Part shown: positions 1 through 64,000 of the stretch, piece after piece | Layout: each line of letters begins with the position of its first letter | How positions within the stretch are numbered: the stretch's first letter is position 1 | Assembly: GCF_000813725.1 (NCBI RefSeq) | Contig: NZ_JWLD01000047.1 | Coordinates: 1-64,000 of the forward strand | Reading direction: 5' to 3' | DNA length: 64,000 nt | Source: Leisingera sp. ANG-Vp | Lineage (GTDB): Bacteria > Pseudomonadota > Alphaproteobacteria > Rhodobacterales > Rhodobacteraceae | The notes under the pieces: model-generated | Seen by the model: the letters and a program-made list of their open reading frames with translations, nothing else | What the model was told of the DNA's origin: nothing | Databases searched by the model: none | Made by a program: the position numbers and the translations under genes

Positions 1-28
1 CCCGCCGCAAACCCCGCACCCGGGCCAC

Positions 29-112
29 TTACCCACAGACTCGACCCGATTATCCACAGAACAAAACTCATGAATCGCAAAAACGGACCGGTGAATCGCA
101 GACACAATCCCT
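29..112. repeat. 21-bp-phased array with DnaA-box-like units
   Basis: Four imperfect units begin at 29, 50, 71 and 92, exactly 21 bp apart. Their starts read TTACCCACAGAC, TTATCCACAGAA, TGAATCGCAAAA and TGAATCGCAGAC, and share T.A..C.CA.A. The unit at 50-58 is a perfect DnaA box (TTATCCACA), and 29-37 is one change away. Three GANTC (CcrM-type methylation) sites lie at 38-42, 72-76 and 93-97. The spacing is seen directly. A role in replication or cell-cycle control is inference, because the flanking sequence to the left is missing. Confidence 0.45.
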
Positions 113-154
113 CGAACACCCCCAATCCCGCCCCACCAAAGGAGCCAAACAAAA

Positions 155-178
155 AGAGCGGGCCAAAAGGCCCGCTCT
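155..178 (-). terminator. intrinsic terminator of the CMD-family operon
   Basis: There is a perfect 10-bp GC-rich stem with a 4-nt loop (AGAGCGGGCC / GGCCCGCTCT). On the minus strand it is followed by TTTTTG. It lies 24 bp past the stop codon at 202, so it ends the leftward operon that starts at the RpiR gene. Confidence 0.85.
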
Positions 179-201
179 GGAAAGGTCGTCACTAATGGCT
201 G

Positions 202-585
202 TCAGCCCTGCTCTTCCAGAACCTTGCGGGCGACCCGGAAGCATTCCAGCGCCTGGGGCACGCCGCAGTAGATGCCGACCACATGGATGATGGCGCGGAT
301 CTCCTCCTTGGTGACGCCGTTGCTGATGGCGCCGCGGCAATGGATCTCCCACTCATGCATTTTGCCAAGCGCACCGATCATCGAAAGGTTCATCATCGAG
401 CGGGTTTTGGCGTCGATCACATCGTCGCCCCAGCCGAACCCCCAGCACCAGGCGGTCATGGCTTCCTGAAAGGGCCGGGTGAAGTCATCCGCCGCAGCCA
501 GGTTCTTCTCGACATATTCGGCACCCAGGGTGCCCTTGCGCTGTTCCAGACCTTTCAGGAACAGGTCTTCGTCAAATGTGCTCAT
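202..585 (-). CDS. carboxymuconolactone decarboxylase (CMD/AhpD-like) family protein
   Basis: This 127-residue soluble protein has the CMD fold signature around residues 76-110: the MHEWEIHC helix, then GVTKEEI and YCGVP. The CxxC pair of AhpD alkylhydroperoxidases is missing, so it is closer to the 4-carboxymuconolactone decarboxylase branch. The substrate is unknown. It is the last gene of the operon RpiR-Rieske oxygenase-ALDH-CMD, 14 bp after the ALDH, with a strong terminator behind it. That context points to handling a product of the oxygenase/ALDH steps rather than protocatechuate metabolism, since no other ring-cleavage gene is present. Family assignment is firm; function is not. Confidence 0.8.
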   Translation of the reverse strand: MSTFDEDLFLKGLEQRKGTLGAEYVEKNLAAADDFTRPFQEAMTAWCWGFGWGDDVIDAKTRSMMNLSMIGALGKMHEWEIHCRGAISNGVTKEEIRAIIHVVGIYCGVPQALECFRVARKVLEEQG

Positions 586-599
586 CTCAGCCTCTCAGG

Positions 600-2054
600 T
601 CAGCTCTTCAATTTCATGGCGATGTTCTTGGTCTGCACATAGTTCCACAGCGCCTCGCGGCCTTTTTCGCGGCCGTAGCCCGATTTGCCGAATCCGCCAA
701 AGGGGGTTTCGACGCCGCCGGCATACCATTCGTTCACGAAGACCTGGCCTGCGCGGATCCGGCGGGCCGATTGGGTGGCGCGGTCGAGGTCGCGGGTGAA
801 GACGCCGCCGACAAGGCCGTATTCGGTGCTGTTGGCGATCTCGATCGCCTCGACATCGGACTGGAACTTGAGCACCGACAGAACGGGACCGAAGATTTCC
901 TCGCTGGCGATGGAGTCGTTCGGGGTGATTCCGGACACGATGGTCGGAGCCAGGAAAGCGCCTGCGTTGCCGACAGGCGTGCCGCCGGCGGCGATGGTGG
1001 CGCCGTCAGCCTGGGCCTGCTGGACGATGCCCAATGCACGGTCGCGCTGGGGCATGGAGACCATGGCGCCCATGTTGGCGCCGAATTCAGGGCGGTCGAT
1101 GCCGGCACCAACGCTGAGGCTTTGGGCTACGCTCACCGCACGCTCGACCAGTTCGTCGTGACGGCTTTCGTGCACGATGACGCGGCTCATGGCGCTGCAG
1201 ACCTGGCCCGCGTTGAAGTAGATGCCCCAGCGGATGTCATTCTCGAACGCTTCTAGGTCGGCGTCCTCATGCACGATGGCGGCGGATTTGCCGCCGAGTT
1301 CGAGCACGCAAGGAACAACATTCTGCGCCGCCGCAGTGGCGATGCGGATGCCGGTGGGCACCGAGCCGGTGAAGACGATCTGGTTCACCTGCGGATGGCC
1401 GGACAAAGCCGCCCCCGCTTCATGGCCATAGCCGCACAGGATATTCACCGCACCGGACGGGAAACCGGCAGCCTCGGCTGCGCGAGCGAGCCAGGCGTTG
1501 GTCAGCGGGGTAAGCTCGGGCGTCTTGATCACGCAGGCGTTGCCGGTGGCAAGTGCTGCCGACAGTGAGCGCGCGGTCATCTCCACCGGGTAGTTCCAGG
1601 GGATGATTTGGGCAGAGACGCCCATCGGCTCATTCTCGGTCCAGTCGAAGTAACCGCCGCCCAGCGGGATCGAGCGGCCTTCGACGGTGCTGGCCTGGTT
1701 GCCGTAGTATTCGAAATAAAGGGCGGCGCCTTCGATCTCGATCCGGGACTCCCACAGCGGCTTGCCCTGCTCCAGGGTCAGAACGCGGGCGATCTCGTCG
1801 ATGTTGTCGAGCAGGTAGCGGCCCATCGCCTGCACCATGCGGCCGCGGGCAATCGGGCGCAGCGCCGAGAGTTCGCCGGACAGATGCAGGCGGCGGGCCG
1901 CCTGCACCGCGCGGTCCACGTCCGCGGCGTCGGCCAGCGCATGGCGGGCCAGAACCTCGCCATTGGCCGGGTTGGTGACATCAATCCACCCTGCCCCGCC
2001 GGGCACCCAGGCGCCATCGATGTAGTTCAGCCATTCGGCATCAAGCTGTGTCAT
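600..2054 (-). CDS. NAD(P)-dependent aldehyde dehydrogenase
   Basis: A 484-residue ALDH-superfamily enzyme of normal length that oxidises an aldehyde to the acid. Visible motifs are the general-base Glu252 in LELGGKS, the catalytic Cys286 in NAGQVCS, the cofactor-loop FTGSVPTG near 229, and the C-terminal PFGGFGKSGYGRE. It resembles the betaine-aldehyde/gamma-aminobutyraldehyde branch, but specificity cannot be read from sequence. It starts 6 bp after the Rieske oxygenase stop, so the two are co-transcribed. A likely role is oxidising the aldehyde, such as formaldehyde or a semialdehyde, released by the upstream demethylation step. This is one of four ALDH genes in the window. Confidence 0.9.
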   Translation of the reverse strand: MTQLDAEWLNYIDGAWVPGGAGWIDVTNPANGEVLARHALADAADVDRAVQAARRLHLSGELSALRPIARGRMVQAMGRYLLDNIDEIARVLTLEQGKPLWESRIEIEGAALYFEYYGNQASTVEGRSIPLGGGYFDWTENEPMGVSAQIIPWNYPVEMTARSLSAALATGNACVIKTPELTPLTNAWLARAAEAAGFPSGAVNILCGYGHEAGAALSGHPQVNQIVFTGSVPTGIRIATAAAQNVVPCVLELGGKSAAIVHEDADLEAFENDIRWGIYFNAGQVCSAMSRVIVHESRHDELVERAVSVAQSLSVGAGIDRPEFGANMGAMVSMPQRDRALGIVQQAQADGATIAAGGTPVGNAGAFLAPTIVSGITPNDSIASEEIFGPVLSVLKFQSDVEAIEIANSTEYGLVGGVFTRDLDRATQSARRIRAGQVFVNEWYAGGVETPFGGFGKSGYGREKGREALWNYVQTKNIAMKLKS

Positions 2055-2060
2055 AGTCCG

Positions 2061-3161
2061 TTAGTTCCCTGCTGCGAGATCGTGGTCTGCCGCTTCACGC
2101 ATCCACTTCTGGAGATGCAGGATTGAATGTTCCGAGTTCACTCCGCAAGAGGGATCTACCACCAGGGGCCCGGGAACATAGCCGCGGCTCTTGAGGCCGC
2201 GCTGGACGGATTCCACCAGATGGATGTCTTCCTCAACCGTGGTGGCCCGGTCCTGCACTGCCATTTTGCGCACGGTTTCATTGTCCTCGCCGCCGATCGA
2301 GTACCAGCCGCGCCAGACCACAACATGGTCGGCATCCACTGCGCGCCAGTGGTAGGTGTTCAGCAAGTTGCCCGGGTAAACCTGGAACGAGAACATCGGC
2401 CAGAGGAACCAGCTGGAGTACTTCTCGTTATTCTCAAACCCCGAATTGATATCATAGGTCATCTGCTCCAGGGAATTGCACTCGGTGGTGTGGCGCAGGC
2501 AGAAGCCCTGGGGCTGGATGTCATAGGTTTCCGGCTTGATTACCCCGGTGGAAAACGTCGGATGGTTCAGGCTGCAGTGGTAGCATTCGGAGTAGTTTTC
2601 GACTGATACCTTCCAGTTGCAGTTCTCGGGGATCTCGACCCATTCCAGCGGTTTCAGATCACCCCAGTTTGGCACAAAGCTTTCCAGCTCGCTGCGGACA
2701 TTGGGGAACCACTCATCCATCGGCTTGGCCTCGGGGTCGAGGTTCACAAAGATGAAGCCCAGAAACACCTCGGTGCGGACCTCGGTCAGGCAGATCTTGG
2801 ATTTGTCAAAGCCCTGCACCGCTTTGATGTTCGGCCCGGCGCGAAGCTCGCCCGTCAGCTCATAGGTCCAGGCATGGTACGGGCATACCACGACCCGCGT
2901 GGTTCCCTCGCCCGAGACCAGCTGGTGGGCGCGGTGCTGGCAGACATTATAGAAGGTGCGGATCTCGCCATCGCGCCCCTTGATGCTGAACAGGCTTTCG
3001 CCTGCCAGTTCAAAAGCGAAATAGTCGCCAGTGTTTTCAAGCTGGCTGGCGTGGCCGGCAAATTGCCAGCTGCGGGCCAAAAGACCTTTCCGCTCGGCCT
3101 CAAAGACAACTGGGTCCGTGTAGTACCTGGCGTCAAGAGAATGGGTCAGAGGGGCGTTCAT
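2061..3161 (-). CDS. Rieske non-haem iron oxygenase, alpha subunit (betaine demethylase type)
   Basis: A 366-residue ring-hydroxylating-oxygenase alpha-subunit family protein. The Rieske [2Fe-2S] ligands are Cys74, His76, Cys93 and His96, and the mononuclear-iron histidines are His195 and His200 in ENYSECYHCSLNH. This length and motif set are shared by choline monooxygenase, GbcA, CntA and the stachydrine/hydroxyproline-betaine demethylases, which O2-dependently demethylate or hydroxylate quaternary amines. The ATG overlaps the upstream RpiR stop by 4 bp, so the two are translationally coupled. No reductase subunit is encoded in the cluster, so electrons must come from elsewhere. The divergent neighbour is a dimethylglycine-dehydrogenase-like enzyme, which supports a quaternary-amine substrate. 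The exact substrate is inferred only as a class. Confidence 0.88.
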   Translation of the reverse strand: MNAPLTHSLDARYYTDPVVFEAERKGLLARSWQFAGHASQLENTGDYFAFELAGESLFSIKGRDGEIRTFYNVCQHRAHQLVSGEGTTRVVVCPYHAWTYELTGELRAGPNIKAVQGFDKSKICLTEVRTEVFLGFIFVNLDPEAKPMDEWFPNVRSELESFVPNWGDLKPLEWVEIPENCNWKVSVENYSECYHCSLNHPTFSTGVIKPETYDIQPQGFCLRHTTECNSLEQMTYDINSGFENNEKYSSWFLWPMFSFQVYPGNLLNTYHWRAVDADHVVVWRGWYSIGGEDNETVRKMAVQDRATTVEEDIHLVESVQRGLKSRGYVPGPLVVDPSCGVNSEHSILHLQKWMREAADHDLAAGN

Positions 3162-4045
3162 TCAGGTTCCTCCGCATAAAGGCCCAGCTGGTGCCTGCGT
3201 TTGTGGAATTTCTCGACCCGCTCGACAATTTCCTCGCTGGAGACGGCAATCACGAAGGAGAGCAAAGTTTCCAAGAGGGCGATCATCGAGACGGATGAGG
3301 GGAAGAATTGCGGTGTATCCACCGCGACGGTGAACCCGTGGTCCGCATTGAGGATCACGGGACTGGCGGGGCTGTCGGAAATGCCGACGATAGTAACCCC
3401 TTGTTCGCGCGCTATTTTAATCGCCTCGATCACCTCGGCCCGGTAGGGCTTGCAGGTCATAGCAATGAGCACATCCTGGCTGTCCGCCCAGGCGAGATCG
3501 TCAATCGCCGTGGAACCGGGCCGCGGGATGGCGTGGAATTGCTTCATGCCGGTGGAGGCAAGATAGGTGAAGTTGCGGGCATTGGCGTTGTTCACCCCCA
3601 CCCCAAGCGTAAAGACCTGCCGGGAGTTCCAGATCGCATGGGCCGCGGCCTCCAGCACCTGTGCATCGATGCCTGCAAAGGTCTCCTCGATATTGCGCAT
3701 CGCGGCGGCGGCCATATCGGCATAGAGCCCGCCCAGCTCGCCGGACCTGGAAATATCCTGCAGCCAGCGCGCCCGGTCGGGGAACGACACCCCGCCTTTG
3801 CGAATCGCCTCGCGGAACGGGGCGCGGAAATCCTCGTAGCCGTCAAAGCCCACCTGCCGCGCCATGCGGACAAAGGTGTTGGGCTTCACATTCGCAGCTT
3901 CGGCAATCTCGCGCACAGTGGAAACCCCAACATCCGCAGGGTTTTCCAGCACATAGCGGGCTGCCTTCTGTGCCTCAGGAGTCAGCGCATCCCACTCTTC
4001 CGTGAGGCGCTCCAAAACAGTCGATGATACATTTGTGCCATTCAT
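3158..4045 (-). CDS. MurR/RpiR family transcriptional regulator
   Basis: A 295-residue regulator with an N-terminal HTH_6 domain (about 1-80, including TVREIAEAANVKPNTFVRMARQ) and a C-terminal SIS sugar-phosphate-binding-type domain (about 125-260). The frame stays open upstream to a TTG at 4102, which would leave only 14 bp to the divergent gene. The ATG at 4045 is preferred because the HTH begins soon after it. No clear Shine-Dalgarno precedes either. It heads the operon with the Rieske oxygenase and probably controls both divergent transcripts. A near-perfect inverted repeat at 4031-4064 covers its own start codon. The effector is presumably a catabolite of the locus. Confidence 0.9.
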   Translation of the reverse strand: MNGTNVSSTVLERLTEEWDALTPEAQKAARYVLENPADVGVSTVREIAEAANVKPNTFVRMARQVGFDGYEDFRAPFREAIRKGGVSFPDRARWLQDISRSGELGGLYADMAAAAMRNIEETFAGIDAQVLEAAAHAIWNSRQVFTLGVGVNNANARNFTYLASTGMKQFHAIPRPGSTAIDDLAWADSQDVLIAMTCKPYRAEVIEAIKIAREQGVTIVGISDSPASPVILNADHGFTVAVDTPQFFPSSVSMIALLETLLSFVIAVSSEEIVERVEKFHKRRHQLGLYAEEPE

Positions 4046-4064
4046 GATTGACGATGGTACAAAT
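4031..4064. promoter_or_regulatory. candidate RpiR operator (11-bp inverted repeat)
   Basis: The arms ATTTGTGCCAT (4031-4041) and ATGGTACAAAT (4054-4064) are inverted with one mismatch and a 12-bp spacer. The element covers the start codon of the RpiR gene and lies 52 bp before the divergent dehydrogenase. Binding there would repress the regulator itself and could control the rightward operon. Confidence 0.55.
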
Positions 4065-4116
4065 ATGGAATTAGCCTGTCGAGCAGAAAAGCGACTCTGC
4101 AATCAGGAACGGCGAA

Positions 4117-6576
4117 ATGGCTGACAAAGAATTCCCGGCACAGGCCAAAGTGGTCATCGTGGGCGGCGGCGTGATGGGGGTGGGCCTGGCCTATCACCTG
4201 GCGCATGAGGGCTGGGGCCCGGAGGTGGTTCTCCTGGAGAAATCCGAACTGACCTCCGGCTCGACCTGGCACGCAGCGGGGCAGATCACCCATTCCACCA
4301 GTTCCTTTGGCCTCGGCAAATGCGTCGACTACAACATCGGCCTCTACTCCGGGAAACTGGAGGAAGAGACCGGCCAGGCGGTGACCTGGCACGGCTGCGG
4401 CTCGTTCCGCCTGGCCTATACCGAAGACGAGATGGACTGGCTGCGCCACACCCTGTCAGTGGGCCGTTCGCTGGGCTTCAACATCGAGCTGGTCGGGCCC
4501 GAGAAGGTCGCCGAGCTGCACCCCTTCTATAATCTCGAAGGGGTTCTGGGTGCGCTTTACACCCCCGACGACGGCCACGTGGACCCGACCAACGTCACCA
4601 TGGCCATGGCCGCAGGCGCCCGCCAGAAGGGTGCCCGCATCATCCGCCACTGCCGCGCCACCAACATCACCCAGGCCGACAACGGCGAGTGGATCGTCGC
4701 GTCAGAGAAAGGCACCATCCGCTGCGAGCACGTGGTCAACGCCGGCGGCACCTATGCCCGCCAGATGGGCGAATGGTCCGGGCTGCAGCTGCCGATGACC
4801 TCGATGACCCACCACTATTTCGTGACCGAACCGGTGCCGGAGTTTGAAGCGCTGGACAAGGAACTCCCCGTCATCCGCGACGACAAGAAGGTCTCCGGCT
4901 ACATCCGCATGGAGCAGAAGCGCGGCCTGATCGGCATCTACGAGAAGGAAGGCTCCAATTCGGTCTGGCATGACCACTGCCCCTGGGAATACGAGAACTG
5001 GCTGTTTGATGCCGATTACGACCGGGTGATGCCGTGGCTGGAGGAAAGCCTGAACCGGATGCCGATCTTTGCAGACCTCGGCATCCAGCGCGAAGTGCAT
5101 GGCGCGATTTCGCATCCGCCGGATGGCAACCCGCTGATCGGCCCGGCGCCGGGCGTCAGGAACTACTGGTGCTGCTGCGGCACCCAGATCGGCATCGGCT
5201 GGGGCCCGGGCCTTACCCGCGAGCTGGCGCGCTGGATGGTGCACGGCTCCGCGGACATCTCCATGCGCGAATACGATCCGCGCCGCTTCGGCTCCTACGC
5301 CACCAAAGACTGGCAGGTGACCAAGGCGCATGAGGACTACAAGCTGCGCCACGAGATCCCCTTCCCGCATTTCAACCGCCTGGCGGGCCGCCCCATCAAA
5401 CCATCGCCGCTCTATGAACGGCTAAAGGAAAAAGGCGCGGTCTACGAGGAGGTCTACGGCCACGAGCGCCCGCGCTGGTTTGCAAAGAACGGCGTTGCGC
5501 AGCAGGACCACTATTCCTTCCGCCGCAATGAAGTGCACGACATGGTTGGGCTGGAGTGCAAGGCCGTGCGTGAAGGCGTCGGCATCATGGACATCTCCGC
5601 CTTCACCAAGGTTGAAGTCTCAGGCCCCGGCGCAGCGGCCCTGCTGGACCGGCTGACCGCCAACCGCTTGCCGCAAAAAACCGGCGGCATCGCCCTCACC
5701 CACATGCTGAACCGCCGCGGCCGGATTGAGCTGGAAACCACCGTGGTGAAGCTGGCAGACGACAGCTACTATCTGGTCTGCGCGGCCTTCTTTGAACAGC
5801 GGCTGCTGGACCACCTGAACCAGAACCTCGCGGGCGAGGAGGTGGAGATCACAACGCTTTCCACCGACTGGGCCGCCCTTGCTCTCAATGGCCCGAAAGC
5901 CCGTGAGGTCCTGGCCGCCTGCACCGATGCGGATCTGACCAACGCCGGCTTCAAATGGCTGACCGCGCAGCAGATCGAGGTTGCAGGCCACACACTCTGG
6001 GCCTTCCGCATGTCTTATGCAGGCGAGCTTGGCTGGGAGCTGCACATCCCGCGCGGCAGCACCCTGGCGGTCTATGACGCACTGTGGGCCGCTGGCGAGG
6101 CGCATGGCATTGCCGACTACGGCTCCTTTGCGATGAACGCGATGCGGATGGAAAAAGGCTTCAAAGGCGCAGGCGAGCTCACCAACGAGGTCACCCTGGC
6201 CGAGGCGGATGTGCTGCGCTTTGCCCGTACCGACAAGAACTACCTGGGCAAGGACAAGACGCTGAACGATGCGGAAAAGCCCTGGGTCTGCGCCTATCTG
6301 GAGATCGAACCGGACGGCGTGGAAGACGGCCACGGCGGCGAGGCCATCCTGCTGGAGGGTCAGGTCGTCGGCTCCACCGCCTCGGTTGCCTATGGCCATA
6401 CCGTCGGCAAGATCCTGGCCTTCGCCTATGTGAAACCGCACGCCAATGTGCCGGGAACAGAAATCGAAGTGATCGTTGCAGGCAGCCCCCGCAAAGGCCG
6501 GATCCTGGGCGCGCCCGCCTACGATCCCGAAAGCCTGCTGCCCCGCACCGACGCAGCCCTCGCCCCGGCGGAATAA
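4117..6576 (+). CDS. FAD-dependent dimethylglycine/sarcosine dehydrogenase-like protein with GcvT domain
   Basis: An 819-residue two-domain enzyme. The N-terminal DAO-type FAD domain (about 10-370) has GGGVMG at 16-21 and STWHAAG at 49-55; in mammalian dimethylglycine dehydrogenase the equivalent histidine (here His52) carries covalent FAD. The C-terminal half (about 430-805) is an aminomethyltransferase (GcvT-like) domain that passes the methyl unit to tetrahydrofolate. It oxidatively removes an N-methyl group from a secondary or tertiary amine. An AGGA Shine-Dalgarno sits about 9 bp before the ATG. It is first in the rightward operon, divergent from RpiR and the Rieske oxygenase. Together they would strip methyl groups in sequence from a betaine. 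Dimethylglycine, sarcosine and N-methylproline-type substrates are all possible. Confidence 0.88.
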   Translation: MADKEFPAQAKVVIVGGGVMGVGLAYHLAHEGWGPEVVLLEKSELTSGSTWHAAGQITHSTSSFGLGKCVDYNIGLYSGKLEEETGQAVTWHGCGSFRLAYTEDEMDWLRHTLSVGRSLGFNIELVGPEKVAELHPFYNLEGVLGALYTPDDGHVDPTNVTMAMAAGARQKGARIIRHCRATNITQADNGEWIVASEKGTIRCEHVVNAGGTYARQMGEWSGLQLPMTSMTHHYFVTEPVPEFEALDKELPVIRDDKKVSGYIRMEQKRGLIGIYEKEGSNSVWHDHCPWEYENWLFDADYDRVMPWLEESLNRMPIFADLGIQREVHGAISHPPDGNPLIGPAPGVRNYWCCCGTQIGIGWGPGLTRELARWMVHGSADISMREYDPRRFGSYATKDWQVTKAHEDYKLRHEIPFPHFNRLAGRPIKPSPLYERLKEKGAVYEEVYGHERPRWFAKNGVAQQDHYSFRRNEVHDMVGLECKAVREGVGIMDISAFTKVEVSGPGAAALLDRLTANRLPQKTGGIALTHMLNRRGRIELETTVVKLADDSYYLVCAAFFEQRLLDHLNQNLAGEEVEITTLSTDWAALALNGPKAREVLAACTDADLTNAGFKWLTAQQIEVAGHTLWAFRMSYAGELGWELHIPRGSTLAVYDALWAAGEAHGIADYGSFAMNAMRMEKGFKGAGELTNEVTLAEADVLRFARTDKNYLGKDKTLNDAEKPWVCAYLEIEPDGVEDGHGGEAILLEGQVVGSTASVAYGHTVGKILAFAYVKPHANVPGTEIEVIVAGSPRKGRILGAPAYDPESLLPRTDAALAPAE

Positions 6577-6598
6577 GCAAACCCGGCTCCCCTCTTCT

Positions 6599-6649
6599 TC
6601 TTTGCAAAAATACTCCGGGGGGAGCCGAAGGCGGGGGGCAGCGCCCCCC
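6599..6649 (+). repeat. intergenic element family 1 (CAAAAATACTCC plus hairpins)
   Basis: It follows the dehydrogenase stop. It has a TTTGCAAAAATACTCC core, an inverted GGCTCCCC/GGGGAGCC (6585-6592 and 6619-6626), and a GGGGGGC-AGC-GCCCCCC hairpin (6633-6649). Its reverse complement closely matches 61582-61632. Related copies are at 33600-33645, 49894-49950 and 60804-60855. It is probably a terminator or attenuator inside the operon. Confidence 0.6.
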
Positions 6650-6680
6650 TCCCCCGCAACCAACAGGACACCCGCGCGAC

Positions 6681-7778
6681 ATGACCCTGCCTGCAACCAT
6701 GAAAGCCGTGCTTCTGACCGGCCACGGCGGCCTCGACAAGCTCGACTACCGCGACACCGCCACGCCGCAGCCGGACAAGGGCGAGGTGCTGGTGAAGGTC
6801 GGCGCCTGCGGGCTCAACAACACCGATATCAACACGCGGACAGCCTGGTACTCCAAGGCGAATACCGATGCCCTGGGCGATGGCGCCGAAGGCGGATTTG
6901 AAAGCACCGACGATCAGGACAGCTCCTGGGGTGCAGGCGAGATCACCTTTCCCCGCATCCAAGGGGCCGATGTGGCAGGCACCATTGTGGCCGTGGGCGA
7001 GAACGCCGACCCGGCCAGAATTGGCGAGCGGGTGCTGATCGACCCTTGGCTGCTGGGCCATGGCGATTGGCTGAACCCGGAAACCTCCGCCTATTTCGGC
7101 TCCGAATGCGATGGCGGCTTTGCTGAATACACCAAGGTCCGCAGCGCCAATGCGATCAAAATTACCTCTAGCTTAAGCGACGCAGAGCTGGCCACCTTCC
7201 CCTGCGCCTATACCACTGCCGAAAACCTGGTGCAGCGCACCGCGCCGCGGCCGGGCGAAACAGTGGTGATCACCGGCGCTTCCGGCGGTGTGGGATCGGC
7301 AGCGATCCAACTGTGCCGTTTGCGCGGCTGCCGGGTGATTGCGGTGGCCTCCACCAGCAAGGCGGATCTGCTTTATCAACTGGGTGCGGCAACAGTCATC
7401 GACCGCAGCACCCCTGATCTGGAGGCCGCCATCCGCGAGGCCGCTGGCGGCCCCGTGGACATCGCGCTGGATGTGGTTGGCGCCACCACCTTCATGCCGC
7501 TGATCAATGCGCTGCGGCAGGGCGGGCGTTATTCGACCTCGGGCTGCATTGCCGGCCAGTTCGCTGAATTCGACCTGCGCCAGCTGGTCTACAAGGACCT
7601 GCAGCTCACCGGCGCCACCATCTGCCCGCCCGGCACCATGCACCGGGTCGCGGGCATGATCGAAAGCGGTGCGCTGAAACCGCTCCTGGCTGCCGCTTTC
7701 CCGCTAGAACAGCTGGCGCAGGCACAGGAAGCTTTCATTGCAAAGAAGCACACCGGAAACATTGTGGTAGTCCCATGA
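6681..7778 (+). CDS. medium-chain (zinc-type/quinone-oxidoreductase-like) dehydrogenase
   Basis: A 365-residue MDR-superfamily protein. The N-terminal GroES-like domain (about 1-150) is followed by a Rossmann domain with VITGASGGVGSAA near residues 195-207. The zinc-site cysteine/histidine pattern of classical alcohol dehydrogenases is not evident (the usual catalytic Cys region reads GLNNTD), so a quinone-oxidoreductase-like or NADPH-dependent reductase role is likely. The start is ATG 6681, followed by a second in-frame ATG six codons later; the open frame extends far upstream but overlaps the previous gene and a repeat. The stop overlaps the next start (ATGA), showing coupling to the DddQ-like cupin. 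A possible role is reducing an unsaturated product such as acryloyl-type or enoyl compounds. This is inference. Confidence 0.82.
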   Translation: MTLPATMKAVLLTGHGGLDKLDYRDTATPQPDKGEVLVKVGACGLNNTDINTRTAWYSKANTDALGDGAEGGFESTDDQDSSWGAGEITFPRIQGADVAGTIVAVGENADPARIGERVLIDPWLLGHGDWLNPETSAYFGSECDGGFAEYTKVRSANAIKITSSLSDAELATFPCAYTTAENLVQRTAPRPGETVVITGASGGVGSAAIQLCRLRGCRVIAVASTSKADLLYQLGAATVIDRSTPDLEAAIREAAGGPVDIALDVVGATTFMPLINALRQGGRYSTSGCIAGQFAEFDLRQLVYKDLQLTGATICPPGTMHRVAGMIESGALKPLLAAAFPLEQLAQAQEAFIAKKHTGNIVVVP

Positions 7779-8383
7779 GCAAAAACCTATTCGATCAGGC
7801 GCTGGCAGCCGCCAAAGCCTATCACGCCGCCCTGCCTGCCGTGGCAGAGTTCCAGCCCTGGCCCGATGACATCACCTGGGCCGGGCGCGAAAGCCGCCAG
7901 ATCCCCGGCGCCGCCTTGGTGCAATCCGACCCGGGCTTTGCCGCCGAAGGCATCCCCGCCGAAGCCGAGGTCCGCGCTCTGCAGCAGGCGATCATGGCTT
8001 TGGCGCCGCACGCGGAATGGCGCCTCACCTATACCGAGGAGGAAGTCGGCCACGACTTCCTGCAGCGCTTCGGCTGGTTTGAACTGGTCGGTCCCACCGG
8101 CCATTTCCATTCTCTTCAGACCCGGATGACCATTGGCTACTGGGGGCCGGGGCTGGATTATCCCTGGCACCAGCACGGGCCGGAGGAGCTCTACACCATC
8201 CTCTCCGGAAGTGCCGACTTCATGGCAAAAGGCGAGGAGGTCCGCCGCCTGGCCCCGGGCGACACCAAGATGCACGGGGCAAACCAGCCCCATGCAATGA
8301 TCACCAACGAGCATCCGATCCTCTGCTTCGTCTTCTGGCGCGGCGAGGGGCTGGCGGATGACCCCGCCATGTCCCCGGGCTGA
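7775..8383 (+). CDS. dddQ: DddQ-family DMSP lyase-like cupin (copy 1)
   Basis: A 202-residue protein with a C-terminal cupin. DddQ enzymes bind a divalent metal and split dimethylsulfoniopropionate into dimethylsulfide and acrylate. From memory, the R. lacuscaerulensis residues are Tyr120, His123, His125, Glu129, Tyr131 and His163. Equivalents are visible here with the same spacing: Tyr129, His132, His134, Glu138, Tyr140, and His173 in NQPHAM. The length matches the family (about 200). It overlaps the preceding dehydrogenase by 4 bp, and the enolase follows after 16 bp. It could be a true DMSP lyase, or a relative acting on a nitrogen analogue, given the betaine-type neighbours. Family assignment is strong; substrate is unproven. 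Confidence 0.78.
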   Translation: MSKNLFDQALAAAKAYHAALPAVAEFQPWPDDITWAGRESRQIPGAALVQSDPGFAAEGIPAEAEVRALQQAIMALAPHAEWRLTYTEEEVGHDFLQRFGWFELVGPTGHFHSLQTRMTIGYWGPGLDYPWHQHGPEELYTILSGSADFMAKGEEVRRLAPGDTKMHGANQPHAMITNEHPILCFVFWRGEGLADDPAMSPG

Positions 8384-8399
8384 GACAGGAGCGCACCTC

Positions 8400-9512
8400 A
8401 TGAAAATCACCCGTATCCGCGTCTTTCAAACCGGCTTGCCTTATGTTGGCGGTGCTTATGTCTGGGGCGCAGGCAACACCATTGAAACCGCCACCGCCTC
8501 TGTGGTGGTGATCGACACCGACGCAGGCCTGCAGGGCTGCGGCGAGTTCACTCCCTGCGGCGAGAATTACATGGTTGCCCATTCCGAAGGCGTGCCGGCC
8601 CTGGCCCGCCTGGTGGCGCCAGCGCTGATCGGCGAAGACCCGCGCGACGTCGCCCGGATCGAGCGGGTCATGGACCATCTGGTGCAGGGGCACGGCTATG
8701 CCAAGGGCCCGTTCGACGCCGCCTGCTGGGACATTCTGGGGCAATCTCTGGACGCACCGCTGTGGCGGCTGTGGGGCGGCAAGCTGACCGATGGCGCACC
8801 AATGTACCGGGTCGCGCCGCAGAAGGGCACCGAGGAAACCATTGCGGAAATGGACGGTTACCGGGCGCAGGGCTACCGCCAGTTCCAGGTCAAGGTCGGC
8901 GGCGACTGGGCGGCCGATATCGACCGCATCCGCTCCACCGTGCCGCTGCTGAAGCCGGGTGAAAAGGCGATGGCCGATGCCAACCAGGGCTGGCGGGTCG
9001 ACAACGCGCTGCGGGTGGCGCGGGCCACCAAGGATCTGGACTACATCCTTGAGCAGCCTTGCCGTACTTACGAGGAATGCCAGCAGGTGCGGATGCGCAC
9101 CGACCTGCCGATGAAACTGGATGAGTGCGTGACCGGCATGCAGGCCGCCCAGCGCATCGTCGCCGATCACGGTGCCGATCTGGTCTGCCTCAAGATCTCC
9201 AACCTCGGCGGCATCTCCAAGGCCTGCCGGGTGCGCGACTACCTGGTCGAGAACCGCTTGCCGGTGGTGGCCGAGGACACCTGGGGCGGCGAGATCTGCA
9301 GCGCCGCGCTGGCGCATTTCGCGGCAACCACGCCCGAGGAATACCTGCACAACACCACCGACCTGATGAACTACAACACCCGTTCCACCGGCATCGGCGG
9401 CCCGCGCGCGGAAAACGGCAAGCTCTACGCTCCGGACGCTCCGGGTCTGGGGGTGGCGCCCGATTTCGAAAGCCTCGGAGCGCCGGTGGCGGAGTTCGGA
9501 GACGCCGGGTGA
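8400..9512 (+). CDS. enolase-superfamily (mandelate racemase/muconate lactonizing type) enzyme 1
   Basis: A 370-residue enzyme with an N-terminal capping domain (about 1-125) and a (beta/alpha)7-beta barrel. Catalytic and metal residues are Lys165 (QFQVKVGG), Asp193 (ADANQG), Glu218 (LEQPC), Asp241 (LDEC) and Lys265 (LKISNLGG). Lysines on both faces of the active site fit 1,1-proton transfer, meaning epimerisation or dehydration. The same arrangement is used by hydroxyproline-betaine 2-epimerase and cis-3-hydroxyproline dehydratase. The ATG at 8400 is chosen because it begins the family's MKITRI start; the frame is open 42 bp earlier into the dddQ gene. It is paired with the DddQ-like cupin upstream. 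The substrate is unknown. Confidence 0.85.
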   Translation: MKITRIRVFQTGLPYVGGAYVWGAGNTIETATASVVVIDTDAGLQGCGEFTPCGENYMVAHSEGVPALARLVAPALIGEDPRDVARIERVMDHLVQGHGYAKGPFDAACWDILGQSLDAPLWRLWGGKLTDGAPMYRVAPQKGTEETIAEMDGYRAQGYRQFQVKVGGDWAADIDRIRSTVPLLKPGEKAMADANQGWRVDNALRVARATKDLDYILEQPCRTYEECQQVRMRTDLPMKLDECVTGMQAAQRIVADHGADLVCLKISNLGGISKACRVRDYLVENRLPVVAEDTWGGEICSAALAHFAATTPEEYLHNTTDLMNYNTRSTGIGGPRAENGKLYAPDAPGLGVAPDFESLGAPVAEFGDAG

Positions 9513-9599
9513 CTGGCCTGATCCCCTTGCCCTGTCTGGCTCGCGGCCCCAGCCGCGGGCGGGCCTAGGCTGGGCAGGTATTCAACCAGGAGAATTGCC

Positions 9600-9884
9600 A
9601 TGACCATCGCAGCCCAAGCCACCCAGATGATCGACGACGACCGCGTCCGTGTGACCCGTTTCGACTTTGCCCCCGGCGCCGAAACCGGCTGGCACAGACA
9701 TGCGATGGACTACGTGATCACCGCTGTCACCGACTGCCGCATGCGGCTGGAGATGCCGGGCGGCGAAGTCAAAGAGGTCACTGTCCCCGCGGGCACGGCC
9801 TACCGCCGCGATGAGGGCGTCGAGCACAATGTCATCAACGCCGGGGATGCGCGCATGAGTTTTGTGGAAGTGGAGCTGAAATGA
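9600..9884 (+). CDS. small cupin-domain protein
   Basis: A 94-residue single-domain cupin. Motif 1 is GAETGWHRHAMDYVITAV and motif 2 includes PAGTAYRRDEGVEHNVINAG, giving candidate metal histidines in WHRH and the C-terminal EHNV. The AGGAG at 9589-9593 is well placed before the ATG. The stop overlaps the start of enolase 2 by 4 bp (ATGA), so the two are coupled. It forms the middle member of the three cupin-enolase doublets here. It is too small to be DddQ and lacks its HxHx3ExY motif. A sugar-binding or isomerase-type accessory role is possible. Function is not recognised beyond the fold. Confidence 0.75.
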   Translation: MTIAAQATQMIDDDRVRVTRFDFAPGAETGWHRHAMDYVITAVTDCRMRLEMPGGEVKEVTVPAGTAYRRDEGVEHNVINAGDARMSFVEVELK

Positions 9885-10990
9885 AAATCACCCGGATCAC
9901 CGTCTATCAGCTCGATATGCCGCTGACCGAACCTTACTACCTGTCGGGCGGACGGCTGAAGTTCGAGAAGCTCGACAGCACATTTGTCCGCATCGACACC
10001 GATGAAGGCGTCTCGGGGTGGGGCGAAGGCTGTCCCTGGGGGCATACCTACCTGCCTGCGCATGGGCCGGGGATCCGAGCAGGGATTGAAACGCTGGCGC
10101 CAGCCCTTATTGGGCTCGATCCGCGCAGTCTGGACCATGTGAACCGGGTGATGGATGTGCAGCTTCCGGGGCACCCATATGTGAAATCGCCGATCGACAT
10201 GGCCTGCTGGGATATTCTCGGCAAAGCCTCCGGCCTGCCGCTATGGCAGCTCTTGGGCGGGGCGGAGGCCGCGCCGGTGCTGGTCAACTCGTCCATCTCC
10301 ACCGGCACCCCTGAAGAGATGCTGGCGCTGATCGGACGGGCTGCGCAAAAGGGCTACACCGTGCATTCGGCCAAAGTGGGCGGCACAGATATCGGCCTCG
10401 ACATCGACCGGATCGAGGCGATTTCCGAAGGCCTGCCCAAGGGCCACAAGGTAACCTTTGACGTGAACCGCGCCTGGCAGCCCGGCGTGGCGGTGGAAGT
10501 GCTGAACTCGGTCAAGGCGCGTGACTGGGTGGAGCAGCCCTGCGAGACGCTGGACCAATGCGCCCATGTGGCCGCCCGCGTCTCCAACCCGATCATGCTG
10601 GATGAATGCATGCATACGTTCGCCGACCATCTGGAGGCCTGGAAGCGCGGTGCCTGCGAGGGCGTGAAGGTGAAGCCCAACCGCGTCGGCGGGCTGACGC
10701 GCGCGCGGCAGATCCGTGACTTTGGCGTTTCCGTCGGCTGGCAAATGCATATCGAGGATCTGGGCGGCTCGGCCCTTGCCGATACCGCAGCGATCCATCT
10801 GGCAGCCTCGACACCGGAGGCGAACCGGCTGGCAAGCTGGCTGTGCCACTACCACCTGGACGCGGACCCGGTCCCCGGTCAGGGCGCCCGCAATGACGCA
10901 GGCGTCGCGGTGCCGCCCTCCCTGCCCGGCCTTGGCGTTACGCCTGAGGACGGCGCGCTGGGAGATCCGGTTGCGGTTTACGGAGGCTGA
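9881..10990 (+). CDS. enolase-superfamily enzyme 2 (cis-3-hydroxyproline dehydratase-like)
   Basis: A 369-residue paralogue of enzyme 1, with Lys165 (SAKVGG), Asp194 (DVNRAW), Glu218 (VEQPC), Asp241 (LDECMH) and Lys263/Lys265 (VKVKPNRVGG). The N-terminal lid, with LSGGRLKFEKLDSTF and the GHTYLPAHGPG loop, differs strongly from the other two copies, so it probably takes a different substrate. From memory this lid resembles the enolase-type cis-3-hydroxy-L-proline dehydratases of Labrenzia and Pelagibaca; I cannot verify that by alignment. Such an enzyme would make Delta1-pyrroline-2-carboxylate, which Ldh2-type reductases (compare 18172-19215) can reduce. The start overlaps the small cupin gene by 4 bp. 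Confidence 0.8.
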   Translation: MKITRITVYQLDMPLTEPYYLSGGRLKFEKLDSTFVRIDTDEGVSGWGEGCPWGHTYLPAHGPGIRAGIETLAPALIGLDPRSLDHVNRVMDVQLPGHPYVKSPIDMACWDILGKASGLPLWQLLGGAEAAPVLVNSSISTGTPEEMLALIGRAAQKGYTVHSAKVGGTDIGLDIDRIEAISEGLPKGHKVTFDVNRAWQPGVAVEVLNSVKARDWVEQPCETLDQCAHVAARVSNPIMLDECMHTFADHLEAWKRGACEGVKVKPNRVGGLTRARQIRDFGVSVGWQMHIEDLGGSALADTAAIHLAASTPEANRLASWLCHYHLDADPVPGQGARNDAGVAVPPSLPGLGVTPEDGALGDPVAVYGG

Positions 10991-10994
10991 GGCG

Positions 10995-11600
10995 ATGCCG
11001 GCGCGGCTGCTGCAGGAACTGACGGGGCTGGCAGCCCGGACCGAAGGTCTGGACTGGTTTGCCGCGCGGATGCAGGGCCTGCCGCGGCTGGACATTGCCC
11101 CGCGCCGCCTACCGGTCTGCGGTAAGATCAGCGCCCTGCGCCAAAACGAGACGCAGAACGGTCCGGCTCCCTCCAGTTCGACGCAGGATGCCGTGGAGGC
11201 GCTTATTGATGCGATCCCCAGCTTGCACTGGCAGCAGACATATACCGAGGCCGATGGTTTCTCCCGCGCGTGGCTGGACAATTACGGCTGGGTCAACCTG
11301 ATCTCTCCCGAAGGGCTCTACCAAAGCCATGAGATGCGCCTATCCATCGGCTACTGGGGCGCAGGCCAGCACTACGACGAGCACTCGCACGCGCCCGAGG
11401 AGACCTATCTGATCCTCGCAGGTCAGGCCCGGTTCCATTCCGAAGGCCGCCCCGCACGCGATGCCGGGCCTGGAGACACCATCCACCACGCACCGCACCA
11501 GAAGCACGCCATCGGCATGGTGCCCGGCCCGCTGCTGGCGGCTGCCTTCTGGCGCGGAGAAGACCTTTTGAAGAAATCCGACTTGGGAACACGCACATGA
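10995..11600 (+). CDS. dddQ: DddQ-family DMSP lyase-like cupin (copy 2)
   Basis: A 201-residue second DddQ-like protein, clearly diverged from copy 1 in its N-terminal half but with the full site: Tyr127, His130, His132, Glu136, Tyr138 (HSHAPEETY) and His171 (HQKHAI). The spacing Y-x2-H-x-H-x3-E-x-Y is identical in both copies. The ATG at 10995, four bases after the enolase 2 stop, is used; the open frame runs back through that gene but is a shadow there. The stop overlaps enolase 3 by 4 bp. Two dddQ genes close together are known from Roseovarius nubinhibens. The alternating enolase genes suggest the two copies may serve different substrates. Confidence 0.72.
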   Translation: MPARLLQELTGLAARTEGLDWFAARMQGLPRLDIAPRRLPVCGKISALRQNETQNGPAPSSSTQDAVEALIDAIPSLHWQQTYTEADGFSRAWLDNYGWVNLISPEGLYQSHEMRLSIGYWGAGQHYDEHSHAPEETYLILAGQARFHSEGRPARDAGPGDTIHHAPHQKHAIGMVPGPLLAAAFWRGEDLLKKSDLGTRT

Positions 11601-12700
11601 AAATCACCCGGATCTCCCTGTGGCACGTGCCGCTGACCAGCCACACCGCCTATTACATGGCCGAGGGCAAGACTTGCGACACGGTCGAAAGCGTGGTGCT
11701 GGCGCTGGATACCGACACCGGTCTGACCGGCTGGGGCGAGGTCTGCCCGATCCCGCATTACCTGCCCGCCTATGCCCGCGGCGTGGTGCCTGCGGTCGAG
11801 GAGATGGCACCTGTGCTGCTGGGGGCCGATCCGGTTGGACCTGAAGCCCTGATGGCCAAGCTGGATGCCTGGCTGCAAGGCCACCCCTATGCAAAGTCCG
11901 CCATCGACATTGCTCTGTGGGATCTGACCGCGCAGGCTGCCAGGCTGCCCCTGCATGCGCTGCTGGGCGGGCAGCGGCAGGCGGATATGCCGCTCTATCA
12001 CTCAATCACCTGCGTCGCGCCCGAGGAAATGGCCCGCATCGCCAAGGAGGCGCAGGCGACCGGCATCACCCAGTTCCAGGTGAAGCTGGGCGCAGACCGG
12101 GACTGGCAGGCCGATGCGGCCCGGCTGCGGATGGTGCGCGAGGCGGTGGGTGACGGGCCGCTGGTCTATGGCGACTGGAACTGCGGCGCCACCTCGCTGG
12201 ATGCCTCGCGCGTGGGCCGGGCTGTCGCCGATCTCGACATCATGCTGGAGCAGCCCTGCGCCACCATCGAAGATTGCGCCCGGGTGCGCGCGGCCTGCGG
12301 GCTGCCGATGAAGATGGATGAAAACGCTTTTGACACCGCATCGCTGCTGGCAGGCCATGCCGCCGGAGTGATGGATGCTGTGGCCATCAAACTGTCGAAA
12401 TTCGGCGGGCTTTCGGCCTCGCGCCGGGCGCGGGATCTGTGCCTGCATCTGGGCGCCAAGATGTGCATCGAGGACACTTGGGGCTCTGACATCACCACCG
12501 CGGCGCTGCTGCATCTGGGCGCCTCCACCGAGCCCTTGGCCGTGATGAATGTTTGCGACCTCTCTTCCTACGTCAGTCCCAGACTGGACCCGGCCGGACC
12601 GGAGCGGCGCAATGGCCGCATCGCCCCGCCCGAAGGCCCCGGCCTCGGCGTGCGCCCGGACCGCGGGGGGCTTGGTGCTCCCGCAGCTGTGATCGATTAA
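11597..12700 (+). CDS. enolase-superfamily enzyme 3
   Basis: A 367-residue third paralogue with Lys163 (QFQVKLG), Asp193 (YGDWNCG), Glu218 (LEQPC), Asp241 (MDENAF) and Lys265 (AIKLSKFGG). The lid (AYYMAEGKTCDTVE and GEVCPIPHYLPAYARG) is unlike those of copies 1 and 2. It is translationally coupled to dddQ copy 2 by an ATGA overlap. All three copies keep a lysine on each face of the active site, which suits racemase/epimerase or syn/anti dehydratase chemistry on a carboxylate. Hydroxyproline-betaine epimerase is one candidate from context, not from a decisive motif. Confidence 0.82.
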   Translation: MKITRISLWHVPLTSHTAYYMAEGKTCDTVESVVLALDTDTGLTGWGEVCPIPHYLPAYARGVVPAVEEMAPVLLGADPVGPEALMAKLDAWLQGHPYAKSAIDIALWDLTAQAARLPLHALLGGQRQADMPLYHSITCVAPEEMARIAKEAQATGITQFQVKLGADRDWQADAARLRMVREAVGDGPLVYGDWNCGATSLDASRVGRAVADLDIMLEQPCATIEDCARVRAACGLPMKMDENAFDTASLLAGHAAGVMDAVAIKLSKFGGLSASRRARDLCLHLGAKMCIEDTWGSDITTAALLHLGASTEPLAVMNVCDLSSYVSPRLDPAGPERRNGRIAPPEGPGLGVRPDRGGLGAPAAVID

Positions 12701-12766
12701 TTTTTGACTTTCTGGTCAAAATTCTCCTAACAATGGGCAACCCCGCCCTCAACAGGAACTGAAGAC

Positions 12767-14041
12767 ATGGAAAAGATCCTCTCCCAGGCTGAATGGACCG
12801 AACGCGCCCGCGCGGTGCTGCCCGCCGGCGGCTTTGGCAACTTCGACCCCGGTATCGTCATCCGCGAGGGCAAGGGCTCGCGCGTGTGGGATGAAAACGG
12901 CAAGGAATACATCGACTATCTGATCGGCTCCGGGCCGATGATGCTGGGCCATGGCCACCCGGAGGTGATGGAGGCGGTGCTGGAGCAGCTGCCTAAGGGC
13001 ATGACTTTCTTTGCCAGCAACGCCCGCGGGATTGAGCTGGCCGAGGAGATCTGCCGCGCTGTGCCCTGCGGTGAGCAGCTGCGCTATGTGTCGACCGGCG
13101 GCGAGGCGGATATGTATGCGATCCGGCTGGCGCGGGCATTCACCGGTCGCACCAAGATCGTCAAATTCGAGGGCGGTTATCACGGCATGTCGGCCGAGGC
13201 GCAGATGAGCCTGGCGCCTTCGGTGCGGGTGAATTTCCCGCAGGCGGTGCCGGACAGCGCGGGTATCCCTCCGTCTGTCGCAGCCGAAGTGCTGGTGGCG
13301 CCGTTCAACGACTTTGAGTACATCAAGCAGCTGATGGCGGAACACGGATCCGAGATCGCCGCCATCATCGCCGAGCCGCTGCAGCGCATTGTACCGCCGC
13401 TTCCGGGTTTCCTTGATCTGCTGCGCGAGGAGACACAGAAACACGGCAGCCTCTTGATCTTTGACGAAGTGGTGACCGGTTTCCGCTCCACCTATGGCGG
13501 CGGGCAGGAGCTGTATAGTGTCACCCCGGACCTGGCGACACTGGGCAAGGTGATCGGCGGCGGCTTCCCCCTGGCGGCCATCGTCGGGCGTGCAGATATC
13601 ATGCAGCATTTCGACAAAGCGCAGGTTGGCGCCGAGGGCTGGCTGATGCAGCTGGGCACCCTGTCGGGCAATCCGGTGGCGGCGGTGGCCGGCCTCAAGA
13701 CCATGGAAGTGCTGCGCCGCGAGGGCGTCTATGACCGGCTGAACGGCACCGGCCAGCGGCTGATGCAAGCCACAAGTGCTGCACTGGAAGAGGCCGGGGT
13801 GCCGTTCCAGATCGTCGGCGAGCCTGCGCTGTTCGAGGTGGTCTTTACCGATGCCAAGGTTCGCGACTACCGCGATACACAGGCGGGCAATGCCGAGCGG
13901 ACCAAACGCTATAACGCGGTGCTGCGCGAGGAAGGCCTCTTCAAGTCGCCGGGCAAGACCTATCCCAGCCTGGCGCTGACAGAAGAGGACCTGGAGCAGA
14001 CTGAAGCGGCGATCCGCAAGGCGGCAATGGCGCTGGATTGA
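12767..14041 (+). CDS. class III PLP aminotransferase/glutamate-1-semialdehyde aminomutase-like
   Basis: A 424-residue fold-type I PLP enzyme. The Schiff-base lysine is Lys261 in LGKVIGGG, the PLP-contacting Asp is in LLIFDEVVTGFR (about 228-239), and the STGGEADMYAIR phosphate-binding stretch is near 108-119. It resembles glutamate-1-semialdehyde 2,1-aminomutase, but the gene sits in a catabolic operon, so haem synthesis is unlikely. AGGAACTG precedes the ATG. It is last in the rightward operon, 66 bp after enolase 3. It may transaminate an amino acid or amine formed downstream of the enolase steps. Family certain, substrate not. Confidence 0.85.
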   Translation: MEKILSQAEWTERARAVLPAGGFGNFDPGIVIREGKGSRVWDENGKEYIDYLIGSGPMMLGHGHPEVMEAVLEQLPKGMTFFASNARGIELAEEICRAVPCGEQLRYVSTGGEADMYAIRLARAFTGRTKIVKFEGGYHGMSAEAQMSLAPSVRVNFPQAVPDSAGIPPSVAAEVLVAPFNDFEYIKQLMAEHGSEIAAIIAEPLQRIVPPLPGFLDLLREETQKHGSLLIFDEVVTGFRSTYGGGQELYSVTPDLATLGKVIGGGFPLAAIVGRADIMQHFDKAQVGAEGWLMQLGTLSGNPVAAVAGLKTMEVLRREGVYDRLNGTGQRLMQATSAALEEAGVPFQIVGEPALFEVVFTDAKVRDYRDTQAGNAERTKRYNAVLREEGLFKSPGKTYPSLALTEEDLEQTEAAIRKAAMALD

Positions 14042-14082
14042 TGTAAACCCGTGAGGGCAGCGCGCGTCCGCGGGCGGAAGCG

Positions 14083-14133
14083 TAGCGCCCGCCCATGGGG
14101 GCGGACGGGCGCTGCCCGGCCTATCAGCCGGGC
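14083..14133 (+). repeat. intergenic element family 2, copy A
   Basis: A GC-rich element ending in a GCCCGGC-CTATCA-GCCGGGC hairpin (14114-14133), between converging genes. Its reverse complement is nearly the same as 17052-17103, and 20764-20811 is a more distant copy. It probably acts as a bidirectional terminator. Confidence 0.6.
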
Positions 14134-14153
14134 GGTACATCTTTGTAACCTGG

Positions 14154-15698
14154 TCAAATAGCCCGCTGTTGCACGTGAATCGGAAACCGCTTGCGGATCT
14201 CAGCGTCGATCTCTGCCGGAATGTGGCTTGGCAGCGGTGCGGCCAGCAGCTCTTGCGTGCGGACGCGGGCCTTCTCCAGCAGATCCTTGTCCGGTGACGC
14301 CGCCCATTCCTGCGGGGTGCGGCGGTCGGCGAGCGGCGGGTAGTAATAGTCGCTCTCCATCCGGTTCAGCGTCTGTGCATGGCCCAGAAAGTGCCCAGCC
14401 CCGCCAACGCAGACATCGCGGATTACCTCCAGCGACAGCGTCTCTTCGCTGACCTCAAACCCGCGGGTGGCGCGCATGATTGAGCCGATCATGTCGTTGT
14501 CCAGCACAAAACTTTCCAGCGAGCAGCCCAGCAGAGAGCCGTACATACCCGCTGCCTCATAGATCAGATTGGCGCCGGAAAGGGCAGACAGCAGCTCGGT
14601 GATGCCTTTCTCGTAGCCTGCCTGGAAATCCGGCATCTTGGCGTCGGTCATGCCCGCCGAAACCGCGCAGGGGATATCGTAGTGCTGCGCCATCTGGGCG
14701 CAGGCGGCCATCAGAAGCCCCTGCTCGGCGCTGCCGCCTGACATGGCGCCGGTGCGCAGGTCGCTGACAAAAGGCAGCGCGCCGAAGGTGGCCGGGTGGC
14801 CGGGGTTCAGGAGGTTCACGTAGACCAGCCCGGCGAGGACTTCGGCAGTTTGCTGAGCAACCGCCCCGGCCAATGGTGCCGGGCTGGTGGCACCCGCCTG
14901 CCCTGCCGAGACCAGCTTCAGCGGGATGCCATGGCGGGCCGCGCATTCGATCACGCCCAACGCCTCCTCGGCGAAGGTCAGCGGCGGCACAATAAAACAG
15001 GTAGAGACGCAAAACGGCGGCCGCGCCCGCAGAGCCTCCGGGCCGCCTGCGACCATCTGCATCATCTGCACCGCGGCCTCCATGTTCTCTTCCGAGGTGA
15101 AGGAGCCACCCACCGGCTTGGCAGTACCTGCAAGACAGGCATAGGCGGTGTTGAGGTCCATCTCAAACGGGTCGGTGAGATCGCGCGCCACCACCGTGCG
15201 CTGGAACATGTGGATGTTGGGCAGCGCCTCGGCCAGGCGGGCCATGTCGTAGAGATCCTGCAGGGTGCTGTCGCGGATTTCGCCGGTCAGGCTGTCGACG
15301 ATATGCACCGCGGCGCCAGAAGTGCCCAGGTGGATGCGGGTGCCGGAAGGGTCGAGGTCGTACTCCGCCTTCTGCCCGTGCAGTTTGAAGCCGCGGCCCG
15401 CGATCTTCAGGGTGTTTTCAACCAGACCGGAGGGCATCAGCAAGCGTCCGTCTTCGGTCAGCGAACCACCGGCGCTGCAAACGGTATCAATGCATTTCGG
15501 GGTGGCGCCTTTGACGCCGATCTCTTCGAGGATGCGGAAGGCGGTTTCACCGACCATTTCGATCTCGCGTGCGGTGAAGGGCGCAAAACGGCCGCCCTCG
15601 ATGCCCGGCCAGATCGAGGTTGAAGGGCCGGAGCCGGCGCCACCGGCGCGTTCGGATCGGCGGGCTGCGCGGCCGCCGCTGCGGCGTTGGCGGGTCAT
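14154..15698 (-). CDS. trimethylamine methyltransferase (MttB/COG5598) family protein, non-pyrrolysine
   Basis: A 514-residue MttB-superfamily protein, the length of full MttB, with no in-frame amber codon. It therefore belongs to the non-pyrrolysine branch, whose studied members (MtgB, MtpB, MtcB) move a methyl group from glycine betaine, proline betaine or carnitine to a corrinoid protein. It has a basic, low-complexity N-terminus (about 1-26) before the barrel. No corrinoid protein or reductive activator gene is in the window, which is unusual for that chemistry. It overlaps the MmgE/PrpD gene by 4 bp and is last in the leftward operon. It is likely a quaternary-amine demethylase, or a related enzyme of unknown acceptor. 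Confidence 0.8.
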   Translation of the reverse strand: MTRQRRSGGRAARRSERAGGAGSGPSTSIWPGIEGGRFAPFTAREIEMVGETAFRILEEIGVKGATPKCIDTVCSAGGSLTEDGRLLMPSGLVENTLKIAGRGFKLHGQKAEYDLDPSGTRIHLGTSGAAVHIVDSLTGEIRDSTLQDLYDMARLAEALPNIHMFQRTVVARDLTDPFEMDLNTAYACLAGTAKPVGGSFTSEENMEAAVQMMQMVAGGPEALRARPPFCVSTCFIVPPLTFAEEALGVIECAARHGIPLKLVSAGQAGATSPAPLAGAVAQQTAEVLAGLVYVNLLNPGHPATFGALPFVSDLRTGAMSGGSAEQGLLMAACAQMAQHYDIPCAVSAGMTDAKMPDFQAGYEKGITELLSALSGANLIYEAAGMYGSLLGCSLESFVLDNDMIGSIMRATRGFEVSEETLSLEVIRDVCVGGAGHFLGHAQTLNRMESDYYYPPLADRRTPQEWAASPDKDLLEKARVRTQELLAAPLPSHIPAEIDAEIRKRFPIHVQQRAI

Positions 15699-17026
15699 GT
15701 CAGGGCCTTTCTGAAGTGGTCTGCAATGTCGGGGGCTTCGGTCCAGGCGAGCAGGCGGTCGAACTCTGCCGCAGGGCGGCTGGTGATCGAGTGGTGTTTG
15801 GCGGCGTATTGCCCATCGCTCATCGGAGTTTGACGGGAGCCCAGCGGATAGCCGCAGGTGCCCGAGAGGACACGCCCGTTGCGCAAAACCAGCTCCAGGC
15901 GGTCGGGCTGGGCCGGGTCATAGTTCCGCGCCGGGTTCAGCGGCTTGACGGTGGTGACTGTGGTGGCATCGATCAGCCGGGCCACGTCCGGGCGCTGCCA
16001 GAAGCCGACGGCGCTGTCGGCCATGGTGAGGTCTCCAGCCACCAGCACCTGTGCTGTGCAGGCGGGCACCGAGAACAGCGCTTCGGTTTGCGTCGCGGGG
16101 CGGTCGAAGGGCAGGATCGCCTTGTGAAAGTCCGGCATGGTGGCGCGGACCTCTTTGATGTTCGCGTGCGGGGCCTGCCCGCGCAATTCCAGCGCGATGG
16201 TCATCAGCCGGTGGATATAACTGCAGGAGGGCCAGGGTTTGATCAGCAGCCCGTATTCCTGCAGCGCCCACGGGGAGCCGAGCTTGGAGGCGGCAGTGGC
16301 AAAAGTTTCCGATGTGCCCGCCCCCATCAGCCCATTGAACCCCCGGGAACTGTCCAGAACCTGCGGCTTGCCGGTGGCACCGGCGCGGGCCAGCAGTGCG
16401 GCCTCATAGGCGGCACGGGCGGCAAAGCCCGCCTGCAGCGGTTTCACGCTGGAGCCGAATTGCGTTGTGTAGCCGGTGGCCTGCGACACTGCGATGGCCA
16501 TGGCGTGGGCCGTTTGCTCCGCTGTCAGTCCCAGGGCGCGGGCGCAAGCCGCGGTAGCTCCAATGGTGCCGAGCGTGGCAGTTGAATGGAAGCCGCGGGT
16601 GTAGTGATCCAGCGTGACCGCCTCGCCCAAGCGGCAGATCATCTCGAACCCGACGCAGTAGGCAGCAAACATCCGCGCGCCGCTAAGCGGGACGATTTCC
16701 GCCACCGCCAGCAGCGCCGGGAAGATCACGATGGTGGGGTGGGTGTTGCCCGGCTCCTCCCAGTCGTCGAGGTCATAGGCGTGGCCGGACACCGCATTGA
16801 GCAGTGCGGCATAGGCAGGCGTGGCCGTCTGAGGTGTGCCGTAGAGCGGAGCGGGGCCTGCGCCGACCGGCAGCAGGGCTACTCGTGCGGCCCTGGCGAC
16901 ATCGCTTTTTGTGCCCGCGAGGATGCAGCCGAAGCAGTCGGCGACGGCGCGGGAGACTATGGGCAGCAGGTCCTCAGGCGGTTCGGCTGAGGCGGAAAAG
17001 CGGGCGAAGGCTGGCAGGATTGTCAT
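15695..17026 (-). CDS. MmgE/PrpD family protein
   Basis: A 443-residue member of the 2-methylcitrate dehydratase / cis-aconitate decarboxylase superfamily. Recognisable are GHAYDLDDWEEPGNTHPT (about 91-108), the HPT-type catalytic region and the all-helical N-terminal domain. The ATG at 17026 is used, because the open frame beyond it is made of the family 2 repeat; no clear Shine-Dalgarno is seen. Family members dehydrate or decarboxylate 2-methylcitrate, aconitate or related hydroxy acids. No methylcitrate synthase is nearby, so classical propionate metabolism is unlikely. It is coupled to the MttB-family gene. The substrate is unknown. Confidence 0.82.
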   Translation of the reverse strand: MTILPAFARFSASAEPPEDLLPIVSRAVADCFGCILAGTKSDVARAARVALLPVGAGPAPLYGTPQTATPAYAALLNAVSGHAYDLDDWEEPGNTHPTIVIFPALLAVAEIVPLSGARMFAAYCVGFEMICRLGEAVTLDHYTRGFHSTATLGTIGATAACARALGLTAEQTAHAMAIAVSQATGYTTQFGSSVKPLQAGFAARAAYEAALLARAGATGKPQVLDSSRGFNGLMGAGTSETFATAASKLGSPWALQEYGLLIKPWPSCSYIHRLMTIALELRGQAPHANIKEVRATMPDFHKAILPFDRPATQTEALFSVPACTAQVLVAGDLTMADSAVGFWQRPDVARLIDATTVTTVKPLNPARNYDPAQPDRLELVLRNGRVLSGTCGYPLGSRQTPMSDGQYAAKHHSITSRPAAEFDRLLAWTEAPDIADHFRKALT

Positions 17027-17051
17027 GCAAAAGAACCACTGCAATTGTTCT

Positions 17052-17103
17052 GCCTGGCCGATAGGCCGGGCAGCGTCCGTCCGCCCCCCCGGGCGGGCGC
17101 TAC
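17052..17103 (-). repeat. intergenic element family 2, copy B (inverted)
   Basis: The reverse complement matches copy A at 14083-14133, including the 'GCGCCCGCCC...GGGGGCGGACGG' and 'GCTGCCCGGCCTATC' segments. It lies between the fatty-acid-hydroxylase-type gene and the PrpD gene. The two copies bracket the PrpD-MttB pair in opposite orientation. Confidence 0.6.
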
Positions 17104-17171
17104 TCGCCCCCCCGCGGCCAGACACTGCCCTAGGTGGATGTCAGGAGCGCTGTGCATCTGGCTTGCTCCTT

Positions 17172-18167
17172 TCACGTGTACATCTGCTTCTTGCGCTCAC
17201 GCGTCGCACGGGTGGCCTCTTCGCTGCCATCGTGGAAGGAGCCGAAGATCACGTCCCAGGGCATCTCGGCAGTGCCGTAGTTGCACTCGAAATAGCGGTG
17301 ATGCAGCTGGTGAAAGAAGTCGCCTGCGTTGAAGCGGTTCTTGTCCTTGACCAGTACGCCTTCGAAGCCGGAGTGGGAAACACAGGGGTTCAGGCCGTTC
17401 ACATAACAGTGGAACAGGACGTGCACGGGGTGCGAGGGCACTATGAGGTGGATCAGCAGCGTCGAGAAATAGAGAAAGGCCTCGACCGGGTGCATCGAGA
17501 TGCCGGCCCAGGGGCCGATGTTGATGTTGCGGTGGTGCAGCGCGTGCGCCAGCTTGTACATCGGCGGCCAATGCAAAAGGCGGTGCGCCCAGTAGAAATG
17601 GAAGCTGGACCAGATCGGGATGATTACCAGCCAGGCGATGAACCAGACCGGGTTCCCGGCAAATCCGATCTGCGGCGCATAGCCGTTGGCCGCGGCCCAG
17701 AAATAGAGCACCTCATACATCGTCCAGAACGTCAGGCTGGAGGCAATGGACCAGAACATGTTGTCCCAGACCTGGTTGCGAAAGGTGAAGTGGCCGTTGT
17801 CCCGGGTCTGGCCGCGAGCGTCGAACTTCAGCTGCTGCCCCTGCCCTCTCAGAGTGATGAACCAGAGATGCAGCCCGCCCGCCACCAGGCTCAGCAGGAT
17901 CAGGTTGCGCAGCCAGATCTGCAGGATCCAGCCCGGGGCGAGGCTTTGCATGGTCTCCCAGCTAGGCTGGAACCAGGCGTAGACCCCCCAAGCTAAAGCC
18001 AGTTCGACGGTGACCGAGCTGATCGCCAGCCAATAGGAAGCGACCCATTTCAGCCAGGCAATGGGCCGCGGCGGCCAGCTGAAGATCGGGGACACAGGGA
18101 TCGGCAAGTCCGGGTGGTGGTTCCAGGTGCGGCTCCTGCCCTGAGGTGCGCCTGCAGTGTCCTTCAT
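17172..18167 (-). CDS. sterol desaturase/fatty acid hydroxylase family membrane protein
   Basis: A 331-residue integral membrane di-iron enzyme. Histidine boxes typical of the family are visible: HFYWAHRLLH (about 190), HALHHRN (about 208) and FHQLHHRYFECNYG (about 285), with several hydrophobic segments between residues 40 and 190. Such proteins hydroxylate or desaturate lipid-like substrates, or act in small-molecule oxidation. ATG 18167 is chosen: GGAG lies 8 bp before it, and it clears the preceding stop at 18172. It sits inside the catabolic operon between the Ldh2-type and PrpD genes, so it may hydroxylate an operon substrate. Substrate unknown. Confidence 0.82.
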   Translation of the reverse strand: MKDTAGAPQGRSRTWNHHPDLPIPVSPIFSWPPRPIAWLKWVASYWLAISSVTVELALAWGVYAWFQPSWETMQSLAPGWILQIWLRNLILLSLVAGGLHLWFITLRGQGQQLKFDARGQTRDNGHFTFRNQVWDNMFWSIASSLTFWTMYEVLYFWAAANGYAPQIGFAGNPVWFIAWLVIIPIWSSFHFYWAHRLLHWPPMYKLAHALHHRNINIGPWAGISMHPVEAFLYFSTLLIHLIVPSHPVHVLFHCYVNGLNPCVSHSGFEGVLVKDKNRFNAGDFFHQLHHRYFECNYGTAEMPWDVIFGSFHDGSEEATRATRERKKQMYT

Positions 18168-18171
18168 GTTC

Positions 18172-19215
18172 TCACTCCACACCTAGGTTCTCTGCGAGCG
18201 CCAGTATTTGCGCCCATGTTTCCTCGGGCACTGCGGCTTGGCCGTTTGCGGCAGCCCGATGGTTGCGTTCACGCTCGCCGGGGATCTCGACCCGGTCAAA
18301 GCCCGGCGCGGGCGGGCAGCTGCGCAGATCAACGAGCACCTCTTCCGCAGCGGCCTGCATCGCCGGGGCCTCCCGGAAACGGGTGGCGTCCAGGGTGATC
18401 AGCAGCCAGTTGCACTCGGTGGTCGAGGGCCCGAGCATCGCCTCGCCGATCAATTCCGCCACCAGCGCCAGCGCATAGCCCTTCTGGGCTCCGGCGGGCA
18501 GAATGGCGCCGCCGTTGAAGTAATCTTCGGGGTCCCGGGTCGGAATGCCGTCTCGGTCGATGACGCAGCCTTTCGGCAGCAGCGCACCTGCGGATTGGGC
18601 GGCATAAATCCAGCCGCCAGCAATCTTGGAGGTGGCAAAATCCAGCACAACAGGCCCCTGTGCGCCGCCCGGGATGCCCGCGCACCATGGGTTGGTCGGC
18701 AGCTTGGCCCGAGCGCCGCCATAGGGGGCAACCTGGCGCCATGTCCCGCGGTTGCCGCCGCCCATGCAGATGGTGAGGAAACCCTGCTCAGCCGCCATAT
18801 CGGCAAAGGCGCCGTGGCGGCCGGTGTGGCCCGCATGGCGGATCGACAGCGCCGAGATCCCGCGCTCCCGCGCCTCCTGCATGCCGGTTTCATAGGCCAG
18901 CTGCATCGCCGGGATGCCGATGCCGCCGCCGCCCTCGACCCTTGTCACACCACGGGTATCCTGGAAGGCTCGCGGTTCGGCCTTGGGGTCGAGATAGCCG
19001 GACTGCATCTGCTCGGCATATTGAAGCACCCGCATGATGCCGTGGCTCTCCATGCCGCAGAGGCTGGTGTCGACCAAGTGCTGCGCAACCTGCGTGGAAA
19101 CCGGATCGCTGCAGCCCAGCTTCAGGAAGATGCGGAAGATCAGGGCCTCTGCCTCGGCCGCCGCTACAATCGTGCGGGTGCCTTGCAGGGTGAGTTTCGA
19201 CGCAGGCACTTGCAT
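18172..19215 (-). CDS. Ldh2/malate-lactate dehydrogenase family oxidoreductase
   Basis: A 347-residue NAD(P)-dependent enzyme of the Ldh2/YlbC/DpkA family, which includes malate, ureidoglycolate and sulfolactate dehydrogenases and Delta1-piperideine/pyrroline-2-carboxylate reductases. Seen are GMESHGIMR (about 54-62) and HAGHTGRHGAFADMAAEQG (about 126-144), and the NPW and GAQKGYALAL stretches. The family is unrelated to Rossmann-type lactate dehydrogenase. A pyrroline-2-carboxylate reductase role would fit the enolase dehydratase at 9881-10990, but sulfolactate- or hydroxy-acid-type oxidation is equally open. It lies 6 bp after the ALDH gene and 4 bp before the membrane hydroxylase gene. Confidence 0.85.
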   Translation of the reverse strand: MQVPASKLTLQGTRTIVAAAEAEALIFRIFLKLGCSDPVSTQVAQHLVDTSLCGMESHGIMRVLQYAEQMQSGYLDPKAEPRAFQDTRGVTRVEGGGGIGIPAMQLAYETGMQEARERGISALSIRHAGHTGRHGAFADMAAEQGFLTICMGGGNRGTWRQVAPYGGARAKLPTNPWCAGIPGGAQGPVVLDFATSKIAGGWIYAAQSAGALLPKGCVIDRDGIPTRDPEDYFNGGAILPAGAQKGYALALVAELIGEAMLGPSTTECNWLLITLDATRFREAPAMQAAAEEVLVDLRSCPPAPGFDRVEIPGERERNHRAAANGQAAVPEETWAQILALAENLGVE

Positions 19216-19221
19216 CCGAGG

Positions 19222-20706
19222 CTACTCCGCAAACGGGTCCGGCTGGTGCGGGTCGGTCGACAGCCACACGGACTTGGTCTGCATGAAGCAGCGCATGCCC
19301 TCCCAGCCGTTTTCGCGCCCGTAGCCGGATTGCTTGTAGCCTCCGACGGGCGACTGTGTGGCTGCATTGAAGTAGTTGTTGATGTAGACAGTGCCTGCCT
19401 CGATCCGGTCGGCCATGCGCATCGCCTTGGCCACATCGCGGCTCCAGACGCCGGCAGCAAGGCCGAATATCGTGTCATTGGCGATGCGGATAGCGTCCTC
19501 TTCATCGTCCCAAGCCTCGGTTGAGACCACAGGGCCGAAGACCTCGTTCTGGGCCAAGTCAGCAGTGTTGGGCACATCGGCGAAGATGGTCGGGCCGATG
19601 TAGTAGCCTTTGTCGCGGCAGGCAGTACGGCCATCGAGAAGCAGTTTATGTCCGGCTTCCTCTGCCGCCGCGATGCGTTTCAGGACTGTTTCATAGTGCG
19701 GGCGGTTGGCCATTGGACCGATCTGGGTGGTCGGATCATTGGGGTCGCCGACGCGCGCCTTTTTGACGACTTCAACCAGCCGTTCCGTGAACTCGCCGAT
19801 GATGGACTTATGCACCAGAAGGCGCGAGCCGGAGATGCAGGACTGGCCGCCTGCCGGGAAAATGCCTGCTGCAACGCCATTGACGGCCAGGTCTATGTCC
19901 GCATCTGCCAGCACGATCTGGGGCGACTTGCCGCCAAGCTCCATGACGATGGGTTTTACTTGCTTGGCCGCTGCAGCCGCTGCAGCGCGCCCGCCTGCAG
20001 TGCCGCCAGTGAAGGAAACCATGCGCACGTCCGGGTGCTCGATCATCGGGCCCGCCGTGGTGGGGCCAAAGCCGGTGACAACGTTCAAAACACCCGGCGG
20101 CAGATCGGCCTCCAGGAGCACATCCATCAGCTCCAGCGTCGAACAGGATGATTGCTCGGAGGGTTTCAGCACCACGGTATTGCCGGCGGCCAGACAGGGC
20201 GCGAGCTTCCAGATCAGCGTGCCCAGCGGCGAATTCCAGGGCAGGATCTGGGCGACAACGCCGAAGGGCTCCCACTTCAGGTAGTTGTGGATATTGGGCG
20301 CCTCGGCGGGGATCACCCGGCCCTCGAATTTGTCGCACATGCCTGCGTAGTAATGCCAGCTGTCGACCTGCCACTGGCCGGGCTTCAGGCCGGGGGTGAT
20401 GGCCGCTGGCAGCTTGCCGTTATCGCGGGTCTCGATAGCGCCCAGGCGATCGGCGTGCCTGCTGATCACATCGCCGATCCGGCGCAGCACACGGCCGCGT
20501 TCGGCAGGCTGCATCCGACCCCAGGGGCCATCGTAATAGGCGGCTTTAGCGGCCTGCACGGCACGGCCGACGTCGGCAGCGCTGCAGTCGGGAACGCGGG
20601 CCCAGACCTCGCCAGTGGCGGGGTTTTCGCTGTCGAAATACTGGCCGGAAGCGGGTTCCTGCCATTTGTTGTTGGCGAAAAATGAAAAGGTGTGGAGGTC
20701 GGTCAT
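19222..20706 (-). CDS. NAD-dependent aldehyde dehydrogenase
   Basis: A 494-residue ALDH with normal motifs: MELGGKSPQ around the general-base Glu, FPAGGQSCISGSR with the catalytic Cys (about 300), and SPVGGYKQSGYGRE at the C-terminus. It is separate from the other three ALDHs in sequence. Two genes upstream in transcription lies a ThDP decarboxylase, which would produce an aldehyde from a 2-oxo acid; this enzyme is the natural next step. A 115-bp gap with a family 2 element separates it from that decarboxylase. The substrate is not determined. Confidence 0.9.
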   Translation of the reverse strand: MTDLHTFSFFANNKWQEPASGQYFDSENPATGEVWARVPDCSAADVGRAVQAAKAAYYDGPWGRMQPAERGRVLRRIGDVISRHADRLGAIETRDNGKLPAAITPGLKPGQWQVDSWHYYAGMCDKFEGRVIPAEAPNIHNYLKWEPFGVVAQILPWNSPLGTLIWKLAPCLAAGNTVVLKPSEQSSCSTLELMDVLLEADLPPGVLNVVTGFGPTTAGPMIEHPDVRMVSFTGGTAGGRAAAAAAAKQVKPIVMELGGKSPQIVLADADIDLAVNGVAAGIFPAGGQSCISGSRLLVHKSIIGEFTERLVEVVKKARVGDPNDPTTQIGPMANRPHYETVLKRIAAAEEAGHKLLLDGRTACRDKGYYIGPTIFADVPNTADLAQNEVFGPVVSTEAWDDEEDAIRIANDTIFGLAAGVWSRDVAKAMRMADRIEAGTVYINNYFNAATQSPVGGYKQSGYGRENGWEGMRCFMQTKSVWLSTDPHQPDPFAE

Positions 20707-20763
20707 TTCGTGTGTTCCATATTGTACAACACAGGGCTTCGCCCGGCCCTGGGTGGGTGCAAA

Positions 20764-20811
20764 GCGCCCTCCCGCGGGGAGGGTCGGGCGCTGCCCGCGC
20801 TACGCACGGGC
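20764..20811 (+). repeat. intergenic element family 2, copy C
   Basis: It has a GCGCCCTCCC...GGGTCGGGCGCTGCCCG arrangement like copy A, with an internal CCCTCCC-GCG-GGGAGGG hairpin (20767-20783). It lies in the 115-bp gap between the ThDP enzyme and ALDH genes of the leftward operon, so it may attenuate downstream expression. Confidence 0.5.
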
Positions 20812-20821
20812 CATTTGATAT

Positions 20822-22435
20822 TCAGGCAAGCCATTCTGCGTCCTCGCGCACCACAATTACGGTGGGGCGGTCAGCGCTCAACGCTGACGTAAAGGCGGTT
20901 TCGAATTCTTTGGCGGAAGCGGGTTTTACCCCTTCGCAATGGCAAGCCTTGGCGAGCGCTACGAAGTCCGGGTTGATCCCCTCCACCCCAACGCGCTGGA
21001 TGTCGCGGATATCCATATCGTCCTGGATCTGCTTCAGCCCGCCGTTTTCCCAGATGATGATTGGCAGAGGCAGGGCGCTTTCGGCGGCGGCCATCAGTTC
21101 GGGCATTGTGAACATGAAGCCCCCATCCCCGGCCATCACCGCAACCGGCGTGCCGGGCCGGGCCATCTTGGCGCCAATGCCGTTCGGCAGCGCATTGCCC
21201 AGCGCACAAAAACCTGCCGGGTAGAACCATTGCCGGGGGGCAGGAAGGTCAAACGCAAAGGCGCCGGTGTAGACCACCTGGCAGGCGTCGCCTGAGAACA
21301 CCGTCTCCGGCGGCGCAACCCGGCGCAAGAGCTTCAGGAACTTGACGTGTTTTTCTTCGGACGGGGAGAGATTGGAGAAGATCTCTTCGCGCACACGGGC
21401 AACGGCAGCCTCGCCCTCTGCCCGTACCGCGCTGCCATCGTGGCCCGCTAGCAATGCGGAAAGCTCTGCCATGGCCGGTGCCGCATCACCGATGATGCCG
21501 AGGGCAGCCGGGTAGAAGTCGTTGATCTTATGCGGGTCCAGGTCAACGCGGATCAGACCGCCGTTGATCTCCATCCGCTCGACAAAACTGTCGGTTTCCG
21601 CGAGCTCAGTGCCAACGGCGAGGATAGCATCCGCCGTTGCCAGATAGTCCCGGACCTCCTTGCGGACGGTGGAGCCGGTGAGGTGCAGCGGGTGCGCGTC
21701 CGGTACAATACCCTTACCCGCAGTCGAAGAAATCACCACCGCGCCCAGGGTTTCGGCAATAGCTGTCAGGTCCGCAGCTGCCGCAACGCCGCCGCCGCCA
21801 GTCATGATCACCGGGCGCTTGGCCGCCTTCAGCTTGTCTGCCGCGGCCTGCAGCTGGCCCGCTGCCGGTGCCGGGCGCGCTGGCAAGCGGACCGGCTTCC
21901 ACTCTTCCTCAACAATCTCGGCCTGTACGTCCAGCGGCAGAGAGATGTGAACTGGCCGCGGGCGCCGGCTGGCGAAGATCGAAAACGCCTGTGCCAGCAA
22001 TTCCGGCACATCCGAGGCGCGCATGGCAGTGGCAGAGAGTGCGGTCAAAGGCTCTGTCACCTTCTTCTGCTCTGTCACCTCATGCAGCACCCCCCAGCCT
22101 TTGCCGATGGTCTTGCTGTCGGGCTCCGCCGAGATCAGCAGCATCGGCAGGCTGTCGGCATAGCACTGCCCGACGGCGGTGGAGGCATTGGTGACACCGG
22201 GGCCTGAGATCACCACCGCGACCCCGGCCTCGCCCGTCGCCCGCGCCCAGCCTTCGGCCATGAAGCCCGCCCCCTGCTCGTTGCGGGCCTGCACGTGGCG
22301 GATAGCACCGGAGTTGCCGCCGCCGGTCAGCCCGCGGCACATGTCCAGCGTATGCACGCCCGGTATGCCGAACACCGTTGTCACGCCGTACTGCGCTAAA
22401 AGGCGCATGGTGGCTTCACCGCATGTCATGCTCAT
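20822..22435 (-). CDS. ThDP-dependent 2-oxo acid decarboxylase/acetolactate synthase-like (AruI-like)
   Basis: A 537-residue three-domain thiamine diphosphate enzyme. Glu53 in ARNEQGAG activates the cofactor. The C-terminal GDGGFMFTMPE ... NGG (about 435-470) is the ThDP/Mg binding motif. The N-terminal stretch, with FGIPGVHTLDMCRGL and GPGVTNA, resembles AruI (5-guanidino-2-oxopentanoate decarboxylase) more than true acetolactate synthases, and no regulatory subunit follows. The start overlaps the GMC oxidoreductase stop by 4 bp. With the ALDH downstream it would convert a 2-oxo acid to a carboxylic acid one carbon shorter. Arginine-type, sulfopyruvate-type or other oxo acids are all possible. 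Confidence 0.82.
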   Translation of the reverse strand: MSMTCGEATMRLLAQYGVTTVFGIPGVHTLDMCRGLTGGGNSGAIRHVQARNEQGAGFMAEGWARATGEAGVAVVISGPGVTNASTAVGQCYADSLPMLLISAEPDSKTIGKGWGVLHEVTEQKKVTEPLTALSATAMRASDVPELLAQAFSIFASRRPRPVHISLPLDVQAEIVEEEWKPVRLPARPAPAAGQLQAAADKLKAAKRPVIMTGGGGVAAAADLTAIAETLGAVVISSTAGKGIVPDAHPLHLTGSTVRKEVRDYLATADAILAVGTELAETDSFVERMEINGGLIRVDLDPHKINDFYPAALGIIGDAAPAMAELSALLAGHDGSAVRAEGEAAVARVREEIFSNLSPSEEKHVKFLKLLRRVAPPETVFSGDACQVVYTGAFAFDLPAPRQWFYPAGFCALGNALPNGIGAKMARPGTPVAVMAGDGGFMFTMPELMAAAESALPLPIIIWENGGLKQIQDDMDIRDIQRVGVEGINPDFVALAKACHCEGVKPASAKEFETAFTSALSADRPTVIVVREDAEWLA

Positions 22436-24114
22436 GCTGCTGTCTCCCTTGGATCATCTGCTGACAGCTGGGGGCGCCCGAGGATCATGTCGGCCGCCCG
22501 TTCTGCCAGCATGATCACAGGTGCCCCGATATTGCCACTGACCATGTCCGGCAGGGCAGCGGCGTCCACCACACGCAGACCCTCCATGCCGCGCACCCGG
22601 AAATCCAAGTCCAGCACGGCGCCGGGGTCGCTGTCTGCCCCGATACGGGCGGTGCAGGCCGGGTGGTGGCCGGTGGTGACCAGACCGCGGATCGACTGGC
22701 GCAAGTCTGCGTCTGATTGTTTGGCTGCGCCAGGGCTGAGTTCTTCATCTGCCAGCCCCTGGAATGCCTTTTGCCGCACCACTTTGCGCGTGTGTTTGAT
22801 ACCTTCAATCAGATCGAGGAAATCGCTTTCGTCACTGAAATAGCCCGCGTCGATGCGCGGCGGCTGCAGCGGGCCGGGTGAGGCCAGCGTAACGGTGCCG
22901 CTGCTGCGGGGGCGCAGCAGGTTGACGTCGAACTGCAGCCCGGGCCCGGCAATCTTGCCGCGGGCGATCATCGCCTTGCCCAAGTGGTTGAAGGTCTGAA
23001 GCGAAAAGCCCTTGGCGCCAGCAGCGGAGTCCTCGCGCACCACCATCGGTGTGAAGAAGACCTCCAATTCCGGCATATCCCTATCGCGGATAGAGTGAAA
23101 CAGGACCGAGGCCCAGAACGGCGACGCCGCGGGGCCGGACTTGGTCAGCAGCCATTGCGCCCCCATCAGCGCCGCCTTGTCGAGGCGCTGGAAGCGGGCC
23201 ATCGACAGGCTGGGGTCGGTGAGACCGAACTGCACCGGCATGTTGGGGTGATCCAAGAGCGACTGGCCGACGCCCGGCAGATCATTCACCACCTGGATGC
23301 CGTGCTCCTGCAGATGCGCGCCGGGGCCGATGCCTGACAGCATCAAGAGCTTCGGGCTTTCAAAGGCCCCGAGGCTGAGGATCACTTCGCCGCGAGCATG
23401 GAACTTACCCTGGCCGGTGAGAATGCCGGTGGCACGGCGGCCCTCTGTCAGGACTTTCAGCACCGGGGTGCCGGTCAGCACTGTCAGGTTTTTCGGGTGC
23501 GGCGTCAGATAGGCCTCGGCGGTGGATTGGCGGACACCGCCTGAGGTCTTTACGTCCATTCGCCCGGTGCCTGCCTGACTGGCGCCGTTGAAATCCGGGT
23601 TCAGCGGCGCGCCCGCCTGATGGCAGGCCTCGACAAACACCTGGTTGATGCGGTCGTAATTGCCGGCCGGGGTGATCTTCAGCGGACCCTTGGTACCGTG
23701 ATGCGCTTCGCCCGCGCGGTGCGCGGCTCCGGCAGCGCGGCGGTAATAGGGCAGCACATCACCGTAGGACCAGCCAGTGAGCCCTTTCTGCCGCCAGCGG
23801 TCATAGTCGCCGGCATTGCCGCGGATATAGATCATGCCGTTCATCAGCGACGAGCCGCCCAGCCCCTTGCCGCGCGGGTAGTAAAGCTGGCGCCCTCCAA
23901 GCGCCGCCTGCGGGGTGCTCATGTAGCACCAGTCGTATTTCGGGTTTGAGTGGATCATGCCCACGCCTGCGGGCATCCGGGCAAAGATCGACTTGCCCGG
24001 GCCGCCGGCCTCAACCAGCAGCACCTTCAGCTTCGGGTTCTCACACAGCCGCGCCGCCAGCACGCAGCCGGCCGAGCCGCCGCCTGCGATGATATAATCG
24101 AACTCCGGACTCAC
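22432..24114 (-). CDS. GMC family FAD oxidoreductase (choline dehydrogenase-like)
   Basis: A 560-residue glucose-methanol-choline oxidoreductase. The FAD motif GGGSAGCVLAARL is at about 11-23, GKGLGGSSLMNGMIY at about 84-98, and the C-terminal GMC signature TTGHHPACTARIG ... VVDAAALPD with its catalytic histidine at about 475-520. Length fits BetA-type alcohol dehydrogenases. It is coupled by 4-bp overlaps to both the isopropylmalate-dehydrogenase-like gene before it and the ThDP enzyme after it. It oxidises a primary or secondary alcohol; choline is possible, but no BetB/BetI neighbours are present. Confidence 0.88.
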   Translation of the reverse strand: MSPEFDYIIAGGGSAGCVLAARLCENPKLKVLLVEAGGPGKSIFARMPAGVGMIHSNPKYDWCYMSTPQAALGGRQLYYPRGKGLGGSSLMNGMIYIRGNAGDYDRWRQKGLTGWSYGDVLPYYRRAAGAAHRAGEAHHGTKGPLKITPAGNYDRINQVFVEACHQAGAPLNPDFNGASQAGTGRMDVKTSGGVRQSTAEAYLTPHPKNLTVLTGTPVLKVLTEGRRATGILTGQGKFHARGEVILSLGAFESPKLLMLSGIGPGAHLQEHGIQVVNDLPGVGQSLLDHPNMPVQFGLTDPSLSMARFQRLDKAALMGAQWLLTKSGPAASPFWASVLFHSIRDRDMPELEVFFTPMVVREDSAAGAKGFSLQTFNHLGKAMIARGKIAGPGLQFDVNLLRPRSSGTVTLASPGPLQPPRIDAGYFSDESDFLDLIEGIKHTRKVVRQKAFQGLADEELSPGAAKQSDADLRQSIRGLVTTGHHPACTARIGADSDPGAVLDLDFRVRGMEGLRVVDAAALPDMVSGNIGAPVIMLAERAADMILGRPQLSADDPRETAA

Positions 24115-25199
24115 ACCGCCAGTTCCCGCAGCACGGCGCTGGTCACGTCCGATGTGGAAGCGCTGCCGCCAATGTCCGGCGTGCCGGTGCCGGAGGCCAG
24201 CACGCGTTCGACGGCCTGTTCGATCTGCACCTCTAAATCCGGGCGGCCGAGGGAATAGCGGAACATCATTGCCACGCTCAGGATCATGCCAAAGGGGTTG
24301 GCCACCCCCTGCCCCGCGATATCCGGGGCAGAGCCATGCACCGGCTCGTAGATGCCTTTGCAGGTCTGCCCTGCCGCCGGCACGCCGCAGAGGCAGGCGG
24401 ATGGCAGCATGCCCAGGCCACCGGAGACAATTGCCGCCAGATCGCTGAGGAAATCGCCGATCAGGTTGCAGCCCACCACCAGGTCAAAGGCTTTTGGGTC
24501 CCGCGCCATCTGATAGGCGCAGTTGTCGGCATAGAAATGGGCCAGTTCCACGTCCGGGTACTCGGCTGAGACCTCATCTGCTATTTGCCGCCACAGCTTG
24601 TAGCTTTCCATCACATTGGCCTTGTCGGCCGACACCATCCGCCCCTTGCGCTGAAGCGCCAGTTCGAAACCCGCCTGCATGATCCGGCGCAGCTCGCCCT
24701 CGTCATAGCCGGCCGTGTCATAGCCGTAGCGCAGGCCGCCCCGCTCGGACTGGCCGCGGGGCTGATCAAACATCACGCCGCCGCACATCTCTCGCAGGAC
24801 CATGATATCGGCGCCTTCTGCCAGCCCCGGACGGAAGGGCGTGCGGTCCGCCAGCGGCGCCCAGAAGCGTGCCGGGCGCAGGCCTGCGAAGCTTTGCAGT
24901 TCAAACCGCAGGCGCATCAAACCGTCCTGCATTTCCGGGCCGCCCCCGACACGGATATTGTCCCATTTCGGCCCACCGACAGCCCCCACCAGGATCGCAT
25001 CGGCAGCTTTGGCTTTGGCAAGTGTCTGATCCGTGCAGAAAGTCCCACGCGCTTCCCAAGCGGCACCGTGCAGCAGGTCCTCGGTGATGTTCAGGGCAAT
25101 GCCGTTCTGATTGGCGACCGCTTTGGTGACGGCCAGACCTGCTTCCAGGACCTCCGGCCCGATGCCGTCTCCGCCCAATGCAAGAATGCTGACTGCCAT
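24111..25199 (-). CDS. isocitrate/isopropylmalate dehydrogenase family protein
   Basis: A 362-residue beta-decarboxylating dehydrogenase. The family signature NLIGDFLSDLAAIVSGGLG is at about 242-260, and YEPVHGSAPDIAGQG (about 285-299) binds the cofactor. LeuB itself is usually encoded with leuCD; here the gene opens a catabolic operon, so a LeuB-like D-malate, tartrate or 3-substituted-malate dehydrogenase role is more likely. It would oxidatively decarboxylate a 2-hydroxy-acid to a 2-oxo acid. A GGAG precedes the ATG. It is divergent from a LysR gene, which likely controls it. Confidence 0.85.
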   Translation of the reverse strand: MAVSILALGGDGIGPEVLEAGLAVTKAVANQNGIALNITEDLLHGAAWEARGTFCTDQTLAKAKAADAILVGAVGGPKWDNIRVGGGPEMQDGLMRLRFELQSFAGLRPARFWAPLADRTPFRPGLAEGADIMVLREMCGGVMFDQPRGQSERGGLRYGYDTAGYDEGELRRIMQAGFELALQRKGRMVSADKANVMESYKLWRQIADEVSAEYPDVELAHFYADNCAYQMARDPKAFDLVVGCNLIGDFLSDLAAIVSGGLGMLPSACLCGVPAAGQTCKGIYEPVHGSAPDIAGQGVANPFGMILSVAMMFRYSLGRPDLEVQIEQAVERVLASGTGTPDIGGSASTSDVTSAVLRELAV

Positions 25200-25271
25200 G
25201 CCGCAGGCTCCGCGTCATTGTCTCCAACATTCACTCTACGGGCTTGCGGAATTCTAAAAAGAAGGAAAAAG

Positions 25272-25288
25272 TGAATGATCTTCATTCA
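25272..25288. promoter_or_regulatory. candidate LysR operator (TGAATGA-TCT-TCATTCA)
   Basis: A perfect 7-bp inverted repeat with a 3-bp centre, containing the T-N11-A pattern favoured by LysR proteins. It lies 14 bp before the LysR start and 72 bp before the divergent operon, which is the position expected for autoregulation and activation of the neighbour. Confidence 0.5.
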
Positions 25289-25302
25289 TCAAAGGAATGA
25301 TT

Positions 25303-26196
25303 ATGGCTCGCGACCCTATCCCGTTCCACCAGATAGCCGCCTTTGAGGCCGCGGCACGGAACCTTGGGTTTTCCCGTGCCGCGCAGGAGTTGAATGTGCA
25401 GCAGCCCGCCGTCAGCCGTCAGGTGGCAGCATTGGAAGAATATCTGGGCGCGGCGCTGTTTCTGCGCACAAAGCCGCGGCTGACGCTGACAGCAGAAGGA
25501 GAAGCCCTGCTGAAAGCCGCAGCCAACGGGTTCGATGCGCTGAGAGCCGGCCTCAGGGAAGTGCGGGCCATGCGGCAAACGCAAGCGCTGGTCGTCAACG
25601 CCGCCATCGGCTTTACCAGCTACTACCTGCTGCCGCGGCTTGGGGAATTTCAAAGCATGCATCCGGATATCAGGGTGCAGGTTGTGACCCGCGATCAGAA
25701 CCCGGATTTCGATCCCGGCCAAAGCGATATCGTGGTGACATTTGGCAGCGACGGTCCGCCCGGCATGACAGCGCGGCGCATTGTCGAGGAAGAGATGCTG
25801 GCAATCTGCGCCCCAGATTACCTAGGCAGCCGGGCACCGCTGGCGCTGGAAGCGCTGGCCCAGGAGAAGCTCCTGCACATGTCCAGCGCAGAGCATGCCG
25901 GCGATTGGAAGCGCTTTTTCCACGACAGCGGGCTGGTGCCGCCGGAGCCGCAGGAGTTCGAGCGGTTCAACAGCTTTATGGTCTATCTGCACGCGATCCA
26001 GAACGGCAATGGCGTCGGGATCGGCTGGCGGCATCTGGTGGAGCGGATGATCGAGGCAGGCTCGCTGGCGCTGGCTTGCAGCCACAGCCACAACTCCGGG
26101 CGCGGCTATTTCTGCTCGGTCACCCCCCGCGCCGAGGGGCGCAGGGAAGCGGAAGAATTCCTCCAGTGGATTTCCGGCGGAGCCGCCGGTCCGTAG
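25303..26196 (+). CDS. LysR family transcriptional regulator (GcvA-like)
   Basis: A 297-residue LysR regulator. The N-terminal winged HTH (about 1-65) contains LGFSRAAQELNVQQPAVSRQVAALEEYLG; the effector-binding domain covers about 90-295. ATG 25303 is preferred over ATG 25297 because AAGGA ends at 25296, too close to the earlier ATG. The domain resembles the GcvA subgroup. It is divergent from the eight-gene operon at 14-25 kb, which is its probable target, through the palindrome at 25272-25288. Confidence 0.9.
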   Translation: MARDPIPFHQIAAFEAAARNLGFSRAAQELNVQQPAVSRQVAALEEYLGAALFLRTKPRLTLTAEGEALLKAAANGFDALRAGLREVRAMRQTQALVVNAAIGFTSYYLLPRLGEFQSMHPDIRVQVVTRDQNPDFDPGQSDIVVTFGSDGPPGMTARRIVEEEMLAICAPDYLGSRAPLALEALAQEKLLHMSSAEHAGDWKRFFHDSGLVPPEPQEFERFNSFMVYLHAIQNGNGVGIGWRHLVERMIEAGSLALACSHSHNSGRGYFCSVTPRAEGRREAEEFLQWISGGAAGP

Positions 26197-26238
26197 GAAA
26201 GCGGGACGGCGGCCCGCCCTCCTGTCTTCCCAGACGGC

Positions 26239-26589
26239 TCAGGCCTTGGCAGCGGTGACGATGAATTCCACCAGCAGGTCCTCGCGGGCCAGCTTCGCTT
26301 CACCGCAGGCACGGGCGGGCGCATGGCCTTCGGGCACCCAGGCGTCCCAGACCGCATTCATCTCGGCAAAATCCTTCATGTCGGCGAGCCAGATCACTGT
26401 CTGCAGGATGCGGGTGTTATCGCTGCCTGCCTCAGACAGCAGCGCGTCGATCTTGTCCAGGCAGTCCTGCGTTTGCTGGGCAACGCTGGCCCCGGCTGTG
26501 CCGACCTGGCCGGCAAGATAGATGGTATCGCCGTGGGTGACGATCTGGCTCATGCGCCGGCCGGTGTGGCTGCGGGTGATTTCGGGCAT
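26239..26589 (-). CDS. RidA family protein (YjgF/YER057c/UK114)
   Basis: A 116-residue Rid-family protein. The core reads THGDTIYLAGQVGT (about 17-30), with a GxxxxQ-type central segment and a C-terminal CGEAKLAREDLLVEF. RidA hydrolyses reactive 2-aminoacrylate or imines released by PLP enzymes. The conserved arginine of the enamine-hydrolysing RidA branch appears instead in an ARACGEA context, so this may be one of the Rid2-7 branches. ATG 26589 is used. It is convergent with the LysR gene. Imines from the amine-oxidising enzymes of the surrounding operons are plausible targets. Confidence 0.82.
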   Translation of the reverse strand: MPEITRSHTGRRMSQIVTHGDTIYLAGQVGTAGASVAQQTQDCLDKIDALLSEAGSDNTRILQTVIWLADMKDFAEMNAVWDAWVPEGHAPARACGEAKLAREDLLVEFIVTAAKA

Positions 26590-26652
26590 TGGTTCCTCGC
26601 CTTTGTGAAATGACAATAAGCACCGCGCCGCAAAACCGGGCGCGTCAGAAGA

Positions 26653-27003
26653 TCAGTTTGACAGCAGCCAGTCGCCGCCGGAGGGGCAGAACTTGCGCTG
26701 CACCTGTTTGGGATCGGAGCTGTCCTTCAGATACGCCTGATGCTGCAGCAGCAGGCAATCCCCCTCCTTGCCGCCGACGCGCACCACCCCATGGGCACCG
26801 CTGTCCGGGTTGGTCCATTTGGCTTGTTTGCCGGAGCCGCCCTGCGCCTCGGCCAGCAAGCTTTGCTCAGCCTGGCGCATGATGTTGGTGTCCTGCGGCG
26901 TGAGCCCCGACTTTGCCAGAATACGGCTGAGCGGGTTGGCTGCCGCCGGTGAAAGGGCCAGCGCCGACACGGCTGCGGCGGCCAGAATTCCTGAAATTCG
27001 CAT
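26653..27003 (-). CDS. small secreted protein of unknown function
   Basis: A 116-residue protein with a clear Sec signal peptide: MRI, then an alanine-rich hydrophobic run, with probable cleavage after PAAA near residue 22. The mature part has two cysteines, in EGDCLLLQ and RKFCPSGGDWLLS, which could pair in the periplasm. The closing CPSGGDW pattern recalls the small surface-antigen (RT0821/Lpp0805) group, but I do not recognise it firmly. It stands alone between RidA and an RpiR gene. Confidence 0.6.
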   Translation of the reverse strand: MRISGILAAAAVSALALSPAAANPLSRILAKSGLTPQDTNIMRQAEQSLLAEAQGGSGKQAKWTNPDSGAHGVVRVGGKEGDCLLLQHQAYLKDSSDPKQVQRKFCPSGGDWLLSN

Positions 27004-27036
27004 AACAACTACTCCTGCCTGAAAGGTAGAGGCTTG

Positions 27037-27122
27037 GCCGCCCGCCCTGCGGGCGGCTGCTCATCTGCCAGTAAGGCGCAACCGGAAGGCAATGTCCATG
27101 CGGCGGGTCAGGAGAACCCGCC
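27037..27122 (-). terminator. tandem hairpins after the RpiR gene
   Basis: Two perfect stems lie in the 123-bp gap: GCCGCCCGC-CCT-GCGGGCGGC (27037-27057) and GGCGGGT-N7-ACCCGCC (27102-27122). The second begins 5 bp past the RpiR stop. Neither has a strong T-tract, so termination is likely but not certain. Confidence 0.55.
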
Positions 27123-27126
27123 CGTA

Positions 27127-27999
27127 TCAGGAGAACTTGCGGAAAAGGCGGGTCATATCGAACAGCTCGTCCAGGCGGTCGTAGCGGTCCTTGGTCTTGT
27201 CCCAGCTCTCCTCCTGGGTGGCAGCGATCATCGCTTCCAGCAGCATCATCGTCGAGCTGTTTGAATCCCAGGCCGAGGGGATCTCGACCCAGCAGTTGAA
27301 CGTGTGCGCCGACACCGAGGCAATCGGGCTGGCCCATTGGTCGGTGACCAGAACAATCTTCACCCCGCGCTCGGCCGCCAGTTCCGCCAGCCGCTGCAGA
27401 TTGGTTTCATACCGGCGCACGTCGAACATCAAGAGCGTGTCACCCTCAACCATATCCAGCACGTAATGCGGCCAGGTTGCCGAGGATGAGGTCATATGGG
27501 TGACCCGCTGCCGGATCGCCTGGAAATGGGTGAAGGCATAATCCGCCAGCGCCCGGGTGATGCGGCCGCCGACCACATAGAGGCGCCCGTCGGTATTGGC
27601 GAGCTGATGCACCGCGGCATCGAATTGGGCGGAGTCGATGTTGGAAAAGGTTTGCTGCAGGTTGTCGGTGACCGCCTGTGCAAATCTGTTCAGCAAATGG
27701 CCCTCCGGCGCCTCCGAGGCCCAGTTGTCCCGCCGCTTGGTCGGGCCGGAGACCTTGGCCTCAAGCTCCTTGAGCAAGGCCTGATGGAACTGCGGATACC
27801 CTTTGAACCCAAGCTTCTGCACCATCCGCGCCACGGTGGGCGTCGAAACCTCGGCATTTCCAGCCACTATGGTGATCGAAGCCAGGCCTGCCGCAGGGTA
27901 ATTCTCCAAGAGGAGGTTGGCGAACTTGCGCTCCGATTGCGTGAGAGTCGAATAATTCTCGCGGATCAATTCGCGGACAGTGGCTGGCGGCTTGGTCAA
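27127..27999 (-). CDS. MurR/RpiR family transcriptional regulator
   Basis: A 290-residue regulator with an N-terminal HTH_6 domain (about 1-80; ASITIVAGNAEVSTPTVARMVQKLG as recognition region) and a SIS domain (about 125-260). It is only distantly similar to the RpiR protein at 3158-4045. It is divergent from the amidohydrolase-TRAP-synthetase operon, and the intergenic region holds three inverted repeats and an overlapping promoter (28056-28131). Repression relieved by an operon catabolite is the simplest model. Confidence 0.9.
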   Translation of the reverse strand: MTKPPATVRELIRENYSTLTQSERKFANLLLENYPAAGLASITIVAGNAEVSTPTVARMVQKLGFKGYPQFHQALLKELEAKVSGPTKRRDNWASEAPEGHLLNRFAQAVTDNLQQTFSNIDSAQFDAAVHQLANTDGRLYVVGGRITRALADYAFTHFQAIRQRVTHMTSSSATWPHYVLDMVEGDTLLMFDVRRYETNLQRLAELAAERGVKIVLVTDQWASPIASVSAHTFNCWVEIPSAWDSNSSTMMLLEAMIAATQEESWDKTKDRYDRLDELFDMTRLFRKFS

Positions 28000-28055
28000 C
28001 GGGGCATCCCTGCAGTGAACAAATACAGTCTTACGCGGCCCGGAGGTGAAAAGAA

Positions 28056-28068
28056 AGTTTCAGAAACT
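28056..28068. promoter_or_regulatory. inverted repeat AGTTTC-A-GAAACT
   Basis: A perfect 6-bp palindrome around one base, 57 bp from the RpiR start and beside the larger repeat at 28085-28118. GAAAC/GTTTC half sites are common in operators of MurR/RpiR proteins, so this may be an autoregulatory site. Confidence 0.4.
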
Positions 28069-28084
28069 CCTGTTCCAAACCGGA

Positions 28085-28118
28085 CATGAAAAGATATTGA
28101 CACAAATATCTCTTCATG
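28085..28118. promoter_or_regulatory. 14-bp inverted repeat, candidate RpiR operator
   Basis: The arms CATGAAAAGATATT (28085-28098) and AATATCTCTTCATG (28105-28118) match at 13 of 14 positions with a 6-bp centre. The repeat contains the -35 element of the rightward promoter and ends just before the -10, so binding would block transcription of the TRAP operon. Confidence 0.6.
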
Positions 28119-28125
28119 GAAAGAT
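28097..28125 (+). promoter_or_regulatory. sigma-70-type promoter of the TRAP operon
   Basis: TTGACA (28097-28102), a 17-bp spacer and AAAGAT (28120-28125). The -35 is perfect and the -10 is four of six. A further GGAAA-N4-TTTCC repeat (28118-28131) covers the -10. The start codon at 28152 follows 26 bp downstream. Confidence 0.6.
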
Positions 28126-28151
28126 TTTTCCAAATTGCAGGGAGGCGCAAT

Positions 28152-28937
28152 ATGCAAGGGAGCGATTCTCACGCTCGGGAAGACGCAGTGGAGGTGGTGA
28201 ACCGTGACGGCGCCGGCTCTGTGCTTCTGCTGTGCGAACATGCTTCCAGCCATATCCCGGACCGCTACAACGGGCTGGGCCTCCGCGCTGAAGACCGTTT
28301 AAGCCACGCCGCCTGGGACCCGGGCGCGCTGTCTGTTTCGCTGCATCTTTCCAAAGCTCTGGACGCACCCTTGGTAGCAAGCCGGGTTTCGCGGCTGGTT
28401 TATGACTGCAACCGCCCGCCCGAGGCAGCAAGCGCCATGCCTGACCGGTCTGAACTGATTTCGGTGCCCGGAAACATCGGCCTGGACGCAGCTGCGCGGC
28501 AGGAACGGGTGGACACTGTCTATTCTCCATTCTGCAAGGCCGTGTCGGAGATCGTCGAAGCCCGCAAACTGGCCGGACTGCAGACTGTTCTGGTCACCAT
28601 GCACAGCTTCACACCGGTCTATTTCGGCAAGGAGCGGGAGGTGGAGATCGGCATTCTGCATGACGACGACACTTGCCTGGCCGACGCGATGCTGGCTGTG
28701 GCAGACGCCCTGCCCCACCGCCGGGTCGAGCGTAACGAGCCTTACGGGCCGGCCGACGGGGTGACCCATTCGCTGAAGATCCACGGGCTGGCCCATGGGC
28801 TGGCCAATGTAATGATCGAAATCCGCAATGACCTGGTGGGGACACCGGAAGAAGAAGAGGCCATGGCAGAAGAAATGCTGACATTGCTGCGCCCGGCCCT
28901 GGTCGCGCTGGCGGCAGAAGGAGGGCAGGATGCCTAG
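28152..28937 (+). CDS. N-formylglutamate amidohydrolase (FGase/HutG-like) family protein
   Basis: A 261-residue soluble hydrolase of the FGase family. The N-terminal LLLCEHASSHIP (about 23-34), SHAAWDPGA (about 50-58) and VTMHSFTP (about 150-157) carry the conserved Glu/His metal-site residues. HutG hydrolyses N-formylglutamate, but there are no hut genes here. ATG 28152 follows GGGAGG by 6 bp and is preferred to the earlier in-frame ATG at 28116. It is first in an operon with a TRAP transporter and a gamma-glutamyl-ligase-like protein, so it may hydrolyse an N-acyl- or gamma-glutamyl-type amide instead. It overlaps dctQ by 8 bp. Confidence 0.82.
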   Translation: MQGSDSHAREDAVEVVNRDGAGSVLLLCEHASSHIPDRYNGLGLRAEDRLSHAAWDPGALSVSLHLSKALDAPLVASRVSRLVYDCNRPPEAASAMPDRSELISVPGNIGLDAAARQERVDTVYSPFCKAVSEIVEARKLAGLQTVLVTMHSFTPVYFGKEREVEIGILHDDDTCLADAMLAVADALPHRRVERNEPYGPADGVTHSLKIHGLAHGLANVMIEIRNDLVGTPEEEEAMAEEMLTLLRPALVALAAEGGQDA

Positions 28938-29526
28938 GGTCATCAGGGCTTATGTGCGCAGCATCGACGCGATGAACCGCTTCATCGGCCGCTTTGCCAT
29001 GTATCTGATCTTTGCGCTGATCGGGGTTCTGCTGTGGTCCTCGGTCTCCAAGACTTTCTTCAACCCTTCGCTTTGGACACTGGAGACCGCACAGTTCGTG
29101 ATGGTGGCCTATTACGTGCTGGGCGGCCCCTATTCGATCCAGATGGGATCGAATGTGCGGATGGACCTGTTCTACGGCGCCTGGTCGACCAAGACCAAAG
29201 CCTTGGTCGATGCTTTCACCGTGCTGTTCCTGATCACTTACCTTGTGATCCTGATGTACGGCGCGCTCAGCTCCACCGCTTATAGCCTGGGCTACTTCGG
29301 TCTGGAGCCGGTGCAGTTCTTCTGGGACCTGCTGAAAACCCTGCTGAGCGAAGGCCCGGCAGCGGCGGGGGAGAAACTCGGCTATCTGGAGCGCAGCTCC
29401 ACAGCCTGGCGCCCCTTCCTGTGGCCCGTCAAAACCATCCTCTGCTTCGGCGTCTTCCTGATGCTGCTGCAATGCCTTGCCGAATTGTTCCGGGATATCG
29501 GACGCCTGCGCGGAGTTGAAATCTGA
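28930..29526 (+). CDS. dctQ: TRAP transporter small permease (DctQ)
   Basis: A 198-residue inner-membrane protein with four predicted transmembrane segments (about 20-40, 52-72, 92-115 and 155-175). It is the small membrane subunit of a tripartite ATP-independent periplasmic transporter. It overlaps the amidohydrolase gene by 8 bp and the large permease by 1 bp. A polar loop of about 35 residues between segments 3 and 4 makes it slightly longer than many DctQ proteins. Confidence 0.88.
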   Translation: MPRVIRAYVRSIDAMNRFIGRFAMYLIFALIGVLLWSSVSKTFFNPSLWTLETAQFVMVAYYVLGGPYSIQMGSNVRMDLFYGAWSTKTKALVDAFTVLFLITYLVILMYGALSSTAYSLGYFGLEPVQFFWDLLKTLLSEGPAAAGEKLGYLERSSTAWRPFLWPVKTILCFGVFLMLLQCLAELFRDIGRLRGVEI

Positions 29527-31028
29527 TGTCCTACGAATGGATCGCCATTGTGATGTTTGCCGGCATGATGCTCATGCTGATGACCGGCCAGCGGGTGTTC
29601 GGCGCCATCGGCTTTGTCGGTGCGGTCGCAGGCATGCTGCTGTGGGGCACCGGCGGGGTTGAGATCCCCTTCTCTGCCGCCATGAAGCTGATGAAGTGGT
29701 ATCCGCTGCTGACGCTGCCGATGTTCATTTTCATGGGCTATGTGCTGTCGGAGTCGAAGATTGCCGACGACCTGTACCGGATGTTCCACGTCTGGATGGG
29801 GCCGGTGAAGGGCGGGCTTGCCATCGGCACCATCGGCCTGATGGTTCTGATTTCGGCCATGAATGGTCTGTCGGTTGCCGGCATGGCCATCGGTGCCACC
29901 ATCGCGCTGCCGGAATTGCTGCGCCGCGGCTATGACAAAATCCTGGTGACCGGCACCATTCAGGCCGGCTCCTCGCTGGGCATCCTGGTGCCGCCTTCGG
30001 TGGTGCTGGTGCTCTATGCAATGATCGCCCGCCAGCCGGTTGGGCAGCTGTGGCTCGCCGGCGTGGTGCCGGGGCTGCTGATGGCCACCATGTTCATCAT
30101 CTATATCTACCTGCGTGCCCGCATGCAGCCGCATCTCGGCCCGGCGATGGAGCCGGAGGACCTGGCTGAATACGAGCGCGTCACCGACCATCCGCTGCGG
30201 CTGAACTACATCGTGCTGGGCGCGCTGGTGCTGGTGCCGCTCTTGATCCTGACCGGCGCCCTGGAGACCAAGCCCGCGCTTGGCCTGGCCCTGGCCGCCG
30301 GTGCGCTGTCCTTCGCCACCCGCAGTAACCCGATGTTCTACAAAGACATCTTTATGAAGGAGAAGTTCCGCCTGCTGTTCTCCGGCGTGCTGCCGCTGGC
30401 AATCTTTGCTGCGATGATGGTGCCCTTTGTGAACGGCTGGACCTCGCTGGTGGAAAGCTCGGCCATCGGTGCCATGACTGCCTTCATCGCGGCAGTGCTG
30501 AAGGGGCGGATGACCAAGGAAGTGTTCGAGACTTCGGTGCGCTCGACCCTGGGCATCTCCTGCATGTTCATGTGGATCATCCTGGCCGCTCTGGCGTTTG
30601 GCGCCATCTTTGACGGTCTCGGCGCGGTCAAAGCCATTGAGAACCTGTTCACCACCCGCCTGGGCCTCAGCCCTTGGATGATCCTGATCCTGATGCAGCT
30701 GAGCTTCATCGTGATGGGCACCTTCCTGGATGACACCGCGATGCTTGTGATCGTGGCACCGCTCTACGTGCCGCTGGTGGGCGCGCTGGGATTCGACCTG
30801 ATCTGGTACGGGGTCCTCTACACGATCACCACCCAGATCGCCTATATGACGCCGCCCTTCGGCTACAACCTGTTCCTGATGCGGGCGATGGCACCGCCGG
30901 AAATCGGCCTCAAGGACATCTATGTCTCGATCATCCCCTTTGCCCTGGTGATGGTGCTGGCGCTCGCTCTGATCATGATCTTCCCGCAGATCGCCCTGTG
31001 GCTGCCGGAATATGTCTACGGAAAATAA
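29526..31028 (+). CDS. dctM: TRAP transporter large permease (DctM)
   Basis: A 500-residue polytopic membrane protein of the DctM family with about 12 hydrophobic segments. Recognisable stretches are GSSLGILVPPSVVLVLYAM (about 148-166) and the C-terminal MTPPFGYNLFLMR (about 440-452). It is longer than the usual 425-450 residues because of a loop near residues 190-240; this fits the mannitol/chloroaromatic-type subgroup. It forms the sodium-coupled channel with DctQ. Confidence 0.9.
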   Translation: MSYEWIAIVMFAGMMLMLMTGQRVFGAIGFVGAVAGMLLWGTGGVEIPFSAAMKLMKWYPLLTLPMFIFMGYVLSESKIADDLYRMFHVWMGPVKGGLAIGTIGLMVLISAMNGLSVAGMAIGATIALPELLRRGYDKILVTGTIQAGSSLGILVPPSVVLVLYAMIARQPVGQLWLAGVVPGLLMATMFIIYIYLRARMQPHLGPAMEPEDLAEYERVTDHPLRLNYIVLGALVLVPLLILTGALETKPALGLALAAGALSFATRSNPMFYKDIFMKEKFRLLFSGVLPLAIFAAMMVPFVNGWTSLVESSAIGAMTAFIAAVLKGRMTKEVFETSVRSTLGISCMFMWIILAALAFGAIFDGLGAVKAIENLFTTRLGLSPWMILILMQLSFIVMGTFLDDTAMLVIVAPLYVPLVGALGFDLIWYGVLYTITTQIAYMTPPFGYNLFLMRAMAPPEIGLKDIYVSIIPFALVMVLALALIMIFPQIALWLPEYVYGK

Positions 31029-31079
31029 CCAAGGAAGAGTCCTGCCAAGGGGCCGAAAATAGCAACAAGGAGTGAAATT

Positions 31080-32114
31080 ATGACGACAAGACGCAAGTTT
31101 ATTCAGACTGCCGGTGTTGGCGCCATGGCGGCACCGCTGGCCACCCCGGCGCTGGCCCAATCCACCATCAAATGGCGGATGCAGACCTATGCAGGCGCTG
31201 CGCTGGCCGAGCATGTGGTGAAGCCTGCAATCGACATGTTCAACAAGATCGCCGGCGACCGGATGCAGATCGAGCTCTATTATGCCGATCAGCTGGTGCC
31301 CACCGGCGAGCTGTTCCGCGCCATGCAGCGCGGCACCATCGATGCAGTGCAGTCGGATGACGACTCGATGGCCTCGCCCACCGAGGTCACCGTGTTCGGC
31401 GGCTACTTCCCCTTTGCTTCGCGCTACTCGCTGGACGTGCCGGTGCTGTTCAACCAGTACGGCCTGAATGAGATCTGGGACGCGGAATACTCCAAGGTCG
31501 GCGTCAAGCACATCTCGGCCGGCGCCTGGGACCCCTGCCACTTTGCCACCAAAGACCCGATCAACTCGCTGGCGGATCTGAAAGGCAAGCGCGTCTTCAC
31601 CTTCCCGACCGCGGGCCGCTTCCTGGCGCAGTTCGGCGTGGTGCCGGTCACCCTGCCCTGGGAAGACATCGAGGTCGCGGTGCAGACCGGCGAGCTGGAC
31701 GGCATCGCCTGGTCCGGCATCACCGAGGACTACACTGTCGGCTGGGCGGATGTGACCAACTACTTCCTGACCAACAACATCTCCGGCGCCTGGGCGGGGT
31801 CCTTCTTTGCCAACCAAGGCCGCTGGAACGAACTGCCGGAAGACCTGCAGACCCTGTTCCGCGTTTGCTGCGACCAGTCGCATTATTACCGCCAGTGGTG
31901 GTACTGGGGCGGCGAAGCAAGCCTGCGCGTCAACGGCACCAAGATGCAGCTGACTTCTATTCCGGATGCAGAATGGCAGCAGGTTGAAGACGCCGCTGTG
32001 AAATTCTGGGATGAAATTGCAGCCGAGTCCGAAACCAAGGCGAAGGTTGTCGAGATCTTCAAGAAATACAACGCTGACATGCAGAAAGCCGGCCGGCCTT
32101 ACCGCTACGGCTAA
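31080..32114 (+). CDS. dctP: TRAP transporter substrate-binding protein (DctP)
   Basis: A 344-residue periplasmic binding protein. The N-terminus TTRRKFIQT followed by a hydrophobic stretch ending in ALAQ is a twin-arginine signal, with cleavage near residue 28, so it is exported folded. The DctP fold follows, with a carboxylate-clamp arginine expected near GKRVFTFPTAGRF (about 163-175). The pocket sequence is rich in Trp and Tyr (WYWGGEASLR, AWDPCHF), which would suit an amine or hydrophobic carboxylate. The ligand cannot be told from sequence. Three hairpins follow before the synthetase gene. Confidence 0.88.
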   Translation: MTTRRKFIQTAGVGAMAAPLATPALAQSTIKWRMQTYAGAALAEHVVKPAIDMFNKIAGDRMQIELYYADQLVPTGELFRAMQRGTIDAVQSDDDSMASPTEVTVFGGYFPFASRYSLDVPVLFNQYGLNEIWDAEYSKVGVKHISAGAWDPCHFATKDPINSLADLKGKRVFTFPTAGRFLAQFGVVPVTLPWEDIEVAVQTGELDGIAWSGITEDYTVGWADVTNYFLTNNISGAWAGSFFANQGRWNELPEDLQTLFRVCCDQSHYYRQWWYWGGEASLRVNGTKMQLTSIPDAEWQQVEDAAVKFWDEIAAESETKAKVVEIFKKYNADMQKAGRPYRYG

Positions 32115-32136
32115 GGCACCGGTAAAAACGACGGAG

Positions 32137-32206
32137 TTTGGCCCGCCCCGTGGCAGGCCAAATTCCTTACTCAAGGAATTTGCCAAAACTTTTGAGGAAA
32201 AGTTTT
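32137..32206 (+). terminator. three consecutive perfect hairpins in the TRAP operon
   Basis: TTTGGCC/GGCCAAA (32137-32162), AATTCCTT-ACTC-AAGGAATT (32161-32180) and AAAACTTTT-GAGG-AAAAGTTTT (32185-32206) lie back to back between dctP and the synthetase gene. They probably protect or partly terminate the transcript, so that the binding protein is made in excess over downstream enzymes. Confidence 0.55.
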
Positions 32207-32231
32207 GCGCGTAACAGACAAAGGGCCGCTC

Positions 32232-33584
32232 ATGCTCTCCTTCGACACTCTTAAGGACCAGGTTGCCGATGGCACCGTTGATACCGTTCTGGTCTGCCTT
32301 GTGGACATGCAGGGCCGCCTGATGGGCAAGCGTTTCCACGCCAAGCATTTCGTGAATGGCGCCTGGGAGGAAACCCATTGCTGCAACTACCTGCTGGCAA
32401 CGGATCTCGAGATGGCAACACCGGATGGCTACGCCTCCACCAGCTGGGAGCGGGGCTACGGCGACTATGTGATGAAGCCGGACCTCTCCACTCTGCGCCC
32501 TATTCCGTGGCTGGAAGGAACAGTGATGGTCCTGTGCGATGTGCTGGATCACCACACTCATGAAGAGGTCTCGCATTCCCCCCGCGCGATCCTGAAACGG
32601 CAGGTGCAGCGGCTTGAGGCCATGGGCTATGACGCCATGTGCGCCACCGAGCTGGAGTTCTTCCTGTTCGCCAAAAGCTTTGACGAGATCCGCCGCTCGG
32701 GCTTTCGCGACTTGGAGCCGATTTCGGGCTACAACGAGGATTACAGCATCCTGCAAACCACCCGCGAGGAGCATGTGATGCGGCCCATCCGCAACCATCT
32801 GTGGGATGCGGGTCTGCCCATCGAAAACTCCAAGGGCGAGGCAGAGACCGGCCAGGAGGAGCTGAACATCAAATACGCCGCGGCGATGGAGACGGCTGAG
32901 TACCACACCATTGCCAAGCATGCGGTGAAGGAAATTGCCGAGCAGCAAGGCCACGCAGTGACTTTCCTGCCGAAGTGGAGCCACGACAAGGTGGGCTCGT
33001 CGAGCCATGTGCATCAGTCACTGTGGCAGGACGGCAAGCCTGCGTTCTATGACGAAAGCGACGAGCTGGGCATGTCCGCTCTGATGAAAAACTACATGGC
33101 CGGGCTGCTGAAATACGCCCCTGATTACACGGCTTTCATGGCCCCTTATATCAACAGCTACAAACGCTTCATGAAGGGCACCTTTGCCCCCACCCGGATC
33201 ATCTGGTCGGTGGACAACCGCACCGCAGGCTACCGTCTCTGCGGCGATGGCACCAAGGCGATCCGGGTCGAATGCCGCATTCCCGGATCCGACATGAACC
33301 CCTATCTGGCGATGGCAGGCATGCTGGCGGCGGGCATTGCCGGCATTGAGGAAGGGCTGGAACTGCAGGCACCCACAGGAGGTGATGTCTATCAGGGCGA
33401 CACCGGCATGATCCCGGGCACCCTGCGCGATGCGGCGGCTGCACTGAAGGGTTCGGAGATGCTGCGCGCCGCTTTGGGCGATGATGTGGTGGACCACTAC
33501 GTCCGTGCCGCGGAAGTGGAAATCGAGGAATTCGACCGGGTGGTCACCGATTACGAGATCGCGCGCGGCTTTGAGCGCGCGTGA
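32232..33584 (+). CDS. glutamine synthetase family protein (gamma-glutamylamide synthetase-like)
   Basis: A 450-residue GS-fold ligase. Metal and ATP residues are in ATELEFFLF (about 138-146), GQEELNIKY (about 205-213), GSSSHVHQSLW (about 256-266) and NRTAGYRLCGDG plus VECRIPGSDMNP (about 325-350). This subgroup includes PuuA, GlnT and IpuC, which join glutamate to an amine rather than ammonia. The adenylylation loop of GlnA is absent. ATG 32232 is preferred over the ATG at 32205, which lies at the edge of the last hairpin. It sits between a transporter and alcohol/aldehyde dehydrogenases, suggesting activation of an imported amine. Confidence 0.85.
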   Translation: MLSFDTLKDQVADGTVDTVLVCLVDMQGRLMGKRFHAKHFVNGAWEETHCCNYLLATDLEMATPDGYASTSWERGYGDYVMKPDLSTLRPIPWLEGTVMVLCDVLDHHTHEEVSHSPRAILKRQVQRLEAMGYDAMCATELEFFLFAKSFDEIRRSGFRDLEPISGYNEDYSILQTTREEHVMRPIRNHLWDAGLPIENSKGEAETGQEELNIKYAAAMETAEYHTIAKHAVKEIAEQQGHAVTFLPKWSHDKVGSSSHVHQSLWQDGKPAFYDESDELGMSALMKNYMAGLLKYAPDYTAFMAPYINSYKRFMKGTFAPTRIIWSVDNRTAGYRLCGDGTKAIRVECRIPGSDMNPYLAMAGMLAAGIAGIEEGLELQAPTGGDVYQGDTGMIPGTLRDAAAALKGSEMLRAALGDDVVDHYVRAAEVEIEEFDRVVTDYEIARGFERA

Positions 33585-33599
33585 GGCGGAGAGGCCTGG

Positions 33600-33645
33600 A
33601 TTGGGGCTCTGCCCCAAACCCCGGGGTATTTCGGCCAGAAAGAAG
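33600..33645 (-). repeat. intergenic element family 1, inverted copy
   Basis: TTGGGGC-TCT-GCCCCAA (33601-33617) is followed by CCCCGGGGTATTT and GGCCAGAAAG. This has the same layout as the copy at 61582-61632, reversed relative to 6599-6649. It is located directly after the synthetase stop. Confidence 0.5.
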
Positions 33646-33682
33646 CAGGGGCAGCGGGCCCCGAGGACTGGAGTGAATGGCG

Positions 33683-35065
33683 ATGGGCCAGGTATTGAAA
33701 TGCATCTCGCCGGTTGACGGATCGGTATTTGCGGAACGCGAAGTGCTGCCGCGCGAGGCGGCTTTTGCGGCAGCGGAGCGGGCGCGGGCAGCGCAAGACG
33801 CCTGGGCGGCGCGGCCCTTGCAGGAGCGCATCGGGCTGGTGATGGCAGGCGTGGCGGCTGTCGGCGCGATGAACGCGGAGATCGTGCCGGAGCTGGCGCG
33901 GATGATGGGCCGCCCGGTGCGCTATGGCGGCGAGTTCGGCGGCTTCAACGAGCGTGCCAGCCACATGGCCAAAATCGCCGAAGCGGCGCTGGCGGATATC
34001 GAGGTGGGCGAGGACGAGACCTTCAAACGCTATATCAAGCGCCTGCCCCACGGGGTGGTGTTTGTGGTGGCGCCCTGGAACTACCCCTATATGACCGCGA
34101 TCAACACTGTGGCGCCGGCGCTGATTGCGGGCAATGCGGTGGTGCTGAAGCACGCGACCCAGACCCTGCTGGTCGGTGAGCGGATGGCGCAGGCCTTCCA
34201 TGCGGCGGGGGTACCGGAAGACGTGTTCCAGAATGTCTTCCTGGACCACGGCACCACCTCGGAGCTGATCGCATCCAAGGCGTTCAACTTTGTGAACTTC
34301 ACCGGTTCGGTCGGCGGCGGCCAGGCGATGGAGCGCGCCGCGGCGGGCACTTTCACCGGTGTCGGCACCGAGCTGGGCGGCAAGGACCCGGGCTATGTGA
34401 TGGAAGACGCCGACCTGGACGCTGCGGTGGACACGCTGATTGACGGCGCCATGTTCAACTCCGGCCAGTGCTGCTGCGGCATCGAGCGGATCTATGTGCA
34501 CGAAAGCCTCTATGACGCCTTCCTGGAGAAGGCCATTGCCATCGTGCAGGGCTACAAGCTGGGCAGCCCGCTGGATGAGGCCACAACGATCGGCCCGATG
34601 GCCAATGTGCGTTTTGCCGAAGAGGTCCGCGGCCAGATCTCCGAGGCGGTGGCCGCCGGTGCCACGGCCCATATCGAGCCCTTCGCGGAGGATGACGGCG
34701 GCGCCTATCTGACGCCGCAGATCCTGACCGGGGTCACCCACGAAATGCGGGTGATGCGCGAGGAAAGCTTTGGGCCCGTGGTGGGCATTATGAAGGTCGC
34801 CTCCGACGAAGAGGCCATTGGACTCATGAACGACAGCGACTTCGGCCTCACCGCTTCGCTCTGGACCAAGGATGTGGAGCGGGCGCAAGCAGTTGGCGAC
34901 CGGATCGAGACCGGCACCGTGTTTATGAACCGTGCCGACTACCTGGACCCCGGCCTGTGCTGGACCGGCTGCAAAGATACCGGCCGCGGCGGCGGCCTGT
35001 CGGTCATCGGCTACCACAATCTGACCCGCCCGAAGAGCTATCACCTGAAGAAAGTGACCGGCTAA
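33683..35065 (+). CDS. aldehyde dehydrogenase
   Basis: A 460-residue ALDH, slightly shorter than the others. The general-base Glu is in TELGGKDPGYV (about 230-240) and the catalytic Cys lies in NSGQCCCGIER, where three cysteines occur in a row (263-265). ATG 33683 is chosen over ATG 33677 because GGAG at 33670-33673 is nine bases before it but only three before the other. It lies in the TRAP operon, between the synthetase and the iron alcohol dehydrogenase, suggesting an alcohol to aldehyde to acid sequence. Confidence 0.88.
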   Translation: MGQVLKCISPVDGSVFAEREVLPREAAFAAAERARAAQDAWAARPLQERIGLVMAGVAAVGAMNAEIVPELARMMGRPVRYGGEFGGFNERASHMAKIAEAALADIEVGEDETFKRYIKRLPHGVVFVVAPWNYPYMTAINTVAPALIAGNAVVLKHATQTLLVGERMAQAFHAAGVPEDVFQNVFLDHGTTSELIASKAFNFVNFTGSVGGGQAMERAAAGTFTGVGTELGGKDPGYVMEDADLDAAVDTLIDGAMFNSGQCCCGIERIYVHESLYDAFLEKAIAIVQGYKLGSPLDEATTIGPMANVRFAEEVRGQISEAVAAGATAHIEPFAEDDGGAYLTPQILTGVTHEMRVMREESFGPVVGIMKVASDEEAIGLMNDSDFGLTASLWTKDVERAQAVGDRIETGTVFMNRADYLDPGLCWTGCKDTGRGGGLSVIGYHNLTRPKSYHLKKVTG

Positions 35066-35129
35066 GGACGGATCCGCCCGCTCCGGCATCTCCTCCCCGG
35101 GGCGGGCCACAGCATCAAAGGAACACAAC

Positions 35130-36275
35130 ATGTCTCTCACTGGAAACTGGTCCTACCCGACCGCAATCAAGTTCGGTGCCGGCCGGATCAAGGAATTGGC
35201 CGAGGCCTGCGCCGCCGCCGGCATCACGCGCCCTCTGCTGGTCACCGACAAGGGCCTGGCCGATCTGCCGGTCACCCAAGGCACCCTCGACATCCTGGAG
35301 GCCGCGGGTCTGGGCCGCGCGATGTTCTCGGAGGTCGACCCGAACCCGAATGAAAAGAACCTGGACGCGGGCGTTGCGGCCTATAAGGCGGGCGGCCATG
35401 ACGGGGTGATTGCCTTTGGCGGCGGCTCCGGCCTGGACCTGGGCAAAATGGTTGCCTTCATGGCGGGCCAGACCCGCCCCGTCTGGGATTTTGAAGATAT
35501 CGGCGACTGGTGGACCCGCGCCGATGGTGATGCCATCGCGCCGATCATCGCGGTGCCGACCACCGCCGGCACCGGCTCGGAAGTGGGCCGCGCCAGCGTG
35601 ATCACCGACTCGGTCAGCCACGCCAAGAAGATCATCTTCCACCCCAAGGTGCTGCCAACGGTGGTGATCTGCGATCCGGAACTGACCGTGGGCATGCCGA
35701 AATTCATCACCGCGGGCACCGGGCTCGATGCCTTTGCCCATTGCGTCGAGGCCTTCTCTTCACCCCATTACCACCCGATGTCCCAGGGCATCGCGCTGGA
35801 GGGCATGCGGCTGGTCAAGGACTACCTGCCGCGCGCCTATGCGGATGGTACTGATATCGAAGCCCGAGCCCAGATGATGAGCGCCGCCGCGATGGGCGCC
35901 ACCGCCTTCATGAAGGGCCTCGGCGCCATCCACGCCATGAGCCACCCCGTCGGGGCTCAGTTCAACACCCACCACGGCACCACCAATGCCGTCTGCATGC
36001 CCAGCGTTTTGGAGTTCAACGCGCCTGCAATTGCGGACCGTTTCAATATGGCGGCGGCCTATCTGGGCATTGACGGCGGCTTCGACGGCTTCCGGCGCTT
36101 CGTGCAGGAGCTCAACGACAGCCTTGCCATCCCCCGCCGCCTGGCGGACCTCGGCGTCACCGAGGACGCCATCCCGGCGCTGGCAAAAGACGCTGCCAAA
36201 GACCCCTCATGCGGCGGAAACCCCATCGAGCTCAACGAAGAAAACCTGACAGAACTGTTCAAAAAGGCGATCTGA
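35130..36275 (+). CDS. iron-containing (group III) alcohol dehydrogenase
   Basis: A 381-residue group III dehydrogenase. The NAD-binding GGGSGLDLGK is at about 97-106; metal-site residues are in TAGTGLDAFAHCVEAFSS (about 192-209) and GAIHAMSHPVG ... NTHHGTTN (about 268-290), with aspartate and histidine ligands present. It oxidises a primary alcohol to an aldehyde, or runs in reverse. It closes the operon and is followed by a terminator. With the preceding ALDH it would complete oxidation of an amino-alcohol or similar product. Confidence 0.9.
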   Translation: MSLTGNWSYPTAIKFGAGRIKELAEACAAAGITRPLLVTDKGLADLPVTQGTLDILEAAGLGRAMFSEVDPNPNEKNLDAGVAAYKAGGHDGVIAFGGGSGLDLGKMVAFMAGQTRPVWDFEDIGDWWTRADGDAIAPIIAVPTTAGTGSEVGRASVITDSVSHAKKIIFHPKVLPTVVICDPELTVGMPKFITAGTGLDAFAHCVEAFSSPHYHPMSQGIALEGMRLVKDYLPRAYADGTDIEARAQMMSAAAMGATAFMKGLGAIHAMSHPVGAQFNTHHGTTNAVCMPSVLEFNAPAIADRFNMAAAYLGIDGGFDGFRRFVQELNDSLAIPRRLADLGVTEDAIPALAKDAAKDPSCGGNPIELNEENLTELFKKAI

Positions 36276-36297
36276 GGCGAGCCGCCTTGAGACCTTG

Positions 36298-36326
36298 CAG
36301 CGCTTCCCGCCCGGCGGGGAGCGCTG
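36298..36326 (+). terminator. terminator of the TRAP/synthetase operon
   Basis: An 11-bp stem with one G-T pair (CAGCGCTTCCC / GGGGAGCGCTG) followed by TTTCATTT, 22 bp after the alcohol dehydrogenase stop. Confidence 0.75.
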
Positions 36327-36347
36327 TTTCATTTCCAGGCCGCGCGG

Positions 36348-36563
36348 TCAGCCGCTGACGTAAACCTGGTCTTTGGGGTAATAGAAGATCTTCTGATTGT
36401 GCAGCCGGCCCAGCAACTCGTGGACACGGCGCAGAGTTTCTTCATCATCGCTGCCGGGTTCCGGCTGAACCTCGGACAAGCTGTCCCTGGTTGTCTGCAG
36501 CGCGGTTTCGATCAGCTCCATGTCGTCAACGGACAGCTCGAACATATCGTTGTACTGGGGCAT
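36348..36563 (-). CDS. small acidic hypothetical protein
   Basis: A 71-residue acidic protein (MFELSVDDMELIETALQ..., ending KDQVYVSG). The first half looks helical and is rich in Asp and Glu; no membrane segment, signal or cysteine is present. The frame has normal codon usage, an AGGAGAA about 9 bp before the ATG on the minus strand, and its own intergenic space. I do not recognise the family. It is convergent with the alcohol dehydrogenase and upstream of nothing obvious. Confidence 0.6.
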   Translation of the reverse strand: MPQYNDMFELSVDDMELIETALQTTRDSLSEVQPEPGSDDEETLRRVHELLGRLHNQKIFYYPKDQVYVSG

Positions 36564-36680
36564 CTGGGCGCGTTCTCCTGTTTGGCTAGACTGAACTGGC
36601 TGCCTTCAGGCTGCACCAAGACAGCGCGCAAAGCCACTGGAAAGCGGGAGCGTAGGCTTGACCCAGCATTAACCGTCTGA

Positions 36681-36707
36681 TTTTCCAGCACTTCACCAGA
36701 TGGAAAA
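36681..36707 (-). terminator. hairpin after the LacI gene
   Basis: TTTTCCA (36681-36687) and TGGAAAA (36701-36707) form a perfect 7-bp stem three bases beyond the LacI stop. It is AT-rich with a 13-nt loop, so its strength as a terminator is doubtful. Confidence 0.4.
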
Positions 36708-36709
36708 GG

Positions 36710-37714
36710 TCAGAGTGTCTCGCCCAGGCTGATAGCCGGGCCGAGCTGATCAAGGATCAGACCCTCTGTTCCACCCGCTTGGCGCGATTGCAGGATGATG
36801 CCGGCGGCGCGTTCACCGATTTCACGGCGGCAGGCGTCGGTGGTGGCCAGCTGCTGCGGCAGGCCTTGCAGGATCTGCAGATTGTTGAAGCCCGCCAAGG
36901 CAATATCGTCAGGAACCGATAAACCTGCAGCGAGGCAATGCATCAGCCCGCCAACGCTCATCACGTCGCTGGAATAATAGAGGCAATCAAGGTCCGGGCT
37001 GCGTTCGAGCATCTGCTCAGTAAGCTCGCGGCCGGTCTGAATCGCGCTTTCGCCGGAGTAATGCTCCAAATCCGCAAGCGTCACGCCCTGAGCGGCAAGT
37101 CCGTCGGTGAACCCGTCAAACCGTTTCCGGGCGCGGAAGTCCTGCGGCATCTTGGTCCCGATGAAGCCGATCCTGCGGTAGCCGCGCTCCAGGATCTGTG
37201 CTGCCATGTCACGGCCCGCCTGCAGATGCGAGATGCCGACGCAATGGCGCACCGGATCGCCGTCCACATCCATCACTTCAACCACAGGGCAGTCTGCTTG
37301 CTGCAGCATCCGCCGGGTGGCTTCGGTATGTTCGAGCCCCGCCACGATCAGGCCGGAGGGACGCCAGCTCAGCATTTCGCGGATGACGCTTTCTTCTTCC
37401 TCCAGATCATAGCCGGAAATCCCGACCACAGGCTTCAGCGGGCTCTCCTTGAGAACGGCGGAAATGCCCGAAAGCACCTCGGGGAAGACAAAACTGTTGA
37501 GCGAAGGCACGACCACCGCCACCAGATTGACCGATTGCGACGACAGGGAGCCGGCAATCCGGTTCGGCACATAGCCATGAGAGCGGGCGATTTCCTCGAT
37601 CTTCGCTTTTGTTTTGGCAGAGACATCAGGCGCGCCGCGCAAGGCGCGGGAGGCGGTCATCTCGCTGACCCCGGCCAGCCGGGCCACGTCTTTCAGCAGC
37701 AGTTTCTTCGTCAT
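36710..37714 (-). CDS. LacI family transcriptional regulator (GntR-like)
   Basis: A 334-residue LacI/GalR regulator. The HTH and hinge (KDVARLAGVSEMTASRALRG, then KTKAKIEEIARSHGYVPNRIAGSL) are in residues 5-55; the periplasmic-binding-protein-like effector domain follows. It resembles the gluconate GntR branch. It is divergent from a glyceraldehyde-3-phosphate dehydrogenase gene, with GTTATC repeats and three palindromes in between (37781-37836), so it probably controls that gene and itself in response to a sugar or sugar acid. Confidence 0.9.
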   Translation of the reverse strand: MTKKLLLKDVARLAGVSEMTASRALRGAPDVSAKTKAKIEEIARSHGYVPNRIAGSLSSQSVNLVAVVVPSLNSFVFPEVLSGISAVLKESPLKPVVGISGYDLEEEESVIREMLSWRPSGLIVAGLEHTEATRRMLQQADCPVVEVMDVDGDPVRHCVGISHLQAGRDMAAQILERGYRRIGFIGTKMPQDFRARKRFDGFTDGLAAQGVTLADLEHYSGESAIQTGRELTEQMLERSPDLDCLYYSSDVMSVGGLMHCLAAGLSVPDDIALAGFNNLQILQGLPQQLATTDACRREIGERAAGIILQSRQAGGTEGLILDQLGPAISLGETL

Positions 37715-37780
37715 GTGCCCATGCTCCAGCAGTTTGACAGCGGCTGCAAGGGGCCGGCCAGGTGTGAAGGGGTTGATTTA

Positions 37781-37836
37781 GATAATCGTTATCGTTATCG
37801 GTATCGCAACCGTTATCGATACCGGAATCATTCCGG
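37781..37836. promoter_or_regulatory. LacI-type operator region with three nested palindromes
   Basis: GATAA-TCG-TTATC (37781-37793); CGGTATCG (37799-37806) inverted with CGATACCG (37817-37824) over a 10-bp spacer; and a perfect CCGGAAT-C-ATTCCGG (37822-37836). The first two are built on repeated GTTATCG/GGTATCG units. CG-centred palindromes are typical LacI operators. The last one ends 21 bp before the gap ATG. Confidence 0.6.
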
Positions 37837-37857
37837 TGCAGCTGCCGGAGGTGAGGC

Positions 37858-38886
37858 ATGGCATTGAAGATCGCAATCAACGGATTCGGGCGGATTGGAC
37901 GCGGGGTGCTGCGCGCCCTCCTGGAAAGCGGCGCCGAGGATATCGAAGTGGTGGCGGTCAATGATCTGTCACCGCCGGAAACGCTGGTGCATCTGCTGAA
38001 GTACGACAGTGTGCATGGGCGGTTGCAAACGCCCGTGTTTCTGGCCGGCGATCTGATCCGGGTGGGGCATCACAGCATCCGGCTAAGCGCTGTCCGCAAC
38101 CCCGAGGAACTGCCCTGGCAGAACGTTGATATCGCCTATGAATGCACCGGGCTGTTCACTGCCCGCGAGCAGGCAGCGCGGCATTTGCAGAACGGCAGCA
38201 AGCGGGTGCTGATCTCGGCGCCGGGCAAGGATGCGGACCGCACTGTGGTCTACGGCGTCAACCATATGGATCTGACCGCAGAAGACGTGATTGTCTCCAA
38301 CGCCTCCTGCACCACCAACTGCCTGGCGCCGCTGGCCAAGGTACTGGACGAAGCCTTTGGCATCCGCACCGGTTACATGACCACCATTCACGCCTATACC
38401 GGAGATCAGCCCACCCATGACACCAGCCGCTCGGATCTGTACCGGGCGCGGGCGGCTTCGCTGTCGATGATCCCCACCTCCACCGGCGCTGCGCGGGCAA
38501 TCTCCGAGGTGCTGCCGCATTTGAAAGGGCGGCTGGAGGGTTCGGCGATCCGGGTTCCGACGGCCAATGTCTCAGTGGTGGATTTAAGCTTTGTGCCCGA
38601 GCGGGCCGCCACGGCTGAAGCGGTCAATGCCGCGGTGAAGGCAGCAGCGGAGAACGGGCTGGCTGGTATCCTTTCCTATGAGGAAGACCCGCTGGTTTCA
38701 ATCGATTTCAATCACGACTCGCACTCCAGCTGCTTTGCCGCGGCGCAGACATCGGTCACCGCCGATGGGCTGGTGCGGGTGGTCAGCTGGTATGACAACG
38801 AATGGGGTTTCTCCAACCGCATGGCGGACACCGGCCGCCGCATCGGCGCCGTGATGGGAACAGCCAAGGTGGCGCTGGCCAGCTGA
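37858..38886 (+). CDS. gap: glyceraldehyde-3-phosphate dehydrogenase
   Basis: A 342-residue GAPDH. The NAD motif GFGRIG is at 9-14, Asn35-Asp36 (VNDL) favours NAD over NADP, and catalytic Cys151 lies in SNASCTTNC with the paired histidine in TTIHAYTGDQ (about 176-185). The C-terminus WYDNEWGFSNRM is typical. Alphaproteobacteria usually carry more than one gap gene; control by a LacI protein rather than linkage to pgk suggests a condition-specific isozyme. Erythrose-4-phosphate dehydrogenase is a less likely alternative. Confidence 0.92.
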   Translation: MALKIAINGFGRIGRGVLRALLESGAEDIEVVAVNDLSPPETLVHLLKYDSVHGRLQTPVFLAGDLIRVGHHSIRLSAVRNPEELPWQNVDIAYECTGLFTAREQAARHLQNGSKRVLISAPGKDADRTVVYGVNHMDLTAEDVIVSNASCTTNCLAPLAKVLDEAFGIRTGYMTTIHAYTGDQPTHDTSRSDLYRARAASLSMIPTSTGAARAISEVLPHLKGRLEGSAIRVPTANVSVVDLSFVPERAATAEAVNAAVKAAAENGLAGILSYEEDPLVSIDFNHDSHSSCFAAAQTSVTADGLVRVVSWYDNEWGFSNRMADTGRRIGAVMGTAKVALAS

Positions 38887-38900
38887 ACTGCTCAACTGAC

Positions 38901-38990
38901 CGGGCTCTCCCGCCCGTCGCCGGTGCATCAGGATGCACCGCTCCCGTTGGGCATGGCGCCGCGCTGACGCGCGGCGCGGTTGCGTTTCGC
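38901..38990 (+). repeat. intergenic element family 3, copy A
   Basis: It starts GGGCTCTCCCGCCCG, includes an inverted GGTGCATC/GATGCACC pair, a perfect GCGCCGCGC-TGAC-GCGCGGCGC stem (38956-38977), and ends GGTTGCGTTTCG. Related copies are at 46101-46195 and 56850-56956; a truncated one begins at 63971. It is the likely terminator of gap. Confidence 0.6.
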
Positions 38991-39140
38991 AGCCGCCGCT
39001 TGCCCTGTCAGCCAAGCCAGTTTGTGAAAAACCTGTCTCCAGGATGCAGAATATCAAACTCAGCCGACCGGACGGCTGGCATGCGGCGGCGAATTGCGCC
39101 ACAACTGCCCGCAAGACATGATCAGCTACAGGAGACCGGC

Positions 39141-40211
39141 GTGACCGTCACCCGCGAAAGCGTCCTCGAGGCGCTCAAATCCATCGCCGACCCCGTCAGC
39201 GGCGCAGATATTGTCAGTGCGGGCATTGCCCGGGCCGTGACGGTCGAAGGCAGCACCGTGCGCTTTGTGCTGGAGGTCGATCCCGCGAAAGCCGGGGCCT
39301 ATGGCCCGGTGCGAGATCAGGCGGATGCCGCAGTGGCAGCGCTGCCCGGAGTGGACAAGGTCTCGGCCATGCTCACCGCGCACTCCGAGAAGGCACCGCC
39401 GGATCTGAAACCGAAACAGCAAGCTCAGCCGCAGCAGCAGGCGCCGCAGAAAGTGCCTGGCGTGGCGCGGATCCTGGCGGTGGCCTCGGGCAAGGGCGGC
39501 GTCGGCAAATCCACCGTCTCGGCCAATATCGCCTGCGCGCTGGCGATGCAGGGGCGCAAGGTAGGGCTGCTCGATGCCGACGTTTATGGCCCCTCGCAGC
39601 CCAAAATGCTGGGGGTGACCGGGCGGCCCGCCAGCCCCGACGGCAAAACCATCCTGCCCTTGCGCAACCATGGTGTCACCATGATGTCGATGGGGCTGAT
39701 GACCGGCGAAGACCAGGCGGTGATCTGGCGCGGTCCGATGCTGATGGGTGCCCTGCAGCAGATGCTGCTGCAGGTGCAATGGGGCGAGTTGGACGTGCTG
39801 ATCGTCGATCTGCCGCCGGGCACCGGCGACGTGCAGATGACGCTGGCGCAGAAGACCCATGTGGACGGGGCCATTGTGGTCTCCACCCCGCAGGACGTGG
39901 CACTAATCGACGCCCGCAAAGGCATCGACATGTTCCGCAAGATGAACGTGCCGGTGCTGGGCATGATCGAGAATATGTCGACCCACATCTGCTCCAACTG
40001 CGGTCATGAGGAACATGTGTTCGGCCATGGCGGCGTGGCGCTGGAAGCGCAAAAGCTGGATGTGCCGCTCCTGGGCGAAGTGCCGCTGCACCTGGACGTG
40101 CGGCTGGCCGGCGATAACGGCACACCGATCGCCGCGGCGCAGCCCGGCAGCGCCCAGGCGAAGGTCTTTCTTGATATCGCTACGCAACTGGTAGACGCCG
40201 GCGCCGCCTGA
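39141..40211 (+). CDS. mrp: Mrp/NBP35-type Fe-S cluster carrier ATPase (ApbC)
   Basis: A 356-residue P-loop scaffold that carries Fe-S clusters. An N-terminal MIP18/DUF59 domain (about 1-80) is joined by a Gln/Pro-rich linker (about 92-108) to the ATPase with the deviant Walker A GKGGVGKST (about 118-126). Cys284 and Cys287 (HICSNCG) form the cluster-binding CxxC. The GTG start at 39141 follows AGGAGA; the open frame before it runs through gap and a repeat. It is a conserved housekeeping gene, and several Fe-S enzymes in the window could use its product. Confidence 0.92.
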   Translation: MTVTRESVLEALKSIADPVSGADIVSAGIARAVTVEGSTVRFVLEVDPAKAGAYGPVRDQADAAVAALPGVDKVSAMLTAHSEKAPPDLKPKQQAQPQQQAPQKVPGVARILAVASGKGGVGKSTVSANIACALAMQGRKVGLLDADVYGPSQPKMLGVTGRPASPDGKTILPLRNHGVTMMSMGLMTGEDQAVIWRGPMLMGALQQMLLQVQWGELDVLIVDLPPGTGDVQMTLAQKTHVDGAIVVSTPQDVALIDARKGIDMFRKMNVPVLGMIENMSTHICSNCGHEEHVFGHGGVALEAQKLDVPLLGEVPLHLDVRLAGDNGTPIAAAQPGSAQAKVFLDIATQLVDAGAA

Positions 40212-40277
40212 CCGGTCCAGCCCTGGCCGGCACCCGTCAGCCTCAAGGCGGGGCTGGCGAACCACTCAATAGGAAAC

Positions 40278-40404
40278 GCGCTTGATGGGCAGAATTGCCC
40301 GTCAGGCGCTTCTCAGCCACCTCTTCTGCGCCGCGCAAGCGGCGCCACGCCCAACTGTGGCAAGCATTCTTCGAATGCGCCGGAACAGGCGGGAGCCTCC
40401 CGCC
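40278..40404. terminator. bidirectional terminator region between converging genes
   Basis: A 14-bp stem with two G-T pairs (40278-40291 with 40296-40309, centre GAAT) serves mrp. A second GGCGGGA-GCC-TCCCGCC type stem (40388-40404) lies just past the acyltransferase stop at 40412. The rest of the 200-bp gap shows nothing else. Confidence 0.6.
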
Positions 40405-40411
40405 CGCAGGA

Positions 40412-41026
40412 TCAGGCGTACTTCTCCAGAAACGCCTCGGCCTGCAAGCTGCGGAAGTCCGGTAGCGCGGCGCGCAAAGCCTCGTGGCTCCAGTCCCACC
40501 AGGCCAGCGCCATCATCTGCTCTGCCACAGATTCGGGGTAGCGGCGGCGGATCACATTCGCGGTGTTGCCGCCGACAATGGTGTAAGGCGCCACATCCTT
40601 GGTCACGATTGCGCCTGACGCTACAACCGCGCCGTGGCCTATGATCACCTCCGGCTTGATCATGGCGCCATGGCCGATCCAGGTGTCATGGCCGATATGC
40701 GCCAACCTCCCGGCGCGGCGGGTGAACCACTCCGCATCATCCACCGCATTGTCCCAATAGCTTGCCGAGCGGTACAGGAAATGATGCAGCGACGCCTTCT
40801 CTATCGGGTGGTCCGAGGCGCCGATACGGGTGAAACTGGCGATATTGGCAAACTTGCCGATCCGGGCGTTGGCGATATCGCAGGTCCTGTCGCAATAGCT
40901 GTAGTCCCCGAACTCCGTATTGGCGATGCGGCTGCCTGCACCGATTTCCACGTAGGCACCGAAACGGCTGCCGGTGATCTGGCAGTCCGGGTGGATGAAA
41001 GGCGCCGCCGCCTGCAAACGGGTCAT
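40412..41026 (-). CDS. hexapeptide-repeat acyltransferase of phosphonate operons
   Basis: A 204-residue left-handed beta-helix acyltransferase. Hexapeptide repeats run from about 20 to 60 and 110 to 150 (for example IGHDTWIGHGAMIKPEVIIGHGAVVASGAIV), with the long loop bearing a candidate catalytic His near 80 (HHFLYRSASYWD). It matches the transferase type commonly seen at the end of phn operons, next to C-P lyase or transporter genes. It is last in the phnC-D-E-E operon, 30 bp after the second permease. It probably acetylates an aminophosphonate or another small molecule. The acyl acceptor is unknown. Confidence 0.82.
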   Translation of the reverse strand: MTRLQAAAPFIHPDCQITGSRFGAYVEIGAGSRIANTEFGDYSYCDRTCDIANARIGKFANIASFTRIGASDHPIEKASLHHFLYRSASYWDNAVDDAEWFTRRAGRLAHIGHDTWIGHGAMIKPEVIIGHGAVVASGAIVTKDVAPYTIVGGNTANVIRRRYPESVAEQMMALAWWDWSHEALRAALPDFRSLQAEAFLEKYA

Positions 41027-41056
41027 AGTCTGCCCTCTTCGCTGACGCGCTGCGGA

Positions 41057-42421
41057 TCAGGGCAGCAGGAAGGGCTTGCCCTCTGCCTGCTTGCGCATAG
41101 GAGGCTGATCGCTGCCGCTGATCAGTTTCCGCCGCAGCCAGCCGGAGAACCAGTCCATCAGCATCACCATCAGGATGATCAGCGTGATGTAATAGGCCAC
41201 TTCCTCCCAATCCTTCTGGGTGATGATCGCCTGGGTCAGCAGCAGCCCGATGCCGCCGCCGGTGATCGCGCCGATGATGGTGGCGGAGCGGGTGTTGGAT
41301 TCCAGGAAGTACAGCAGCTGGCTCAGCAGCACCGGAGTCACCTGCGGGATCACTCCGAAACGGTAGCGCTGCACCGGTTTGGCTCCGGTTGAGGCAACAC
41401 CCTCGATCTGCTTCTGGTCAACATTCTCCAGCGCTTCCGAGAAGATCTTGCCGAAGGTGCCGGTGTCCGTCACCAGGATCGCCAGCGCGCCGGTCAGCGG
41501 CCCGGGGCCAAAGGCGCGGGCCAGCACTACGGTCCAGATCAGCGAGTCGACGCCGCGGACAAAGTCGAAGAAACGGCGCATGGCAAAGCGCAAGGTTCTG
41601 ACGGGCATGAAATTGCGGGTGGCCACGAAGGCCAGCGGCAAGGCGATGAGGCCGGCACCGATGGTGCCCAGGAAGGCCATCAGCAGAGTCTCGGCAATCG
41701 CCCAGGCCACATCCTGGTGGCGCCACATCTTGTTGGTCCAGAACTCCTGGAATATGGCGCCCGCTTCGCCGGTGGCGGCGCGCTGCATCAGCTCCGCTGC
41801 CCCGATACCGTAATAGGGGCTGTCGAGAGTGAAGAAAAACAGCTCCCAGCCGGCGAAATACCGGAAGACCTCAGCCCGGTTGCGGGTCACGGTCAGGCGG
41901 CCTGCCGCGGTTTTAACCGCCAGGCGGTTCTTGGAAACGCTGATCCAATCCGGAACTTCCCCCGGCGGCAGTTCAGCCTGCACGCCCGCGCTGCGGTTGG
42001 GGGTTGCCCGCACCAAGCCGTAGCCGGGGATCATGTACTCTATGGTGTGAGGCCCGAAGGTGACCACATGGCCGTCTTCCAGGTCAATCACAGTGGTTTC
42101 GCCCAGATCGACCCAGTCCGGCGACATGCCGTCCGGGTAGGCGCCCTTGCGCTCCCCCTCAACCGCAACCGACACGTCGCCGCTGCGGTTGTCGCGGGTT
42201 ACATGGGTCTTGTAGCTGTAGCTGTCGCTAACGAGGGTCCTGGCATTCTCCAGGCTTGCCTTTTGCCACAAGCCCTGAACATCAAACGCAAAGAACACAT
42301 ATGCCAGATAGGCCAGAACCGCGGCAGGCAGCGCGAAGTTCATCAGCCGCTTCCTCAGAAACAGCCGCGACATGCTCAGCTTCAGCTCTGCCTTAGACAG
42401 GTTGGTATCAAAGGTGGTCAT
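41057..42421 (-). CDS. phnE: phosphonate ABC transporter permease (PhnE, long form)
   Basis: A 454-residue permease, far longer than the other PhnE because residues about 50-210 form an extra-membrane insert between the first hydrophobic segment (about 30-47) and the permease core (about 235-430). The core keeps the ABC-permease EAA region (EALENVDQKQIEGVASTGA). The insert, with VTVTRN and GYGLVRATP stretches, looks beta-rich and would lie in the periplasm. It overlaps the short phnE by 4 bp, so the two pair as a heterodimer. Confidence 0.85.
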   Translation of the reverse strand: MTTFDTNLSKAELKLSMSRLFLRKRLMNFALPAAVLAYLAYVFFAFDVQGLWQKASLENARTLVSDSYSYKTHVTRDNRSGDVSVAVEGERKGAYPDGMSPDWVDLGETTVIDLEDGHVVTFGPHTIEYMIPGYGLVRATPNRSAGVQAELPPGEVPDWISVSKNRLAVKTAAGRLTVTRNRAEVFRYFAGWELFFFTLDSPYYGIGAAELMQRAATGEAGAIFQEFWTNKMWRHQDVAWAIAETLLMAFLGTIGAGLIALPLAFVATRNFMPVRTLRFAMRRFFDFVRGVDSLIWTVVLARAFGPGPLTGALAILVTDTGTFGKIFSEALENVDQKQIEGVASTGAKPVQRYRFGVIPQVTPVLLSQLLYFLESNTRSATIIGAITGGGIGLLLTQAIITQKDWEEVAYYITLIILMVMLMDWFSGWLRRKLISGSDQPPMRKQAEGKPFLLP

Positions 42422-43287
42422 GCCTTCGCTCCATGGGTCAGACGGTCACGCAACAGGCCGGACAGCTGGTCAACGGCCACAATAGTGATGAAGAGAAGAA
42501 GGAAAATCGCAGCGGCTTCATCATAGCGCCCCTGCCCCCAGGACATGGCGTTTTTCAGCTCGTAGCCGATACCGCCCGCACCGACGAAGCCGAGGATGGC
42601 AGAGGCGCGGATGTTGATCTCAAACCGCAAGAGCGCATAGCTTACGTAGTTGGGGCCAACCTGCGGGATCACGCCCAGCGTCATCCGCTGCGCCCAAGTG
42701 GCACCAACGGAGGAAAGGCCTTCGACCGGTTTCAGCGAGGCGTTTTCATTCACTTCGGAAAACAGCTTTCCCAGCGCACCCGCAGTGTGGATCGCAATGG
42801 CGATCATCGCGGGCACCGGCCCGCCGCCAAGAACAAAGATCAGAACCAGCGCAATGACGATTTCCGGGATTGCGCGGCAAATGTCGCTGATGCGGCGGAA
42901 CAGCGGGATCAGTGTCGGCCACGGCGCCATGCCGCGGGTCGCCAGCAGCGACAGCAAGGTTCCGAATACCGCGCCGACCAGAGTGGAAGCCGCAGCGATG
43001 TTCAGCGTCTCGACCAATGCCGGGAAGAAATGCACCAGATGCCCGGGCAGCTGCACGGCCTTTTCGGCTGCTTCCGCGAGAACCTCGGACGGGTAATCGA
43101 AAACACGGGTGAAGCCATCCGCAAACGAGCCAGCATTGCGGTTGTCTGCGGTACGGAATCCTGCCGCCATCAGCGCCACAAAGACTGCAAGAAGAATGCC
43201 GCCGTAAAGCCGCTTGCGCTGAATATGGGCGGTGTAATGTTCCCGGATCTCGTCCACCGCCGGCCGGGCTGCCGTCAGATCTGCCAT
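42418..43287 (-). CDS. phnE: phosphonate ABC transporter permease (PhnE)
   Basis: A 289-residue inner-membrane permease with six hydrophobic segments, and an EAA-loop motif in SEVNENASLKPVEGLSSVGATWAQ (about 180-203) that contacts PhnC. Standard PhnE length. It is separated from phnD by 115 bp containing a hairpin, and coupled to the long PhnE downstream. Confidence 0.9.
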   Translation of the reverse strand: MADLTAARPAVDEIREHYTAHIQRKRLYGGILLAVFVALMAAGFRTADNRNAGSFADGFTRVFDYPSEVLAEAAEKAVQLPGHLVHFFPALVETLNIAAASTLVGAVFGTLLSLLATRGMAPWPTLIPLFRRISDICRAIPEIVIALVLIFVLGGGPVPAMIAIAIHTAGALGKLFSEVNENASLKPVEGLSSVGATWAQRMTLGVIPQVGPNYVSYALLRFEINIRASAILGFVGAGGIGYELKNAMSWGQGRYDEAAAIFLLLFITIVAVDQLSGLLRDRLTHGAKA

Positions 43288-43339
43288 GTAGGGGTCCTGG
43301 TGTTGCTGTGATGGCAGCAGCTGCCGCCATCAAGGAAAT

Positions 43340-43372
43340 TGCGGGGCCCGGGGGAAAGTCCGGAACCCCGCA
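43340..43372 (-). terminator. hairpin between phnD and phnE
   Basis: TGCGGGG (43340-43346) pairs with CCCCGCA (43366-43372), with extra GC pairing inside. It is located 30 bp past the phnD stop within the operon. Such intercistronic hairpins commonly keep the binding protein in excess over the permease. Confidence 0.55.
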
Positions 43373-43402
43373 GAGCACAATTCAATGAGTGCTGGGCTGA
43401 AA

Positions 43403-44305
43403 TTACTGGGATTTCAGTTTGCGGGCTTCGATGATCACGCCGTAGGCGTCGTGCGTGATCGGAGCCAGGCCTTTGGAGTCGCCGCCCAGCACGTTGTACA
43501 TGCAGTCCGGGTCCATCGAGTTCATCGAGGCCAGCAGGCCGGTCATCTTGACCTTCACGTCTTCCGGCAGCGCGGTACGCAGAACAAACGGGCCTTCCGG
43601 GATCGGCGCAGACTTCCAGATCTCGACCATATCGTTCATGTCAACAAGGCCCGCATCCACCGCGCGGCGCAGCGCGCCGGAGGTATAGCCGTCTTCCCAC
43701 TCGCCCAGGCCGTCGGCCCAGGTCACACCGCCGTCCACATCGCCGTTGAATACCGCAACAATGGTCTGCTCGTGGCCGCCAGTGAACTTCACTTCGCCGA
43801 AGTAGTCGCCGGAGTCCATGGTGGCACCGGTCACCTGCGGGATCTCGATCGACGGGATCAGGTAGCCCGAAGTGGAGTTCGGGTCGCCGAAGCCGAAGGT
43901 TTTGCCCTTCAGGTCCTCCAGGGTTTCCACGCCGCTGTCCTTGCGGGCAAACCCGATGGAATAGTAGCCGTAGCTGCCATCGGTGTTCACCTTGACCAGA
44001 ACCGGCTCAACCGCTTCCGGGTCGGACAGATAGGTCTTGGCATAGCCGGAGGCCCCCAGCCAGGCCATGTCGATGGAACCGCCCAAGAGGCCCTGGATCA
44101 CGCCGTTGTAGTCGGCCGGTGCAAACAGTTTGGTTTCGACACCCAGCAGCTCTTCGGTCTGCTCGCGCAGGCATTCCTGCTTGCTCAGCCGGTCCTGTGC
44201 GTTTTCGCCGCCCAGGATGCCGATGCGGAATTCCTTGATTTCCTCTGCCGCAACAGGGGCGGTCAGCGCGGTGGTTGCCAGTACGGCAGCAAGCAGTTTT
44301 TTCAT
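43403..44305 (-). CDS. phnD: phosphonate ABC transporter substrate-binding protein (PhnD)
   Basis: A 300-residue periplasmic protein with a Sec signal (MKK, hydrophobic core, cleavage after PVAA near 19). The PhnD signature is visible: FRIGILGGENAQDR (about 25-38), GASGYAKTYL and DPNSTSGYLIPS (about 140-151), the phosphonate-binding loop. It would bind 2-aminoethylphosphonate or similar alkylphosphonates. It is second in the operon. Confidence 0.92.
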   Translation of the reverse strand: MKKLLAAVLATTALTAPVAAEEIKEFRIGILGGENAQDRLSKQECLREQTEELLGVETKLFAPADYNGVIQGLLGGSIDMAWLGASGYAKTYLSDPEAVEPVLVKVNTDGSYGYYSIGFARKDSGVETLEDLKGKTFGFGDPNSTSGYLIPSIEIPQVTGATMDSGDYFGEVKFTGGHEQTIVAVFNGDVDGGVTWADGLGEWEDGYTSGALRRAVDAGLVDMNDMVEIWKSAPIPEGPFVLRTALPEDVKVKMTGLLASMNSMDPDCMYNVLGGDSKGLAPITHDAYGVIIEARKLKSQ

Positions 44306-44368
44306 CTCGTTTCACTCCGGTTGTCTCCCGGCAGAGCAGTCCGCCGGGACGATGAAAATGGGTCAGGG

Positions 44369-45235
44369 TTATTCGGCCGGAATGGCGGCGCGCCTCGCGT
44401 CCGTCTTTTCCAGCGTTTCGATCTCGGTCGAGGTGGCGGCCTCGGAGAATTCCTCTCCGGCGCCGTAGATTTCGCGGGCAACGCCGGTGGTCAGCTGCTC
44501 CGGCAGCCCGTCAAAGACGATGCGGCCGTCGCGCATGCCGACAACCCGGTCGCAGTAGCGGCGCGCGGTGTCCAGCGTATGCAGGTTGGCAATGACAGTG
44601 CGGCCGTCTTCCTCGTGGATGCGGCGCAGCGCTTCCATCACGGTCTGGGCGTTCATCGGATCGAGCGAGGCAATCGGCTCATCCGCCAGGATGATTTTCG
44701 GGTCCTGCATCAGCGCCCGGGCAATCGCCACCCGCTGCTGCTGGCCGCCCGACAGGGCTTCGGCACGCTTGGCCGCATGTTCTGCGATACCAAGGCGGTC
44801 GAGGATGTCGATGGCTTTGTGGATGTCCTCCATCGGGTAGAGGTTGAACAGGGTTGCCATCACGTTGCGGCGGTTCAGCGTGCCGTGCAGCACGTTGGAA
44901 ACCACGTCCATCCGCGGCACCAGGTTGAACTGCTGGAAGATCATTGCGCACTCGGACTGCCAGGCACGCTTGTCCTTGCCCTTCAGCTGCGTGACATCGC
45001 GGTCTGCAAACAGGATCCGCCCTTCGGAAGCGCTCTCCAGCCGGTTGATCATCCGCAGCAGGGTGGATTTGCCGGCGCCCGAACGGCCGATGATCCCGAT
45101 CATGCAGGGCTTGTCGATATCCAGCGTGGCCGCTTCCACTGCGGTCTTGCCGCCGAATCTCTTGGTCAGTTTGTCAATGCGCAGCACGGATGGCGCTCCC
45201 TCTTCGTTCCAGGATTGCCTACCGGCTTTGCTCAA
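44369..45235 (-). CDS. phnC: phosphonate ABC transporter ATP-binding protein (PhnC)
   Basis: A 288-residue ABC ATPase. Walker A is GRSGAGKST (about 50-58), the signature [15 protein letters not shown] (about 160-174) and Walker B IILADEP (about 180-186). It begins the leftward phn operon, divergent from rpe. The protein has about 30 extra residues at the C-terminus ([22 protein letters not shown]) that look coiled. No C-P lyase gene (phnG-M) lies in the window, so uptake is separated from breakdown. Confidence 0.92.
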
Positions 45236-45407
45236 ATGCTATGTGTCACTGCCGTGAAAGTTTTGTAACGGCGCCCGGCGCAACCCGCAGGCGTGTGATA
45301 TAGTGAAACCGCACAACGCAGGGATTCTGCCCCTGTCCAGACAGGGCTGCAGCAGCTATACGGCATCCCGACTCCTCAAATTCCCTTTTGCTGAAGGAAG
45401 CTGCCAG

Positions 45408-46097
45408 ATGTCCTTTGACCGCAAGATCAAGATCGCACCTTCGATCCTCTCCGCCGATTTCGCCAATTTCGGCCAGGAGATCCAGGCCATCGAAGCCCAG
45501 GGCGCCGACTGGGTGCATGTGGATGTGATGGACGGGCATTTCGTGCCGAACCTCACCTTTGGCCCGCAGGCCGTAAAAGCCTTCCGGCCGCATGTGAAGA
45601 CGGTGATGGACGTGCATCTGATGATCGCGCCGGTGGATCCCTATATCGACGCCTATGCCGACGCAGGCGCTGATGTGCTGACCGCCCATATCGAAGCGGG
45701 CCCGCACATCCACCGCACCCTGCAGGCAATCCGCGGAGCGGGCATGAAGGCAGGTGTGGCACTCAATCCCGGCACCCCGGCGGAAGCGGTGGCGCATCTG
45801 CTGGATCTCACCGACCTGGTCTGCGTGATGACCGTGAACCCCGGTTTCGGCGGTCAGAAGTTCATCGACATGACCGCAAAGATCCGGACCCTGCGCAGCA
45901 TGATCGGCGACCGTCCTGTGCATATCGAAATCGACGGCGGCGTTGATCCCTCGACTGCGCCACTGGTGGCAGCAGCCGGCGCGGACGTGCTGGTGGCCGG
46001 TTCCGCTGTGTTCAAGGGCGGTTCAGTGGAAAACGCAGAGGTCTACGGCGAAAACATCCGCAAAATCCGCGCCTCCACCGAGGGCGCCTGGGCCTAG
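45408..46097 (+). CDS. rpe: ribulose-phosphate 3-epimerase
   Basis: A 229-residue TIM-barrel enzyme that interconverts ribulose-5-phosphate and xylulose-5-phosphate in the pentose phosphate and Calvin-type pathways. Motifs: APSILSADFANFG (about 11-23), HVDVMDGHFVPN (about 36-47) with catalytic Asp and metal His, VMTVNPGFGGQKF (about 143-155) and EIDGGV (catalytic Asp, about 180). ATG 45408 is chosen by family start; the open frame reaches back 35 codons with no conserved sequence. Confidence 0.95.
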   Translation: MSFDRKIKIAPSILSADFANFGQEIQAIEAQGADWVHVDVMDGHFVPNLTFGPQAVKAFRPHVKTVMDVHLMIAPVDPYIDAYADAGADVLTAHIEAGPHIHRTLQAIRGAGMKAGVALNPGTPAEAVAHLLDLTDLVCVMTVNPGFGGQKFIDMTAKIRTLRSMIGDRPVHIEIDGGVDPSTAPLVAAAGADVLVAGSAVFKGGSVENAEVYGENIRKIRASTEGAWA

Positions 46098-46100
46098 ACC

Positions 46101-46195
46101 AGGGATCTCCCGCCAATCGCCAAGCGCATCCAAGATGCGCTGCTCTTGTTGGGCCAAGCGCCGCACGTGCCGCGCGGCGCTGTTTCGTGATACGG
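46101..46195. repeat. intergenic element family 3, copy B
   Basis: It starts GGGATCTCCCGCC, includes GCGCATC-CAA-GATGCGC, a perfect AGCGCCGC/GCGGCGCT stem (46157-46164 and 46174-46181) and ends TGTTTCGTGATACGG. It lies between converging rpe and the FadJ-like gene, and so probably terminates both. Confidence 0.6.
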
Positions 46196-46275
46196 TTGAG
46201 TTCTGCGGGTGAGCCCGGCACCGCCGGGCCGCGCCCTGATGGCCCTCAACGGGCCGGAAGGGCGCACGCCCCGCT

Positions 46276-48366
46276 TCAGGCGCTCTGGTTCAGATCACCG
46301 AAATCCCTGCCCTCTGCCGCCAGCTGCTCCAACAGCGGCGCGGGCTGCCAGAAAAAGCTGTCTTCGTCCGCATAGGCCTGGATATCGGCCAGGATGCCTT
46401 CAAGGCCTTGCAAATCGGCCCATTTCAGCGGCCCGCCCCAGAAGCGCGGGAAGCCATAGCCGAACAGCATCACCATATCCACATCCAGCGGGCGCCGGGC
46501 GATGCCTTCACCCACCACCTTGGCCGCTTCATTCACCATGGCGCACATATAGCGGCGCAGAACGTCTTCGTCAGAAAACGCCCGCGGGGTGACGCCCTGC
46601 TGTTTCTGATCCTCAGCAACCAGCTCTGCCACTTGCGGATTCGGCACGCCTGCGCGCTTGCCTTCTTCATAGATATAAAAACCTTTGCCGGTCTTCTGGC
46701 CGAAATCGCCGCCTTCGCAGAGCATCTCGTAGAACCGCGGCACCCGTTCGCGAGGGTCGCGGGTGGGCGCGCGGCGCTTTCGGGCGGCCCAGTTGATATC
46801 CAGCCCCGCCAAGTCGCCCATTGCAAAGGGCCCCATCGGGAAGCCGAAGCCTGTCACCGCTTTATCGACCTGAAAGGGCGAGGCCCCGTCCAGCACCACG
46901 TATTCCGCTGCCTTCCGGTAGGCATTCATGATCCGGTTGCCGATGAAACCGTCGCAGATGCCCGACCGCACTGCGACCTTCTTCAGCCGCTTGCCAAGGG
47001 CAAACCCAGTGGCCAGCACCTCCGGTGCAGTCTTCTCTGCCGCAACCACTTCCAGCAGCTTCATCACATGCGCAGGCGAGAAGAAATGCAGCCCGACCAC
47101 GTCCTGCGGACGCGATGTGGCTGCAGCGATCTCATCCACATCCAGGTAAGACGTATTGCTCGCCAGCACCGCACCGGGCTTACAGTGCGCATCCAGCTTG
47201 CCGAAGACCTCGCGTTTTACACCCATGTCCTCGAACACGGCCTCGACCACCAGATCCGTATCTGACAACGCAGCATAGTCCGTGGCGACTGTCAGCGCCT
47301 CGCCTATCAGCTGCGCAAATTGCGCTTCGCTGATCTTGCCGCGCTTCAAAGCGCCGTTCAGGTTTCCTTCAATCCGGCTGCGGGCCGCAGCTGCCGCCTC
47401 TTCCGTCATCTCGACCAGCACGACCGGCAAGCCAGCCAGCAGTGCCGCCGTAGCAATCCCTGCGCCCATGGTGCCGCCGCCGATCACTCCCATCGAGTTC
47501 ACCTCGCGCGGTTCGATCCCCTCCAGTTCCGGCAGCTTGCTGACTGCACGCTCGGAGAAGAAGGCATGGATCAGCCCCTGCCGCTGGTCCGACTCCATCA
47601 GCTCTGTAAACAGTTCACGCTCGCGTTTGAGACCTGCCTCAAAACTCTCCGCCTGCACCGCCGCTTGCACCGCCCGCACAGCAACAGCCGGAGACATCTG
47701 GCCGCGGCCCTTCTTCAACGCCGCGGCATAGGCTGCATCGAAGTCGATGGCTTCCGGCGCCGGCATCTCCCCCACCGCGCGGCGCGGGGCGCCTTGCTCC
47801 AGCAGTTCCTGCGCATAGGCCAGGCCGATGTCCCGCGGCTCACCCTCTTCGATCCGGTCAATGATGCCTTTCTCCAGCGCCTCGGCGGCGGAAAAATGAC
47901 GGCCGCTGGTGATCATCTCCAGCGCTGCCTCCGTTCCCGCCAGCCGCGGAAGCCTCTGGGTGCCGCCGGCACCAGGCAAAATGCCCAGGTTCACTTCCGG
48001 GAGGCCCATCTTCGCCGCAGGCACTGCAACCCGGTAGTGCGAAGACAAGGCCACCTCCAGCCCGCCCCCCAGTGCGGTGCCGTGCATTGCAGAGACCACG
48101 ATCAGCGGCGAGGCTTCGATCCGGCTGCACAGCCCTGGCAGATAGGGGTCCTGCGGCGGCTTTCCAAATTCGCGGATGTCAGCGCCGGCAAAATAGGTCC
48201 GGCCCTCGCCGTAGATCAGCACGGCACGGGCACCTTCGCTTTCAGCACGTTCGATCCCGGCGAGCAGTCCTTTGCGCACATCGATTCCCAGCGCATTCAC
48301 TGGCGGGTTCTGTGCTTTCAGAACGGCAATATCTCCAACCCGTTCATAGGCAATGGCTTCACTCAT
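46276..48366 (-). CDS. FadJ/FadB-like 3-hydroxyacyl-CoA dehydrogenase and enoyl-CoA hydratase
   Basis: A 696-residue fused beta-oxidation enzyme. The N-terminal crotonase domain (about 1-185) has NPPVNALG and the oxyanion-hole [17 protein letters not shown] (about 96-112) plus [21 protein letters not shown] (about 120-140). The NAD domain begins near 290 with [12 protein letters not shown], followed by HCDH domains to about 690 ([31 protein letters not shown]). It hydrates enoyl-CoA and oxidises 3-hydroxyacyl-CoA. ATG 48366 gives the family start MSEAIAYE. No thiolase partner is adjacent. It stands as a single gene here. Confidence 0.92.
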
Positions 48367-48472
48367 CCGGTTATCCTCTCTCTTCCGGGGCAGCATGGCG
48401 TGGCCCGTCTCCCATTAGATTAGGCACGGCGCACATCATGGAGCCAGCCTCAAAACCTGCAGGCAAAGACAA

Positions 48473-48496
48473 ACCCCGCGTCAGCGGACGCGGGGT
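48473..48496 (-). terminator. intrinsic terminator of the UPF0261 operon
   Basis: A perfect 10-bp stem ACCCCGCGTC/GACGCGGGGT with a 4-nt loop; on the minus strand it is followed by TTGTCTTTG. It is located 102 bp beyond the UPF0261 stop. The remaining 231-bp gap up to the FadJ-like gene shows no other structure. Confidence 0.8.
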
Positions 48497-48597
48497 GCTT
48501 CGTCAGGCACGCGGCCAACGTGTAACAAGTTTATACGGAAAAGGGAACTTTTGAAACTCACGGAACGTCACCCCTTCCAGGCCGCACCGGGTTTCGC

Positions 48598-49830
48598 TCA
48601 TCCGCCTTTCACCACACCGCTCGCGATCCATGCATCAAAGATCTCCAGCGCCTTGTCGGCGAAGGCCTGATCATTAATGTGGCACTCCAGATCATGAAGT
48701 GCAGCGTTCCGCGGGCAGGATGAACGCATTTCGGAACAGAAAGCCTCCAATCCATCCGCATCGTGCAGAGGTGCGCCAGGGCGGTCCCACTCATTGCAGC
48801 CGCCTGCAGGCAGCAGCACAGCAACCGGTGCGGTGGCGGTGGACAGCTTTTTGCAGATTTCCTGCGCCACCTGCCGCCGCTCGCCTGCCTCCAGCATGGC
48901 TGAGGTAAGCAGCCGGTTGTGGGCATGGGTTTCACGCCCCTGCAGCGGAGCCGGCGTTTCCTGCCAGCCGACAAAATCCACCAGGTCATAGCAGCCCGGG
49001 GCCACCAGCTGCGGCGTGCCGGACTTGCCTGCATTGGTCATCCGGTCCGCCCCCGCCGACAACCCGCCGAACAGGTGGTTCGAAACCTCCTGAGGTGCAA
49101 AATCCATCACTGCGGCAAAGGCGCCCTCTGCGGCCAGGCTTTCGAACGCCCGCCCGCCCATGCCAGTGGCGTGGAACACGGCCACTTCGAATCCGCGCTC
49201 TTCCAGCGCCGGCTTCAGCGACACCATATAGCGCAGCACCGTTTTCCCGAATGAGGTCATGCCGATCAAGGGCCGGTCCCTTTTGGGAGGCTCAGCCGCG
49301 CGGGCAGCGCCAAGAACCGCGCCGGCTGCCTGGCTGAGCGAAGCCTTGCAGATCGAGTTCAGCCCATAGAGGCCGCCAGCCCAGAGGATCATCTGCACAT
49401 CAGCCGGCATCCGCTCCGGAGGCATCAGCGGCGAAAATGCGACGGTCGAGACAATGTACTTGGGCACCCCGACCGGCAGCGCTGCGCATAGATCCAGTGC
49501 CAAGTCGGTGCCCATGGTTCCGCCCAGCACAATCACGCCATCAATACGGCCTGCCCGGTACAGCTCCAGCGCCTTCGCGGTCGCCCCTGCGCCCATGATC
49601 TGCATGGCCGTATTTTCATCGCCGGAAGCAATTGCAGCCTCGATGGAGCTGCCGCCAGCCTCCGCCACGTCATGTTTGCTGACATCGGCTGGCTGGCTGG
49701 GATCACCCAGAACGCTCACATCCATGGTCAGGACACTGCCGCCCTGCCCGCGGATCACTTCTGCCAAGTAGCCCAGTTCATCGTCCTTGGTGTCATAAGT
49801 CCCGGCAACCAAAATGGTCTTATCAGCCAT
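48598..49830 (-). CDS. Tm-1-like ATP-binding (UPF0261) family protein
   Basis: A 410-residue protein of the family named after tomato Tm-1. The N-terminal Rossmann-like part starts ILVAGTYDTKDDELGYLAEVI and has GVIVLGGTMGTDLALDLC (about 96-113). The C-terminal part, with GCYDLVDFVGW (about 275-285), resembles a TIM-barrel half. Bacterial and fungal members lie beside catabolic genes; no reaction is established for this one. It follows the ALDH gene after 121 bp and a hairpin, so it is the last gene of the Tct-ALDH operon. Family certain, role unknown. Confidence 0.85.
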   Translation of the reverse strand: MADKTILVAGTYDTKDDELGYLAEVIRGQGGSVLTMDVSVLGDPSQPADVSKHDVAEAGGSSIEAAIASGDENTAMQIMGAGATAKALELYRAGRIDGVIVLGGTMGTDLALDLCAALPVGVPKYIVSTVAFSPLMPPERMPADVQMILWAGGLYGLNSICKASLSQAAGAVLGAARAAEPPKRDRPLIGMTSFGKTVLRYMVSLKPALEERGFEVAVFHATGMGGRAFESLAAEGAFAAVMDFAPQEVSNHLFGGLSAGADRMTNAGKSGTPQLVAPGCYDLVDFVGWQETPAPLQGRETHAHNRLLTSAMLEAGERRQVAQEICKKLSTATAPVAVLLPAGGCNEWDRPGAPLHDADGLEAFCSEMRSSCPRNAALHDLECHINDQAFADKALEIFDAWIASGVVKGG

Positions 49831-49893
49831 TGGATCTTCTCCCGTTTCGTAAACTGCCCGGCAACACGTGCCTCAAGCGCGCAGGCAGCCCTT

Positions 49894-49950
49894 TCATCTT
49901 GCTAAAATACTCCCGCAGGAGGCCACAGGTTTTGCCCAGGCAAAACCTGT
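49894..49950 (-). repeat. family 1 element with strong hairpin after ALDH
   Basis: It has a TGCTAAAATACTCC core and a perfect 11-bp stem ACAGGTTTTGC-CCAG-GCAAAACCTGT (49925-49950), which starts one base past the ALDH stop. It lies between ALDH and UPF0261, so it probably limits transcription into UPF0261. Confidence 0.65.
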
Positions 49951-49951
49951 C

Positions 49952-51436
49952 TTACAATTGGATCCATGCGGTCTTCAGGTCGGTGTATTTATCCAGCGCA
50001 TGCAGCGACTTGTCATGGCCGTTTCCGGATTGCCCGACACCGCCCAAGGGAACAGTATTGTCGGATCCACCGTATGTATTCACATGCACCACGCCCGCCC
50101 GGATCCCTGCCACCATCCGGTGTGCACGGCTCAGGTTTTGCGTCCAAACACCAGCTGCCAGGCCGTAGTCGGTAGCGTTGGCCAGGCTCAGAGCCTCTTC
50201 CTCGGTCTCGAATTTGATAACGGCCAGCACCGGTCCAAAGACCTCACGCTGGAACAGCGCATGATCGCGGGCGACACCGGTGACAATGGCCGGGGCCATA
50301 TAGGTGCCGCCGGTCTCTTCCAGGATACGCCCGCCGCCGGTAATCACCTGGCCTCCTTCCGCCCGCGCCATATCCATGAAGGACAGGTTCTGGCGCAGCT
50401 GGGTTTCGGAATTCACAGCGCCAACCTGCGTGCCCAGGTTCAGCGGGTCGCCGACCCGCAGCGCTTCGGTCTCGGCCTTCAGCATTTCCACGAATTCGTC
50501 GTGAATGGATGCCTCAACCAGCAGCCGCGAGCCTGCGACGCAGACTTGGCCCGAATTACGGAAGATGCCGGCAGCCGACATCTTGGCCGTCTTGGCCAGA
50601 TCCGGCGCGTCCGCAAAGACGATGTTTGGGGATTTTCCGCCAAGCTCCAGATAGCAGCGCTTGAGGTTCGAGCGCGCCGAGGCCTCCAGCAGCTTGCGGC
50701 CGGTTGCACCCGACCCGGTAAAGGCGAGCACATCCACATCGTTTGACATTGCCAGCGCCGCGCCGGCCTCGGCGCCAGTACCGGTCACCACATTCAGCAC
50801 GCCGTCCGGCAGGCCGCATTCCGCGCAGATTTCTGCCAGCCGGAGCAGCGTCAGCGAGGCGGTTTCGGCCGGTTTCAGCACCACCGAATTGCCCATTGCC
50901 AGCGCAGGCGCCAGCTTCCAGGCGCCAATCATCAGCGGAAAGTTCCAGGGCACAATAGCGCCCACCACGCCGACCGGTGTCCGGTGCACCAGCCCCAGCA
51001 CATCAGGCGCAGTTGGCGCAACTTCTCCGGCGACCTTGTCCAGCGCCTCGGCGTAATAACGGAAAGTGCCTGCCGCCGATCCCGGTTCGGCCTTCAGCGC
51101 CATGTTGAACTCGGTGCCATTGTCGCGCACGCCCAAGACTGCCAGCTCAACGGCCTCGGCCTGGATACGATCCGCTATCCTGTGCAGCACCTGTTTCCGT
51201 GCGGCGGGGCTCTGTCCCGCCCAGCGGCGGTCCTCAAATGCCCGTCGCGCCGATGCCACGGCGTTTTCGACATCTGCTGCAGAGGCGCCTGCCAGCGTGG
51301 TCAGAACAGATCCGTCAACCGGCGAAGCAACTTCGAGTGTCTGGCCCGAACCTTCCTGCCATGATCCTTCAAGAAAGAGTTTTTGCGGCGCAACATCAAG
51401 CTGCCGAAGCTTGTCGATGAGCGGTTGGTCTGCCAT
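49952..51436 (-). CDS. NAD-dependent aldehyde dehydrogenase
   Basis: A 494-residue ALDH with LELGGKSPNIVFAD (general base about 265), FRNSGQVCVAGSR (catalytic Cys about 300) and VPLGGVGQSGNGHD near the C-terminus. An AAGGAGG lies just before its ATG. Its first 135 bases overlap the end of the TctA gene in another frame, which is unusual (see the TctA entry). The upstream tripartite transporter probably imports the precursor, and the UPF0261 protein follows. Confidence 0.9.
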   Translation of the reverse strand: MADQPLIDKLRQLDVAPQKLFLEGSWQEGSGQTLEVASPVDGSVLTTLAGASAADVENAVASARRAFEDRRWAGQSPAARKQVLHRIADRIQAEAVELAVLGVRDNGTEFNMALKAEPGSAAGTFRYYAEALDKVAGEVAPTAPDVLGLVHRTPVGVVGAIVPWNFPLMIGAWKLAPALAMGNSVVLKPAETASLTLLRLAEICAECGLPDGVLNVVTGTGAEAGAALAMSNDVDVLAFTGSGATGRKLLEASARSNLKRCYLELGGKSPNIVFADAPDLAKTAKMSAAGIFRNSGQVCVAGSRLLVEASIHDEFVEMLKAETEALRVGDPLNLGTQVGAVNSETQLRQNLSFMDMARAEGGQVITGGGRILEETGGTYMAPAIVTGVARDHALFQREVFGPVLAVIKFETEEEALSLANATDYGLAAGVWTQNLSRAHRMVAGIRAGVVHVNTYGGSDNTVPLGGVGQSGNGHDKSLHALDKYTDLKTAWIQL

Positions 51437-52920
51437 TCGGCCTCCTTCAGTTCTTTCCGGTCTTTCAGCACCCGCAGGATGTGGACCGCCAGAACGATGA
51501 TGATGAGTAGAAACAGGATGAACGCCACCGGGCGATCAATGAAATCGAAGGGCTCCTTCACCCGCGCCATGCCCGCGCGCAGCTTGACCTCCATGATGCC
51601 GCCCAGGACCATTCCCAGAATGATCGGCACCGAAGGCAGCGACAGGCGCTTCAGCACGTAGCCGAGGACGCCGAAGGCCGCAGCCATCACGCAGTCGGTG
51701 GCGGAGTTGCGCAAGCTGTAGACCCCGACGAAGCTCAGCGTCAGGATGCAGACGCCGAGGAAGCGATTGGGGATGCGCACCACCTGGATCAGCGATTTGG
51801 TAGCAAAGAGCAGGAAGACAAGAACCAGGACATTCAGCACCAGCAGCGCCAGGTAAAGCGCAACGACAAAATCCATGTCGTTCTGGAACAGCCCCGGCCC
51901 CGGCACCACGTTGTGCACGTAGAAGACCGAGAGCATCATCGCCGTCAGCGCCTCGCCCGGGATGCCCAGCGCCAGGAGCGGCACCATGGCAGCGGCGGGC
52001 ACAGCATTGTTTGCGGTTTCCGCCGCGATCAGCCCTTCCGACGATCCATTGCCAAAGTCCTGCGGCCGTTTCGAGGTCTTCTGCGCATAGGTGTAGGACA
52101 TGAACTGCGCGGTGAATTCACCAACGCCGGGGATCATTCCCATCAGCACGCCGAAGGTCGCGGAAACCCCTGCCACGCGGGGGTGGCGGGCCAGCTCGCG
52201 CAGGCCTTGGAACATGCCGCCGCGCAGGCGGGTCATGCGGACCTTCTCGTCCTCGTCGGTCAGCAGAACAAAGGCCTGCGAGATTGCGAACAGGCCAAGC
52301 ACCACCACGATCAGGTTGATGCCGCCGCCCAGGAAATCCTGCCCGAAAGTGTAGCGCTGGGTGTATTTCACCGGCTCCAGGCCGATGGTCTGCAGGAAGA
52401 TGCCGAAACAGGCCAGAGCCCCTGCAACCAGCGCATGGCCGCGGTGAGCGACAACCACCAGAATGAGACCCAGCAGCGCCGCCAGGAAGATTTCGCGCGA
52501 GCCGAACATGGGTGCGATTTTGGCCAGCACCGGGGCAAACAGGATCAGGCAGATGACCGAGAAGATGCCGCCAAAGAAGCTGGAGGAATAGGCAAGGCTC
52601 AGGGCCCGGCGCGGCTCTCCGCGGGCGGTCATCGGATAGCCGTCATAGGTCGTGAGCGCATTGACCGCAGTGCCGGGTGTGTTGATCAGGATCGCCGGAA
52701 TGGAGCCGCCGTACATGGACGACCCGTATATCCCCAAGAGCACGGTCAGCCCGACAATCGGATCCATCGAGAAGGTTGCGGGCAGCAGGATCGCAATGGC
52801 AACGGCGGGGCCGACACCCGGGATGGCGCCGATCAGCACGCCGCCGACCGAACCGGCCAGCAGCGCCAGCGCCACGTCCCAGCGCATCAGAATGTCTATT
52901 GCAGAGAGGATTAGGTCCAT
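51301..52920 (-). CDS. tctA: tripartite tricarboxylate transporter large permease (TctA), with extended C-terminus
   Basis: A 539-residue membrane protein with about 11-12 hydrophobic segments. The conserved GSVGGVLIGAIPGVGPAVAIAILLPATF (about 22-49) and PGTAVNALTTYDGYPM (about 83-98) mark the family. Members are usually near 500 residues. Here the last 45 residues (from AEWQTNRSS) are read through the start of the ALDH gene and are basic and non-hydrophobic. A one-base shift would meet a TGA in ..AACTGAAGG.. just before the ALDH ATG. So either the stop was lost by a small indel or the tail is real. Overlaps nothing upstream; TctB ends 9 bp away. Confidence 0.88.
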   Translation of the reverse strand: MDLILSAIDILMRWDVALALLAGSVGGVLIGAIPGVGPAVAIAILLPATFSMDPIVGLTVLLGIYGSSMYGGSIPAILINTPGTAVNALTTYDGYPMTARGEPRRALSLAYSSSFFGGIFSVICLILFAPVLAKIAPMFGSREIFLAALLGLILVVVAHRGHALVAGALACFGIFLQTIGLEPVKYTQRYTFGQDFLGGGINLIVVVLGLFAISQAFVLLTDEDEKVRMTRLRGGMFQGLRELARHPRVAGVSATFGVLMGMIPGVGEFTAQFMSYTYAQKTSKRPQDFGNGSSEGLIAAETANNAVPAAAMVPLLALGIPGEALTAMMLSVFYVHNVVPGPGLFQNDMDFVVALYLALLVLNVLVLVFLLFATKSLIQVVRIPNRFLGVCILTLSFVGVYSLRNSATDCVMAAAFGVLGYVLKRLSLPSVPIILGMVLGGIMEVKLRAGMARVKEPFDFIDRPVAFILFLLIIIVLAVHILRVLKDRKELKEAEWQTNRSSTSFGSLMLRRKNSFLKDHGRKVRARHSKLLRRLTDLF

Positions 52921-52929
52921 AAGACGCGC

Positions 52930-53460
52930 TCAGAGATAGAGAATGAAGAAACTGCGCAAGGCGCCGGGCAGATACTCATAGATCAGCGCGCCCGGGATCT
53001 TGACCGACAGGAAGCCCTTGAACAGCACCACGACGATGACGGCAAAGGCAACACCGGCCCACAGCATGAAACCGCTGCGGTAACCCATCCGCCAGCACAA
53101 GAGCGGCACGAAGGCCATTGTCACAGGCAGGTAGCCGATAACGGGCACCAGCAGGACGTAGCCCATGAACCAGCCCGCGAACTCAAACACCTGCCCCCAG
53201 CGTTTGACTTCCCACAGGTCATAGCGGCTGACCCGGCGCCAGGGCAGTTTGTACAAATGCAGGCCGCCCATCAGCACCATGCCGCCAATGGCGACGGCAG
53301 GCCAGAACCGGGGCTGGGCAAACAGCTTGGTCTTTTTGACCCAGGTGGTCTGCTCACCGATCAGGGCCAGCAGCAGCAGTGCCGCGGCCAACAGGATCAG
53401 GGCAAAGACCAGTTGCCCGCGCCGGGGTCCGGCAAAGCGGCGTTCACGTTCCGAAGGCAT
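52930..53460 (-). CDS. tctB: tripartite tricarboxylate transporter small permease (TctB)
   Basis: A 176-residue membrane protein with four predicted hydrophobic segments (about 15-35, 50-65, 88-125, 140-160) and a basic N-terminus, the usual TctB layout. ATG 53460 (MPSERERR) is preferred over the ATG twelve codons earlier, though neither has a clear Shine-Dalgarno. It lies between TctC and TctA in the operon. Confidence 0.82.
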   Translation of the reverse strand: MPSERERRFAGPRRGQLVFALILLAAALLLLALIGEQTTWVKKTKLFAQPRFWPAVAIGGMVLMGGLHLYKLPWRRVSRYDLWEVKRWGQVFEFAGWFMGYVLLVPVIGYLPVTMAFVPLLCWRMGYRSGFMLWAGVAFAVIVVVLFKGFLSVKIPGALIYEYLPGALRSFFILYL

Positions 53461-53529
53461 GTGAGGAATTCTTTGTCCGCGCGAGTGAAAGGGCACCGGG
53501 GCCAGTCACGGCCCCAGTGCGGGGGAGGA

Positions 53530-54477
53530 TTACTCAGACAGCAGGCCGCCGATGCGGGCCATGGTGTCGATGTCATTGGACACGCGGGCGGCGCTGTCAT
53601 CCGCGCTCTGCCAATAGACCAGCGCGCCGGTTTCCTTGGCGACGTTCTGGGCGCGCTCGCTCATCACGGTTTTCTCAGCCACTGCAATGATCTTATCCCG
53701 CACGTCCTGCGGCGTGTCCTTGGTCACGAAAAGACCGTTCCACAAAGCGATGTTCAGGCTCTCGTCCAGCTCACCGATGGTCGGCGCATCAGGCGCCAGC
53801 GGAATGCGCTCGTCAGTGATTGAGACCAGCACTTTGACCTGATCCAGGCACGGCAGCACCAGTTGCAGCGTGGTGTTGATCACATCTGCATCGCCGGATG
53901 CCAGGGTGTTGCAGTCCAGCGCGTCAAAGGCCGCGTCCGAGCCCCATTCGAAGCCTGCGTTCTTGGCGTAGGCCTTGGTCACCTGGGTCGGAGTCAGAAC
54001 ATCACCGAAATGGCCCAGCGCCACGTCGTTTTCCTTGGCATAGGCCGCCAGCTCTTCCATCGAGCTGTAGGGCGCATCACCTGAGGTGGCGATCACAAAG
54101 GGATAGGTCAGGAAGATCCCCAGCGGATCGAATTTTTCAGGCGTCAGCGGCGGGATGTCAATCTGGTGGCCCATTACCGGCACGCCGATGACGAAAGAGC
54201 CGATGGTGTAGCCATCGCTGGGCGCATTGGCGACTTCGATCGCTCCGGGGAACGGCCCTCCGCCGCCGCCCGGCTTGTTCACAACTGCTGCTGCAACACC
54301 GTATTCGTTCTGGAAATCCTCGGCGATCATGCGGGTCAGCACATCCTCCAGATCACCCGGCGGCCACGGCACAATGAAGTTCACCGGCTTCTCCGGATAC
54401 TCGGCCTGCGCGGCAACCGCGCTCAGCCCCAGCGCCGCCGCTGCGGCCGCACCTTTCATCAGGGTTTTGAGTTTCAT
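53530..54477 (-). CDS. tctC: tripartite tricarboxylate transporter substrate-binding protein (TctC)
   Basis: A 315-residue periplasmic binding protein. The signal peptide (MKLKTLMKGAAAAAALGL.., cleavage after AQA near 24) is followed by YPEKPVNFIVPWPPGD (about 27-42), the family's conserved N-terminus. GGAGG precedes the ATG. It binds a carboxylate; citrate, terephthalate and nicotinate homologues are known, so the ligand is open. It starts the leftward operon controlled by the divergent IclR gene. Confidence 0.9.
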   Translation of the reverse strand: MKLKTLMKGAAAAAALGLSAVAAQAEYPEKPVNFIVPWPPGDLEDVLTRMIAEDFQNEYGVAAAVVNKPGGGGGPFPGAIEVANAPSDGYTIGSFVIGVPVMGHQIDIPPLTPEKFDPLGIFLTYPFVIATSGDAPYSSMEELAAYAKENDVALGHFGDVLTPTQVTKAYAKNAGFEWGSDAAFDALDCNTLASGDADVINTTLQLVLPCLDQVKVLVSITDERIPLAPDAPTIGELDESLNIALWNGLFVTKDTPQDVRDKIIAVAEKTVMSERAQNVAKETGALVYWQSADDSAARVSNDIDTMARIGGLLSE

Positions 54478-54502
54478 GGCTTTCCTCCCAGTTTTTCAGA
54501 TT

Positions 54503-54530
54503 GGTTCATTATTCGAACCATTGGTTTGAA
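54503..54530. promoter_or_regulatory. candidate IclR operator
   Basis: Overlapping inverted repeats: GGTTC-N7-GAACC (54503-54519) and TTCGAACC-ATT-GGTTTGAA (54512-54530, one mismatch). They lie between tctC and the IclR gene, 26 bp from the tctC ATG. The arrangement suits an IclR dimer or tetramer. Confidence 0.5.
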
Positions 54531-54638
54531 TTTAGATTGACAGCCGATCCCGTTATCTGTCAAGAAAATTGCATCACGGGTGCGCCTTTTTCAGAAACGG
54601 CCGCCGGCAAGGACGAAACAGGGAGCACGGGCAAGAGC

Positions 54639-55418
54639 ATGGGAACGGTATCCAAAGCCTTGTCGTTACTGACATATTTCAATCACGGACGGACCGGGAT
54701 CGGGCTCAGCGACCTGACTCGTCTGTCCGGCATGAACAAGGCAACCGTCTACCGGCTGATGACCGAGCTGCAGGAATCAGGTTTTGTCGAACAGACCGAT
54801 GGCGACCGCATGTACCGCCTTGGCCCGCAAGTTTTGCGCCTGGCGGCGCTGCGTGAGGCGGCAGTGCCGATTCTCTCGGTCTCGCGGCGGGTACTGCGGG
54901 ACCTGAGTGATGAAACCGGAGAAACCACCCACCTTTCGCTTTTACAGGGTGGCCAGCTGAATTCGCTGTCTCACGCCTACTCCCCGCGCCATGCCACCAA
55001 GGTGATGATGGAAGACGCCGAGGTGCTGACCTTCCATGGGACCAGCTCGGGACTTGCGGTCATGGCCTATTCGGATCCGGACTTCACCGACAGCCTCCTG
55101 TCCCAGCCGCTGGAAGCGCGCACCCCGGCCACAATTACGGACCCCGGCGAGATCCGGGCGCAGATCGCCGATGTCCGCAGCTGCGGCATGGCGCAGTCCA
55201 TTGGCGGCTATGAGGCAGATGTGCACTCCCACGCGGTGCCGGTTTTCGGCCCCGACCGCCAGGTGATCGGCGCGCTGGCTGTCGCCGCACCTGTTTCCCG
55301 CATGAGTCAGGAACAGAAGCAATTGATCCCTGCCGCCCTGCGCCGCGCAGGCGCCACCCTTACCCATCGCATCGGCGGCTCTGCCCCCGCGGACTATCCG
55401 CAGGACAGCACCGCCTGA
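54639..55418 (+). CDS. IclR family transcriptional regulator
   Basis: A 259-residue regulator. The winged HTH (about 1-65) contains IGLSDLTRLSGMNKATVYRLMTELQESGFV; the effector domain (about 80-250) has the IclR-type SHAYSPRHATK and GGYEADVHSHAVPVFG. ATG 54639 (MGTVSKAL) is used by domain start; the nearest GGGAG is 13 bp away, so an alternative upstream start in the same open frame (from 54501) is possible. Divergent from tctC and upstream of the aminotransferase gene, it probably controls the Tct operon. Confidence 0.88.
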   Translation: MGTVSKALSLLTYFNHGRTGIGLSDLTRLSGMNKATVYRLMTELQESGFVEQTDGDRMYRLGPQVLRLAALREAAVPILSVSRRVLRDLSDETGETTHLSLLQGGQLNSLSHAYSPRHATKVMMEDAEVLTFHGTSSGLAVMAYSDPDFTDSLLSQPLEARTPATITDPGEIRAQIADVRSCGMAQSIGGYEADVHSHAVPVFGPDRQVIGALAVAAPVSRMSQEQKQLIPAALRRAGATLTHRIGGSAPADYPQDSTA

Positions 55419-55465
55419 CTTCCCCCTCCCCAGCCCCTGCAGGGCTGCATCCAGGAGCTGACCCC

Positions 55466-56821
55466 ATGAAAGACTCCAATTTCCTGAAAGAGCACAACGC
55501 CAAATCCCTTTGGCACCCGATGGCGCATCCCGGCGACAGCCTGGCCAACCCGCCCGCGATCATCACGTCAGCCCAGGGCGTAAAGATCACCGACGTCGAC
55601 GGGCATGAGGTCGTGGACGCAGTCGGCGGCTTGTGGAATGTGAACCTTGGCTTCTCCTGCCAGCCGGTGAAAGACGCCATCGCGGCGCAACTGGATGTGC
55701 TGCCCTATTACTCAACCTTCCGCGGCACCACCAACGACCAGGTGATCCAGCTGGCCGAGGAGCTGCGCAAGTTCTTCGCGCCCGACGGTCTGACCCGTGC
55801 ATTCTTTACTTCCGGCGGCTCGGATTCGGTGGAAACCGCCCTGCGGCTGGCGCGCCAGTACCACAAGATCCGCGGCGAAGAGGGCCGCACCAAGTTCCTC
55901 AGTCTCAAGAAAGGCTACCACGGCACCCACATGGGCGGCGCCTCTGTCAATGGCAATGCGAACTTCCGCACCCAGTATGAGCCGCTGCTGCCCGGCTGTT
56001 TCCAGATTCCGGCACCCTACACCTACCGCAACCCGTTCAACGAGAGCGACCCGGAGCGGCTGGCCCAGCTCTGCCTGCAGGCGCTGGAGGATGAGATCGC
56101 CTTCCAGGGTGCCGGCACCATCGCCGCTTTCATCATGGAGCCCATCCTGGGCGCCGGCGGGGTGATCCCGCCGCATGAAAGCTTCATGCCCGGTGTGCGC
56201 GAGATCTGCACGAAAAACGGCATCCTGCTGATTGCCGATGAGGTGATCACCGCTTTCGGCCGCACAGGCTCCTGGACCGGGTCGCGCCATTGGGGCGTGC
56301 AGCCGGACATGATGGCCACCGCCAAGGCGATCACCAATGGCTATTTCCCGTTCGGTGCAGTGATGATCGCGGACCGCATGACCGAAACCTTTGAGAAGGA
56401 CGCCAGCGGCAAGGCCGCCATCGGCCACGGCTACACCTATTCGGGCCACCCGGTTGGAGCGGCGGCAGCACTGGCTTGCCTGGAAGAGACGCTGAAACTG
56501 AATGTGCCGGAGAACGCCGCCGCCCGGGGCACTCAGATCCACCGGGGTCTTCTGGACCTGCAGCAGAAGTACGAGCTGATCGGCGATGTGCGCGGCGGCC
56601 ACGGGCTGATGAGCGCGCTGGAGCTGGTCTCCGATCGCGCAACCAAGGCGCCGGTGGACAAGAAAACCATCGGCAGATTGCAGGAGGTTGCTTATGAGGC
56701 CGGCGCCATGGTCCGGGTCAGCGGCCCCAACATCATCCTCTCCCCGCCGCTGGTGCTGAGCGAGGCAGAAGCCGCCGCCATCCTCTCCGCCCTGGACGCA
56801 GGCTTTGCGGCGGTGAGCTGA
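55466..56821 (+). CDS. class III omega-aminotransferase
   Basis: A 451-residue PLP aminotransferase. The Schiff-base lysine is Lys287 in TAKAITNGYFP, PLP-binding Asp in LLIADEVITAFGRTG (about 256-270), and the GGSDSVETALRLARQY motif about 117-132. It belongs with SpuC/taurine-pyruvate/beta-alanine-pyruvate-type transaminases, which move an amino group from a terminal amine to pyruvate or oxaloacetate. It starts 47 bp after the IclR stop on the same strand, with AGGAG before its ATG. It could act on an amine in the gamma-glutamyl module that follows. Confidence 0.9.
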   Translation: MKDSNFLKEHNAKSLWHPMAHPGDSLANPPAIITSAQGVKITDVDGHEVVDAVGGLWNVNLGFSCQPVKDAIAAQLDVLPYYSTFRGTTNDQVIQLAEELRKFFAPDGLTRAFFTSGGSDSVETALRLARQYHKIRGEEGRTKFLSLKKGYHGTHMGGASVNGNANFRTQYEPLLPGCFQIPAPYTYRNPFNESDPERLAQLCLQALEDEIAFQGAGTIAAFIMEPILGAGGVIPPHESFMPGVREICTKNGILLIADEVITAFGRTGSWTGSRHWGVQPDMMATAKAITNGYFPFGAVMIADRMTETFEKDASGKAAIGHGYTYSGHPVGAAAALACLEETLKLNVPENAAARGTQIHRGLLDLQQKYELIGDVRGGHGLMSALELVSDRATKAPVDKKTIGRLQEVAYEAGAMVRVSGPNIILSPPLVLSEAEAAAILSALDAGFAAVS

Positions 56822-56849
56822 CGCCGGCTGCAGACGCAATCCGCGCCCG

Positions 56850-56956
56850 GGCCGCCAGGCCCGGGCGCCACCAGATGCCATGGCGGGCCCGGGGCTTTGC
56901 TTCGGGCCCGCGCCTCCGGCAGCGCCGCTGGCGCGGCGCGGTTGCGTGATGCGGAA
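56850..56956 (+). repeat. intergenic element family 3, copy C
   Basis: It has a GGGCCCG...CGGGCCC inverted pair, a perfect GCGCCGC-TGGC-GCGGCGC stem (56922-56939) and the ending GGTTGCGTGATGCGG shared with copies A and B. It lies between converging aminotransferase and ferredoxin genes and is the likely terminator of both. The 191-bp gap shows nothing else. Confidence 0.6.
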
Positions 56957-57012
56957 ACAGGCGCGGCTGCCGCAGCCGCACCTGTTGCATCAAGCTCCGC
57001 TAATGTTCCGCG

Positions 57013-57324
57013 TCAGGCTTCCGGCACCTCCAGCACCAGCCCGTCCAGGTCCGGGTGCACTTCGATCTGGCAGCTGAGGCGGCTGGTTTCCCGCCGTTCC
57101 TCAGCAAGATCCAGCATGGCATCTTCGAATTCGCCGGCCGCACCGCATTTCGCCGCCCACTCCGGATCCACATAGACATGACAGGTGGCACAGGCGAGAC
57201 AGCCGCCGCACTCGCCCACCACTCCGGGCACATCATGTGCCAGCGCCGCTTCCATCAGGCTTTGGCCATAGTCCACTGCTGCCGTGACGGCGCCGCCGCC
57301 CGGCAGTTTCCAGGTGACTTGCAT
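57013..57324 (-). CDS. 2Fe-2S ferredoxin (adrenodoxin/putidaredoxin type)
   Basis: A 103-residue ferredoxin. Cluster cysteines appear as C-x5-C-x2-C in GECGGCLACATC with the fourth in LSCQIEV, the vertebrate/bacterial adrenodoxin-type layout used with P450s. It lies 19 bp after the synthetase stop and one gene from the P450 at 58742, so it is likely that P450's electron carrier. No ferredoxin reductase is visible in the window. Confidence 0.88.
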   Translation of the reverse strand: MQVTWKLPGGGAVTAAVDYGQSLMEAALAHDVPGVVGECGGCLACATCHVYVDPEWAAKCGAAGEFEDAMLDLAEERRETSRLSCQIEVHPDLDGLVLEVPEA

Positions 57325-57343
57325 CGGTTTTCTCCGCAGATGA

Positions 57344-58633
57344 TCAGATGAAATGAACGTAGAAATCGCGCATGCCGTCGCCTTCCAGGTCCCGGGTCTT
57401 GCGCACTTCCTTGCGTTTCATGAAGACGTGATTGGCGACCAGCTCCGGTCCGACAGCCTCGGCCAGAACCGTATCCTTCTCCAGATCTGCAACCGCCCCC
57501 TTCAGGTCCACGGCGGTACCCTCACGGGCATCTGTGCGGTCGAAACCGTCGCCGGTCTCCATCGGCGGCAGCTGGTGGCCGTTCTCCACCCCCAAGCGTG
57601 CCGCCTGCAAGACCGCCGCCACTGTGGTGTAGGGGTTGGAGGAAGCATCCGCCATCCGGTGCTCCAGCCGCGCCTTTGCGCCGCCTTCCGAGCTGATCCG
57701 CGTGGTCACATTGCGATGGTCGCCGCCCCAGTTCTGCCAATAGCCCGACAGCGAACCCGGCTGCAGCCGCATGTAGCTGTTGGCGGTGGGCGCAATCAGA
57801 CCCGCCAGCCCCTTGTGGTGGTGCAGCAACCCGGCCAGGCAGCCGCGCGCCAGATCGTTCATATGCTCCGGCCCGCCCCGCGGCCCGGAGGACAACGCAT
57901 TGCCGCCAGCCTCATCCGCAAAGGAGAAGTTGATATGCATGCCCGAGCCCCCGGCCTCGGCTACCGGCTTGGGCATGAAGGTCAGCACGATACCGTATTC
58001 CAGCGCCACCTCCCGCGCCATCAGGCGGAACAGAACAATGTCATCCACCGCCTTCACCGCATCGTCAAAGGTGAGCGTGTATTCAAACTGCGGGCTGTCG
58101 AATTCAGCGGTGATCATATCGAGCGAAAAGCCCATGTCATCCGCCATCGCCCAGATCCGGTCATTGAACCGCAGGGGGTCGGCAAACGGCCCGGTGCCAT
58201 AGACCACTCCGCCCGGCGCATCATAGGGCATCAGCCGCCCGCGGTCGTCCGCCTGCAAGGCAAAGGCCTCCAGCTCGATCCCCACTTTCGGCGTCAGCCC
58301 GTGTTTCTGCCAGTCAGCAACCGCCCGCTTCAGCGTGCCGCGCGGGCACAGCGCCAGCGGCCGGCCCTCGTCATCATAAAGATCGCCCAGGACCACCTGA
58401 GTGGAGGCGTGCCAGCTGTCGCGGATGTCGTCATGCAGCCATTTCAGCTCCATATCCGGCAGGCCCTGTTTCACCATCGAGCCCGGCGCATCCAGCAAGT
58501 CCCGGTCGTAATGGGTGCCAAAGACCGACCGGCAGAACCGTGTCGAGTCATCACCGATCTTGGAATTTGGCAGATACTTCCCCCGCATGATGCTGAGGTG
58601 GTCGCAGAACATCGCGCGCAGGCGGGTTTTCAT
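57344..58633 (-). CDS. glutamine synthetase family protein (second gamma-glutamyl ligase-like)
   Basis: A 429-residue GS-fold protein. Metal and ATP residues lie in VGIELEAFAL (about 117-126), TAEFDSPQFEYTLTF (about 175-189), GGSGMHINFSF (about 228-238) and HRNVTTRIS ... RLEHRMADASSNPY (about 307-335). It is quite different from the synthetase at 32232 and also from GlnA. It may ligate glutamate to an amine. The operon-like run P450-synthetase-ferredoxin on the minus strand, with an amidotransferase divergent from the P450, supports a glutamylated-intermediate route. Confidence 0.82.
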   Translation of the reverse strand: MKTRLRAMFCDHLSIMRGKYLPNSKIGDDSTRFCRSVFGTHYDRDLLDAPGSMVKQGLPDMELKWLHDDIRDSWHASTQVVLGDLYDDEGRPLALCPRGTLKRAVADWQKHGLTPKVGIELEAFALQADDRGRLMPYDAPGGVVYGTGPFADPLRFNDRIWAMADDMGFSLDMITAEFDSPQFEYTLTFDDAVKAVDDIVLFRLMAREVALEYGIVLTFMPKPVAEAGGSGMHINFSFADEAGGNALSSGPRGGPEHMNDLARGCLAGLLHHHKGLAGLIAPTANSYMRLQPGSLSGYWQNWGGDHRNVTTRISSEGGAKARLEHRMADASSNPYTTVAAVLQAARLGVENGHQLPPMETGDGFDRTDAREGTAVDLKGAVADLEKDTVLAEAVGPELVANHVFMKRKEVRKTRDLEGDGMRDFYVHFI

Positions 58634-58741
58634 GGCTCTCGGTCCTTCCCTGTTGGACTGTCATTGGCATCGTTTTCCCGTGCCTTATTACTTAACATAT
58701 TTAGCGGTTACTGCAGAGTCTTTCCTACGGAGGAGCCCAGT

Positions 58742-60001
58742 TCACGCCGCCTCTACCCGTACCGGCAGCTCCTTGATGCCGCCGACAAAGTTCGAGCGCA
58801 GGAATTTATGCGGCCCTGCCGCCTCAATGCTCTTGATCCGTTTGGCCAGCTCTTGGAACAGCACCGTGACCTCCAGCCGCGCCAGCCACATGCCCAGGCA
58901 CACATGCGGGCCGAACTGGCCAAAAGACAGATGCCGGTTCGGGCTGCGGTGAAGATTCACGTGAAATGGATCGTCGAAATAGCCCTCATCCCGGTTGGCG
59001 GAAGAGAACCAGTACAGCACCTTGTCGCCTTCGCGGATGGTCTTGCCATGCATCTCCACATCCCGGGTCGCGGTGCGGCGGAAATAGAGCGCCGGCGTTG
59101 CCCAGCGGATGATCTCATCCGCTGCGGTCTCCCAGACCGCACCGCCCTCCTGCATCTGCGCCAGCAGCTCCGGTTGATGGCACATCGCTTGGATGCCTGC
59201 GGCAATCGAATACCGCGTGGTGTCGTTGCCCGCTGCCACCAGCAGGCAGAAGAAGTTGCGGAACTCGGTCTCGGTGATCACCGAGCCATCCTTGGCCGGC
59301 TCCAGGATCAGATTCAGCACGCCTGAGGTATCCCCTCTGCGCGCCTTCTCCTCCATCAGCTCCTTGGCATACACATACAGCTCCGCCCCGGCAGGCGAAT
59401 TGAACGGCATCATCCGGAACTCATCCGTCTGCATCTTGTCCAGCACATGCGAGGTAAAATCCGGGTCGGTATTGGCAATCAGCGCATCGCCCTTTTCGAC
59501 CAGCCAGGGCAGGTCCTCTTCCGGCAGGCCGACCACCCGGCCCAGCATACGCATCGGCAGCTGGCGGGCGATCTCCTTGGTGGCATCGAACTCCCCCTTG
59601 GCCAGCGCCTGATCCAGAATATCGGCGCAGAGGCCGCGGATGTCCTGCTCATACTGCGCCATGGTGGTCTTGGAGAACGCCTTCAGCAGCTTCATCCGCA
59701 CCTTGGAATGCTCCGGCGGATCGGTTTCCTGAAAGGTGCGGCGCGCCAGATACTCTTCGTAGGACTGATCCTCCATCCGGATCCCGCGTGCGGATGAGAA
59801 CACCTCGGTGTTCTTGTTCATCACCGTGATGTCCTCATAGCGGGTCACCGACCAGAAGTTCCTGCCGCCCTCGTATTCGGTCCAATGCAGCGGATCCTCG
59901 CGCCGCAGCCGGGCAAAGGTGTTGTGCGGCGCGCCATTGGCAAATGCGTCGTGGCTGCTCAGATCCGCATAGCCGTCATCCGTGGGGGTCCAAACTGTCA
60001 T
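58742..60001 (-). CDS. cytochrome P450
   Basis: A 419-residue bacterial P450. The oxygen-binding I-helix is AAGNDTTR (about 246-253), the K-helix ExxR is in EIIRWATPALYFRR (about 285-298), and the haem ligand is Cys368 in FGQFGPHVCLG. This loop has one residue more than the common FGxGxHxC form and is like that of CYP124/CYP125. ATG 60001 has AGGGAAG upstream and is preferred to the open frame beginning at 60139. It shares a divergent promoter region with the amidotransferase gene. The substrate is unknown; a glutamylated amine is a hypothesis from neighbours. Confidence 0.9.
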   Translation of the reverse strand: MTVWTPTDDGYADLSSHDAFANGAPHNTFARLRREDPLHWTEYEGGRNFWSVTRYEDITVMNKNTEVFSSARGIRMEDQSYEEYLARRTFQETDPPEHSKVRMKLLKAFSKTTMAQYEQDIRGLCADILDQALAKGEFDATKEIARQLPMRMLGRVVGLPEEDLPWLVEKGDALIANTDPDFTSHVLDKMQTDEFRMMPFNSPAGAELYVYAKELMEEKARRGDTSGVLNLILEPAKDGSVITETEFRNFFCLLVAAGNDTTRYSIAAGIQAMCHQPELLAQMQEGGAVWETAADEIIRWATPALYFRRTATRDVEMHGKTIREGDKVLYWFSSANRDEGYFDDPFHVNLHRSPNRHLSFGQFGPHVCLGMWLARLEVTVLFQELAKRIKSIEAAGPHKFLRSNFVGGIKELPVRVEAA

Positions 60002-60082
60002 TGCGGGCTTCCCTAACTTGCTTGCCTTATGTATATTAATGACAGTTATAAATATGTAAACTAAAATCTTGCGAGCGTTCTC

Positions 60083-60793
60083 ATGCACTTGGTCGTACTG
60101 GTGACCAACACCGACGAAAGCGAATTTGCCCAAAGGCACCCCAAGGACGGGGAGAAATTCACGGATCTGATTCTGATGGCCCGCCCGGACTGGCGCACGT
60201 CTGTCTTTTCGGTGAAGGACGGGGAATTCCCGCAGGATCTGTCAGCTTATGACGGCGCAATGATCACCGGCAGCCCGGCCTCGGTCCGCTCCAATGCGCC
60301 CTGGATCACACAGTTGCTGGCACTGATCCGCACCGCCCATCATTCAAAAATCCCGCTATTCGGCGCCTGCTTCGGCCATCAGGCCATCGCTTTGGCCCTC
60401 GGCGGCACTCTCGATCACAACCCCAATGGATGGGTGCACGGGCTGACCCGCAACCGCTTGCTTCACCGCCCGGACTGGGCCGTTTCCCTGCCGGAGGAGG
60501 TCAAACTCTATGGTTCCCACTGCGAATGCGTCAGTGCATTGCCGGCGGGTGCAGCACCGCTCAGCGAAAGCGGCGGCATGAACACAGGCTTCACCCTTGG
60601 CCGCCACATTTTCACGACTCAGCACCATCCTGAGATGAGTCATGATTTCATCCTGGCATTGTGCGACGAAATGCGGGACGAACTGGGCCCGGCTGCCTTT
60701 GCCCGCGCCTTGGACAGCCTGGCGCAAAAGTCAGATCAGCTATCCTTTGCAGACAGCCTCGCCTGTTTCTTCGAGCAAGCCGCGCAGCGCTGA
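60083..60793 (+). CDS. class I glutamine amidotransferase-like hydrolase
   Basis: A 236-residue GATase1-family protein. The catalytic triad is Cys96 in GACFGHQ, His182 and Glu184 in QHHPEM. It has no fused synthetase domain, as in PuuD (gamma-glutamyl-GABA hydrolase) and similar stand-alone hydrolases, though GMP-synthase-like homologues of unknown role exist. It lies 81 bp from the divergent P450. Linked to a GS-like ligase, it would be expected to release glutamate from a gamma-glutamylated product. Confidence 0.82.
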   Translation: MHLVVLVTNTDESEFAQRHPKDGEKFTDLILMARPDWRTSVFSVKDGEFPQDLSAYDGAMITGSPASVRSNAPWITQLLALIRTAHHSKIPLFGACFGHQAIALALGGTLDHNPNGWVHGLTRNRLLHRPDWAVSLPEEVKLYGSHCECVSALPAGAAPLSESGGMNTGFTLGRHIFTTQHHPEMSHDFILALCDEMRDELGPAAFARALDSLAQKSDQLSFADSLACFFEQAAQR

Positions 60794-60803
60794 CCCTGCG
60801 GCT

Positions 60804-60855
60804 TCTTTCTGGTCCAAAATACCCGCGCCGCAGGCACGGGGCCGCAAGGCCCCGT
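60804..60855. terminator. family 1 element and bidirectional terminator
   Basis: A CAAAATACCC core is followed by a perfect ACGGGGCC-GCAA-GGCCCCGT stem (60836-60855), between converging amidotransferase and GntR genes. Confidence 0.65.
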
Positions 60856-60866
60856 TCAGCACCGTT

Positions 60867-61517
60867 TCAGCCCAGCGCCGCCAGCAGGTCCATCACCGTC
60901 ACTTGATCAAACTGCACATGCTGGATCATTGCGGCTTCAGCACCCTCGCGGTCATGGGCAAAGATCAGCCCGGCAATCTCCCTGTGCTCTTTGGCCGACT
61001 GCGCAATGGCGCCGGGATAGCGGTAGCGCGCCCGGTAGTAGGCCATCAGCTTGCGGGCATTGGTCTTGATCAGCTCGACCAGAAACGGGTTTCCGGAGCC
61101 CTCGGCCACACAGGCATGAAACCGCAGGTTCAGCTGGTAGTAGCCCGCCGGATCGCCGTCGCCCTTCTCAGCCGCATGTTCTTCACAGGCGGCAACCACG
61201 GCCTCCAGTTCCCTTGCCTGCGCCGGGGATAACCGCCGGGCCGCCAGAGCCGCCGCCTGCCCTTCCAGCCGGGCATGCACTTCCAGAATGGCCAGGAATT
61301 CCTCCAGCGTCGGCTTGAACAGCACCGCTCCCTTGCGCGGCAGCCGCTTGATCAGGCCAATGGCTTCCAGCTGAATGAAGGCTTCGCGCACCGGGGTTCG
61401 GGACACGCCGTGGCGCTCCACCAGCTCGCTTTCCTCCAGAGGCGCGCCGGGCACAAGGCGGCCCGCCTCGATATCCTGAAGGATTGCGTTCAGAACCTGT
61501 TCCGTCTGCCCAGCCAT
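60867..61517 (-). CDS. GntR family transcriptional regulator (FadR subgroup)
   Basis: A 216-residue regulator. The N-terminal winged HTH (about 8-70) reads LVPGAPLEESELVERHGVSRTPVREAFIQLEAIGLI. The FCD effector domain (about 80-205) is all-helical with conserved histidines (RFHACVAEGSGNPF). It is downstream of a promoter at 61545-61573. It may control the P450/amidotransferase pair or the sulfatase; both are adjacent. Confidence 0.88.
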   Translation of the reverse strand: MAGQTEQVLNAILQDIEAGRLVPGAPLEESELVERHGVSRTPVREAFIQLEAIGLIKRLPRKGAVLFKPTLEEFLAILEVHARLEGQAAALAARRLSPAQARELEAVVAACEEHAAEKGDGDPAGYYQLNLRFHACVAEGSGNPFLVELIKTNARKLMAYYRARYRYPGAIAQSAKEHREIAGLIFAHDREGAEAAMIQHVQFDQVTVMDLLAALG

Positions 61518-61544
61518 GGCGCCGCCTTTGATGCGTTTCCGGCC

Positions 61545-61573
61545 AATTTATGAGGCTGCCTGCAATTTGGCAA
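61545..61573 (-). promoter_or_regulatory. promoter of the GntR gene
   Basis: On the minus strand, TTGCCA (61568-61573), a 17-bp spacer, and TAAATT (61545-61550). The ATG of the GntR gene at 61517 is 28 bp downstream. Confidence 0.5.
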
Positions 61574-61581
61574 CGCGGGTA

Positions 61582-61632
61582 AGGGGCGCTGCCCCCGCCC
61601 TTGCGGGCTCCCCCGGAGTATTGGCGCAAAGG
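61582..61632 (-). repeat. intergenic element family 1, inverted copy
   Basis: AGGGGCGCTGCCCC followed by GGCTCCCCCGGAGTATTGGCGCAAAGG. It aligns closely with the reverse complement of 6599-6649. It lies just past the sulfatase stop at 61649 and is probably its terminator. Confidence 0.6.
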
Positions 61633-61648
61633 TGAAATTGCAGAGCGC

Positions 61649-63274
61649 TTACTGAGGCACCCGCCCGCGGTACTTCTCCGTCAGCTCCGGCGCAACCTCG
61701 TCCGCCTCGTAGACGCCCAGCAAGATCCCCTTGCGCCCCGACTTGCCGCGGCGCGCCTTGATCTGCGCATCCGAAAGGGTGATCCGCTGCGACATCCGGA
61801 GACCCCATTCCTGCAGCCGGTCGTACATCAGGTCAATGACCTCCTGATACCCGCCCCCCTTGGCCAGATCCACCAGCTCATCCGGATCGTTTTCCAGGTC
61901 AAACAGCATCGGCCGCAATCCGCCCTCGGCGTGCATGAACTTCCAGCGCTTGTCGGTCACCATGAAAAGGCGCGCGTCTTTCGGCTCCAGCCCCAGTTTT
62001 TCGCACAGCGGCATGGTGGAGTAGTCGAACTCGGCAATGGCATAGTCCCGCCACGCCGGGTTTTCCCCGCGCAGGAACGGCATTAGCGAGCGCCCTTCCA
62101 GGATATGCGGCGCAGGCTCGCCGCCTGCAACCTCAAGGAACGTCGGCAGCAGGTCGATTGCCTCCACCAGCTCATCGCAGGTTGTGCCGCGGGTGCTGTC
62201 AGCTTCGGCGCGCGGGTCATAGATGATCAGCGGCACCTTGATTGACGGCTCGTGGAACAGGTTCTTTTCCCCCAGCCAGTGATCCCCCAGGTAGTCGCCG
62301 TGATCCGAGGTCACCACGATCATCGTGTCCTGCATCCGGCCGGTGTCCTCCAGCCAGCTGAACAGGCGGCCCATCTGGTCGTCAGCCTGCTTGATCAGCC
62401 CCATATAGGCAGGGATCACCTTGTCCCGCACCTCATCGCGGCTGAAAGTCTTGCCGATCTGGTTGTTCATCATGCCATCAAAGACAGGATGCGCGTCTTC
62501 GCGCTCCGCCTCCGAGCGCACCACCTGCAGCACGTGCTCCGGCCCGTACATGCCGTGATAGGGCGCGGGCACAATATAGGGCCAATGCGGCTTGATGTAA
62601 CTGAGGTGCGCGCACCAGGGACCATCGGCCTGTTCGATGAACGCCATCGCCTGGGAAGTGAGCCAAGGCGTTTCGCTGTCTTCTTCGGCAATATTGGCAG
62701 GCTTGTCCGCATTGACCATGAACCAGCCGGAAGCGATGTCATTTCCCTCGATCCCGGCATTGGCAAAATCGTTCCAAGGGTTTTCACCTGGGTAGCCCTT
62801 GCCTTTCAGGTATTCGTTGTAAGGGCTGCGCTTGCCGTCATAAAAACCGTCAGGCCCTTCCGCCCACAGCCCGTCATCGCGCACATAGGGGTCAAATCCG
62901 CACTCGGACTGGCGCACCCCGATCACGCTGTCCGGCGCCAGCCCCAACCGTTCCATGCCATCTGCATCCGCAACCATATGAGTTTTGCCGATCAGGTGGC
63001 AGCCCATGCCGGCCTTGCGCAGATGGTCGCCCATCGTCCACTCGCCGACACGCAAGGGGTAGCTGTTGAACTGCACCCCATGGCTAGAAGGGTAACGGCC
63101 GGTATAGCTGGACATCCGCGAGGAGCCGCAAGTTGGCGATTGCACGTAAGCCCGGGTAAATCGCATCCCCTTGGCAGCCAGCGCATCGATATGCGGCGTG
63201 TGCAGATGCGGATGGCCTGCGCAGCTCAGATAGTCGAACCGCAGCTGGTCGAACATGATGTAAAGAATGTTCAT
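61649..63274 (-). CDS. sulfatase/alkaline-phosphatase superfamily hydrolase
   Basis: A 541-residue enzyme. The formylglycine position is Cys49 in SPTCGSSRMSSYTGRYPSSHG. The consensus C-x-P-x-R reads CGSSR, so proline is replaced by serine. Metal residues are in ILYIMFDQLR (Asp9), and VTSDHGDYLGDHWLGEK (about 333-349) supplies the Asp-His pair. The remaining fold matches arylsulfatases, choline sulfatase and phosphonate monoester hydrolases. No signal peptide is seen, so it is cytoplasmic. ATG 63274 follows GGGAGG; the frame opens 20 codons earlier without conservation. The substrate could be a sulfate or phosphonate ester. Confidence 0.88.
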   Translation of the reverse strand: MNILYIMFDQLRFDYLSCAGHPHLHTPHIDALAAKGMRFTRAYVQSPTCGSSRMSSYTGRYPSSHGVQFNSYPLRVGEWTMGDHLRKAGMGCHLIGKTHMVADADGMERLGLAPDSVIGVRQSECGFDPYVRDDGLWAEGPDGFYDGKRSPYNEYLKGKGYPGENPWNDFANAGIEGNDIASGWFMVNADKPANIAEEDSETPWLTSQAMAFIEQADGPWCAHLSYIKPHWPYIVPAPYHGMYGPEHVLQVVRSEAEREDAHPVFDGMMNNQIGKTFSRDEVRDKVIPAYMGLIKQADDQMGRLFSWLEDTGRMQDTMIVVTSDHGDYLGDHWLGEKNLFHEPSIKVPLIIYDPRAEADSTRGTTCDELVEAIDLLPTFLEVAGGEPAPHILEGRSLMPFLRGENPAWRDYAIAEFDYSTMPLCEKLGLEPKDARLFMVTDKRWKFMHAEGGLRPMLFDLENDPDELVDLAKGGGYQEVIDLMYDRLQEWGLRMSQRITLSDAQIKARRGKSGRKGILLGVYEADEVAPELTEKYRGRVPQ

Positions 63275-63417
63275 TGGCCCCTCCCGCTCAGCGCACTCTC
63301 CCGGCATATCCGCATTAATAAACAAGTGAAGCAATTTTGGCGAGCCGGTATTCTTGACCGCCCAGCAGCAATGGCAGAATGATAGCGCTCTGCATTTTCA
63401 ATTCATCCGTTGCCATC

Positions 63418-63948
63418 ATGCCCGATCCCGCCTCATCCGCCATTATCCGGCCCGCAGAAAGCAAGGACTGTTCCAGCCTTGCAGCCCTGTCTATCGAAGT
63501 ATGGCTGGCCACCTACCTGCGGGAGGGCGTCAGCGGCTTTTTTGCTGATTACGTGCTTGGCCACTATACGCCCAATCATTTTGCCGCAGCGCTGAACGAC
63601 CCGTCGGAACGCCTGCTGGTATCGCAAAACAAGGCCGGCATTGACGGATACATCCGTATCACCAACGGCAAACCGCACCCGGCCGGCGGAGAGTCGCAGA
63701 CGGAAATTTCGACACTTTATGTCCAGCCCCGGCACCATGGAAATGGCCTGGGAAGATCCCTGCTGGAAGCCGGACTGCAGCTGTGCCGGACAAACGGCTG
63801 GGACGCCCCCTGGCTTACTGCCAATTCAGAGAACAAAAGCGCCATCGCCTTTTACTGCCGCCATGGGTTCGAACGGGCAGGCAGCACCCATTTCCGGATT
63901 CAGGACTCGCAATACCCGAATGACATCCTCCAATACCGCGGGGCATGA
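63418..63948 (+). CDS. GNAT family N-acetyltransferase
   Basis: A 176-residue acetyltransferase. The acetyl-CoA-binding region is LYVQPRHHGNGLGRSLLEAGL (about 101-121), and WLTANSENKSAIAFYCRHGFERAG (about 134-157) is the typical C-terminal part. Neither ATG 63418 nor the in-frame ATG at 63379 has a strong Shine-Dalgarno; 63418 matches the usual distance to the domain. The substrate is unknown. It is divergent from the sulfatase gene. Confidence 0.8.
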   Translation: MPDPASSAIIRPAESKDCSSLAALSIEVWLATYLREGVSGFFADYVLGHYTPNHFAAALNDPSERLLVSQNKAGIDGYIRITNGKPHPAGGESQTEISTLYVQPRHHGNGLGRSLLEAGLQLCRTNGWDAPWLTANSENKSAIAFYCRHGFERAGSTHFRIQDSQYPNDILQYRGA

Positions 63949-63970
63949 CCCGCGCGGGATCTCCAGCACC

Positions 63971-64000
63971 GGGGCTCTCCCGCCCGCCGTCAGCCTTTTC
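63971..64000 (+). repeat. intergenic element family 3, truncated by window end
   Basis: GGGCTCTCCCGCCCG at 63972-63986 is identical to 38902-38916 (copy A). The rest of the element lies beyond the window. Confidence 0.5.

Follow-up and report, generated by a model that had tools for sequence, protein, structure and literature searches.

Within the window, by which we mean the whole 64,000-nucleotide stretch of Leisingera sp. ANG-Vp analysed here, a gene cluster occupies approximately positions 2.06 to 14.04 kb. Its reverse-strand part comprises the alpha subunit of a Rieske ring-hydroxylating oxygenase with a GbcA-like N-terminal half (2061..3161; Pfam Rieske and Ring_hydroxyl_A; 154 bits with the GbcA model, whose cut-off is 670) and an RpiR/SIS-type regulator (3158..4102; HTH_6 and SIS). 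The regulator diverges from a forward-strand FAD oxidoreductase of the DMGDH-like type with GCV_T folate domains (4117..6576; DAO, FAO_M, GCV_T and GCV_T_C), a protein showing 73-88% identity to 19 homologues from core loci. All three are core genes, the Rieske gene being kept beside RpiR and DMGDH in homologous loci. A BADH-like aldehyde dehydrogenase (600..2054, reverse strand; Pfam Aldedh, 505 bits; BADH model, 416 bits against a cut-off of 669) is a varying member of the Rieske-side operon, and its homologues adjoin the Rieske gene in some core loci. An initial sequence-only reading of this DNA had proposed a quaternary-amine setting, which the Pfam identities of the Rieske and DMGDH-like genes bear out.

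The forward strand continues with a Zn-type MDR oxidoreductase (6573..7778, the coordinates of a reading frame whose true start is not pinned; ADH_N/ADH_zinc_N), followed by a DddQ-type cupin A, enolase E1, a small cupin, enolase E2, a DddQ-type cupin B and enolase E3. The operon closes with another core gene, a class-III (GSA-like) aminotransferase (12767..14041, forward strand; Aminotran_3, 208 bits). Recomputed coordinates confirmed the order and spacings described by the sequence-only reading, with a gap of 16 bp from cupin A to E1 and ATGA overlaps joining the small cupin to E2 and cupin B to E3. The MDR gene, however, overlaps cupin A by 4 bp (7775-7778), only 4 bp lie between E2 and cupin B, and E1 is separated from the small cupin by 87 bp, so that spacing does not mark the cupin-enolase pairs out as units.

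Two DddQ-type cupins and one small cupin

The DddQ-type label given earlier to two of the three cupins holds. Both cupin A (7775..8383, forward strand) and cupin B (10995..11600, forward strand) pass the Pfam DMSP_lyase model (PF16867; 76.9 and 72.6 bits, cut-off 27), the genome holds no further PF16867 match at E <= 0.001, and their best PDB matches are entries named DMSP lyase or DddQ. The small single-domain cupin (9600..9884, forward strand) is not of this type: it matches Cupin_2 only in Pfam (43.5 bits), together with PDB 2fqp and 3lag. Cupin A matches PDB 4b29, presumably from Rsv. nubinhibens, with 209 bits, and falls with it in a starred set of 6 in the cupin tree. In the alignment it keeps H123, H125, E129, H163, Y120 and Y131, which we take to be the metal ligands and catalytic tyrosines of DddQ, as well as Trp122. 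Judged by domain, residues and clade, cupin A resembles the DddQ DMSP lyase. Cupin B is a divergent DddQ-type cupin in a separate clade; it keeps the DddQ ligands and the catalytic Tyr, but has Glu in place of Trp122, a residue missing in 7/7 members of the cupin-B clade and also in 12/62 of the other DddQ-type rows. Another solved DddQ, 5jso, which we assume to come from R. lacuscaerulensis, is 96.8% identical to the Ruegeria intermedia cupin of the homologous locus.

Three enolases with distinct signatures

E1 (8400..9512), E2 (9881..10990) and E3 (11597..12700), all on the forward strand, contain the MR_MLE N and C domains (Pfam), which supports their proposed membership of the enolase superfamily, within the MLE group. 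E1 is of the 2rdx type (649 bits) and E2 of the 2qdd type (686 bits), whereas E3, the core enolase, reaches 275 bits with 4mgg; for these entries and for 3eez, names and organisms beyond the database labels are our assumption. In the enolase tree, built by a quick method and flagged for long branches, the 62 E3 rows form a single clade (100*), and separate starred sets unite 48/48 E2 rows with 2qdd and 22/23 E1 rows with 2rdx. Both catalytic lysines and the D/E/D metal ligands are invariant across 133 rows of the three enolases, 7 low-scoring rows having been set aside.

Hydroxyproline betaine 2-epimerase (HpbD), which we take to be represented by PDB 2pmq and 4h2h, offers an instructive comparison. 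E2 shares with it the two catalytic lysines, the metal ligands and the tryptophan at the Trp320 position, which is W in 48/48 E2, T in 23/23 E1 and C in 62/62 E3 rows, and is thus absent from E1 and E3. Nevertheless, E2 is closer to 2qdd and 3eez, and the DDAW segment of HpbD (Asp-Asp-x-Trp) is not kept: at D, D and W the window's E2 has E, D and G, and 39/48 E2 rows have M, A and G. HpbD pathways combine a Rieske demethylase with an MLE-group enolase, as the window locus does; a class-III aminotransferase sets the latter apart. The c3LHypD-type system (NF043002) provides the best solved match of E3 and the second best of E1, and has in common with E1 the Thr at position 320. As an equivalog name for E1, E2 and E3, c3LHypD was rejected on their scores of 405.8, 318.2 and 340.0 bits, the curated cut-off being 500.

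A constant core with variable additions

The comparison set consisted of 62 complete homologous loci, gathered through cupin hits, DMGDH hits and named contigs. A cupin A match of at least 60 bits occurred in 61 genomes, from 54 of which the cupin locus was taken (in 5 of the 7 left out the match lies at most 3.3 kb from the contig start); second cupin copies of lower score were omitted. The duplicates L166 and L243 were dropped on equal scores, although further duplicates may remain, and genes were labelled with phmmer against the window genes, the counts covering labelled genes.

Across the 62 loci, what stays constant is a Rieske and RpiR gene pair, divergent from a run of DMGDH-like flavoprotein, E3 and class-III aminotransferase genes. 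The cluster is found in many genera of the family, and therefore it is not a chance arrangement. E3 is labelled in 54/62 loci, in 31/62 without any DddQ-type cupin and in 13/62 as the sole labelled accessory gene. To this core are added, in varying combination, MDR with E2, E1, the small cupin (8/62) and from none to two DddQ-type cupins. The latter are present in 24 loci and absent from 38, and the label cupin B applies to 4/62, 3 of them within the window's cupin-B clade. A GFA-type formaldehyde enzyme recurs in 16/78 loci, duplicates included. Searches of the open-licence part of PubMed Central found no description of this locus, a scope in which absence proves little.

Distances between DMGDH sequences track those of E1, Rieske and the aminotransferase (Mantel r 0.78, 0.70 and 0.68), while they track E3 weakly (0.22), about as much as the cupin (0.26). 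On the cupin tree, core versus non-core placement changes 21 times, at least 16 of them on starred branches: cupins have been gained or lost by the locus many times.

Cupin-enolase pairing is not supported

According to the sequence-only reading, each cupin-enolase doublet would be a two-step unit, the enolase making an isomer on which the cupin performs an elimination. The tight spacing and order of these genes in the window favour such a unit, as does the concentration of E1 in cupin loci (14/17; p 2.4e-5 by a Fisher test without kinship correction). However, among 24 cupin loci the number of DddQ-type cupins equals that of enolases in 2, and when the small cupin is also counted, in 5 of 25, window included. 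Moreover, the gene after cupin A varies (n=27): E1 in 11 cases, E2 in 6, another cupin A in 4, the small cupin in 2, E3 in 2, and cupin B and an unassigned enolase in one each. Phylogeny-aware independent pairs on a quick tree gave no significant link, with a median p of 0.125 for E1 with the cupin and a p of 1 for E2.

That reading had further expected cupin clades to track those of the neighbouring enolases, and cupins lacking such neighbours to count against it. The evidence goes against it on both counts. When each locus was represented by the cupin A copy lying farthest from DMGDH (cupin B being too rare to include), cupin A distances follow neither E1, E2 nor E3 (Mantel r 0.07, 0.13 and 0.00), in line with the many placement changes, and in 37/38 cupin loci outside the core the cupin has no labelled enolase next to it. 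The doublet model, to which we give very little credence, is rejected because of these locus counts and trees; the apparent pairs arise incidentally from gene order.

The pair that does co-vary in the locus is the MDR reductase with E2 rather than a cupin with an enolase: their Mantel r is 0.64 (partial 0.59), and on the quick tree 4-7 of 10 independent pairs change in the same direction and 0-1 in the opposite one. This result bears on the idea that the cupin partners the MDR reductase, making an unsaturated acid which the MDR enzyme reduces, with the enolases acting separately. The MDR gene precedes cupin A in 20/27 cases, overlapping it in the window, and MDR-cupin pairs without an enolase occur in 5/38 non-core loci; but cupin and MDR distances show no correlation (r 0.05), and MDR occurs in 20/62 loci without a DddQ-type cupin and follows E2 instead. 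We consider this partnership quite improbable.

A putative betaine-type catabolic locus

On balance, we favour the view that the cluster is probably a catabolic locus for betaine-type compounds (carboxylated quaternary amines), whose enolases and cupins would be exchangeable alpha-proton-abstracting enzymes. Betaine-lipid head groups, carnitine and beta-alanine betaine are conceivable substrates. The Rieske and DMGDH-like enzymes would carry out N-demethylation, yielding formaldehyde and methylene-folate; the amino group so freed would be taken off by the aminotransferase. Enolases and DddQ cupins may share a half-reaction, the metal-assisted abstraction of the alpha proton from a carboxylate, and could be interchangeable ways into the pathway, working in parallel on different isomers or analogues, whether as epimerases or as beta-elimination lyases, and not as sequential pairs. 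Given the role that we assume for Trp320 in HpbD, E2 likely sees a quaternary ammonium since it keeps this residue; E1 and E3, which lack it, may see demethylated or hydroxylated intermediates, and the MDR reductase would be coupled to E2.

The conserved core with its variable modules in the 62 complete loci speaks for the betaine-type role, as do the recurring GFA-type enzyme and the invariant position-320 signatures. The cupin distances, which track none of E1, E2, E3 and MDR, and the identity of 5jso to the R. intermedia cupin also fit, and so do the separate enolase sets in the tree, the invariant catalytic lysines and metal ligands, and the tracking of DMGDH with E1, Rieske and the aminotransferase and of E2 with MDR. 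The weak tracking between DMGDH and E3, about equal to that with the cupin, argues in the opposite direction, and to our knowledge neither an RpiR/SIS regulator nor a class-III aminotransferase fits the proline-betaine routes, which likewise counts against it.

Cupins outside the core also point towards N-demethylation. In 8/8 Rhizobiaceae plasmid loci inspected, the gene immediately before the DddQ-family cupin encodes an NADH:flavin oxidoreductase, and 6/8 also have a proC, GbcA/GbcB-like, ETF or GFA gene close by; these markers were sought by tblastn, since four plasmid records carry no annotation. The clusters, presumably of the stachydrine type (this name and that of StcD are our assumption), thus resemble the window locus in having a DddQ-family cupin among N-demethylation genes. 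They differ in their flavoenzyme and in having no enolase annotated in the annotated stretches, and their GbcA, GbcB and flavoenzyme models all score below cut-off. These rhizobial loci support the betaine-type role, but some cupin loci lack expected neighbours and weigh against it: in the two Sinorhizobium meliloti loci tblastn detects the flavin oxidoreductase and none of the four remaining markers, no demethylase adjoins the Phyllobacterium and Gemmobacter plasmid cupins, and no NADH:flavin oxidoreductase adjoins that of Paracoccus aminophilus.

DMSP lysis and the usual job of DddQ

The locus could instead be an operon for DMSP or an analogue of it, with the DddQ cupins as bona fide DMSP lyases and the remaining genes serving related onium compounds. 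Both cupins keep the DddQ metal ligands and catalytic Tyr, cupin B with Glu in place of Trp122, and 5jso is nearly identical to a cupin of the same locus type. In addition, excerpts of PMC5395565 report that dddQ is induced by DMSP and that dddQ mutants release less DMS, by 97% in R. pomeroyi and by 20% in Rsv. nubinhibens; because of the mutant and the induction, DMSP lysis looks physiological in R. pomeroyi, which also tells against the betaine-type role. An extract of PMC9038784 lists dddQ among the DMSP genes of that species. On the other hand, the majority of the loci (38/62) lack a DddQ-type cupin, and DddQ-family members occur within rhizobial betaine clusters. No core gene apart from the cupins reaches a DMSP-enzyme model, the DMGDH-like protein matching the DMSP demethylase model through its folate part at 64 bits (cut-off 410). 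The Km for DMSP given in the excerpted PMC5395565 is 22 mM, and, according to the portion of PMC3338564 available, sensitivity to acrylate was not relieved by MDR028, the gene linked to dddQ in Rsv. nubinhibens. We therefore regard a DMSP operon as unlikely. The window MDR gene is probably of this MDR028 type. In Ruegeria and Roseovarius nubinhibens, too, the dddQ loci link the cupin to an MDR gene. The Rieske-DMGDH-enolase-aminotransferase setting does not figure in their description within that portion of PMC3338564, and the window differs in its extra cupin B between E2 and E3.

In view of the conserved putative methylated-amine cluster, the usual job of DddQ relatives may differ from their textbook name, and many DddQ proteins may lyse DMSP as a side activity. 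More tentatively, and with greater doubt than confidence, we suggest that across Alphaproteobacteria the main role of DddQ-family cupins could be alpha-proton abstraction, as epimerases or lyases, in betaine demethylation pathways, the same half-reaction as that of the neighbouring enolases, with DMSP cleavage as a by-activity that some roseobacters exploit. Metagenomic studies count dddQ as an indicator of dimethyl sulfide production. Should many DddQ proteins work in betaine breakdown, these counts would overestimate the DMS potential, and the millimolar Km in the PMC5395565 excerpts would be simply explained. The locus provides a testable pathway: each of its three MLE-group enolases has an invariant signature of its own, and close solved structures exist for E1 and E2.

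Gene organization of the window

The six cupin and enolase genes lie on the + strand where the sequence-only reading had placed them: cupin A (7775-8383), the enolase E1 (8400-9512), the small cupin (9600-9884), the enolase E2 (9881-10990), cupin B (10995-11600) and the enolase E3 (11597-12700). Cupins A and B pass the Pfam DMSP_lyase model and have as best PDB match a protein named DMSP lyase or DddQ, which bears out their DddQ-type assignment, and the small cupin has Cupin_2 as its sole family match. All three enolases fall in the MLE group, with 2rdx, 2qdd and 4mgg as the closest solved relatives of E1, E2 and E3. The spacing described for three cupin-enolase doublets, a 16-bp gap and two ATGA overlaps, is also correct; to it we add a 4-bp overlap of cupin A with the upstream gene for a Zn-type oxidoreductase (MDR) and a distance of 4 bp from the end of E2 to the start of cupin B, both absent from that reading. 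By spacing alone, the cupins are as tightly linked to upstream as to downstream genes.

On the same strand, genes for a DMGDH-like flavoprotein carrying folate domains and for the MDR oxidoreductase, in this order, precede the cupins, and a class-III aminotransferase follows the cupins and enolases; the divergent side carries an RpiR/SIS regulator, a Rieske oxygenase and an aldehyde dehydrogenase. These surroundings look like a pathway for quaternary-amine N-demethylation followed by transamination. Convergent with this operon, a gene at 14154-15698 (-) encodes an MttB-superfamily protein (MTTB, 388 bits; TIGR02369, 360 bits, below the 525 cut-off), which looks like a local addition since other core loci match it only weakly. 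The run at 15695-25199 (-), possibly another catabolic operon, encodes PrpD/MmgE, FA_hydroxylase, Ldh_2, aldehyde dehydrogenase, a TPP enzyme, a GMC oxidoreductase and an isocitrate-type dehydrogenase, with a LysR gene (25297-26196) divergent from it.

A constant core with variable genes

Of the 394 family genomes, 189 match PF16867 (DMSP_lyase), 167 of them above the cut-off, and 60 stretches were fetched through cupin A and cupin B searches. A second route, chosen to avoid cupin-based locus selection, used as query the DMGDH-like protein (an alignment of 20 proteins, the other 19 sharing 73-88% identity with that of the window), which matched 71/394 genomes at E 1e-200, 59 of those above 1100 bits; 38 stretches from this route and 80 named loci were added. 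Among the 78 mapped loci with a DMGDH-like gene above 1100 bits, 62 reach the aminotransferase and form the complete set, once a duplicate (L166) is dropped; 15, including a second duplicate (L243), are incomplete.

The constant set of these 62 loci is Rieske-RpiR diverging from DMGDH-E3-aminotransferase. E3 is found in 54 and is the sole labelled gene between DMGDH and aminotransferase in 13; MDR follows with 41, E2 with 38, E1 with 17, the small cupin with 8 and a cupin labelled B with 4, and the rate for DddQ-type cupins (24/62) is biased, as cupin searches supplied part of the loci. In the family sample, at least 21 of 59 core genomes hold a DddQ-type cupin inside the locus, some loci being cut by contig ends. 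Genome-wide, cupin A matches of at least 60 bits occur in 28/59 core genomes versus 33/335 others (p 1e-10, uncorrected for kinship), lying outside the locus in 7 of those 28. The gene order of the window is found in no other locus of the set, the nearest being L097 and L098.

Some gene clusters recur in L249, L130, L258 and further core loci, mostly to the Rieske side of the core; their representatives match models for sulfotransferase (15 loci), arylmalonate decarboxylase (16) and the formaldehyde enzyme GFA (16). A plasmid of Ruegeria sp. SCSIO 43209 (L276) has a core-like locus with two enolases beside phn phosphonate genes, with neither DddQ cupin nor regulator in the PLSDB gene table, itself incomplete.

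Cupins and enolases as proposed partners

Each doublet had been proposed as a possible two-step unit. DddQ-type cupins equal enolases in number in 2 of the 24 cupin loci, and in 5 of 25 when the small cupin is included (the window, L103, L108, L161 and L162; counted from the locus list). Of the 27 copies of cupin A, 11 have E1 as the next gene, 6 E2, 4 another cupin A, 2 the small cupin, 2 E3, 1 cupin B and 1 another enolase, while the gene before is MDR in 20, another cupin A in 4 and DMGDH in 3; after the 4 copies of cupin B come E3 (3) and E1 (1).

In the distance comparison, which covers the cupins as cupin A alone, one copy per locus, DMGDH distances correlate with those of E1 (0.78), Rieske (0.70), the aminotransferase (0.68), E2 (0.46), MDR (0.46), cupin (0.26) and E3 (0.22), and E2 with MDR at 0.64 (0.59 as a partial correlation given DMGDH, p 0.002). 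Cupin distances show no significant correlation with those of E1 (0.07, n=15), E2 (0.13, n=22), E3 (0.00, n=23) or MDR (0.05, n=22). The mean cupin distance is 1.08 versus 0.27-0.46 for the remaining genes, and fast evolution of the cupins could obscure a signal just as replacement could. Phylogeny-aware pairs give no association for E2 and cupin; for E1 and cupin, 3.8 of 11 change in the same direction and 0.1 in the opposite one (median p 0.125). These results therefore give the pairing claim no support, except that E1 and cupin may be weakly associated.

Outside the core, cupins without enolases, the case that speaks against the doublet, do occur: among 38 loci (40 listed minus L128 and L129, cut or divergent core loci), MDR adjoins the cupin in 5 and an enolase in just one, L093, with E2 then cupin B. 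The genome of this locus, G200, has the locus split over three places (L093, L102, L240): E2-cupin B, cupin A, and DMGDH-MDR-E1. Taken individually, some non-core DddQ-type cupins (L122, L117, L126, L135) have DMGDH-, MTTB- or Rieske-like genes nearby.

The cupin tree (78 rows) needs 21 core/non-core changes, at least 16 on starred branches; as shuffled labels average 26 changes and are as low in 16 of 500 shuffles, there is some clustering. Both core and non-core loci include cases of DddQ-type cupins in tandem (dddQ1/dddQ2-like; L103, L104, L110, L112, L115), the two copies of each pair falling in separate parts of the tree.

Enolase clades, active sites and a candidate betaine pathway

In a quick tree carrying a long-branch warning, E3 forms a single starred clade (62 rows, support 100), 48/48 E2 rows fall inside a starred set of 50 containing 2qdd, and 22/23 E1 rows inside one of 23 containing 2rdx. 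All 133 enolase rows counted (23 E1, 48 E2, 62 E3; 7 low-scoring rows excluded) keep the two catalytic Lys and the three metal ligands. Trp320 of the hydroxyproline betaine 2-epimerase HpbD, which we take to make a cation-pi contact with the quaternary nitrogen, corresponds to Trp in 48/48 E2, Thr in 23/23 E1 and Cys in 62/62 E3 rows; E2 would therefore be the likeliest of the three to bind a betaine. However, the DDAW segment of HpbD is missing from E2, which counts against plain HpbD identity; 4mgg shares with E1 the Thr at position 320. In cupins A and B alike, the metal ligands and two Tyr of DddQ are conserved, and Trp122 is absent in 7/7 rows of the cupin-B clade and 12/62 other DddQ-type rows.

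We favour a reading of the locus as betaine catabolic, in which a fixed core would carry out demethylation and transamination and exchangeable enzymes would abstract alpha-protons. It builds on observed gene content, conservation, clades and residues, from which we infer every reaction. The review PMC5395565 describes induction of dddQ by DMSP, and dddQ mutants in which DMS fell by 97% (R. pomeroyi) and 20% (Rsv. nubinhibens). This DMS phenotype and the DMSP induction are the strongest evidence against the betaine reading. The enzyme families are already known; no description of the locus as a unit, or of its DddQ link, was found in the open-access papers searched. Going by its title, Lei 2018 reportedly places enzymes of unknown function in the enzyme family, and part of the finding may therefore already be known.

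Links to known DddQ proteins and rhizobial clusters

The solved DddQ 5jso, presumably the R. lacuscaerulensis protein, shares 96.8% identity with the Ruegeria intermedia DSM 29341 cupin (L154), whose locus has the order DMGDH-MDR-cupin-E2-E3-aminotransferase. In the cupin tree, 4b29, which we take to be the Rsv. nubinhibens DddQ, clusters with cupin A. PMC3338564 had earlier reported a dddQ-linked MDR028 gene for both R. pomeroyi and Rsv. nubinhibens, the gene of the latter giving no rescue of acrylate sensitivity.

In 8/8 Rhizobiaceae plasmid loci (L272-L274, L277-L280, L283), hand-picked from 132 matching records, many of them near kin, a DddQ-family cupin lies directly 3' of an NADH:flavin oxidoreductase. 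By tblastn, six also have proC, ETF or GFA genes, or genes for a Rieske protein and a reductase, nearby; none of these is found in the two S. meliloti loci. Betaine ABC transporters lie near the cupins where loci carry annotation, and in one locus the Rieske and reductase match the GbcA and GbcB models, below cut-off. No demethylase was found in the Phyllobacterium and Gemmobacter cupin loci. The cupin of Paracoccus aminophilus has no NADH:flavin oxidoreductase beside it, and sarcosine oxidase and carnitine dehydrogenase genes are nearby. In two rhizobial loci (L273, L279), the ETF genes are followed by a second PF16867-type cupin.
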